From: Methanobrevibacter sp.
Lineage (GTDB): Archaea; Methanobacteriota; Methanobacteria; Methanobacteriales; Methanobacteriaceae
Direction: 5' to 3'
DNA: 33,043 bases
Assembly: GCA_030539795.1 (NCBI GenBank)
Contig: JAUNXN010000006.1
Span: 1-33,043 of the forward strand
Both the position numbers and the translations under genes were made by a program. The notes beneath the pieces were generated by a model. That model searched no databases and was not told the origin of the DNA. It was given only the letters and a program-made list of their open reading frames with translations. Positions 1-33,043 of the stretch are shown here, in pieces. Every line of letters starts with the position of its first letter. Within the stretch, counting starts at the first letter, position 1.

Positions 1-38
1 ATGTCGGCCGTTACTTCAAAATACTCAAAATTTTTCAT
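1..38 (-). CDS. Partial 5' end of probable archease gene
   Basis: Only the first 12 codons lie in the window; the gene runs off the left edge on the minus strand. A GAGGT-type ribosome-binding site (complement of 45-50) stands 6 bases before the ATG at 36-38. The peptide reads MKNFEYFEVTAD. Archease proteins, the cofactors of the RtcB tRNA ligase, usually begin with an aromatic residue, then Glu and a TAD-G motif (for example F-E-H/V-T-A-D-x-G), so this beginning fits that family. With a dozen residues the assignment is an inference; that a gene starts here is better supported than its identity. Confidence 0.45.
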   Translation of the reverse strand, partial: MKNFEYFEVTAD

Positions 39-127
39 GAATTTACCTCAAAAAGATTACTTTTCAAATGCTCTCTCACTCTTTCTTTATATATGGACTT
101 CCAACAATTTAAAATATAGTGATTAAC

Positions 128-307
128 ATGTTCGAAAATAATGACACCACAATTCAAGTAGATTTAAGGAAAAAAAGTAGTATAAAAGACGAAATTATGT
201 ACAGCAACATTGACGTTCAATCTTGCATGGTAATGCTTGCAGTAATCGCAACATTGCTTTTATCTGTTATTTCTGTCGTAGCAGCGCAAAATCCCTACAT
301 TATCTAG
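128..307 (+). CDS. Small single-span membrane protein, unknown function
   Basis: A 59-residue protein I do not recognise. The start chosen is the ATG at 128 because GTGATT at 119-124 looks like a ribosome-binding site, as in the leader of the ALP gene that starts at 30756; the in-frame GTG at 119 would be part of that site. Residues 1-30 are polar and charged (DLRKKSSIKDE). Residues ~33-54 form one hydrophobic helix (MVMLAVIATLLLSVISVVAA), followed by the short tail QNPYII. A TATA-like stretch lies at 84-93. The shape suggests a small membrane peptide with its tail just outside the membrane. Real gene likely; function unknown. Confidence 0.5.
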   Translation: MFENNDTTIQVDLRKKSSIKDEIMYSNIDVQSCMVMLAVIATLLLSVISVVAAQNPYII

Positions 308-351
308 AGGATTCAATTTGTTTTTAACAATACCAAACCCTTAGTTGCTAC

Positions 352-382
352 CATTAGATTAAGCTTACCATGCAATCTAATG
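352..382. terminator. Perfect 9-bp inverted repeat between convergent genes
   Basis: CATTAGATT (352-360) and AATCTAATG (374-382) pair perfectly around a 13-base loop. The repeat lies between the 3' ends of the small membrane gene (plus) and cdc6 (minus), so a bidirectional terminator is the simplest reading, though no long T-run follows on either side. Confidence 0.4.
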
Positions 383-413
383 TTAACAGAAACTAATTTA
401 TCCTACAGGAAAG

Positions 414-1523
414 CTATATTTCATAGTCATCGGGGTTAAAACGCAATATAATTTCTCTAGCATTTCCCCTAACCCCTTTTCCTGTAAATTTGGTATCAAC
501 CAGCCTTACAAATTCCAATTTATCAAGGGTTCTATTAAAGGAAGCATAGCTGGAACCTGTTTCTTCCTTATATTTTTCTGACAGGTCTTTGGCTTTGCAG
601 ACATCTTCCCATTCGGCAATCATTTTCAACAGATCCAATTCGGCATCATTCAGGGAAGTTATTGTCTCGGCGACATTGACTGAAACCAGTGATTCTATTG
701 CCTGGTCGAAGTGTTCCTGTGTGATTTCACGACTGGCGGAAGCTTCTGCAATATTGCCGCATGACTTTAAGAGATTGATTCCTATTCTCAAATCACCTTT
801 TTCTTCTGTAAACATTGCAATTTGCTCTAAAATATCATCCGGCAAAACTTCTGGGAAAAATCCGGCTTTCACCCTGTCCCTTAAGATATCCTCTATTTCA
901 GAGTAGGAATAAAGCGGGAAATTGATTTCTTGAGGAATGAACACGGTATTTACGTTCTTATCAAAGACATATCTGAACTCCAAGTCTGAAAGAATTGAAA
1001 ATATTGCGGTTCTGACGCCAGGATATTCTTCATATGCCCTTAGGATATCATAAAATACCTTATTGGCAGCTTTTGATTGGAACAGATAGTTAACGTCATC
1101 CAATGCAATAACCAGTGACTTATTGTTTTTTTGAAGATTCTGCATGATTTGATCATAGATTCTGGAAAATGGAACTCCAGTTTCAGGCGGAATATGGCCG
1201 AACAGCTTTTTATAAATCTGTGAAAATATTCCGAAACGGGTTGTGTGGAGCTGGCAGTTAATATATACGCAAACGACTTTTTCTGTAGTTTTTTCAACAA
1301 GCTCGAAGACTTTTCTAATCGCAGTTGTCTTTCCTGTTGCCGGTGAGCCTAAAATCATTGCGCTTGATGGCTGGCCGCCCCTCATGGCAGGCCTTATTGC
1401 AATTGCCATTGCTTCCATTTGGGTATCCCTGAAATTATAGTTTGGAGGCATGTAATCCGGATCGAAAGCGTTTATATCCTGAAAAAGGCTTTCATCATAC
1501 ATTAAAATATCTTCAATTCCCAT
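414..1523 (-). CDS. cdc6: Orc1/Cdc6-family replication initiator AAA+ ATPase
   Basis: A protein of 369 residues. Orc1/Cdc6 proteins bind origin repeats and help load the MCM helicase. Walker A is GSPATGKT (residues ~59-66) and Walker B is LVIALDDVNYL (~137-147). The stretch EEKGDLRIGINLLKSCGNIAE (~residues 241-261) corresponds to sensor 2, and residues ~285-369 look like the C-terminal winged helix. The ATG at 1523 is preferred over an in-frame TTG at 1541, because GTGGAT stands just upstream of the ATG and the TTG has no ribosome-binding site. The gene begins 24 bases after mptE on the same strand, so the two are probably co-transcribed. No clear array of origin-recognition boxes was seen next to it, so this may be a paralogue away from the main origin. 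Confidence 0.9.
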   Translation of the reverse strand: MGIEDILMYDESLFQDINAFDPDYMPPNYNFRDTQMEAMAIAIRPAMRGGQPSSAMILGSPATGKTTAIRKVFELVEKTTEKVVCVYINCQLHTTRFGIFSQIYKKLFGHIPPETGVPFSRIYDQIMQNLQKNNKSLVIALDDVNYLFQSKAANKVFYDILRAYEEYPGVRTAIFSILSDLEFRYVFDKNVNTVFIPQEINFPLYSYSEIEDILRDRVKAGFFPEVLPDDILEQIAMFTEEKGDLRIGINLLKSCGNIAEASASREITQEHFDQAIESLVSVNVAETITSLNDAELDLLKMIAEWEDVCKAKDLSEKYKEETGSSYASFNRTLDKLEFVRLVDTKFTGKGVRGNAREIILRFNPDDYEI

Positions 1524-1547
1524 GTTATCCACTTTATTCAATAATAA

Positions 1548-2276
1548 TTATTTGTCATTATCCACTAAATTAATCAGCTCGACAGGTTCGTTATCTCGAA
1601 TCCAATCTGTCAGCATCTCCGCATACATCAGCTTTTTCCTTTTGAAGTCATCAGCATCTGCAACTTCAACGTCCAGGTTAGGCCTTGAATATTTGGTTAC
1701 CTTGGTTCCGAAGTCCATTCCCGCCAATATTATTTGGGATGCTCCTAAAGCGACAGCCAGAAATATTGCTCTGTCCCCATCGGTGAATCCTCCGAAATTG
1801 TAGAGATTTCCTATAGGCTGTGCCTGTGTAGTTCCCATCTTATTGTCGAAAAATGATGTCAATGATGCAATCTTGTCTATGTTGTCTCCATGAGCATGAA
1901 TTACAACATCTGCACCCCTTAGGTTGGCCAGCATGATGTCATCAAGATTTCCATCCAAATCAGTGGCTACAACATCAGGACGGATTCTCTCTTCGATTAG
2001 GGCTGTTGTGGCACCATCCGCTGTGACCAAAACATAATCCCTCAAGTCATATTCCTCCTTAAGCATTTTGACATGCTTTTTTAGGGAAGGCCCTGCGCCG
2101 AATACTATGAATTTGTCTGAAAAGCTTACGCGTTCTGTCAATTCTTCAAGAGTGTAGCATCCTTCAATTGATAAAATCTCATCCAACAGTTTTGCGGACT
2201 CCTCATCCTTGCTTCTTGAAAATCCAAAATCTTCAAGGATATCTTTATAATATTTTTCCCAAAGACCAAATTCCAT
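1548..2276 (-). CDS. mptE: 6-hydroxymethyl-7,8-dihydropterin pyrophosphokinase
   Basis: A 242-residue protein of the DUF115 family. The archaeal enzyme transfers diphosphate from ATP to 6-hydroxymethyl-7,8-dihydropterin in tetrahydromethanopterin (or folate) synthesis, replacing bacterial FolK. Signature segments are IVFGAGPSL (57-65), VTADGATTALIE (84-95) and DVVATDLDGN (101-110), which form the nucleotide and metal site in this family. The C-terminal half carries GLN-type segments such as GNLYNFGGFTDGDRA and ILAGMDFG. GAGGT stands 6 bases before the ATG at 2276. The gene leads a probable two-gene transcript with cdc6 downstream; a link between pterin synthesis and replication is not implied. 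Length and motifs are normal. Confidence 0.88.
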   Translation of the reverse strand: MEFGLWEKYYKDILEDFGFSRSKDEESAKLLDEILSIEGCYTLEELTERVSFSDKFIVFGAGPSLKKHVKMLKEEYDLRDYVLVTADGATTALIEERIRPDVVATDLDGNLDDIMLANLRGADVVIHAHGDNIDKIASLTSFFDNKMGTTQAQPIGNLYNFGGFTDGDRAIFLAVALGASQIILAGMDFGTKVTKYSRPNLDVEVADADDFKRKKLMYAEMLTDWIRDNEPVELINLVDNDK

Positions 2277-2340
2277 GTTTAAACCTCACTATATTAATTT
2301 TAGCTTTTAGTTTGTTAAATAATTTATTGTTATTAAAGTG

Positions 2341-3012
2341 TTATTCATGAACAACATTGATCTCTTTGCCGGTGATATGTGTGTAGATGTTTGAAATTTG
2401 CCTTAATGTATATCCGACAAAGAAAGCGGATATCACCGTTCCGATATAAACGGCACCGAACGGGGTTGTATACCACAGCCAGCACATTATCAAAGCCAAT
2501 GCAACAATGGTGGCATCGAATCCTATCTTTACTGATGAAAATCTCCATCCTGTAACGATGGATATCGCCTCAACGCATCCTTCCCCCGGAAGCGGAGCTA
2601 TATTTGAAGGAAGATATATGAATATTCCCAATGCAATGAGGAATATGCTCAATACCAGATATATAAAGCACATTACGGCCGATGCGTCAAATGGGATGAG
2701 TGAGACGAAATGCATAGCCACATCGGTAAAGTATCCGAACACCACGCAGTTGATGAGCTGAAGCAACCTTCTTTTATTGAATCGTGAACGTAAAATCAGG
2801 AATTGGACTACAATCAGTCCTGCATTGAATATAAAAGTAGTCATTCCAACACTTAAATTAGTAATCAACGCCAATGCATAAGCCATAGAGCTTATTGGTG
2901 TTGTTCCAAGTGTTGATGTGATTGAAAATGCAACGCCGAATGACATTACAAGCAATCCGAAAACGAACGTGAAAATCCTCTTAAATGTGAGTTCTTCTCC
3001 ATTAAATAGCAT
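2341..3012 (-). CDS. YczE/YitT-like integral membrane protein
   Basis: A 223-residue protein with about five hydrophobic helices. The first region (residues ~10-35, ending GVAFSITSTLGTTPISS) matches the family pattern in which a small-residue loop, L-G-T-x-P, follows helix 1. A later loop, PLPGEGCVEAIS, is also typical of YczE/YyaS-type proteins, whose function is not settled (transport has been suggested). The ATG at 3012 has no visible ribosome-binding site. A TATA-like run at 3035-3045 lies about 25-30 bases upstream, so a leaderless message is plausible. The gene is divergent from the aminotransferase at 3190, and the 177 bases between them hold both promoters. Confidence 0.75.
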   Translation of the reverse strand: MLFNGEELTFKRIFTFVFGLLVMSFGVAFSITSTLGTTPISSMAYALALITNLSVGMTTFIFNAGLIVVQFLILRSRFNKRRLLQLINCVVFGYFTDVAMHFVSLIPFDASAVMCFIYLVLSIFLIALGIFIYLPSNIAPLPGEGCVEAISIVTGWRFSSVKIGFDATIVALALIMCWLWYTTPFGAVYIGTVISAFFVGYTLRQISNIYTHITGKEINVVHE

Positions 3013-3121
3013 ATATTACATATATATTAAGCATTGTTTAAAAAACTTACTTTAATCATAAACACTGTACTAAAATGTAGGATGGATTTTCCGCATAACT
3101 GAATAAAATAACATAATTGAA

Positions 3122-3183
3122 AATATTTAATAAGTATAAGAATTATAAATAAAAATAGCTTAAGAAAGCTTAACAATTGGAGG
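3122..3183 (+). promoter_or_regulatory. Promoter and RBS of the class V aminotransferase
   Basis: An AT-rich stretch with TATA-like TTTAATAAG and TATAAATAAA lies at about 3126-3150, and a strong GGAGG ribosome-binding site at 3179-3183 stands 6 bases before the ATG at 3190. Between them, AGCTT occurs twice at 3157-3172. This is the strongest ribosome-binding site in the window, which suits a well-expressed metabolic gene. Confidence 0.55.
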
Positions 3184-3189
3184 AATGTA

Positions 3190-4332
3190 ATGAACGATAT
3201 TTTATTAATGCTTCCTGGACCAACAACAGTACACCCAAGAGTACTCAATGCAATGTCACAGGCTGTTGTTAATCACAGGGGCGCAAAATATGGAGAAATA
3301 TTAACTGAAACTACTGAATTGATGAGTAAAGTTTTCCAAACCCCAAATGATTCTTATTTATTAACCGGATCTGGAACTGCTGCTATGGAAGCGGGTATTG
3401 CAAATACCGTAGCACCTGGAGAAAAGATGTTGAATGTTGTCGGCGGAAAATTCGGAGAACGTTTCATGAACATAGCTCAAACTCATGGAATTGACGCACA
3501 AGAATTGGCTGTAGAATGGGGAACTGCTGTTACCCCTGAAGCAGTCAAAGAAGCTTTAGACGCTGATGAAGACATCAAAGCAGTCAGTGTTATCCACAAC
3601 GAAACTTCTACCGGTGTAGCTGCACCTATTGAAGAAATCGGTAAAGTAATGAAAAATTATGATGCATTATACATCGTAGATACCGTATCTTCCCTTGGAG
3701 GAGATTATGTAGATGTTGAAAAGTTCGGAATTGACGTCTGTCTTACCGGATCACAGAAATGTTTGGCTGCACCACCTGGAATGGCAGCTATTACTTTAAG
3801 CGACGACGCATGGGCTGCCGTTGATAAAGTGGAAACCAATACATACTACTTGGATTTGAAAGCGGCTAGAAAAAGCGGTTCTAAAGTACCTCCTCAAACC
3901 CCATACACTCCATCCGTATCATTGACTTATGCAATGAACGAAGCATTGAAAATAGTTATGGAAGAAGGACTTGAAAACAGAGTCGCACGTCACCACAAGG
4001 CAGCTAAAGCAAGCGTAGAAGCTGTTAAAGCATTAGGTTTAGAATTATTCGCAGACGAAGCGGTTTCATCTGCAACCGTAACTGCAGTCAAAATGCCTGA
4101 AGGAGTTACCGATGACCAGTTCAGAGGCACTACCCGTGACAAATACGGCGTTGAATTGGCTGGCGGACAAGACCACTTGAAAGGAAACATTTTCAGAATC
4201 GGACACATGGGAAATATTTCCTACAAGGAATTGACTCAAACCTTTGCGGCAATCGGAATGACCTTAAAAGGTTTAGGCGTAATCGACGATGCCGGTGCCG
4301 GTGTGGCATCCATTGCAGAATCATACTTATGA
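3190..4332 (+). CDS. Class V (PLP) aminotransferase, alanine-glyoxylate/serine-pyruvate type
   Basis: A 380-residue soluble enzyme of fold type I. The opening LMLPGPTTVHPRVL is the usual start of the alanine-glyoxylate / serine-pyruvate aminotransferase group. TGSGTAAMEA (~59-68) forms the phosphate-binding cup, YIVDTVSSLGG (~161-171) carries the aspartate that pairs with the pyridine nitrogen, and K190 in LTGSQKCLAAPPG is the Schiff-base lysine. Methanogens use such enzymes in amino-acid metabolism linking alanine, serine, glyoxylate or aspartate; the exact amino donor cannot be read from the sequence. The start follows a GGAGG site. The gene stands alone, divergent from the YczE-like gene and followed by a T-rich stretch. 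Confidence 0.87.
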   Translation: MNDILLMLPGPTTVHPRVLNAMSQAVVNHRGAKYGEILTETTELMSKVFQTPNDSYLLTGSGTAAMEAGIANTVAPGEKMLNVVGGKFGERFMNIAQTHGIDAQELAVEWGTAVTPEAVKEALDADEDIKAVSVIHNETSTGVAAPIEEIGKVMKNYDALYIVDTVSSLGGDYVDVEKFGIDVCLTGSQKCLAAPPGMAAITLSDDAWAAVDKVETNTYYLDLKAARKSGSKVPPQTPYTPSVSLTYAMNEALKIVMEEGLENRVARHHKAAKASVEAVKALGLELFADEAVSSATVTAVKMPEGVTDDQFRGTTRDKYGVELAGGQDHLKGNIFRIGHMGNISYKELTQTFAAIGMTLKGLGVIDDAGAGVASIAESYL

Positions 4333-4335
4333 TTC

Positions 4336-4358
4336 TGTTTTTCTTATTTTTTTATTTC
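4336..4358 (+). terminator. T-rich transcription terminator of the aminotransferase
   Basis: Directly after the stop codon the plus strand reads as a T-dominated run (about 4336-4358) with no strong stem. Oligo-U tracts alone can terminate archaeal RNA polymerase. Confidence 0.45.
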
Positions 4359-4409
4359 AACTTCAATTATAACTTATAACTTTTGGATTTTTCCCCTATT
4401 TTTTTCTTA

Positions 4410-4429
4410 ATGTAAGAAATAGTTTACAT
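4410..4429. promoter_or_regulatory. Operator-like palindrome ATGTAA-N8-TTACAT, copy 1
   Basis: The sequence ATGTAAGAAATAGTTTACAT has perfect 6-bp arms and an 8-base spacer. The same arms with the same spacing recur at 4476-4495 and 31533-31552, with a near copy at 31175-31194. The half-site size and spacing suggest a dimeric helix-turn-helix regulator, but none is identified. Confidence 0.45.
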
Positions 4430-4440
4430 AAACTTAGAAA

Positions 4441-4456
4441 GTATAAGTTATAACTA
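4441..4456. repeat. 16-bp repeat holding the palindrome AGTTATAACT, copy 1
   Basis: GTATAAGTTATAACTA occurs identically at 4441-4456 and 4550-4565, 109 bases apart. Its core AGTTATAACT is a perfect palindrome. Related half-sites lie at 4366-4380 and 4501-4510. Confidence 0.6.
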
Positions 4457-4475
4457 GCTTCGGTATGGAAGCCTT

Positions 4476-4495
4476 ATGTAATAAATATTTTACAT
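4476..4495. promoter_or_regulatory. Operator-like palindrome ATGTAA-N8-TTACAT, copy 2
   Basis: ATGTAATAAATATTTTACAT has perfect 6-bp arms and an 8-base spacer, 66 bases downstream of copy 1. Its left 13 bases (ATGTAATAAATAT) are identical to the copy at 31175. Confidence 0.45.
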
Positions 4496-4500
4496 CATTT

Positions 4501-4594
4501 AGTTATAAGTGATAAGTTACACTTGAAATGGATGTCTAAAATATGTGCCGTATAAGTTATAACTAAAAACTTACACTTGAAACATATGTCTAAA
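4501..4594. repeat. Two imperfect 40-bp tandem repeats, period 54
   Basis: Segments 4501-4540 and 4555-4594 match at 33 of 40 positions by hand alignment. Both contain AGTTATAA, then TTACACTTGAAA (4517-4528 and 4571-4582), then ATGTCTAAA (4532-4540 and 4586-4594), all offset by exactly 54 bases. The repeats stop about 85 bases before the GerW start codon, so they probably sit upstream of its core promoter. Confidence 0.7.
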
Positions 4595-4678
4595 CTATAA
4601 AAAAAGTATTACTCAAATTTTTTCACAAACATATTATACTATTAAAGACAAATATAAAAACACTTAGGATGTGAAACT

Positions 4679-5107
4679 ATGACAGACAATATTCGAACTA
4701 CTGTTGATGAATTACGTAAGCTAATAAATGTTGACAATGTTATTGGTACCCCAATAGAAACCGAAGACAAACTCCTAATTCCCGTAATAAGAATGGGAGT
4801 GGGTTTTGCTGCTGGTGAAAATCTCCTCAGCAATGAAGGAAGCGGAGCGGCAGGTGCAGGTGCCGGTGTAGAGCCAATTTCCATGGTATTGATTCCTAAA
4901 AAAGGAAATGATGCTGAAGGCGTTCGTGTTCTTGACTTAAGTAAAGGAAACACTACCAACAAGGCATTATCCGACATAGGACTGATGATCGGAGACATCG
5001 TTAAGAAATACATGAACTCAAACAGTAATGATGACGTTTACGACGAATCCGAATACATTGAACCTGAATATACCACTGAAGTAGAAATAGAAGAAGACGA
5101 CGACTAG
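4679..5107 (+). CDS. GerW/YtfJ family protein
   Basis: A 142-residue protein. Residues 1-105 follow the GerW (YtfJ) pattern: a short helical start, then V-I-G-x-P-I, a strand with IPVIRMGVGFAAGE, a glycine-rich turn (GSGAAGAGAGVEP, ~56-68), then MVLIPKK and VRVLDL. The last ~30 residues are strongly acidic, ending EIEEDDD. In Bacillus YtfJ/GerW is needed for spore germination, but members occur in many organisms that do not form spores, including methanogens; their molecular role is unknown. The gene leads a tight three-gene unit with a DUF2953 protein and an 86-residue protein. In Bacillus the ytfJ neighbour ytfI is also a DUF2953 gene, so the pairing is conserved across domains. Confidence 0.85.
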   Translation: MTDNIRTTVDELRKLINVDNVIGTPIETEDKLLIPVIRMGVGFAAGENLLSNEGSGAAGAGAGVEPISMVLIPKKGNDAEGVRVLDLSKGNTTNKALSDIGLMIGDIVKKYMNSNSNDDVYDESEYIEPEYTTEVEIEEDDD

Positions 5108-5115
5108 GAACAAAC

Positions 5116-5706
5116 ATGTTAAACATCCTACTGATGATTATCCTTATAATCATCATATTTATTATTATTTTACTTTTTATAGGACTTAAGCTCGTGTTTA
5201 TCTACGAAAAAACCGGTCCTGAACTTAAAGGATGTTTAAAAATACTTATTTTAAAAAAGATTAAAGTTTATTCTCTTGATTTTCCTAAAACAGAAGAAAG
5301 TGAAAAAGACACTGAATCAGAAGAAGAAAGCGAAGACGATGAAAAAAGGGATGTAAAGAAAATACTTAAGCTGGCAAAGCCCTGCCTTGATGACTTCAAG
5401 GAATTTTTAAGGTCATTCGTCAGATGCATCAAAGTCAAGAAAATGGACAACCATCTGATTTTCGGACTTGACTCATATGCCGATACTGCAAAATATATTG
5501 GCTACATCTGGAGCCTGCTTATAATCGTGAACGAAGCCCATAAAAACGCAAGGCTGACAGCAGAGCCTTCATTTAACGGGAGCATATTTGACGGAAAAGG
5601 CGATAATGAACTTGACATAAACATTTTGAAGTTAATTCCCGCAGCCATAAGATTGATTTTGAAAAAAGAAGTCCGTACATTAATAAAAGGTGTGAGAAAT
5701 GGATAA
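5116..5706 (+). CDS. DUF2953 family membrane-anchored protein
   Basis: A 196-residue protein starting 8 bases after the GerW stop. Residues 1-27 are one very hydrophobic helix rich in Ile and Leu. Then comes the family's hallmark short strand segment (LKLVFIYEKTGPELKGCLKILILKK split around residue 35), a highly charged low-complexity linker (~58-77, Glu/Asp/Ser/Lys rich) and a C-terminal part with FGLDSYADTAKYIGYIWSLL. DUF2953 proteins are single-span membrane proteins of unknown function that accompany YtfJ/GerW in Firmicutes. The protein may tether GerW to the membrane (inference). Its stop codon overlaps the next gene by 8 bases, pointing to translational coupling. Confidence 0.78.
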   Translation: MLNILLMIILIIIIFIIILLFIGLKLVFIYEKTGPELKGCLKILILKKIKVYSLDFPKTEESEKDTESEEESEDDEKRDVKKILKLAKPCLDDFKEFLRSFVRCIKVKKMDNHLIFGLDSYADTAKYIGYIWSLLIIVNEAHKNARLTAEPSFNGSIFDGKGDNELDINILKLIPAAIRLILKKEVRTLIKGVRNG

Positions 5707-5959
5707 GAATATCAAAAAAGTTATTCAAACTGCATTTGACTTTAATGAAATTGTCGAATACAGTTTCAGAAAGTTACATGGATTTACATTTGCATTCAAA
5801 AGTGAATTTGTCTTCAGAAAAGGCAACATCACTTCCGCATCAATCACACCGGTCGGAATAATATACGAAGAAAATGATGAATTTTACCTGGCTCCCCTAT
5901 ATGACGATGTTGAAATAGATGAAATTATAAGAAATTATGTTGAAGAGGAAATCATTTAG
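5699..5959 (+). CDS. Hypothetical protein, third gene of the GerW unit
   Basis: An 86-residue soluble protein I do not recognise. It overlaps the DUF2953 gene by 8 bases and has its own AAGGTGTGAG ribosome-binding site at about 5687-5696. Predicted strands (EYSFRKLHGFTFAFK, ASITPVGIIYEE, EFYLAPLYDD) and an acidic C-terminal helix (VEIDEIIRNYVEEEII) suggest a small alpha/beta fold; the net charge is negative. Tight overlap implies it works with GerW and the DUF2953 protein. Its last 8 bases overlap the end of the convergent acetolactate-synthase-like gene, so neither gene leaves room for a separate terminator. Confidence 0.7.
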   Translation: MDKNIKKVIQTAFDFNEIVEYSFRKLHGFTFAFKSEFVFRKGNITSASITPVGIIYEENDEFYLAPLYDDVEIDEIIRNYVEEEII

Positions 5960-7484
5960 GAAGCGGAATGTTTTCACTTTCCACAACGACCTCAACAACA
6001 AGAGGTCCTGCAAGGTCCTTCTGCAGGATCATCTCCAAATCCTCAAGGTTATCGACACGCACTGCATCGATTCCATAACTTGACGCCAACTTTGTAAAAT
6101 CCGGATTTTTTAGCTTGACCTGATAGGCTTCCATATCATAGAAGTCCTCTTCCCATTGCCTGATGATTCCGAATTCAGAATTGTTCAGGATGAACACAAC
6201 AACATCAAGGTCGTTTTCCTTAAGTGTTGCCAGCTCCTGGATATTCATCTGGATATCCCCGTCGCCATTGATGAGAATTATTTTTTCTGAAGTTGCAATG
6301 CCTGCACCGATTGCAGCCGGAAGGCCATAACCCATAGGAGCCATTGCGCCCGGAAAGAGAAACTGCCTTGGCTTCACTGACTTTTTAAGAAGGGTAGTCC
6401 AAGTGGTATGGGATCCCGCATCTGAAACAATGATATTATCGCAGTATCTACTTAAAATTCTTTTGATTGCAGCCTGCGGCTTCAAATCACTGTCCATTCC
6501 TTCGATTTCAATTTCATTATCTATCTCTAAAATATCATCAAGCCATGCGGTCTCTTTAAACCTGATTTCATCAAGGAAGTCTTCGACCTTTCCATGAATC
6601 GGATAATCACCTATCAGGACGTCCTTGTTGATGTTTACATGAATCAGATTGTCTGGTATTTCAGGAAGTGTTCTTTCAGAGGCCTTTATGCCCAATGCGA
6701 TAATGCAGTCGGCATTTTCAAATGCATATTTTGCCCTTGGTGTTGAGCGGATTCCGACGAGACCCAAATTCAGCTTGTCATATTCTGAAATTATTCCCTT
6801 CGCATGGAATGTTGTAGTGACAGGAATATTGAATCTTCCGACAATCTCTTCAATTCTTTCCTTCTGTGTGATTGCTCCTGCACCTAAAATGAAAAGCGGC
6901 CTTTCGGATCTGTCAATCAGCTCCTGAGCCTTTGTGATGTTTGACATGTCATCCTCACACAGATAGCATAGCTTGAAGTCCTCAAAGTCCTCTTCAAGCA
7001 GAACGTCCTTTGACAGATTGATGTGAATAGGACCTTTAGGTATTGTCTTGAGCTCATAGATGGCTGCCCTCAGCATGTACATCGCTTCGGTACCGTTTAA
7101 AGGATTGTATGACGCCCTTGTTATATGCTTGAATATGTCAACCTGAGGTGTTGTCTGGAAATGATCGGTGTTTCTGTATTTGAGTTCATTATCTCCTGTC
7201 AAAACCAGAATGGGAATGTTGTCCTTGAAGGCTGTTGCCAGAGCCATTGTAAAGTTCAAGGCACCCGGAGAAGCGGTTGCGATGCAAACGCCGATTTTAC
7301 CGCTTGATCTAAAATACCCGTCAGCTGCGTGAGCCGCCGCCTGTTCGTGTCTTGTAAGGATGTGATTTATGCCTGAAGCTGAAAGCGCCTTGTAAAGAGG
7401 CATTATCTGCTCGCCCGGAATTCCAAAAACGTTTTCGATTCCTTCCTCTTCGAGGATTTTGACGAACTTGTCTGCTACATTCAC
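5952..7484 (-). CDS. Thiamine-diphosphate enzyme, acetolactate synthase large-subunit type
   Basis: A 510-residue enzyme with the three-domain layout of the acetolactate synthase/POX group. Residues ~1-165 are the pyrimidine-binding domain, with the catalytic glutamate E47 in TRHEQAAAHAADGY. Residues ~180-310 are the central domain (FILGAGAITQKERIEE). Residues ~335-510 are the diphosphate-binding domain with the metal motif starting GDGD near residue 406 and ending in FILNN. The reaction in that group joins two pyruvates (or pyruvate and 2-oxobutyrate) to acetohydroxy acids. At 510 residues it is shorter than typical IlvB (~560), and no small regulatory subunit lies beside it, so a different 2-oxoacid substrate is possible. 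Its ATG overlaps the TGA of the dUTPase-family gene, showing coupled translation. Confidence 0.82.
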   Translation of the reverse strand: MNVADKFVKILEEEGIENVFGIPGEQIMPLYKALSASGINHILTRHEQAAAHAADGYFRSSGKIGVCIATASPGALNFTMALATAFKDNIPILVLTGDNELKYRNTDHFQTTPQVDIFKHITRASYNPLNGTEAMYMLRAAIYELKTIPKGPIHINLSKDVLLEEDFEDFKLCYLCEDDMSNITKAQELIDRSERPLFILGAGAITQKERIEEIVGRFNIPVTTTFHAKGIISEYDKLNLGLVGIRSTPRAKYAFENADCIIALGIKASERTLPEIPDNLIHVNINKDVLIGDYPIHGKVEDFLDEIRFKETAWLDDILEIDNEIEIEGMDSDLKPQAAIKRILSRYCDNIIVSDAGSHTTWTTLLKKSVKPRQFLFPGAMAPMGYGLPAAIGAGIATSEKIILINGDGDIQMNIQELATLKENDLDVVVFILNNSEFGIIRQWEEDFYDMEAYQVKLKNPDFTKLASSYGIDAVRVDNLEDLEMILQKDLAGPLVVEVVVESENIPLPK

Positions 7485-7939
7485 TCTTCTTCCTCCTGAT
7501 AGGAACCTGAGTACTCCCCTGATCCTTCAACCGGAAATACGACTGCCTGAGCGATTCTGTCGCCTGATTTTATCTTATATTCATAGTCGCCATGATTGTA
7601 AATCATAAACATCAGTGTTCCATAAAAACCGGGATCCCCTACAGCAGTCTGAACGGAAATGAATGACCTTAAGAGAGTGGATCTTGGAAGATAAAGCATT
7701 GTATAGCCCTTAGGAATCTTGATTTTCCTTTTTATGCTTGCAAGATATGCAGTATGCGGCTTTAATGTATAGATATCGCCTTCCATCTCCTTAATTTCGG
7801 GCAGGCTTTTTTCATTGTCAATTAAAGACCCTTCGCTTTCCTGAGTGTATATCTTATCCAATTCCAAGTCAATTCCGGAAGGCTGCACCAAATCGGCAAA
7901 ATCCGGAAACAGCTTAACAAGTTCTTTTTCACCGAGCAT
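7481..7939 (-). CDS. dUTPase / dCTP deaminase family protein
   Basis: A 152-residue protein of the trimeric dUTPase fold. Motifs in order are QPSGIDLELD (motif 1), LPRSTLLR (motif 2, nucleotide phosphate contacts), VGDPGFYGTLMF (motif 3, substrate aspartate region) and KSGDRIAQAVVFPV (motif 4). A clear glycine-rich motif 5 is absent; the tail is EYSGSYQEEEE, closer to archaeal dCTP-deaminase-type enzymes. It probably hydrolyses dUTP, possibly also deaminating dCTP; this cannot be decided by eye. The ATG at 7939 is chosen because AAAAGGA lies 9 bases upstream; a longer TTG start at 7975 has no such site. Its stop overlaps the start of the acetolactate-synthase-like gene by 4 bases. Confidence 0.82.
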   Translation of the reverse strand: MLGEKELVKLFPDFADLVQPSGIDLELDKIYTQESEGSLIDNEKSLPEIKEMEGDIYTLKPHTAYLASIKRKIKIPKGYTMLYLPRSTLLRSFISVQTAVGDPGFYGTLMFMIYNHGDYEYKIKSGDRIAQAVVFPVEGSGEYSGSYQEEEE

Positions 7940-8003
7940 TATATCAAATCCTTTTAATAATCTATTTATAGTCAATACTTAATATATTTTAAATGGTGAT
8001 AAA

Positions 8004-8192
8004 ATGCCAGTAATAACAATTGGTGGAAACAATACAATAACACTAGAAAAGAAAAGAGAAATGGTTAAAAAAGTGTCTGAAGTTGTAGCTGAAGCCTACG
8101 ACTTGCCTATTGAAGCGATAACAGTTCTGGTCCAGGGATATGAAAAAGAAGACATCGGTGTGGCCGGACAACTGTTAAGCGAAAAACAATAA
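8004..8192 (+). CDS. 4-oxalocrotonate tautomerase family protein (DmpI-like)
   Basis: A 62-residue protein, the full size for this family. After removal of Met, Pro-1 of PVITI would be the catalytic base; the start P-V-I-T-I-G-G and the helix KKREMVKKVSEVVAEAY are typical. ITVLVQGYEKEDIGVAG is the second beta-alpha unit. Members form hexamers and tautomerise 2-hydroxymuconate-like compounds; archaeal homologues of DmpI exist, but their physiological substrate is unknown. GGTGAT stands 3 bases before the ATG. The gene is divergent from the dUTPase-family gene, with about 64 bases between the two start codons. Confidence 0.85.
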   Translation: MPVITIGGNNTITLEKKREMVKKVSEVVAEAYDLPIEAITVLVQGYEKEDIGVAGQLLSEKQ

Positions 8193-8210
8193 AAAAAACG
8201 TTAATTTAAA

Positions 8211-8287
8211 TAGGGGAGACACAATGACCGAAACTCCCCTAATTAAGTTCAAACCAAAAAAGAACTTGTATTTAATTTCTTAAATAC
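8211..8287. other. Three consecutive perfect hairpins in a convergent intergenic region
   Basis: Stem 1 is TAGGGGAG (8211-8218) with CTCCCCTA (8234-8241) around a 15-base loop. Stem 2 is AAGTTC (8245-8250) with GAACTT (8262-8267) and an A-rich loop. Stem 3 is GTATTTAA (8268-8275) with TTAAATAC (8280-8287) and the tetraloop TTTC. All three are perfect and almost touch. They lie between the 3' ends of the tautomerase gene and the minus-strand hypothetical gene. On the minus strand the series is followed by a run of eight T (complement of 8191-8198), so it may end that transcript. A small structured RNA is the alternative. Confidence 0.55.
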
Positions 8288-8313
8288 AATTTAATATTAA
8301 TCTTGCATAATAT

Positions 8314-9252
8314 TTATAACTTTGTTTTCGAATAGTTGCCATCCCTTTCTTCAACCAAATCCAAATTGATAAGCTCATCCAAATTCCTTAAAATCTTGTT
8401 TTCAAAGTTTTTGGAATTGTATCTTATCAATGACCTTTTGATTTCCCCAAATGATGTGTCTGAACTTATGGAATTTAAAACCGCCTGCTGGAAGGGAGTC
8501 AGATTGAAAATGACCTGATTGAGTATGGATTCGTTTTCGTCAATATTGTCAAATGACCAATTTTCATCTTTTGTTTTGACCTGAAATCTCTCTTCAAGCT
8601 CGGGAATCCTGTCCTTGAGCGAATCAAGGTAAGGGTATCTTGCAAGGCCATATTTATGCTTGGATATTTTTGCCAAGAATTCCTCATGAACCCTTTCAAG
8701 GTTTATTTGGCTTTTGAAGTTGAAATTGCCCAGAACATAGACATAGTCGTCAATTATGCTAACAACCCTATATGAATGTGTCTCGTCGTCAAACTCTATT
8801 TCCCTAAAGGCGTTAACGTTCCAGTCATGGTCCAGGAGGAAATTTCTGACGAATCGAGCATCCTCAAAATTATCGTAATATCCGAAAATATAGCTGTCTC
8901 CGGCAATCTGCTTTTTAATCACTAAAGTGTCGAAGACCCTTGTGATGTTGAGACCGTATTGTGAATTGTTCGGATTTCTTTTAAATTGTTTAATGAGATT
9001 GAGAATTGTTAATGTATCAGGCTGGGACTTGTATTTGCCGAGCAGGTGCAATTTTTCATCAATTATTGCCAGAACAAGGTAATCGTCATCTTTTTTAATG
9101 GTTTGGGGAATCTTATTCAAATCCCAGTCATTTTGGATTAATAAATCCCTTATAAAAATAGCATCGTCCAGATTTGTTATTTTTGCATAAATCTTGGACT
9201 TTTTAACAATATTAAATGAGTTCCTGTTTTCCCTCAAATATTTCTCCGCCAT
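8314..9252 (-). CDS. Hypothetical protein with two internal repeats and a winged-helix-like end
   Basis: A 312-residue soluble protein I do not recognise. Residues ~18-110 and ~118-205 are related repeats. Each starts with a strand followed by a helix of the pattern D-A-x-F-x-R-D/N-x-L-L-x-x-x-D-W-x-x-N (AIFIRDLLIQNDWDLN and ARFVRNFLLDHDWNVN), then a hairpin ending V-L-G-K/N. Residues ~235-312 (QAVLNSISSDTSFGEIKRSL, then LDELINLDLVEERDGNY) look like a winged helix-turn-helix. This suggests a DNA-binding or sensory protein, but no family is asserted. The ATG at 9252 lacks a ribosome-binding site; TATA-like TTTAATATAA lies about 15-25 bases upstream, so the message may be leaderless. Confidence 0.7.
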   Translation of the reverse strand: MAEKYLRENRNSFNIVKKSKIYAKITNLDDAIFIRDLLIQNDWDLNKIPQTIKKDDDYLVLAIIDEKLHLLGKYKSQPDTLTILNLIKQFKRNPNNSQYGLNITRVFDTLVIKKQIAGDSYIFGYYDNFEDARFVRNFLLDHDWNVNAFREIEFDDETHSYRVVSIIDDYVYVLGNFNFKSQINLERVHEEFLAKISKHKYGLARYPYLDSLKDRIPELEERFQVKTKDENWSFDNIDENESILNQVIFNLTPFQQAVLNSISSDTSFGEIKRSLIRYNSKNFENKILRNLDELINLDLVEERDGNYSKTKL

Positions 9253-9306
9253 GATAATAAATTTATATTAAAAATTAATAAAAATTGCGGTTAAAAAAAA
9301 ATAATT

Positions 9307-9330
9307 AAAATAGAGAATCAACTCTATTTT
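9307..9330 (-). terminator. Hairpin terminator of ALP1
   Basis: AAAATAGAG (9307-9315) and CTCTATTTT (9322-9330) form a perfect 9-bp stem that includes the ALP1 stop codon. On the minus strand it is followed within a few bases by a run of eight T (complement of 9293-9300). Confidence 0.7.
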
Positions 9331-11291
9331 TTAACTTTAGCTGTTTTTTTGACTGAAGTCTTCAGGTAGCTGACCTGATAAGTGTATTTTTTGCCCACTT
9401 TAAGCTTTTTCAGGACTGATTTTTTGATGGTTACCTTTGCAATACCATATTTGTTGGTTTTTGCCTTGTATGTTTTGCCGTTGAACTTGAACTTGATCCA
9501 TTTGCCATTGATTGGCTTTTTAGCTTTTAGTTTTGCACTCAAGACCAATTTTTTAGCGGATTTTTTAATCTTGACTGTCTTTAGGCTTAAAATCTGTTTA
9601 ACGGTTAGCTTTTTAGTGACCTTTACGCCATTGCAACTGATTGTCATGGTGTATTTTCCAGGTTTCAGCTTAGGCAATTTAAATGTTGCAATGCCATTTT
9701 CATTGGTATATGCATCAAGTGTCTTCTTGCCTATCTTGACTGACACATAGATGTCAAATTCCTCTTCAGCCCCTCGCATGATCTTAACGCTGTATTTGGC
9801 GTTGTCTGTGTAGTAAACGCTTAATGCACTTGCCTTGATTGTAACCGGAACGGGCACATAAACGCTTGTGCTGAGCTCTTCGACTTCAAAGTCATCGCCG
9901 ACATATTTTGCAGTGACATTATGATCACCGCTTTTCAAACCTTTAATGGTAATTGAGGCCTTGCCTTTTGAAAGCTTTTGGCTTTTGTAGAGCTTGCCGT
10001 CAATGTAAACGTCAAGGCTGCCTTTTGCAGTGCTTGGCAATATCAATGATGCTGTTGAATAGTCATCATAATACCACTCAGGACCATTAATTCTATAGGA
10101 TACTGTGAAATTATGTGTCAAAGTGTAATTGCTGTACTTTTCATTGCCCTTAAAGTCAAATATAAGGGTGTGGTTTCCTGCGCTCAATTTGGAAACGTCT
10201 ACATCAATCCAGCCGGAATTGTCTATTGTGAACTTGTCATACTTTGCGCCGTCGATAGTTATTGCAATCCAATCCTTTTTAAAGTCAGTCGGAACGATAA
10301 TATCGATATAGTCCTCCTCGCCATAGGTGAAGCCATCTCCCCAGCAATCGACATAATAACTTACGTTTACAGAAATTTTTTTGGATTTATGGAAGTTCTT
10401 TGCAATGTATATGACTTCAATTTCATGCTGGCCGCATTTGACATACTTGAACAGGGATTCCAGATACTCGCCGTTTTTATCCAATTTCCCGGACAATACC
10501 AGTTCGGAGTCGAAATAGACATATATTGTGCCGTCGGTATTGTTGACTATTCTGGCCGCCAGACAGTCATCATGGTCAAGGACAATGTTTTCCGGAATGT
10601 CGATTATCATATCCACAACCGTGAAGTTGAATGTCCTGTCGGAGGCGAGATAGTAGTCATCACCGGAATATATGAATCTGAGGGTGTGATTGCCCAAATC
10701 AAGCCTGTTGAGCTTGGTAATATTTAAGATGGTAAATACATGTGTTTGGAGTGTTTCTGATAGGTTGCCGTCAATGAAAACCTCCAGAGTTCCGTTTGCA
10801 GATTCCGGAAACATTGCCGCAGGATGCTGATAGCCTGAATCGTCATCCTTCAAGATTTCACCGATTCCAAAGCCATAGTCATGGTCCGGCTTGAATTTCA
10901 TGACCTTCAGGGTATGTGATGAGTTTAAAAGAATCTCATTGTAGAAGATGTCAATCTTGTGGTTGGTATGGTCAGTAATCCTGTTTACGACAAGATATGG
11001 AAACTTGGGTTTCGGAATGCTTATCGGTATCTTTACTGACCTGTTTGTTATGTTTTCATTATATATCTCAACGTCATCCACCGTTGCCTTCAGACTGCCT
11101 TGGGCATTTTCAGGCATATTTACATCAATAACGCCCAAATCTTCCTGATAAACCTTTTCAGAAAATGACACATTGATTTCCTGAGCTATTTCTGCATCAG
11201 CGCCTGTTGCATTGTCTTCAGCGCTGACCGCACCCATGAGAAAAACAGCCAAAATGAATATTGAAAAAATAATAATCCTATTAAACCTCAT
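9324..11291 (-). CDS. Adhesin-like protein ALP1, Ig-like repeats, basic tail
   Basis: A 655-residue exported protein. Residues 1-24 are a signal peptide (IFSIFILAVFLMGAVSA, cleavage before EDN). The body has several Ig-like units of the bacterial Big_3 kind, marked by G-N-H-T-L then Y-x-G-D-D-x-Y: LGNHTLRFIYSGDDYYLAS, AGNHTLIFDFKGNEKYS and SGDHNVTAKYVGDD. Many N-x-S/T sequons suggest glycosylation. Residues ~485-570 form the penultimate domain (starting near LSVYYTDNAKYSVKI, ending KKLTVK) and ~571-655 the lysine-rich terminal domain shared with the other ALPs. It probably sits on the cell surface, held by the basic tail. It is the shortest and last of five tandem ALP genes. No LPXTG or transmembrane anchor is present. 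Exact ligand unknown. Confidence 0.85.
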   Translation of the reverse strand: MRFNRIIIFSIFILAVFLMGAVSAEDNATGADAEIAQEINVSFSEKVYQEDLGVIDVNMPENAQGSLKATVDDVEIYNENITNRSVKIPISIPKPKFPYLVVNRITDHTNHKIDIFYNEILLNSSHTLKVMKFKPDHDYGFGIGEILKDDDSGYQHPAAMFPESANGTLEVFIDGNLSETLQTHVFTILNITKLNRLDLGNHTLRFIYSGDDYYLASDRTFNFTVVDMIIDIPENIVLDHDDCLAARIVNNTDGTIYVYFDSELVLSGKLDKNGEYLESLFKYVKCGQHEIEVIYIAKNFHKSKKISVNVSYYVDCWGDGFTYGEEDYIDIIVPTDFKKDWIAITIDGAKYDKFTIDNSGWIDVDVSKLSAGNHTLIFDFKGNEKYSNYTLTHNFTVSYRINGPEWYYDDYSTASLILPSTAKGSLDVYIDGKLYKSQKLSKGKASITIKGLKSGDHNVTAKYVGDDFEVEELSTSVYVPVPVTIKASALSVYYTDNAKYSVKIMRGAEEEFDIYVSVKIGKKTLDAYTNENGIATFKLPKLKPGKYTMTISCNGVKVTKKLTVKQILSLKTVKIKKSAKKLVLSAKLKAKKPINGKWIKFKFNGKTYKAKTNKYGIAKVTIKKSVLKKLKVGKKYTYQVSYLKTSVKKTAKVKK

Positions 11292-11340
11292 GATTACACC
11301 ACTATATAATATATTATAAATAATAACTTATAAGTTAGCA
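11292..11340 (-). promoter_or_regulatory. Promoter and RBS of ALP1
   Basis: Read on the minus strand, a TATA-like TTTATAATAT (complement of 11311-11320), and a palindromic ACTTATAAGT further upstream (11327-11336), precede GGTG at about 11298 and the ATG at 11291. This shows that ALP1 has its own promoter and need not depend on ALP2. Confidence 0.45.
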
Positions 11341-11357
11341 CTAAAAAAAAGAAAATC

Positions 11358-11382
11358 AATAGAGAGTTGAACCCCCTCTATT
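11358..11382 (-). terminator. Hairpin terminator of ALP2
   Basis: AATAGAG (11358-11364) pairs with CTCTATT (11376-11382), covering the ALP2 stop codon. A T-rich run follows on the minus strand (complement of 11343-11355). Confidence 0.65.
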
Positions 11383-14300
11383 TTTTAACCTTTGCAGTTT
11401 TTTTGACAGTTGTCTTCAGATAGGTTGCCTGATAGGTGACCTTTTTGCCGACCTTGAGCTTTTTCAAGACTGACTTTTTGATGGTGACTTTCGCAAAGCC
11501 TTTCTTGCTGGTTTTTGCCTTGTATGTTTTGCCGTTGAACTTGAACTTGATCCATTTGCCCTTGATGTATTTGCCGTTGACTTTTTTAAGTGTTGCAGTC
11601 AAAACCAACTTTTTGGCGGATTTTTTGACCTTGACAGTCTTTATGGACAATATCTGTTTTACTGTGAGCTTTTTGCTGACCTTGAAATCCTTATAGCTTA
11701 TCTGAACTGAGTATTTTCCAGGCACTATTGTGTTCGGTATCTTGAACTTGGCAACGCCGTTTTTGGTTGTTGCTGTGAAGGTCTTTTTGCCTATCTTGAT
11801 TTTCACCTTTTCACCGCTTCCCACAAGCTTGCCGAATATGTCATATACCTTCAGAGCATATCCTTTTCCTGCAGTATAGAGCATATTGATGTTGGCAGCA
11901 CCTGTGACCTTTGAAGGGAATTTGAATGTAATTGGATCCGCCCTGGAGAGAAGCTTGCCGTCCTTGTATACAAATGGATATAATTGGAAGTATGCAGAGC
12001 CATATCCATTTTTAACCACCTGATTCAACCTGATTTTCATGAAAGACTTTGCCTTGTTTAGCACTGCCTTGTTTATGAGGATTGAATTGCTTTTGCTTAA
12101 GTCAAACTCTGCAATAGGAACGTAACCTCCTGAATAGAAACATAAGACAAGCACTGCATTTGTGTAGTTGTCCATGGATATTTTTATGTTCTGGTCAGTG
12201 CCGTATTGCACTGTGTTGGAGGACCTTCCAGGCTTTATTATGAATGACTCAGAATAAGGCTCAACTTCGCAGTCCCCATTGAAATATGCTTTAACGTCAT
12301 ATCTGCCGACACGGTCGGAAGGCAGATTGATTGTAGCCTTGCCGTTTACCACAGAAGCAGTTCGGTTGACTTCAAACCCGTCATCATATTTGATTTCAGC
12401 TATCAAATCGCCTTTGGCATCCTTTGGAAGGAATAAATCTATGCCGAACTTAGACCCATAAGAATATGAAGATTCATCAGGACCAGTTATTTCTGCAATA
12501 AGGTTTATTGTAGCATTGGTGGAGTTTGAAGGATATTTTTCATCGCCCTCATATGATGCGTAAATGATGTAGCGGCCAGGGCCCAAACCGGAAATGTCAA
12601 CTTTGGCAGTATTGTAAGTCTTGCCGTCAATTTCTACTACAGGTTTTCCCTTGATGTCATTAGGCAGCTCGATGAAGACTGTATCTTCACAACCCCACAC
12701 AAAATCGCCTGCAGAGATTTCAATTGGGCATGATACCTCATAATCAGTGGAATAGTTGAATGAATAATTGCCTCCTTTTCCATCGAATGCAACTTCAATA
12801 TTATAGATTTGACCTTTCTTAACGTCCTTGATAGGAATATTGAAATATTGGTAACCTTCATCAGTTCCTTTAACGTTGACTGTTTTTATGGTATTATTAT
12901 CAACTTTAGCGGTAAGAATGCCAACAGCATCATAATTCAAGCGGACTGAAATGCCATCAACATCAATATAGCATTCATGGTCAACAACTTCAAAATCAAC
13001 AGTTCTGTTGACTGTATTGAAATCATCCTTATATTCAATGAATATTGTATGCTTTCCAAGGTCATCCCAATAAGGAGGCCAGGTTAAGCTGACGTCTCCT
13101 TCAATGCTTTCCTTCAATATTCCATCATAATATATATTGGTAATTCCTGTGAGAGGATAGTTCTCATCGAAAACCCCAATTTGATAATTATAGGTGTCCT
13201 CCCAATTATACAGCCAGTCCCATACGCATACGGTGCTCGGATAATAATCCGTAATGATCGGATTTGGAGTTTCATCAAGCACGCTTATGTCATAGTTCCA
13301 TGAATAGTTTTCATATTTTGCATTGAGCTTATATTCCCCAAGGATTAAGTCGGAGACTGGAACTTTCAATTTTCCGTTTTCGGCCTTGTAAGTGCCGTTT
13401 ATTAAACCTGACAAGATCAATTCTCCATCACAATCGCTTGATGCATTAAATATGATATTATATGTGCCGTTAACCCATAATTTGGATGGGAAAGTGAGTT
13501 TCGGAGAAACGAAAACTGACCTGTTGAATGATTCTTTGCCGAATGTGAATTCCACGATGTTTTCGCCCACATCAAAATCTGATATTGTGAGGCTGGCATA
13601 ATAGCTATAGCCATCCGCATCTTTCTCAGGTATGAACTGATATGTTTTGTTTTTGAATTTTGCAAAACCCTTTTTTTCTATTTCATAAGTGCCGAATTCA
13701 ACGGAATCACCATACACTATGTCTGATTCGTATTCAATGTCAACGCTTGAAGTCGTGAATTTCCCTTTTTTAACTGATTTGCCTGAATAGAACACTTCGT
13801 AGCTGTGTGTTCCAACGGCATATTTGCTCAAATCGATTTCAACGTTTCCGCTGCTTGACTTTTTGTTGAAAACAATCTTATCATCAATCACAACCTTAAT
13901 GTAGCCCGGCAAATTGGAGCAGGTTCTAACCTCAAAATAGTTAAATCCAAAGCCATCTTCGGGAGTCATTATATAAAAATAGGGCTCGATTGTTGCGTTT
14001 TTGACAAAGCCCGCATATTTTCCGTCACCTGAATAGGCTATTGAAACGTTGTGGAAATCGAAGGGCAGATTCAAGTCATTCAAAATCAATGCATTTCCTC
14101 CAACGGAAACGTTCTGATTGTATCTTTCCTTGCCGTCGATGGAAATGATGATGTTACCAGAAGCGTCACCAGGCATGCCCTTTACGGAAACTGTGCTTAT
14201 GGAATCTGTTGAGAACTCATCAACATTTACTTTGTAGCCATCGACTTCAGCCAGATCATTTTGATTTGTGAAATTGGCTACTTCAACCTCGTCTAAAGGA

Positions 14301-14419
14301 AATGCGGACACATCGTCCGTTTCGTTTGTTTGAATGTCTGATGCATCCTCGGCGCTAGCCACCCCAATCGTTAAAATGGCCAAAAGAATGCATATGAACA
14401 TGATCTTTTTAACTTTCAT
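11378..14419 (-). CDS. Adhesin-like protein ALP2, Ig-like repeats, basic tail
   Basis: A 1013-residue exported protein. The signal peptide spans residues 1-23 (IMFICILLAILTIGVASA, cleavage before EDASD). The mature N-terminus is acidic. The body has multiple ~90-residue Ig-like units with F-H-N-V-S-I-A-Y-S-G-D-G-K-Y, P-G-R-Y-I-I-Y-A-S-Y-E-G-D-E-K-Y and similar signatures, many aromatic residues and many sequons. Near the C-terminus, INMLYTAGKGYALKVYDIFG opens the penultimate domain, which ends KKLTVK; the terminal lysine-rich domain is about residues 926-1013. Its central part closely parallels ALP3 (shared MPGDASGNIIIS / MPLDAGGNISIS openings and the YNQ-VSVGGN stretch), so the two genes look like duplicates. 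AAGGT precedes the ATG at 14419. Surface adhesion is the likely role. Confidence 0.85.
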   Translation of the reverse strand: MKVKKIMFICILLAILTIGVASAEDASDIQTNETDDVSAFPLDEVEVANFTNQNDLAEVDGYKVNVDEFSTDSISTVSVKGMPGDASGNIIISIDGKERYNQNVSVGGNALILNDLNLPFDFHNVSIAYSGDGKYAGFVKNATIEPYFYIMTPEDGFGFNYFEVRTCSNLPGYIKVVIDDKIVFNKKSSSGNVEIDLSKYAVGTHSYEVFYSGKSVKKGKFTTSSVDIEYESDIVYGDSVEFGTYEIEKKGFAKFKNKTYQFIPEKDADGYSYYASLTISDFDVGENIVEFTFGKESFNRSVFVSPKLTFPSKLWVNGTYNIIFNASSDCDGELILSGLINGTYKAENGKLKVPVSDLILGEYKLNAKYENYSWNYDISVLDETPNPIITDYYPSTVCVWDWLYNWEDTYNYQIGVFDENYPLTGITNIYYDGILKESIEGDVSLTWPPYWDDLGKHTIFIEYKDDFNTVNRTVDFEVVDHECYIDVDGISVRLNYDAVGILTAKVDNNTIKTVNVKGTDEGYQYFNIPIKDVKKGQIYNIEVAFDGKGGNYSFNYSTDYEVSCPIEISAGDFVWGCEDTVFIELPNDIKGKPVVEIDGKTYNTAKVDISGLGPGRYIIYASYEGDEKYPSNSTNATINLIAEITGPDESSYSYGSKFGIDLFLPKDAKGDLIAEIKYDDGFEVNRTASVVNGKATINLPSDRVGRYDVKAYFNGDCEVEPYSESFIIKPGRSSNTVQYGTDQNIKISMDNYTNAVLVLCFYSGGYVPIAEFDLSKSNSILINKAVLNKAKSFMKIRLNQVVKNGYGSAYFQLYPFVYKDGKLLSRADPITFKFPSKVTGAANINMLYTAGKGYALKVYDIFGKLVGSGEKVKIKIGKKTFTATTKNGVAKFKIPNTIVPGKYSVQISYKDFKVSKKLTVKQILSIKTVKVKKSAKKLVLTATLKKVNGKYIKGKWIKFKFNGKTYKAKTSKKGFAKVTIKKSVLKKLKVGKKVTYQATYLKTTVKKTAKVKK

Positions 14420-14425
14420 AATATT

Positions 14426-14450
14426 ACCTTATAAAATTTAAATATAATAT
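14426..14450 (-). promoter_or_regulatory. Promoter and RBS of ALP2
   Basis: On the minus strand TATA-like ATATTATATTTAAAT (complement of 14436-14450) is followed by AAGGT (14426-14430) and the ATG at 14419. Confidence 0.45.
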
Positions 14451-14498
14451 AAGGTATGGTCAATATTACATATATAGGATTATTATAAAAAAAATAAG

Positions 14499-14525
14499 AA
14501 AAATAGAGATTTGAACTCTATTTTT
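14499..14525 (-). terminator. Hairpin terminator of ALP3
   Basis: AAAAATAGAG (14499-14508) pairs with CTCTATTTTT (14516-14525), covering the stop codon. A T-rich run follows on the minus strand (complement of 14487-14495). Confidence 0.7.
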
Positions 14526-17421
14526 TAACAACAGCTGATTTTTTGACAGTATCCTTCAGGTAAGTTGCCTGATATTTGACTGTTTTGCCTACTTTGAGCT
14601 TTTTGAGGACTGACTTTTTGACTGTAACCTTTGCAATACCTTTCTTGTTGGTTTTAGCCTTGTAGGTTTTGCCGTTGAACTTGAACTTAATCCATTTGCC
14701 CTTGAGGTATTTTCCATTGACTTTCTTGAGGGTTGCAGTCAGTACAAGCTTTTTGGCTGACTTTTTAACCTTGACTGTCTTGACTGTTAAAATCCGCTTT
14801 ACAGTAAGCTTTTTGGAAACCTTGGCATTCTTATAGGTTGCTGTAACGGTGTATTTTCCGGGAGTTATTGTGTTTGGGATCTTGAATTTCACAACTCCAT
14901 TTTTATTGGTTTTAGCCGTGAAGGTCTTTTCGCCTATCTTGATTTTTACCGCCTGGTTTTTGCCGGCAAGCTTGCCGTAAATATCATAGACTTTCAAGCT
15001 GATGGTTATTGAAGTACCATACTGCATTGAAATGGCCTTAAGGCCTGTCAATTTGGCGTAGAAATCAACTTCTATTGGATAGAACTCATCGAAGATTCCG
15101 ACATTGCTGTAGATGACCGGCTGCAGATTCAAATAGAATGATCCGTAATCCCTGTAGTGGGATTTCATGAGGAATTTGCCAAGGGATGTATTTAATGCGG
15201 CATCGACTAATGCCTTGTCAATTGATATCACCTTATTTTGATTCAAATCAAATTCTGCAACTGGCAATCTATAACCTTTTCCTTCGCCAATGTAGAACAC
15301 CAGTGTAGCGTTATAGCAGTCATCCAGCTTAAATTGCTTGGTCTGGCCATAGCTCATTTCACTTGGGTAATCGGTTGGAGGCTGTATGCATATATCTCTG
15401 CCGTCACCTTCAACCTCATAGTCATCGCCTGTGTAATATGCATTGAATGAGTATACTCCCAGAGGCAGCTGAACGCTTGCCTTGCCGTCTTTAAGGGCAA
15501 CACTTTTAAATACGTTGTAACTTCCTTTGCCGAGATATTTGATTTCAACCGTCAAGTTGCCTGAAGCATCGCTAGGCAAGTTCAGATATACTTTATTTCC
15601 TGTCGAATAATCCTGCAGATACATAACCTGTGATTGGACAGTTATGCTTTGGTTGATTGAATTTGAAGAATATCTTGAATCACCGGGATATGAAACGACA
15701 ATGCTGTGATTTCCCGGTTTTAAATCATCAATCCTTACTTCAAAGACATTAATGTTTTCATAGTCAAAGACATACTCCCATCTTTCTGTATCCTGGCTGA
15801 TTTTGGTGTAGCCATAATCCTTTCCGTCGATTGTGACGCTTGCATTGCTTTTGATGTCGCCAGGCATTGAAAATGCAAAGCAGTTGTCTTCGCCATAAAT
15901 CTCATGCTCTCCAAGAAAACCTATATCGATTGGGCATGTCAGAGTATAATTAAAGGATTCATAAAATGAAGCTTTGCCGGCATTGTCCTTGAATTCGACC
16001 TCAACGATATTGTTTTCTTCTGTTTTCAATCCACTAAGTGCAATTTCATAGCTTTCGGCACACAATGACGCATATGATGCATATGTTGCCTTTACTTTTT
16101 TGGTGGATATGGTCTTTCCATTGACTTTGACTGTTAAAACGCCGGATACGTCACTCAACAAATCCACATGTACCATGCCGTCTTCACAATAACACGCATA
16201 ATGGGACAGCTTGAAAATGAAAGTTTCATTTGCAGGCTTGAAATTCTCATCCCCTCCGTAGCACACCTTGACGCTGTAGTTTCCAGGTCCTGAATAATCC
16301 CGCCAAAGCATTTCCTCATCGATTAGATAGTCGAATGCCCCTTGGAGGGTGTCTATGAGCTTATCGTTCAGGTAGATGCTTGTGTTGCCGGCAGGTTGGT
16401 AATCTTCAATATAGCTGTAAACATAAATGTCTATTCCCGGACCGCTGTCGCCGTCGCTGTCATCCCAGGTCCATGGATAAATGTACTCCAAAGAATAGAC
16501 GTTGATGACTAAACCTTTTACTTCAAAGCTTACGTCCCATGTTTCATTTCCATAAGTGATGTTGAGGGAATAAAACCCTTCGCTTTGGGCGGGAATCTTA
16601 ACTGTGGCGGTGCCCTTCGTTAGCTTGAATGTGCCGTTTACAAGGCCGGACAATATCATGTCCCCATCAGAGCCGTCATGTGAATTGAATGTCAAGTTAT
16701 AGGTCTTGCCAGCCAACAATATTGGTGGAATGATTATTTCCGGATTGCTTGATTCCAGAGAACCTTTTTTTATTGAATCCTTTCGGTTCCCGTTGAAATA
16801 TTGGATTTCATATGTGCTGAAATGCCCTTCATATTCAAAGGAAATAAAATCCGAACCATCATATTTTTGACTAATGACTGCTTTATTGTCCAGCAAAACC
16901 CTAATATCACCTGCAATGCCGTCGTCAAGAGTGACAGAACCGCTGACATAGTTATGCCCCATTCTATCGCAATACTGATCGATGTAGGCATGGATGAATG
17001 AATTTTCAATTGAGCCTGTTTTTATGAACCCCATATAATTATTGTCGCCTGAATAATTGATTAGGACGTTGTGGATTCCATAATCGAGCTTCAAATCCTG
17101 GACGAATATTCCATTGCCTCCGACTGAAACCTTCTGGTTGTACCTTTCGACATCATCAACGGAAATGCTGATGTTTCCTCCGGCATCGAGAGGCATCCTC
17201 TCAACACTTATGACTGACAATTCATCGGAAGGATACTCCTGAGGGATATAGACTTCATAGTCCTCATCTTCAACCAGATCATGAAGATTAGCTTCATCAA
17301 CCTCAATGGAAGCTGATTCGTTTCCTAAAATCGCATCTGTAGTGTCTTGTGCACTGACTGCGCCTAAAAGGAGAACGGCTAAAATAAATATTGATATAAT
17401 AAATAGCTTTTTTGGATTCAT
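14518..17421 (-). CDS. Adhesin-like protein ALP3, Ig-like repeats, basic tail
   Basis: A 967-residue exported protein. The signal peptide is residues 1-24 (FIISIFILAVLLLGAVSA, cleavage before QDTTD). The first ~130 mature residues run parallel to ALP2 (RMPLDAGGNISISVDDVERY, then a VSVGGN turn). Ig-like units follow, with P-G-N-Y-S-V-K-V-C-Y-G-G-D-E-N-F, P-G-N-H-S-I-V-V-S-Y-P-G-D-S-R-Y and Y-Y-T-G-D-D-Y-E-V-E. A penultimate domain from about residue 785 (AISMQYGTSITISLKVYDIYG) ends KKLTVK, and the lysine-rich terminal domain is about 880-967. An AGGGG ribosome-binding site lies 4 bases before the ATG. A cysteine cluster near the middle (HYACYCEDG) is unusual for these proteins and could be a disulphide or metal site. 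Cell-surface adhesion is inferred. Confidence 0.85.
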   Translation of the reverse strand: MNPKKLFIISIFILAVLLLGAVSAQDTTDAILGNESASIEVDEANLHDLVEDEDYEVYIPQEYPSDELSVISVERMPLDAGGNISISVDDVERYNQKVSVGGNGIFVQDLKLDYGIHNVLINYSGDNNYMGFIKTGSIENSFIHAYIDQYCDRMGHNYVSGSVTLDDGIAGDIRVLLDNKAVISQKYDGSDFISFEYEGHFSTYEIQYFNGNRKDSIKKGSLESSNPEIIIPPILLAGKTYNLTFNSHDGSDGDMILSGLVNGTFKLTKGTATVKIPAQSEGFYSLNITYGNETWDVSFEVKGLVINVYSLEYIYPWTWDDSDGDSGPGIDIYVYSYIEDYQPAGNTSIYLNDKLIDTLQGAFDYLIDEEMLWRDYSGPGNYSVKVCYGGDENFKPANETFIFKLSHYACYCEDGMVHVDLLSDVSGVLTVKVNGKTISTKKVKATYASYASLCAESYEIALSGLKTEENNIVEVEFKDNAGKASFYESFNYTLTCPIDIGFLGEHEIYGEDNCFAFSMPGDIKSNASVTIDGKDYGYTKISQDTERWEYVFDYENINVFEVRIDDLKPGNHSIVVSYPGDSRYSSNSINQSITVQSQVMYLQDYSTGNKVYLNLPSDASGNLTVEIKYLGKGSYNVFKSVALKDGKASVQLPLGVYSFNAYYTGDDYEVEGDGRDICIQPPTDYPSEMSYGQTKQFKLDDCYNATLVFYIGEGKGYRLPVAEFDLNQNKVISIDKALVDAALNTSLGKFLMKSHYRDYGSFYLNLQPVIYSNVGIFDEFYPIEVDFYAKLTGLKAISMQYGTSITISLKVYDIYGKLAGKNQAVKIKIGEKTFTAKTNKNGVVKFKIPNTITPGKYTVTATYKNAKVSKKLTVKRILTVKTVKVKKSAKKLVLTATLKKVNGKYLKGKWIKFKFNGKTYKAKTNKKGIAKVTVKKSVLKKLKVGKTVKYQATYLKDTVKKSAVVKK

Positions 17422-17425
17422 AATA

Positions 17426-17460
17426 CCCCTGATATTACTATGTAAAAAATAGTATATAAT
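17426..17460 (-). promoter_or_regulatory. Promoter, RBS and inverted repeat upstream of ALP3
   Basis: The minus strand shows TATA-like ATTATATACT (complement of 17451-17460) and AGGGG (17426-17430) before the ATG at 17421. Between them lies an inverted repeat, ACTAT (17437-17441) and ATAGT (17449-17453), overlapping the TATA edge, where a repressor could act. Confidence 0.45.
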
Positions 17461-17483
17461 ATTCTATTATAAAAAAATAAGAG

Positions 17484-17510
17484 AAAAATAGAGATTTAAA
17501 CCCTATTTTT
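17484..17510 (-). terminator. Hairpin terminator of ALP4
   Basis: AAAAATAG (17484-17491) pairs with CTATTTTT (17503-17510), covering the stop codon. A run of seven T follows on the minus strand (complement of 17471-17477). Confidence 0.65.
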
Positions 17511-19749
17511 TAACAATAGCTGATTTTTTGACAGTGTCCTTCAGGTAGGTTGCCTGATATTTGACTGTTTTACCGACCTTGAGCTTTTTGAGGACTGTTT
17601 TCTTGATTGTAACCTTTGCAATTCCGTACTTGCTGGTTTTTACCTTTTTGATGAATTTGCCGTTGAAGTAGAATTTTACGTATTTGTATTTGATTGGTGT
17701 TTTTCCTTTCTTAAGGGTTGCTTTAAGTACCAAGCTTTTTGCTGATTTCTTAACAGTTACTGTTTTGAGTGTCACGGCATGCTTTACTGTCAGTTTTCTT
17801 GTGATTTGGACCTTGCCGTATTTGGCTGAAATCTTATAGCTTCCGGGAGCCTTGCCGATTTTAAGAGTTGCATATCCGTACTTGTTGGTTTTGACCTTTT
17901 TGACGTATTTTCCGTTTATGTAGAAGTAGACATACTTGCTTTTGACGACTTTACCATTATAGTCTGTTACCTTGACCTTAAATCCTGTTGCGCTTCCGTA
18001 ATATTTGGTCAAATCATTTGCAGCAAGTTTGGAATTTCTGACTGTCATGTCAACAACTCCATGGTAGAACCAGTCGGTACCGTTGAAATATTTTGGGAAA
18101 ACCGTATATTTACCCTCATTGAGGACGGTCAATGGAATTGAAGCCTTTTTGTCCTTGAATTTTGCAGTTAAAACATATTTGTCCTTATTGTTATAGATTT
18201 CAACTACAAATTTCCCTGAAGGGTCATCGTAAGGCAGAGTCATGTAAATTGCGCCATTGCCGTTTACTACATTTTTAGGAACGTGGAATACGGGATCAAT
18301 GAAGAGCACTTCAGAAACATTGAACGGATTGTCTTCATCATCATATATGAAGCGTACGTCATATATTCCCACTTTCAAGGTGGAAGGTATTGTGACGTTG
18401 GCTGTTCCGTTTGTGAACTGGCCGATGACCTTTTCACTTCCAAAGTCAACTGTGAAGTTTCCGTTGGCATTCGGGAAGTTCACTGTGAAGTTTCCGGTTT
18501 CGCCGACATCCAATGAACCTGGGCCTTTGATGTCCACATAGACATATACCCTTCCTGTGTAGGTGTAGCTATAGTCTCCTGTGATTTCAACTCGAACCTT
18601 GTGTCCTCCGACCTTCAATCCTGTGATGTCCATGGAGGCCCAGTAATATGTTTCGTAATATGCCTTTGCAAATGATTTTGAGCCATAGATCTTTCCGTCG
18701 ACATAGACTGACATGTTGCACTCTGAAGCAGGCATCTTTGAATCTATGGTAATCTTTTCATCGGTTATGTAGTCATCACTGAAGGTGAGATATGGATAAA
18801 CCCTTATTTTTGCGCTTGAATAGCATGGCGCGAACTTATCATCACCATCATAGGAAACGACAATGGTATGATTGCCCAAGCCTATATTTGATATGTCTGC
18901 AGAATAGTAGATTGACCAGCTTTTGGTGAAATTGCATGGCTCATTGTCGATTTTCACGTTCATTTTGTCAGGATCGAATTTGTCCGGAACTAGGAAGCTG
19001 TATGATTTGTCATTGCCGTATTTGACATCTCTATCCCACAAGTAGAAATATGTGGTATTGACAATGAATGTCTCGTTGTAGATGACTCCCTTTGCAGTCG
19101 TATAAGTCACTTTGATGATATGGGGATTACCGAAGGCCGATAGGTCATTCAGCGAATAGGTCTTAGAGAAACTGGACACCTTGGTGTATGTGTAGGTCTT
19201 ATCGTCGATTGCAACGACCAGTTTGCCTGCATCGGCCGAATTCACGCGAACGCTCATGTCATTGTAGGAAATCTCATCATCAATGATTGGATTTGGGACA
19301 TTAACGACAATGTCTGAGATGTAGAATGTGAAGTTCCTGTCGGCGTCCTTAAACTCGGTGGCCTTGGTGACTTTGACATTGAGGATATGCTCTCCCAAAG
19401 CCAATCCATTTGTAGGAACCCTAAAGACCTCATCCACCTCATCTGAACCGTCATAAACGACTGTCTTTTCGTTGCCGTCGATGCTGACGTCGATTTTACC
19501 GTCAGTAATGGTCTTGATAAAATAGATTGGCTCGTCCTTTAAAATCGTATCCTCGCCATAGCGGAGATTCATCTCGATTTCGGAAGGCCAGTCATCCCCT
19601 TCAAGGGAATGCGGAATCACTTCGGCTGAATTGTCATCATTATCTGTTGGAATTGCATCGTCCGTTGCATTGTCCTCTGCACAAACGGATTCGATTGTTA
19701 AAATAGCCAGCAAGAAAATACCCACCAGCATTATCTTTTTGAATTTCAT
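17503..19749 (-). CDS. Adhesin-like protein ALP4, Ig-like repeats, basic tail
   Basis: A 748-residue exported protein. The start at 19749 is chosen because AAGGCG lies 5 bases upstream and the protein then begins MKFKKIMLVGIFLLAILTIE, a normal signal peptide (cleavage after residue 24, SVCA); an upstream in-frame start at 19827 would bury the signal. Ig-like units carry LGEHILNVKVT, LGNHTIVVSYDGDDKFA and VGGHKVRVEITGDYSY. The penultimate domain begins near LTKYYGSATGFKVKV and ends RKLTVK. The terminal domain (~663-748) differs from the other ALPs in having FYFNGKFIKKVKTSKYG where they have FKFNGKTYKAKT, so it is the most divergent tail of the array. Surface location is inferred; ligand unknown. 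Confidence 0.85.
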   Translation of the reverse strand: MKFKKIMLVGIFLLAILTIESVCAEDNATDDAIPTDNDDNSAEVIPHSLEGDDWPSEIEMNLRYGEDTILKDEPIYFIKTITDGKIDVSIDGNEKTVVYDGSDEVDEVFRVPTNGLALGEHILNVKVTKATEFKDADRNFTFYISDIVVNVPNPIIDDEISYNDMSVRVNSADAGKLVVAIDDKTYTYTKVSSFSKTYSLNDLSAFGNPHIIKVTYTTAKGVIYNETFIVNTTYFYLWDRDVKYGNDKSYSFLVPDKFDPDKMNVKIDNEPCNFTKSWSIYYSADISNIGLGNHTIVVSYDGDDKFAPCYSSAKIRVYPYLTFSDDYITDEKITIDSKMPASECNMSVYVDGKIYGSKSFAKAYYETYYWASMDITGLKVGGHKVRVEITGDYSYTYTGRVYVYVDIKGPGSLDVGETGNFTVNFPNANGNFTVDFGSEKVIGQFTNGTANVTIPSTLKVGIYDVRFIYDDEDNPFNVSEVLFIDPVFHVPKNVVNGNGAIYMTLPYDDPSGKFVVEIYNNKDKYVLTAKFKDKKASIPLTVLNEGKYTVFPKYFNGTDWFYHGVVDMTVRNSKLAANDLTKYYGSATGFKVKVTDYNGKVVKSKYVYFYINGKYVKKVKTNKYGYATLKIGKAPGSYKISAKYGKVQITRKLTVKHAVTLKTVTVKKSAKSLVLKATLKKGKTPIKYKYVKFYFNGKFIKKVKTSKYGIAKVTIKKTVLKKLKVGKTVKYQATYLKDTVKKSAIVKK

Positions 19750-19754
19750 ATTTT

Positions 19755-19800
19755 CGCCTTTTTTATTATACTTAATATTATAATAAAAATTAGATATAAA
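19755..19800 (-). promoter_or_regulatory. Promoter and RBS of ALP4
   Basis: The minus strand has AAGGCG (19755-19760) 5 bases before the ATG, and TATA-like stretches at 19775-19784 (TATTATAATA) and 19791-19800 (TTTATATCTA). Which one is used cannot be told. Confidence 0.4.
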
Positions 19801-19846
19801 TGTAATCACTTGGCAAAAATAGAACATATTTTAAAAAAAAATAAGA

Positions 19847-19871
19847 AAAATAGAGCTTTTGACTCTATTTT
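19847..19871 (-). terminator. Hairpin terminator of ALP5
   Basis: AAAATAGAG (19847-19855) pairs with CTCTATTTT (19863-19871), covering the stop codon. A run of nine T follows on the minus strand (complement of 19833-19841). Confidence 0.7.
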
Positions 19872-22800
19872 TTAACTTTTGCTGATTTTTTTACTGTATC
19901 CTTCAAGTATGTCGCCTGATATTTGACTGTTTTTCCAACCTTGAGCTTTTTCAAAGCGGACTTTTTGATGGTTACCTTTGCAACACCATTCTTGTTGGTC
20001 TTTGCCTTGTAGGTTTTGCCTTTGAACTTGAATTTGACGGTTTTGCCTTTTAAAGCCTTCTTGCCTTTCTTGAGGGTTGCGGTCAGAACCAGCTTTTTGG
20101 CGGACTTTTTGACTTTAACTGTCTTTAAGCTCAGCAGGTGCTTTACTGTCAGTTTTTTGGTTACGACACCGCCTTTGTAGGCTACTTTAACTTTATAGGT
20201 TCCAGGAATCTTTGAAAGCTTTATGGTCGCATATCCTTTGCTGTTTGTTTTGACTGATTTTACCTTTTTGCCGTTAACATAGAAGGTTACTGCCCCTCCT
20301 TTGACTATTTTGCCGTAGCTGTCAACCACTTTTACCTTGAAGGTTGCCTTTGCGGTGTAGTATACGCTTACGGCCTTCATGGTAAGTGTTGGAGCCTTAA
20401 GGGCTGTTACGTTGAATTCAATCCAGTCATCATTGTATCTGTCATCGCCTGAGTAGTGGGCTGAAAGGATGTTTTCACCGGCTTTTGGAACGAAGGCCTT
20501 GGCTGTTGCCTTTCCGTTCTTGACTGTTCCGGTCTTTCCGTCCTCAAATGTGATTGTGCCTGTTGCATCGCTTGGAAGTGTGAAGGCAACGTCGATGTAG
20601 TTGTTGGCTATGATTTCCTTTTGAGGAGTTCCTGTGATGTTTGCGTCATATTTTTTGACCAAGATATAATACTCGCCATAGTCTTCAGGAAATGATCCGT
20701 ATTTGGAATCGCCGGTGTATGAAATGTAGAGATATGAATCCTCATTTTCCAGATTGGAGTATTTTGCAAATCCTATTCCGTTCTTGAAGGTCACATCCAA
20801 TTCCTTATCATTGGCTTTAATGGTTAAAACACCTTTGGCATCGCTTGGAAGCTCGACAGTGACATTTCCTTCCTGATCCACATAGATTTCATCACAATAG
20901 GTGACTTTTGGCTGGATTAACAGGTACTGGGACATGTCATCTACAGGATAATCATCACCGATATATGAAGCTTCCACCTTATACTGGCCCAATTTCAAAT
21001 CATCAAGGGCAATGACTGCCTTGCCTGAACTGAGCTTTTTGGTGACCTCCTTGATAGGATTTGAATCATCATCATAGGCATATACAGTTACCTTTAATGA
21101 ACCTTTGGCATCAGCAGGCAGATTCAGATATATCTTATTTTGATCGACTATGTCTTGCCTGTAAGGCAACTGGATGGCCGGAAATACTGTAAATTCCTCA
21201 TTGAATTCGCTTGCAGGGTATTTATCATCACCCATTGTTTTGACTGTGATATTATGGTCTCCCAATGCCACGTCTTTTATTGTGAATTTGACTTGGCTGT
21301 TGTTGATCTGGCCGCTGAAGCATTCTTTGCCGTCCAGCTCTGCAACGACATTACCTGTGACATTTACTGTAAACTCTACTGAAACGTTGATGTCTTCACC
21401 ACAAACAACATCACTTATACCATCATTAATATTAATAAAGGCATTATATACAATATTGACCTTAAGGTCTTTAGTGAAGCTCTTATAGGTCTTATCTCCA
21501 GTGTAGACTAGTTTTGCATCGTATTGGCCGCAGTCCATACCGCTTAAATCAAAGATGTAAAAGTTGTATTCCGAATCATATTTTTTGGCATTGATTTTCT
21601 TGCCGTCAATTTCAAGAACGGCACTTCCCTGGGCATCCATAACCGTATTCATAATAAACATTGCATAGTCATCATATAGGATTACCTTATCCGTAAGGTC
21701 TATTTTATAATAATCTATTCTAAAGGTAGTGGAATATGATGATGGAAGATAATAATCGTCTCCGCTGTAGTCCACCTTGATTGTATGGTTTCCGATTTTA
21801 AAGTCGCTCATTACATCGGAGAAATAGAATTCGACAGTTGAGCTTTCATCAAGGAAGTATGTTTCCACATATTTGCCGTCGATGTAAACTGTTATGTTTC
21901 CACTAATATAATCCCCACAGGAGATGTATACGGTGTCCTCGCAGTTCTGTGAAAGAATGATTTCCGGAACATTGACTGTCATGGTTGAATTAGGGGCGCT
22001 GTCATGAACGCAGATTTCAACATCCCCTTCATATTCAGGATAGTTTCCCCCTTCATATCCGATGCGGAAACTGGTGAATTCACGAGCTTTTGTTGTTTTG
22101 AATGTTAGAGTTGCTTTGCCGTTTACAACCTTGGCCGTTTGTGTTGTTTTGGAATCTGTAATGAATATGGTTCCGTTTGCGTCATTAGGAAGGCTTACTG
22201 ACACCTTGAATCCATCCCTGACCCAAACGTCATCGCTGTAGTCGAAATTGGCAACAACATTGAAATAATACTCGAATGGCTGAACTGCATAGTCATCGCC
22301 AGTGTAGTTAATCAACGCTTCATGCTGGAACTTCATATCATAATTTGACATGTCGATGCTGACTGTGCCCTTTTCAAGACTGTAGAGTTTTGAAACTCCG
22401 TCAACGGTTACGTTGAGCTTGCCTTTTGCGTCTTCAGGAAGCCTGAATTCCATTCCTTTGCCGCTTTTGTATGGAACATCACAGTAGAAATCCAATAATT
22501 CTGTGACTGTGAACACGATTTCCTTTGTTCTGCTTGAGTATTTCTTGTCGGAATATGTGAAGGTGACTTTGTTTTCACCCATCTTCAGACCGTCGATTTT
22601 TACGTTGACATATCCGTCCTCATCTAGAGCATATGATTTTGTTTTTCCATTATAAGCCACTTTAACTTTATCTATTGCATCATAAGGCAAATAGATATCA
22701 ACATCAGCAACTGTCCCATAAGAAAGTTCAGTGTCGACTGCGGAAACTGAAAATCTGTAGTTCATGTTGAATGAACCTGATTTTGTAAAGCTTGGATATG

Positions 22801-23482
22801 TATCGCCGTCGTCGCTTTTGAATACGAGCTTATAATTGTGCTTGCCCAATTTGTCTGCAGCAACGCTGAATGAAGTGTAGCCGTCGACAGGCACTTCATC
22901 AAGCTCCTCGCCGTCAAGATAGTATTTTACGTATCCGCTCACATCCCCTGCGAAATCAATTCCAATTGTTTGGCCATAGTCAAGCTCGGTTGGAGCCTGA
23001 AAAGTATAATAGACATACTGGAAGTCAAAAGTCTTTGCAAAGTCCGCATAATGGGCATCATTGAAGAACCTTACGTTCAGTTTGTGGGATCCGAAGCTCA
23101 GGTCGTCAAAAATGAGTGAACTGGAAATCTCATTGTCATACTCACGGGCATAATCGTTGTAGACCTCCTTTCCGTCAACGCTTGCGGATATGTTTCCGTC
23201 ATAGGCATATTCGCCGGAAGGCATGTCCACTGAAAACTCGCCGTCATAGCCTTCCTCACCCTCAAGGACGGTTGTCGGAATATTGCTGTAGCCTACATTG
23301 GATGATATGTCCTCCTTTGCATTTCCATCACCGATAACGACCTCGCTGCCATCATCGGTGATCAATTCAACTGCATCGTCAGCGCCCAATGTCTGATTGA
23401 CATCCCCATTTGCGCTGACTGCACCGATTGCTAGAATAGCCAGCAGTAAAATGCCTACTATCATTAACTTTTTAAATTTCAT
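19865..23482 (-). CDS. Adhesin-like protein ALP5, largest ALP in the window
   Basis: A 1205-residue exported protein. The ATG at 23482 is chosen for its GAGGT site 5 bases upstream and the resulting signal peptide (MKFKKLMIVGILLLAILAIG, cleavage after AVSA, residue 24); the ATG at 23533 would add 17 residues before it. Roughly ten Ig-like units follow, many with D-A-K/N-G between strands (PSDAKGVLTIKAND, PSDATGTITFEDG, PNDANGTIFIT) and G-D-D/S-K/R-Y turns. The penultimate domain starts near VSVYYTAKATFKVKVV and ends KKLTVK. The terminal domain (~1120-1205) is nearly the same as in ALP7, and 119 bp of the coding DNA are identical (19896-20014 against 27218-27336). Very rich in Asp and Tyr before the tail. 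Probably a long, stiff surface fibre. Confidence 0.86.
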   Translation of the reverse strand: MKFKKLMIVGILLLAILAIGAVSANGDVNQTLGADDAVELITDDGSEVVIGDGNAKEDISSNVGYSNIPTTVLEGEEGYDGEFSVDMPSGEYAYDGNISASVDGKEVYNDYAREYDNEISSSLIFDDLSFGSHKLNVRFFNDAHYADFAKTFDFQYVYYTFQAPTELDYGQTIGIDFAGDVSGYVKYYLDGEELDEVPVDGYTSFSVAADKLGKHNYKLVFKSDDGDTYPSFTKSGSFNMNYRFSVSAVDTELSYGTVADVDIYLPYDAIDKVKVAYNGKTKSYALDEDGYVNVKIDGLKMGENKVTFTYSDKKYSSRTKEIVFTVTELLDFYCDVPYKSGKGMEFRLPEDAKGKLNVTVDGVSKLYSLEKGTVSIDMSNYDMKFQHEALINYTGDDYAVQPFEYYFNVVANFDYSDDVWVRDGFKVSVSLPNDANGTIFITDSKTTQTAKVVNGKATLTFKTTKAREFTSFRIGYEGGNYPEYEGDVEICVHDSAPNSTMTVNVPEIILSQNCEDTVYISCGDYISGNITVYIDGKYVETYFLDESSTVEFYFSDVMSDFKIGNHTIKVDYSGDDYYLPSSYSTTFRIDYYKIDLTDKVILYDDYAMFIMNTVMDAQGSAVLEIDGKKINAKKYDSEYNFYIFDLSGMDCGQYDAKLVYTGDKTYKSFTKDLKVNIVYNAFININDGISDVVCGEDINVSVEFTVNVTGNVVAELDGKECFSGQINNSQVKFTIKDVALGDHNITVKTMGDDKYPASEFNEEFTVFPAIQLPYRQDIVDQNKIYLNLPADAKGSLKVTVYAYDDDSNPIKEVTKKLSSGKAVIALDDLKLGQYKVEASYIGDDYPVDDMSQYLLIQPKVTYCDEIYVDQEGNVTVELPSDAKGVLTIKANDKELDVTFKNGIGFAKYSNLENEDSYLYISYTGDSKYGSFPEDYGEYYILVKKYDANITGTPQKEIIANNYIDVAFTLPSDATGTITFEDGKTGTVKNGKATAKAFVPKAGENILSAHYSGDDRYNDDWIEFNVTALKAPTLTMKAVSVYYTAKATFKVKVVDSYGKIVKGGAVTFYVNGKKVKSVKTNSKGYATIKLSKIPGTYKVKVAYKGGVVTKKLTVKHLLSLKTVKVKKSAKKLVLTATLKKGKKALKGKTVKFKFKGKTYKAKTNKNGVAKVTIKKSALKKLKVGKTVKYQATYLKDTVKKSAKVKK
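19896..20014. repeat. 119-bp block identical to 27218-27336 (ALP tail), copy 1
   Basis: Base-by-base reading shows the same 119 bases in the terminal-domain coding DNA of ALP5 and ALP7. It runs from GTATCCTTCAAGTATG to GCCTTGTAGGT. The other ALP tails differ at many third codon positions over the same stretch. Confidence 0.85.
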
Positions 23483-23487
23483 ATTAA

Positions 23488-23517
23488 ACCTCAAAATTTC
23501 GATATTACTTATAAAGG
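23488..23517 (-). promoter_or_regulatory. Promoter and RBS of ALP5
   Basis: The minus strand shows TATA-like CTTTATAAGT (complement of 23508-23517), then GAGGT (23488-23492) and the ATG at 23482. Confidence 0.5.
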
Positions 23518-23780
23518 TTTGTAAAAATTCCATTATTAAATGATATTATTAAATCAATAATATCCAATGAAAACAAGGCGAATTTGAGAGTTTAATCGGA
23601 TTTTGAGTAATCTGGGCGATTTTAATCTGGTCCAACAGTTTATCGGTTATCTTTTGATTGCGAAATTGTCGGAAAGTAGATTTTAAAAGCCATATGCAAT
23701 TTGAATTTCAAAACGGCAGTTAAGATGGCTTAAATCGCCATATTCCCAAAATAGAGTATTCTAAATTTAATAATATCTCA
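23518..23780. other. Non-coding divergent region between ALP5 and ALP6
   Basis: The two divergent start codons are 328 bases apart. No ORF with a ribosome-binding site was seen. The stretch contains a duplicated AATCTGG (23609-23615 and 23624-23630) and a short inverted repeat ATGGC/GCCAT near 23725-23741. Otherwise nothing definite: it is AT-rich and probably holds the regulatory sites for both genes. Confidence 0.4.
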
Positions 23781-23790
23781 TTATATATAA
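23781..23790 (+). promoter_or_regulatory. TATA box of ALP6, probably leaderless
   Basis: TTATATATAA centres about 26 bases before the ATG at 23811, which puts the expected transcription start at or next to the start codon. No ribosome-binding site precedes the ATG. Confidence 0.55.
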
Positions 23791-23810
23791 ATTTCAATAA
23801 AAATTATTTC

Positions 23811-25883
23811 ATGAAATTCAGAAAGATTTTTTTGGTCAGCATGATTCTGTTGGCCATCCTAACAGTTAGCGCCGCCTGCGCAGCCGACAACATAACGGCC
23901 GATGATTTGGCGACACCGGAAATTGACGATTCCATTTCAGAATCGGTAGACGAAGAAATAACCGAGGACATTCTGCAATCCAGTGCGGACGATTCCGTAT
24001 TGTCCGCCAAAAAGGATTCCGGAATGGAAGCAGATTTTGTAACCCAGGATGACGATGATGAAATCTATCCGATTGACGAGACAAGCGACATTCTAGCCGA
24101 CAATTACAAAAACGATTATGTGAGGGTCAAATTCCCTCAAAAGGTCAGCGGAAAGTTATCATTCTACATTGACGACAAATCCATAGTGAACAGGACAATA
24201 ACAAAGAAAGTCCATTACTTCTATGTAAACGAGGAAACATATAACCTTACAGTCGGAACACATTCCTGGAAGATGATATATTCCGGCGATGACAACTACA
24301 CTTCAGCATCACAGGACGGAACCTTCAATCTGACCGTCAAAAACGAATCCGGAATTAATATCAGCTTCGTAAAGCAGTACGATGACGGTAATATCAGCAC
24401 AATAGATGAAAATAAGGACCTCTATGTCAATGACCATGACAGCGACTACGTCATGATCAGATTCCCTAAAAAGGTCAGCGGAACATTGTCCCTCTACATT
24501 GACAAGAAGCTGGTTGCTGAAAAGGAGATAACCGGAAGAACACACTACCTGTTTGTCAACACAAAAAGCTACGGACTGGCTGAAGGAAACCATACCTGGA
24601 AGGTAAGGTATACCGGCGATGAAACCTACAAATCCGAAGTTTTATATGGAAACTTTACCCTGAATCCTGCAAGCGACTCATTCGTTAAAAAGAACCCTAA
24701 AATGCAGGTATATCTTATCGGCACTGCATATACAAACGAAACCACAGACGAATTTGAAGCGGAAAGAGATGACGAGTACTTCAAGGTCAAATTCCCAAAA
24801 GAAGTCAGCGGAACATTATCCCTTTACATTGACGGCAAATTCATGGCCGAGAAGAAAATCACCGCAAAGACCCATTACCTCTATGCAAACCTTGAAGACT
24901 ACAAGATCAGCAAAGGAGCACACAACTGGGAAATCAGATACTCCGGTGATGACGAATATGCATCATCATCAACAAACGGAACCTTTGAAGTTAACAAAAC
25001 AACCAAAAAGGTCAAACTTCAAAAGAAAACCCCTACCATGACCATGAGCAAAACAAAAACATACAAGACAAAACTGTATACCAAAAAGTACACAGTGACA
25101 ATGAAATACAACAAAAAGCCTCTCAAAAAGGTCAATGTCGTCTTGACAATCAAAGGCAAAAACTACAAGAAAACAATCAAGACAAAAACAAACAACAAGG
25201 GCGTTGCAACCTTCAGCATCAAAGGACTTAAGAAAGTGGGAACATATACCGGAACAGTGAAATACGGCGGAAACAAAAACTACAGAGCCGTAACTACAAA
25301 GCTGACAATCAAAATCACCAAGAAAACATGCAAGATCACCCGAGGCAAAAAAACCGTCGACACAAAAGTGCAATACACTACCGAAACAGTGACCAACTAC
25401 GACTGCAACGGTTTCATCGACGTGTCCGAAGCATATGAAATCCTGAACGCTTTCAGAGCCGAAGAAGGCGTATGGCAATGGAATAAGGACAATGTTGGAA
25501 AAACATACTTCAACACCAATGCTTCAAATATGCTTAAAACCCTTGAAATAAGTCCAATATTTGAAGAGGTTGCACAGACAAGGGCAAAAGAGCTTGTCGA
25601 ATCATTCAGCCATACACGTCCTGACGGCAATGACACCTGGACTGCATATCCCGCTTTAGGCAGCGGCTATTATCCTACCGGAGAAAACATTGCAATGGGA
25701 CAGAAAGACTGCAAAGAGGTCATGGAAGCCTGGAAGGAAACAAAAGAACTGTATGAAAAGCAAGGCCACAGGCGTAACATGCTCAATCCAACCAGCGATT
25801 ATGTCGGAATTGCAGGATACAAGTATAATGGCGTAATCTACTGGGTGCAATCCTTTGGAAGGGACTTCGATTGGCCATATTAA
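23811..25883 (+). CDS. ALP6: three surface repeats fused to a CAP/SCP domain
   Basis: A 690-residue exported protein. The signal peptide is residues 1-24 (FLVSMILLAILTVSAACA, cleavage before AD). An acidic spacer reaches ~70. Three tandem repeats of ~108 residues follow (about 70-177, 178-287, 288-395), each with V-K-F-P-x-x-V-S-G-x-L-S-x-Y-I-D and ending W-K/E-x-x-Y-S/T-G-D-D/E-x-Y. A lysine-rich Ig-like domain spans ~396-520. Residues ~533-690 are a CAP (SCP/PR-1) domain with H601 in FSHTRPDG, E625 in GENIAMG, H653 in GHRRNMLNP and the final strand YWVQSFG, so the usual His-Glu-His site looks intact. CAP domains are secreted modules that bind lipids or other ligands in several lineages; the activity here is unknown. 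It lacks the terminal tail of the other ALPs. Confidence 0.85.
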   Translation: MKFRKIFLVSMILLAILTVSAACAADNITADDLATPEIDDSISESVDEEITEDILQSSADDSVLSAKKDSGMEADFVTQDDDDEIYPIDETSDILADNYKNDYVRVKFPQKVSGKLSFYIDDKSIVNRTITKKVHYFYVNEETYNLTVGTHSWKMIYSGDDNYTSASQDGTFNLTVKNESGINISFVKQYDDGNISTIDENKDLYVNDHDSDYVMIRFPKKVSGTLSLYIDKKLVAEKEITGRTHYLFVNTKSYGLAEGNHTWKVRYTGDETYKSEVLYGNFTLNPASDSFVKKNPKMQVYLIGTAYTNETTDEFEAERDDEYFKVKFPKEVSGTLSLYIDGKFMAEKKITAKTHYLYANLEDYKISKGAHNWEIRYSGDDEYASSSTNGTFEVNKTTKKVKLQKKTPTMTMSKTKTYKTKLYTKKYTVTMKYNKKPLKKVNVVLTIKGKNYKKTIKTKTNNKGVATFSIKGLKKVGTYTGTVKYGGNKNYRAVTTKLTIKITKKTCKITRGKKTVDTKVQYTTETVTNYDCNGFIDVSEAYEILNAFRAEEGVWQWNKDNVGKTYFNTNASNMLKTLEISPIFEEVAQTRAKELVESFSHTRPDGNDTWTAYPALGSGYYPTGENIAMGQKDCKEVMEAWKETKELYEKQGHRRNMLNPTSDYVGIAGYKYNGVIYWVQSFGRDFDWPY

Positions 25884-25885
25884 TT

Positions 25886-25927
25886 GATGGAAGAGCAATT
25901 CTTTCATCACTCTTTTTTTATTTTTTT
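25886..25927 (+). terminator. Hairpin plus T-run after ALP6
   Basis: GATGGAAGA (25886-25894) pairs with TCTTTCATC (25900-25908), with one G-T pair, around a 5-base loop. TCTTTTTTTATTTTTTT follows at 25911-25927, the best-formed terminator on the plus strand. Confidence 0.75.
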
Positions 25928-26078
25928 AAGCAATCCCGAATTGTTCTTGACTATTTTTTGCGAATATATCGTCCACATCTAAAAATCAAACAAATATCAA
26001 AATTGATTTTAAACCCATAATTTACGAAATAAAGACAATATTGACCTTAAAAATGATAAAAAAATAAATATCTAGTAA

Positions 26079-26095
26079 GATAATTATAAATTATC
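26079..26095. promoter_or_regulatory. 17-bp palindrome at the promoter of the Ntn-hydrolase gene
   Basis: GATAATT-ATA-AATTATC is perfectly symmetric and lies 19-35 bases before the ATG at 26114, so it overlaps the expected TATA position (TTATAAATT at about 26084-26092). It may be an operator or just a symmetric TATA region. Confidence 0.4.
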
Positions 26096-26113
26096 GAATT
26101 TAAGAGGTTTAAT

Positions 26114-26929
26114 ATGACAGCAGAAGTATTAATCATGAGACAAAATGGAATAATATTTGCGGCAGACAAAGCCGTGACAACTCCAAACGACAAATCATAT
26201 ACAACAAGCAAGAAGATCTTCAATTTAGACAAGGATTTTCCAGTCACCATGATGATTAACGGCCATGTTGACTTTGAGGGAGTTTTCATTGGCGATTTGA
26301 TTGGCGAATTTAAAAAAGAAAATGACTTCAAAGAAATTGGAGATATTGAGAAAATCAAAAACAGATTCATCGAATTTCTTGAAAAAAACACCAAATACAC
26401 CTCAAAAGAAGAATATATTGACATGATTAGATATATTTAAAAATGAAATCGAAACGGAAATTATAAATTATGGCTTTGAAGAAGTAATGAATTACCATAA
26501 ACATGAGATTCCCCAATATATTAAAGACATATCCACATTTAATGAAGAATTATATGATGTAATCCCAAATCAAATAATAAAATTCAAATTGAATTTGAAA
26601 AACAATTAACTGACTATAATTTAAATTTAGAGACAATGCATGAAATCATAAACATATATGGGAAATTAATTAACAACAAATTTAAAACACTGAACACATT
26701 TATTGAAAAATATAAAATTCAAAGTCTACAAGACACATCGGAATCGATTGAATATTTACCTAATGAATTGCTCTGTGATTTAGCAGATTATCTAATACAA
26801 ATTACTGGATTAAAGCAAAAAATATCCTCTGAACTTGAAACCGTGAGTATTGAAACTAATGTTGGATTATTAACCAAAGCAATTAATTTTAAATGGGTAA
26901 AACACAATACTGATAGACTTAAATATTAA
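26114..26929 (+). pseudogene. Proteasome-like Ntn hydrolase, interrupted by two frameshifts
   Basis: The start has GAGGT 5 bases upstream of the ATG. After Met removal the N-terminus is Thr-1, with Asp-17 (AAD) and Lys-33 (SKKIF) at the spacing of the proteasome beta/HslV active site. The frame stops at 26438-26440. It continues one base over (about 26427-26609, FKNEIETEIINYGFEEV...) and returns to the first frame near 26580-26591 (EFEKQLTDYN...), ending at 26929. The shifts compensate: the whole span is 816 bases, 272 codons with the stop. Both shifts fall in short A/T runs. It could be a recent pseudogene, a sequencing error or programmed slippage. The first 108 codons alone still carry all three catalytic positions. 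The substrate of this family is unknown to me. Confidence 0.7.
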
Positions 26930-26957
26930 TAAAATATAGTAACTAAAGGTGAGAAAC

Positions 26958-27080
26958 ATGCTGTTCGTTCCAAAGAAAAAAAGAATAGAATCTGAGAAAA
27001 AGATAATGGAAGAATGTTTGGAAATGCAAAGAAAACTTAACGAAGAAACAATGAAAGAATTGCACAACCACAAGGATTAA
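26958..27080 (+). CDS. 40-residue charged small protein
   Basis: The ATG at 26958 is preceded by AAAGGTGAG at 26945-26953, a good ribosome-binding site. The product begins MLFVPKKKRIESEKK and continues with Glu/Lys/Met-rich helix up to HNHKD. It probably forms a single amphipathic helix or coiled coil. It follows the Ntn-hydrolase gene by 28 bases on the same strand, so it is probably co-transcribed. No family recognised. Confidence 0.45.
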   Translation: MLFVPKKKRIESEKKIMEECLEMQRKLNEETMKELHNHKD

Positions 27081-27170
27081 ACACTGCAAAACAATGATTT
27101 TGCACCTCAAATAAGAAATACAAAAAACATCACCAATAATTCTTCTTGACAGATTTAAAAAAAAAAGCAA

Positions 27171-27189
27171 TAGGGAAATTAAATCCCTA
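27171..27189 (-). terminator. Hairpin terminator of ALP7
   Basis: TAGGGA (27171-27176) pairs with TCCCTA (27184-27189), covering the stop codon. A run of eleven T follows on the minus strand (complement of 27156-27166). The stem sequence differs from the AATAGAG stem of ALP1-5. Confidence 0.7.
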
Positions 27190-30100
27190 CCTTTTAACTT
27201 TTGCTGATTTTTTAACCGTATCCTTCAAGTATGTCGCCTGATATTTGACTGTTTTTCCAACCTTGAGCTTTTTCAAAGCGGACTTTTTGATGGTTACCTT
27301 TGCAACACCATTCTTGTTGGTCTTTGCCTTGTAGGTCTTGCCGTTGAACTTGAAGGTTACCTTTGCGTTCTTTATTGCCTTTTTGCCCTTCTTGAGGGTG
27401 GCGGTCAATACCAGCTTTTTGGCAGACTTTTTGACTTTGACTGTCTTCAGTGTCAATACCTGCTTTACCGTGAGCTTTTTGATCACGCTTGCTCCCCTGT
27501 ATTTGGCGGTGATCTTGTATGTGCCCGGAAGCTTTGAAATCTTAAGCTTTGCAACACCTTTCTTGTCAGTCTTTACGGACTTGACTTTTTTGCCTGCGAT
27601 GTAGAATGTGACATACTTTCCGACGACGAGTTTGCCGAAGCTGTCCCGGACGGTAACCTTGTAGCATGAGCCGTCATTATAGTACATATTTAGGTTGCCC
27701 GCCTTGATGGTCGGGGTCTTCAATACGTTGATGTATGTGTAGTCACTCCATTCCTCATATCTGCCGTTTCCTTCCCAGCCATAGCTGACATATTGAATTC
27801 CTTTTCTTTGCGGAGTAATCTTTACGCTGGCTTTGCCGTTTATTATATCCCCATAGTAGAATTCCTCATTGATTATGACATATACCTCTCCTGTCGCATC
27901 CTTCGGCAAGGTGAATGTTATTGTTGATGTGTCCTTTGCAATGATTTCCTTTGGAATGCTTACGCTGACCGCAGGCTTGTGCCCTGCTATGTAGACCCAT
28001 CTGGAAGTCGAATAGTTTCCGTAATTTCCCGCATAATCGATTTCAGCTTCGTAGTCTCCACTATCCAATCCATTAATTGGAATGACTATCCTGTTTCCGT
28101 TGATCTCATATGTTTTGTTGATAAGGGGTTCATTTCCGCCGTCGGAAAGTGTGAAATTGATATTGCCTGTTGCGTCGCTCGGCATTTCAATTAGAATATT
28201 GTTTTCACGGCCGATTTCTAAATCAGAAGCGTTCACGTTAATGCCGAGTGAAAAACTGTCGTCAATAAATTCAACGTCATAGTCTGTTCCGTCATAGTAG
28301 GCATATAATGAATACATGCCCAATTTAAGCTCATTGATAGATACTGTCCCTATGCCGTCCCTTACGGCCTCACTTTTCTCAAGTACACGGCGATTATTGT
28401 CATCATAGACCTTAACAACCAGATTTCCATTTGCATCGCTCGGCAATTTCAAAGATACGTTCACGCCTTCGTCGATGTGGTAAGAATCACCATGTTTGAT
28501 TTTAGGGATGACTTCGAATTCCCCGGCTGCAGTCCGTTCAGGATAAACGGAATCGCCTTTGTAGAAGACTGTGGCGTTATGCTTGCCCAAGTCCAAATAA
28601 GGAATCATGACTGAACCATGTCCCTTTTTGAGGGCCACAGTATAGTTTTTGCCATCGACTGTCAAAATGCCGTTGCCGTTGATGTTGCCCCAGCAGTCAA
28701 TTACCACTCCTACTGAATCGCCGTATGCAAATCCGTTTTCGTCGATTCCCATAGCGTAGGTTACATTGAAGGAATGCCTTTCGGAGTATGGCTTGAATCT
28801 GCTATCTCCCATATATTTGAATTCAACGTTCCGGTATTCGCCGAAATCAAGGTCTGACAGGTCAATGTATTCATAACAGTCATCACCATATTCTATGAAA
28901 GTTGTGGATTTGACGTATTTGCCGTCGATGTATAAGTTAAAGTTTCCGGTTGCATCCTGAGAGCGCAAAAGATGAACAGCGGCCACTTCACCTATTATGA
29001 CTGTTTCGGGCACTGTAAATGAAATATATGATACTTTGAGTGTTGTTTCGTTTTCAAGAGCCTTGTAGTAGTCATCACCGGAGTATAAAACCTTCAATGA
29101 GTATTCCTTAAACTCAAGGCCGCTTACAAGCTCACCTATTGACACAAACGCCTCGCCGTTGTGGGCCGGTGCGCATATGCTGTTGTTTTCAATGGTGAAT
29201 GTGACGTTTCCTTCAGCACCTATGCCCAAAGTGGCATAGATATATCCTGAACTGTCAAAGACAACTGTTTTAGGAGCTTCAATTATCAGTTGGCCGTCTT
29301 TTGAGACTTTTCTGACATTGATTTCCACATACCTTGTGAAATCGCCGTATCTGGTGGAATTGTAGGTTACAGTCAATAACTGCTCTTCGGCTACATTAAG
29401 GAAATCCAATCCAAAGCTGGCGTTTCCATTGACTACGCTTTTGTTTGCCACCACTTCGTGCTTATATTCTATGGTGGCATAGCCATCTGCATCTTCCGGA
29501 AGGATAACGGATAGTGTGCCGTTTTCATCTGCTCCGATTGAATTTGGACATTTGATATATGGAATTGTTTTAAAGCGGTATGCATCATAGCTTATGCCAT
29601 AGTCATCTCCTGTGTAGCTGACGGTGATGTTGTGGCATCCAATGCCCAAAAATGACAGGTCGATTTTTGCTGTTCCATTTGTCAGATTGGCCGCTGCAAT
29701 TTCAGTGCCGTTTTCTAAAATCACAATGCTACCCTTTGCATCCCCAGGCAATCTAACTGAAATCGCATCTCCGCTGGCATATTCGATTAGTTGCGGACAT
29801 TCTATGTTTTCAATGACATTGATTATCCTTGTGATTGTACGTGCGGGATGTGCCTGATCGCCTTTGTAGTCAAAGACAAGTGTGTTTTCACCATATTTCA
29901 GATTCTTTATGGTATATAATGCATTTCCGTATTCGTCAAGAGGTATGCTTATGGCATTGCCGTTCTGAATCAGAGTTATCTCATCGCAAACAGCAGGAGT
30001 GTTTATGTCAATGACGACATCGTTTGCCCAAAGGAAAGTGTCCCCGTCCTCCAAATCAACATCCAGAATGTATGATACGTTGAACGTGCCTGAGCGATTT

Positions 30101-30756
30101 TGCGCAGGGTACTTCTTATCTCCCAAATATCTGAACTCATAGGTGTGAAGGCCATATGTGAAGCCCTTAAGCCAGATGAATGCCTCTCCGTCATCAACTT
30201 CAGCGCTGCCGTATAATTTGCCATCGACATACAATGATACCTTTCCTCTGGCATCCATCGGCAGGTAGGTTGAGGCCCATTGCTGCACATCAACATTCAG
30301 ATCTGTTAAATCGTCGAACCTGACATAATTTAAAGTGAAAACATCAGTCACATTCCACGGCAAATATCTCTCATCTCCTGAGTACAATAGGGAAATGTTA
30401 TATGGAGTATTGTACTTCAGGTCACCCCCATAGTCCCCTAATTCGAAACAGAACGATTGTTTGGCAGCGCTTGTGTTTATCTTTTCAACGCCGTTGACCT
30501 GAACGGCCACTGTTCCGGAGATGTTTTCATCCTTAAGCTCCACCCAAAGCTCAGGATCATCAGTGACATAGTGCTCACCGCTGTAGCTTCCAAAGCTGAC
30601 GTCAGGTGAAACCCTCTCATCACTTGAATTGGAGATTATCTCCTGCGGGCTGTCATCAATCTCCAGTGTTGAATTGTCTGCGTCAGCAGCACTGACAGCA
30701 CCGATTAATAAAATAAATAATAATAAGCTGATTGCTATAATCCCTTTAGGCTTCAT
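27187..30756 (-). CDS. Adhesin-like protein ALP7, Ig-like repeats, basic tail
   Basis: A 1189-residue exported protein. The signal peptide is residues 1-23 (IIAISLLLFILLIGAVSA, cleavage before ADADN). About ten Ig-like units follow, with YSGDERYLPW, YLGDKKYPA, YKGDQAHPA, YTGDDYG and YMGDSRFKP turns and PSDANGNL / PSDATGNI / PKDATGEV strand openings. The penultimate domain begins near LNMYYNDGSCYKVTV and ends KKLTVK. The last 86 residues (from KTVKVKKSAKK) contain 30 Lys, 1 Arg, 1 Asp and no Glu, and the protein ends VKR rather than VKK. It stands apart from the tandem array, but its tail DNA is partly identical to ALP5. GTGATT (complement of 30761-30766) precedes the ATG. A surface adhesin is the likely role; ligand unknown. 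Confidence 0.86.
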   Translation of the reverse strand: MKPKGIIAISLLLFILLIGAVSAADADNSTLEIDDSPQEIISNSSDERVSPDVSFGSYSGEHYVTDDPELWVELKDENISGTVAVQVNGVEKINTSAAKQSFCFELGDYGGDLKYNTPYNISLLYSGDERYLPWNVTDVFTLNYVRFDDLTDLNVDVQQWASTYLPMDARGKVSLYVDGKLYGSAEVDDGEAFIWLKGFTYGLHTYEFRYLGDKKYPAQNRSGTFNVSYILDVDLEDGDTFLWANDVVIDINTPAVCDEITLIQNGNAISIPLDEYGNALYTIKNLKYGENTLVFDYKGDQAHPARTITRIINVIENIECPQLIEYASGDAISVRLPGDAKGSIVILENGTEIAAANLTNGTAKIDLSFLGIGCHNITVSYTGDDYGISYDAYRFKTIPYIKCPNSIGADENGTLSVILPEDADGYATIEYKHEVVANKSVVNGNASFGLDFLNVAEEQLLTVTYNSTRYGDFTRYVEINVRKVSKDGQLIIEAPKTVVFDSSGYIYATLGIGAEGNVTFTIENNSICAPAHNGEAFVSIGELVSGLEFKEYSLKVLYSGDDYYKALENETTLKVSYISFTVPETVIIGEVAAVHLLRSQDATGNFNLYIDGKYVKSTTFIEYGDDCYEYIDLSDLDFGEYRNVEFKYMGDSRFKPYSERHSFNVTYAMGIDENGFAYGDSVGVVIDCWGNINGNGILTVDGKNYTVALKKGHGSVMIPYLDLGKHNATVFYKGDSVYPERTAAGEFEVIPKIKHGDSYHIDEGVNVSLKLPSDANGNLVVKVYDDNNRRVLEKSEAVRDGIGTVSINELKLGMYSLYAYYDGTDYDVEFIDDSFSLGINVNASDLEIGRENNILIEMPSDATGNINFTLSDGGNEPLINKTYEINGNRIVIPINGLDSGDYEAEIDYAGNYGNYSTSRWVYIAGHKPAVSVSIPKEIIAKDTSTITFTLPKDATGEVYVIINEEFYYGDIINGKASVKITPQRKGIQYVSYGWEGNGRYEEWSDYTYINVLKTPTIKAGNLNMYYNDGSCYKVTVRDSFGKLVVGKYVTFYIAGKKVKSVKTDKKGVAKLKISKLPGTYKITAKYRGASVIKKLTVKQVLTLKTVKVKKSAKKLVLTATLKKGKKAIKNAKVTFKFNGKTYKAKTNKNGVAKVTIKKSALKKLKVGKTVKYQATYLKDTVKKSAKVKR
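27218..27336. repeat. 119-bp block identical to 19896-20014 (ALP tail), copy 2
   Basis: Second copy of the identical block in the terminal-domain coding DNA, here in ALP7. On either side the two genes differ: for example AAACTTTTGC against TAACTTTTGC contexts at the stop, and GTAGGTC against GTAGGTT at the other edge. Confidence 0.85.
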
Positions 30757-30790
30757 GTTTAATCACTATTAGTAATATATATTTTTCATA
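30757..30790 (-). promoter_or_regulatory. Promoter and RBS of ALP7
   Basis: The minus strand has TATA-like AAAATATATATT (complement of about 30772-30784), then GTGATT (30761-30766) and the ATG at 30756. The TATA box is close to the gene, so the leader must be very short. Confidence 0.4.
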
Positions 30791-30842
30791 ATAATAAATC
30801 TATGAGATTCAATTTGTTTAAAGAAATTCAAAGTTAGAGGTG

Positions 30843-30859
30843 CATTTCAAGTGTAACTT
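30843..30859. repeat. 17-bp inverted copy of the motif at 4514-4530
   Basis: CATTTCAAGTGTAACTT is the exact reverse complement of 4514-4530 in the GerW leader region. Its core TTACACTTGAAA occurs a third time at 4571-4582. All three are in non-coding DNA. Confidence 0.65.
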
Positions 30860-31174
30860 CAAAAAATTGGCTATTTTGTGAATAAAAACATAAAATATCA
30901 AAATCAATGCGAAAACTCGTTTATTTTTTGAGATTTTGGGTTTGGTTTAATGTATTTATAAAGCAAGAGAAAATGTTATTACTCAATTGAAATGTGGAAA
31001 AAATATGGACTTACTGGCAGGTGAAATTCTTACAATAACCTACCCTCACTTCGTTAATGTGGATATCGGAATTGGCGTTTAGGTTTTGGTTTAAATTATC
31101 GCTTGATTGATGTGATTTTTCAAAATTATGAGTTTTGGACCGGTATTGGGCTGAAATTGTGATTTTTCAAATTT

Positions 31175-31194
31175 ATGTAATAAATATATTACTC
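31175..31194. promoter_or_regulatory. ATGTAA-N8-TTACAT palindrome, imperfect copy 3
   Basis: ATGTAATAAATATATTACTC matches the consensus at 10 of 12 arm positions with the same 8-base spacer. The left 13 bases equal those of the copy at 4476. Confidence 0.35.
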
Positions 31195-31234
31195 CGATGT
31201 TAATGTGATTTCATAATCGAATACATGCCTTCAA

Positions 31235-31297
31235 GGTGGCCTAAAAAATGAAATTTCCGAAATCGAAATTTGGAATATGATTTTAGGCAAAATCACC
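31235..31297. other. Nested stem-loop, candidate structured RNA
   Basis: Three stems nest inside each other. The outer one is GGTG (31235-31238) with CACC (31294-31297). The middle one is GCCTAAAA (31239-31246) with TTTTAGGC (31281-31288), perfect over 8 bp. The inner one is AAATTTC (31251-31257) with GAAATTT (31265-31271), perfect over 7 bp. Internal loops of 4, 9 and 5 bases separate them. Which strand is transcribed is not clear. Confidence 0.5.
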
Positions 31298-31332
31298 TGT
31301 GGGTTAAAAATTCAAATCTGATTTAAAAAATG

Positions 31333-31373
31333 ATGAAAAATTCCCGAAAAATTGAACTTTTGGGAATTTTCAT
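31333..31373. other. Long imperfect hairpin
   Basis: ATGAAAAATTCCC (31333-31345) pairs with GGGAATTTTCAT (31362-31373) with one bulged A. The stem continues inward after a bulged G with AAAA (31347-31350) and TTTT (31358-31361) around a 7-base loop. It lies 36 bases beyond the nested stem-loop. Confidence 0.5.
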
Positions 31374-31532
31374 GAAATTACTGTAAAAAAATTCACTTCA
31401 AGAAAACACCTGCTGCAAAAGCATTTTGAAAAATAACTCTTGAAATTGTGAAAATCAGCTGGAAAGAATTAATGAATCCATAAAATTGAAAATGTGGAAA
31501 ATTTTTGCTGAAGTTGCGATGTGAATAATATT

Positions 31533-31552
31533 ATGTAATATATATCTTACAT
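31533..31552. promoter_or_regulatory. ATGTAA-N8-TTACAT palindrome, copy 4, over a stop codon
   Basis: ATGTAATATATATCTTACAT has perfect 6-bp arms and an 8-base spacer. It covers the last codon and stop codon of the hydrolase gene, so part of the right arm is also coding. Confidence 0.4.
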
Positions 31553-32308
31553 TAACAGCTCATCAATCCTCAGGCAGAACTCCTCAGGGTGAAGTGTGAA
31601 AAACTCGGCATGGTTCTGGCCTGTGTTTTCAACAAACTCAACATTGGGGAATGTCTTTTTGACAAATTCCATATCCCAACCTCTCGCATCCTTCTCCTCA
31701 TCGCCATACCAATACTGAATCCTGCAGTCTGGCTGAACTATATCCTCAGGCAGCGTATAGTTGTTTGCTTCATAGAATCCTTTCCAGATTGTCCTGGCGC
31801 TTAATGAGTTCAAGACCTTTTTGACATAAAGCAAATCCTCTTGAGAGTATTTTTCAGGATCAAAAACGCTTCCAAGCATCTTAATGCTTGCGTATTTGCC
31901 CATCATAGTCATCAGAAAGTCCCTGATGCCGATGAGATAGGTGATTGGCTTTGGAAGCTGATATGGAGTCATTCCGGCATCGATGATTGCAAGGTCTGTG
32001 TTGATTTTGCCTTCAGCCAGAAACTTGATTACAAGGCCTCCGCCCATGGAGCAGCCATAAAGGCAGTCGACATGGCCTAAACCGTTATCCGTTAAAAAAT
32101 CAGTCATTTCATCAGTGATTTCCTGCATGCTGGTATAGTCGCTTTCAGGCCGGTCAGGGTCGTGGCCGGGAATCGCCGGAACGATTAGATGATAGTCCTT
32201 TTCCAGAATGGGAATCACATACTCGAAAATGTCCCACCAGACGCCCAACGGGTGAAACATTACAATTGTTTTAGCATTATTTTGTCCAAATTCATGAATG
32301 GTCAGCAT
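31547..32308 (-). CDS. Alpha/beta hydrolase
   Basis: A 253-residue soluble protein. The ATG at 32308 is chosen because GTGAT stands a few bases upstream; the longer start at 32320 would be TTG. HPLGVWWDIFEYVIPIL near residue 20 carries the oxyanion-hole region, LYGCSMGGGLVIKFL (~83-97) is the nucleophile elbow with Ser as nucleophile, IQYWYGDEEKDARG (~197-210) gives the likely acid Asp/Glu region, and NTGQNHAEFF gives the catalytic His (~236). The fold covers esterases, lipases and C-C hydrolases; the substrate cannot be told. Lid region residues ~125-175 are hydrophobic (YLIGIRDFLMTMMGKYASI), suggesting a greasy substrate. It stands alone on its strand. Confidence 0.82.
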   Translation of the reverse strand: MLTIHEFGQNNAKTIVMFHPLGVWWDIFEYVIPILEKDYHLIVPAIPGHDPDRPESDYTSMQEITDEMTDFLTDNGLGHVDCLYGCSMGGGLVIKFLAEGKINTDLAIIDAGMTPYQLPKPITYLIGIRDFLMTMMGKYASIKMLGSVFDPEKYSQEDLLYVKKVLNSLSARTIWKGFYEANNYTLPEDIVQPDCRIQYWYGDEEKDARGWDMEFVKKTFPNVEFVENTGQNHAEFFTLHPEEFCLRIDELLM

Positions 32309-32422
32309 AATATCACACAAAATAAGCTCAGCAATATTATTTATCTGATGGATGATATTTAAAAGTTGGTTCAGTCATTGCCAATAGCTTGCCCAATTGA
32401 ATTGTCGATTATTTGTACTCAC

Positions 32423-32455
32423 TTTAAATAAAAGTACATTCATAGTATAACTATG
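32423..32455 (+). promoter_or_regulatory. TATA box and start-codon palindrome of the secreted protein
   Basis: TTTAAATAAA at about 32423-32432 lies 21-30 bases before the ATG at 32453 and no ribosome-binding site is seen, so translation is probably leaderless. CATAGT-ATA-ACTATG (32441-32455) is a perfect palindrome that includes the start codon and the expected transcription start. Confidence 0.5.
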
Positions 32456-32986
32456 GATAGAAATAAAATTATCATAGCAGTTTTGGTTGTTATTGTTGCA
32501 GTTATCGCCTGTTTTGTGGCATTCCACCCAGCAGAAGAAACTTCAAGCAACAATACCGTTGAAATTGGTGGTAACTCATTAGAAGAAATTTCAAGAGACA
32601 ATACCGTCGAACTTGAGGGGATCTCATTCAATACATCAAACGCAACAGATTTTCTAAAAACCAGCGAAAAAAATGACAGTTCATATCAGATGAGCTATTA
32701 CACCAGCGAAAATGGAACCGGAAGCTCATATGTTAATGTTCTTGACTTCGGTGCAAATGGCGATGCCAGTCTAATTGACAGCATATTGAATGCCCATAAG
32801 AATTTCCCTTCACAGACCATTGACGGCATTACAGTTTATACTGAATCATCAAGCATAGGGGAAGATTCCAGTCAGGAAACATTTGTTTCTGTAGTTCAAA
32901 ATACGGAATTGAATAAGATAGTTATTTTCGGCTCTCCGGATGCCAGTGAAACTGTTAAAATGGCTTCAACCTTGAAATTTAATTAA
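32453..32986 (+). CDS. Small membrane-anchored or exported protein, unknown function
   Basis: A 177-residue protein. Residues 5-24 (KIIIAVLVVIVAVIACFVAF) form a hydrophobic helix that serves as signal anchor or signal peptide; the Cys at ~20 is not in a clean lipobox. A short duplicated stretch follows (NNTVEIGGNSLEEISRD, then NTVELEGISF, ~33-60). The C-terminal ~110 residues alternate strands and helices: YQMSYYTSENGTG, VNVLDFGANGD, VSVVQNTELNKIVIFGSPD, and a last helix SETVKMASTLKFN. Such short exported proteins with a 'KIVIFGSPD'-like strand are frequent in Methanobrevibacter; I know of no assigned function. The message is probably leaderless. It stands alone. Confidence 0.7.
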   Translation: MDRNKIIIAVLVVIVAVIACFVAFHPAEETSSNNTVEIGGNSLEEISRDNTVELEGISFNTSNATDFLKTSEKNDSSYQMSYYTSENGTGSSYVNVLDFGANGDASLIDSILNAHKNFPSQTIDGITVYTESSSIGEDSSQETFVSVVQNTELNKIVIFGSPDASETVKMASTLKFN

Positions 32987-33005
32987 AAATTTGATTTTAG
33001 AAGAG

Positions 33006-33043
33006 CTATGCTTCTTCTAATTCTTTTTTGAGATGTTCAATTA
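33006..33043 (-). CDS. Partial 3' end of an unidentified gene
   Basis: On the minus strand an open frame enters from the right edge and ends at TAG (complement of 33006-33008), giving ...IEHLKKELEEA. A charged helical C-terminus like this is plausible for a real protein, and the position convergent with the preceding gene fits. Only 11 codons are visible, so neither the gene nor its product can be confirmed. The same bases can form an imperfect AGAAGAGC/GCTTCTTCT hairpin that could end the upstream plus-strand gene. Confidence 0.4.
   Translation of the reverse strand, partial: IEHLKKELEEA

Follow-up and report, generated by a model that had tools for sequence, protein, structure and literature searches.

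Does the stretch at positions 26114 to 26929 of the window (the whole piece of Methanobrevibacter DNA analysed here, 33,043 nucleotides) encode a working threonine hydrolase, or does it hold the remains of one, and does this gene belong together with any of its neighbours? In our reading, which draws on gene sequence and arrangement, the locus is very probably what decay has left of a mobile module that consists, as a matter of anatomy, of two genes, one for a hydrolase and a small one downstream of it. The features on which the argument turns are the following.

26114 to 26440, plus strand: N-terminal part of the apparent hydrolase pseudogene, with Thr-1, Asp-17 and Lys-33; it ends in an in-frame stop, the first lesion.
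26439 to 26606, plus strand: middle part of the apparent hydrolase pseudogene, in frame +1; family-like to about 26572-26579.
26572 to 26590, plus strand: approximate junction of an internal deletion of ~100 codons, or one beta-sheet of the Ntn core, placed by alignments, a profile gap and the strands of the L003 model.
26591 to 26929, plus strand: C-terminal part of the apparent hydrolase pseudogene, again in the start frame; up to 52% identity to L011 (E 2e-32).
26947 to 26952, plus strand: Shine-Dalgarno-like AGGTGA of the small gene; the same arrangement precedes its archaeal homologues.
26958 to 27080, plus strand: small partner gene, intact, 40 aa, MLFVPKKKRIESEKKIMEECLEMQRKLNEETMKELHNHKD; homologues lie behind related hydrolases.

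The window also holds a cluster of large adhesin-like genes with Ig-like domains (9324-23533, 23811-25883 and 27187-30756), one of which carries a CAP domain and which have near-repeated C-terminal KTVKVKKSAKKLVLTATLKK segments. An Rfam search of 25500-27300 returned nothing.

The frame starting at 26114 begins with MTAEVLIMRQNGIIFAADKAVTT...SKKIF and, once the Met is removed, presents Thr-1, Asp-17 and Lys-33, as a preliminary description of this DNA had noted. These residues are kept across the family: in an alignment of 111 members (a redundant set), position 1 is Thr in 109 and Ser in two, while Asp-17 and Lys-33 are found in all 111, so that their spacing is not due to chance. L003, the nearest of the intact relatives, was modelled with AlphaFold2 from a 17-sequence alignment (mean pLDDT 89, pTM 0.83). 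The model has a complete proteasome-like core of two beta-sheets, and its extra helices at 98-172 and 240-314 constitute insertions after H1/H2 and between H3/H4. When this model was compared with the PDB using Foldseek, the best 50 listed matches were all 20S proteasome subunits (best E 3e-6, target-normalised TM up to 0.61), with a high rmsd because of the insertions. On the other hand, proteasome or HslV membership was rejected on scores below the cut-offs: Pfam PF00227 gave 13.3 bits against a cut-off of 22.4 and no match at E<=1 for L002 and L003. The hydrolase family is covered by no Pfam or NCBIfam model. The initial view of a proteasome-like Ntn hydrolase that is neither of these two enzymes is thus well founded.

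Besides, intact relatives match phrog_5990 of PHROGs v4 (L002, 3e-83; L003, 6e-38; a Providencia phage protein, 7e-152), and the same profile covers both ends of the window gene without its middle, the first piece at 1-102 (E 9e-17) and the last at 323-411. No function is assigned to phrog_5990. The family was rightly called poorly described, yet it is not new. Among the 22 proteasome homologs first reported by Fuchs, Alva and Lupas (2021), PMI-4 is marked by insertions that follow H1/H2 and separate H3 from H4, and it is distributed over Euryarchaeota, numerous bacterial phyla, and phages (PMC8665760). Judged by insertions, taxonomic range and phage occurrence, our hydrolase family is very probably PMI-4 (reference sequence HDY66466.1), a family described in 2021 and uncharacterised. 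The survey of PMI homologs gives no genomic context (PMC8665760). Recovery of relatives depended on the query: scanning genome contigs with the window fragment and viral contigs with a divergent archaeal alignment found none, whereas scans with an intact paralog and with a mixed bacterial/archaeal alignment did.

As to the state of the window gene, the frame arithmetic given previously is correct: the start frame meets a stop at 26438-26440, from which point frame +1 can be read as far as 26606, and the start frame is readable again up to 26929. Translated piece by piece, or with an X placed at either break, all three parts are family-like. The N-terminal part is 45-50% identical to intact relatives, and the middle part shares 36-45% identity with residues 109-153 of L003, L004 and L005. 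The C-terminal part, earlier thought unrelated, shares 40-52% identity with the corresponding ends of the closest relatives (E as low as 2e-32). However, alignment to intact relatives places the first piece at family residues 1-108, the middle one at roughly 109-153 and the last from roughly 256 to the C-terminus. Between the end of the middle piece near residue 153 and the start of the last near 256, ~100 codons are missing; what lies at the second site is thus an internal deletion, and not the second of two compensating single-base shifts that would leave all 272 codons readable. In agreement, the window DNA matches our family profile A2 at 1-105 and 249-374, with a gap between. The strands at 177-183, 192-202, 205-214 and 221-225 of the L003 model, which together make up one entire sheet of the Ntn sandwich, are lost with the deletion; the proteasome-like fold therefore holds for the nearest intact relative, while the window copy lacks one sheet.

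A search of Methanobrevibacter-type genomes found family copies in 23 of 67, of which 19 copies are readable as uninterrupted proteins of 361-407 aa. One of the 19 is a second, intact copy of 396 aa in the genome of the window, and a near relative of this paralog is present on another Methanobrevibacter contig. Further copies within the genus carry breaks unlike those of the window copy, so decay is common in this hydrolase family. One further member (L020, G062:C9) reads as 304 aa in one uninterrupted frame and likewise has no central family region (about profile positions 173-252); it is a second, independent core-deleted copy. The suggested comparison with sister strains yielded no intact orthologous site among the genus genomes, only short DNA pieces of the locus, the longer ones 66-76% identical, and the exact junction sequence was not found in viral contigs. 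Judging from these alignments, the window hydrolase reads as a young pseudogene with one frame break and a ~100-codon deletion. Its carrying only two lesions in 816 bp suggests recent loss, which upholds the earlier idea of a very recent pseudogene as the probable reading.

The hydrolase gene does not stand alone, as had been supposed, since the small gene at 26958-27080 belongs with it. Among 79 non-redundant loci (hydrolases <90% identical), 70 (89%) have an ORF of 40-90 aa starting -20 to +60 nt from the hydrolase stop, so that hydrolase and small ORF form two adjacent co-directional genes; such an ORF was seen in 18% of Markov-shuffled downstream sequences and behind 27% of the other long ORFs of the same loci (p = 2e-30). 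A few loci have no ORF in this strict interval, e.g. L012 (at +65) and L017 (at +244). The linkage spans archaea, Bacteroidota, Pseudomonadota and Bacillota in different neighbourhoods. Homologues (E<1e-3) of the small ORF that follow a hydrolase <70% identical exist for 47 of the 79 loci, compared with two of 40 control loci. Several small-ORF families can be told by short motifs (ELREWQKKFNP, QQVVxNAYKALAAA, EQVEEISSRI, LERxEAATGR and MLFVPKK) and are common to hydrolases down to about 40-50% identity; three lysine-rich bacterial ORFs (L094, L102, L105) that also fell into the MLFVPKK cluster were treated as chance. Pairwise Nei-Gojobori estimates of pN/pS are mostly 0.1-0.6 (dN<dS), with weaker constraint (0.5-1.1) in an array of copies on G003:C4. 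Shine-Dalgarno sites precede many of the small ORFs.

The E. coli RefSeq records that we checked do not annotate these ORFs, and neither do the (incomplete) gene tables of the Ruegeria and Rhizobium plasmids, while several phage and plasmid records list them as hypothetical proteins. At L223, an intact E. coli prophage module, such an unannotated ORF lies downstream of hydrolase WP_000123148.1. As no paper describing the small partner or its function was found in the open literature (subscription journals and preprints aside), the linked gene appears to be new here. Between L002 and L010, the small-gene DNA (0-150 nt after the hydrolase stop) is identical although the hydrolases are 76% identical, and divergence begins immediately past the small gene, a pattern suggestive of recombination at the module's 3' end.

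The window small protein aligns with 12 archaeal homologues and is predicted to have a short hydrophobic start followed by one helix. Within this subfamily, the small gene is kept at all six loci with an intact hydrolase (G018:C93, G020:C10, G029:C17, G036:C38, G052:C126, G059:C16), and also where the hydrolase is broken or partial (the window, G021:C125, G039:C4, G039:C1, G056:C1, G020:C9, G020:C20). On G003:C4, a 24-residue hydrolase remnant is followed by three intact small genes. Two small genes are orphans, one near 26.6 kb on G029:C17 and one on G052:C119, each at least about 3 kb away from any hydrolase piece; on G044:C28 both genes are lost. Tandem copies of the small gene are further found on G020:C10, G029:C17, G017:C7 and G019:C396. 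Given that the small gene has ~1/9 the length of the hydrolase gene, its outliving the hydrolase is partly expected from target size. Yet the tandem copies, together with the constraint between an orphan (L172) and a linked (L004) small gene (dS 0.31, dN 0.11), argue that the small gene matters by itself, even if this constraint may predate the orphaning. In L210 (G039:C1, 1459-1803), a second hydrolase C-terminus is followed by a second small-gene remnant; here, tail and small gene were duplicated in tandem as a unit.

Family members were recovered from Streptococcus prophages and satellite phages, from Providencia, Stenotrophomonas and Porphyromonas phages, from plasmids, from E. coli prophages and from 100 IMG/VR candidates. 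In prophages and satellites they take accessory positions, beside lysis genes, opposing late genes or near the repressor side; in the Streptococcus elements the hydrolase sits at the element end. E. coli prophages offer two settings, one with the hydrolase opposing the late genes beside Q and holins, the other with it after an HTH gene beside replication genes, and this placement resembles that of accessory genes expressed in lysogens. The intact paralog of the window genome (L031, G000:C59, 1762-5421) lies near a terminase large-subunit gene and adjoins a PIN-domain gene. Its 76%-identical counterpart (L039, G035:C66, 7109-10785) has the same terminase/PIN neighbourhood, and the two apparently represent related Methanobrevibacter proviruses. 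Most archaeal chromosomal copies are single and lie between housekeeping genes. On a Rhizobium gallicum plasmid (L225, 3001-7236), a family member is located ~1.4 kb from multiubiquitin and ThiF genes.

The sequences themselves show that the window hydrolase belongs to the family and carries two lesions, that the two genes are linked, that the second gene is conserved, under constraint and able to survive loss of the first, and that copies occur on prophages, satellites and plasmids. How the two products would work together is a matter of interpretation. Gene 1 encodes a PMI-type, phrog_5990 proteasome-like Ntn hydrolase, in which removal of Met would free Thr-1 as the expected nucleophile, assisted by Asp-17 and Lys-33, and which may act as an effector, be it a peptidase or a peptide ligase. 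Gene 2, directly downstream, encodes a small (about 35-75 aa), fast-diverging protein; this helical product would co-evolve with the hydrolase and may bind it, restraining or directing the Thr-nucleophile enzyme. In the window genome, the hydrolase has very probably been inactivated by the frame break and the loss of one beta-sheet, with the small gene left intact. The small protein would most likely be an inhibitor or recognition factor. That it binds the hydrolase in this capacity, within a toxin-antitoxin-like or phage-exclusion module, is a tentative proposal, and we prefer antitoxin-like inhibition because it best explains the orphans and arrays. A broader version, which we put forward as speculation, would see the PMI-type homologs as the enzyme component of a mobile conflict system of two genes, so far unrecognised, that is spread over archaea, bacteria, prophages and phage satellites. 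In it, a hypervariable small protein would gate or neutralise its partner, a threonine hydrolase or ligase, and orphan small genes would serve as immunity genes.

On a par with this speculation stands a role in shielding lysogens from other phages by superinfection exclusion or abortive infection, where the small protein would be a sensor, adaptor or regulator and not an antitoxin. The accessory-gene placement in prophages and satellites speaks for such a role. Against it stand the single archaeal copies between housekeeping genes and the PADLOC defence models, which gave only partial hits (E >= 0.007) and no match; a known anti-phage defence system was rejected for that reason.

Doubtful to a slightly greater degree is that the small protein serves as substrate or ligation partner of the hydrolase, through processing or connectase-like chemistry. 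Connectase, a methanogen proteasome homolog, is a specific protein ligase (PMC8665760), and the short recurring motifs of each small-protein family would fit a recognition site. However, a substrate role fits less easily with the orphans and with an array of three copies that lacks a working hydrolase, and the connectase-type S3-S4 insertion is not seen in the L003 model.

Two further explanations are improbable. One would take the small ORF as a mere neighbour in gene-dense DNA, functionally untied to the hydrolase, and could appeal to the comparable ORFs behind 27% of other genes in these loci; against it stand the 89% linkage across the four groups named above, in different neighbourhoods, and the homologous small ORFs behind divergent hydrolases. 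By the other, the hydrolase would be intact in the organism and its apparent breaks would be assembly or base-call errors. The assembly is indeed metagenome-type and fragmented (193 contigs, about 80% complete) and the first break sits at a T/A run, so that the first lesion could be a sequence error; a one-base assembly error, which the preliminary description had considered, is possible for this lesion only. A loss of ~100 codons is not a base-call error, and the differently broken copies in the genus point to decay within the family. Programmed slippage at both sites, suggested by the return of the two frames to register, is next to impossible as a route to a functional 272-residue protein, because the joined product misses four strands of the Ntn core and could not adopt the family fold with or without slippage, and because the intact relatives need none and the homologues already contradict it.

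The two-gene module favoured here bears on an abundant family that the 2021 survey left without a functional clue: the conserved downstream gene is a first specific candidate partner, and the linkage points to a role of a proteasome-type enzyme in mobile-element conflict or regulation. If so, threonine hydrolases would join the enzymes of small two-gene modules on prophages and satellites, to which the window itself contributes only a broken copy.

Among known systems, connectase is likewise a methanogen proteasome homolog with an N-terminal Thr; it lacks H1/H2 and has a two-helix insertion at S3/S4 (PMC8665760), and compared by this description it differs from the L003 model, which has H1/H2-like helices and other insertions. 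With 20S proteasome beta subunits and HslV, the family shares the spacing of the catalytic triad, the fold and, in most members, a C-terminal GG-IDVA-IT-KDG segment, but it has large helical insertions, neither an HslU or AAA+ partner nor a propeptide, and PF00227 scores below the cut-off. Toxin-antitoxin and effector-immunity pairs resemble the module in gene arrangement, with a small gene beside an effector-like enzyme, mobile elements, and orphans and arrays; here, the small gene lies downstream, and no known toxin-antitoxin family was matched. Intact relatives match phrog_5990 over the protein and the window copy at its two ends, the family middle being missing. As to PMI-4, although the window copy is broken, without a complete core, and the linked small gene is absent from the survey (PMC8665760), the family shares with it Thr-1, Asp-17 and Lys-33, a proteasome-like beta core, helical insertions at the two places given above, and an occurrence in Euryarchaeota, phages and many phyla of bacteria.
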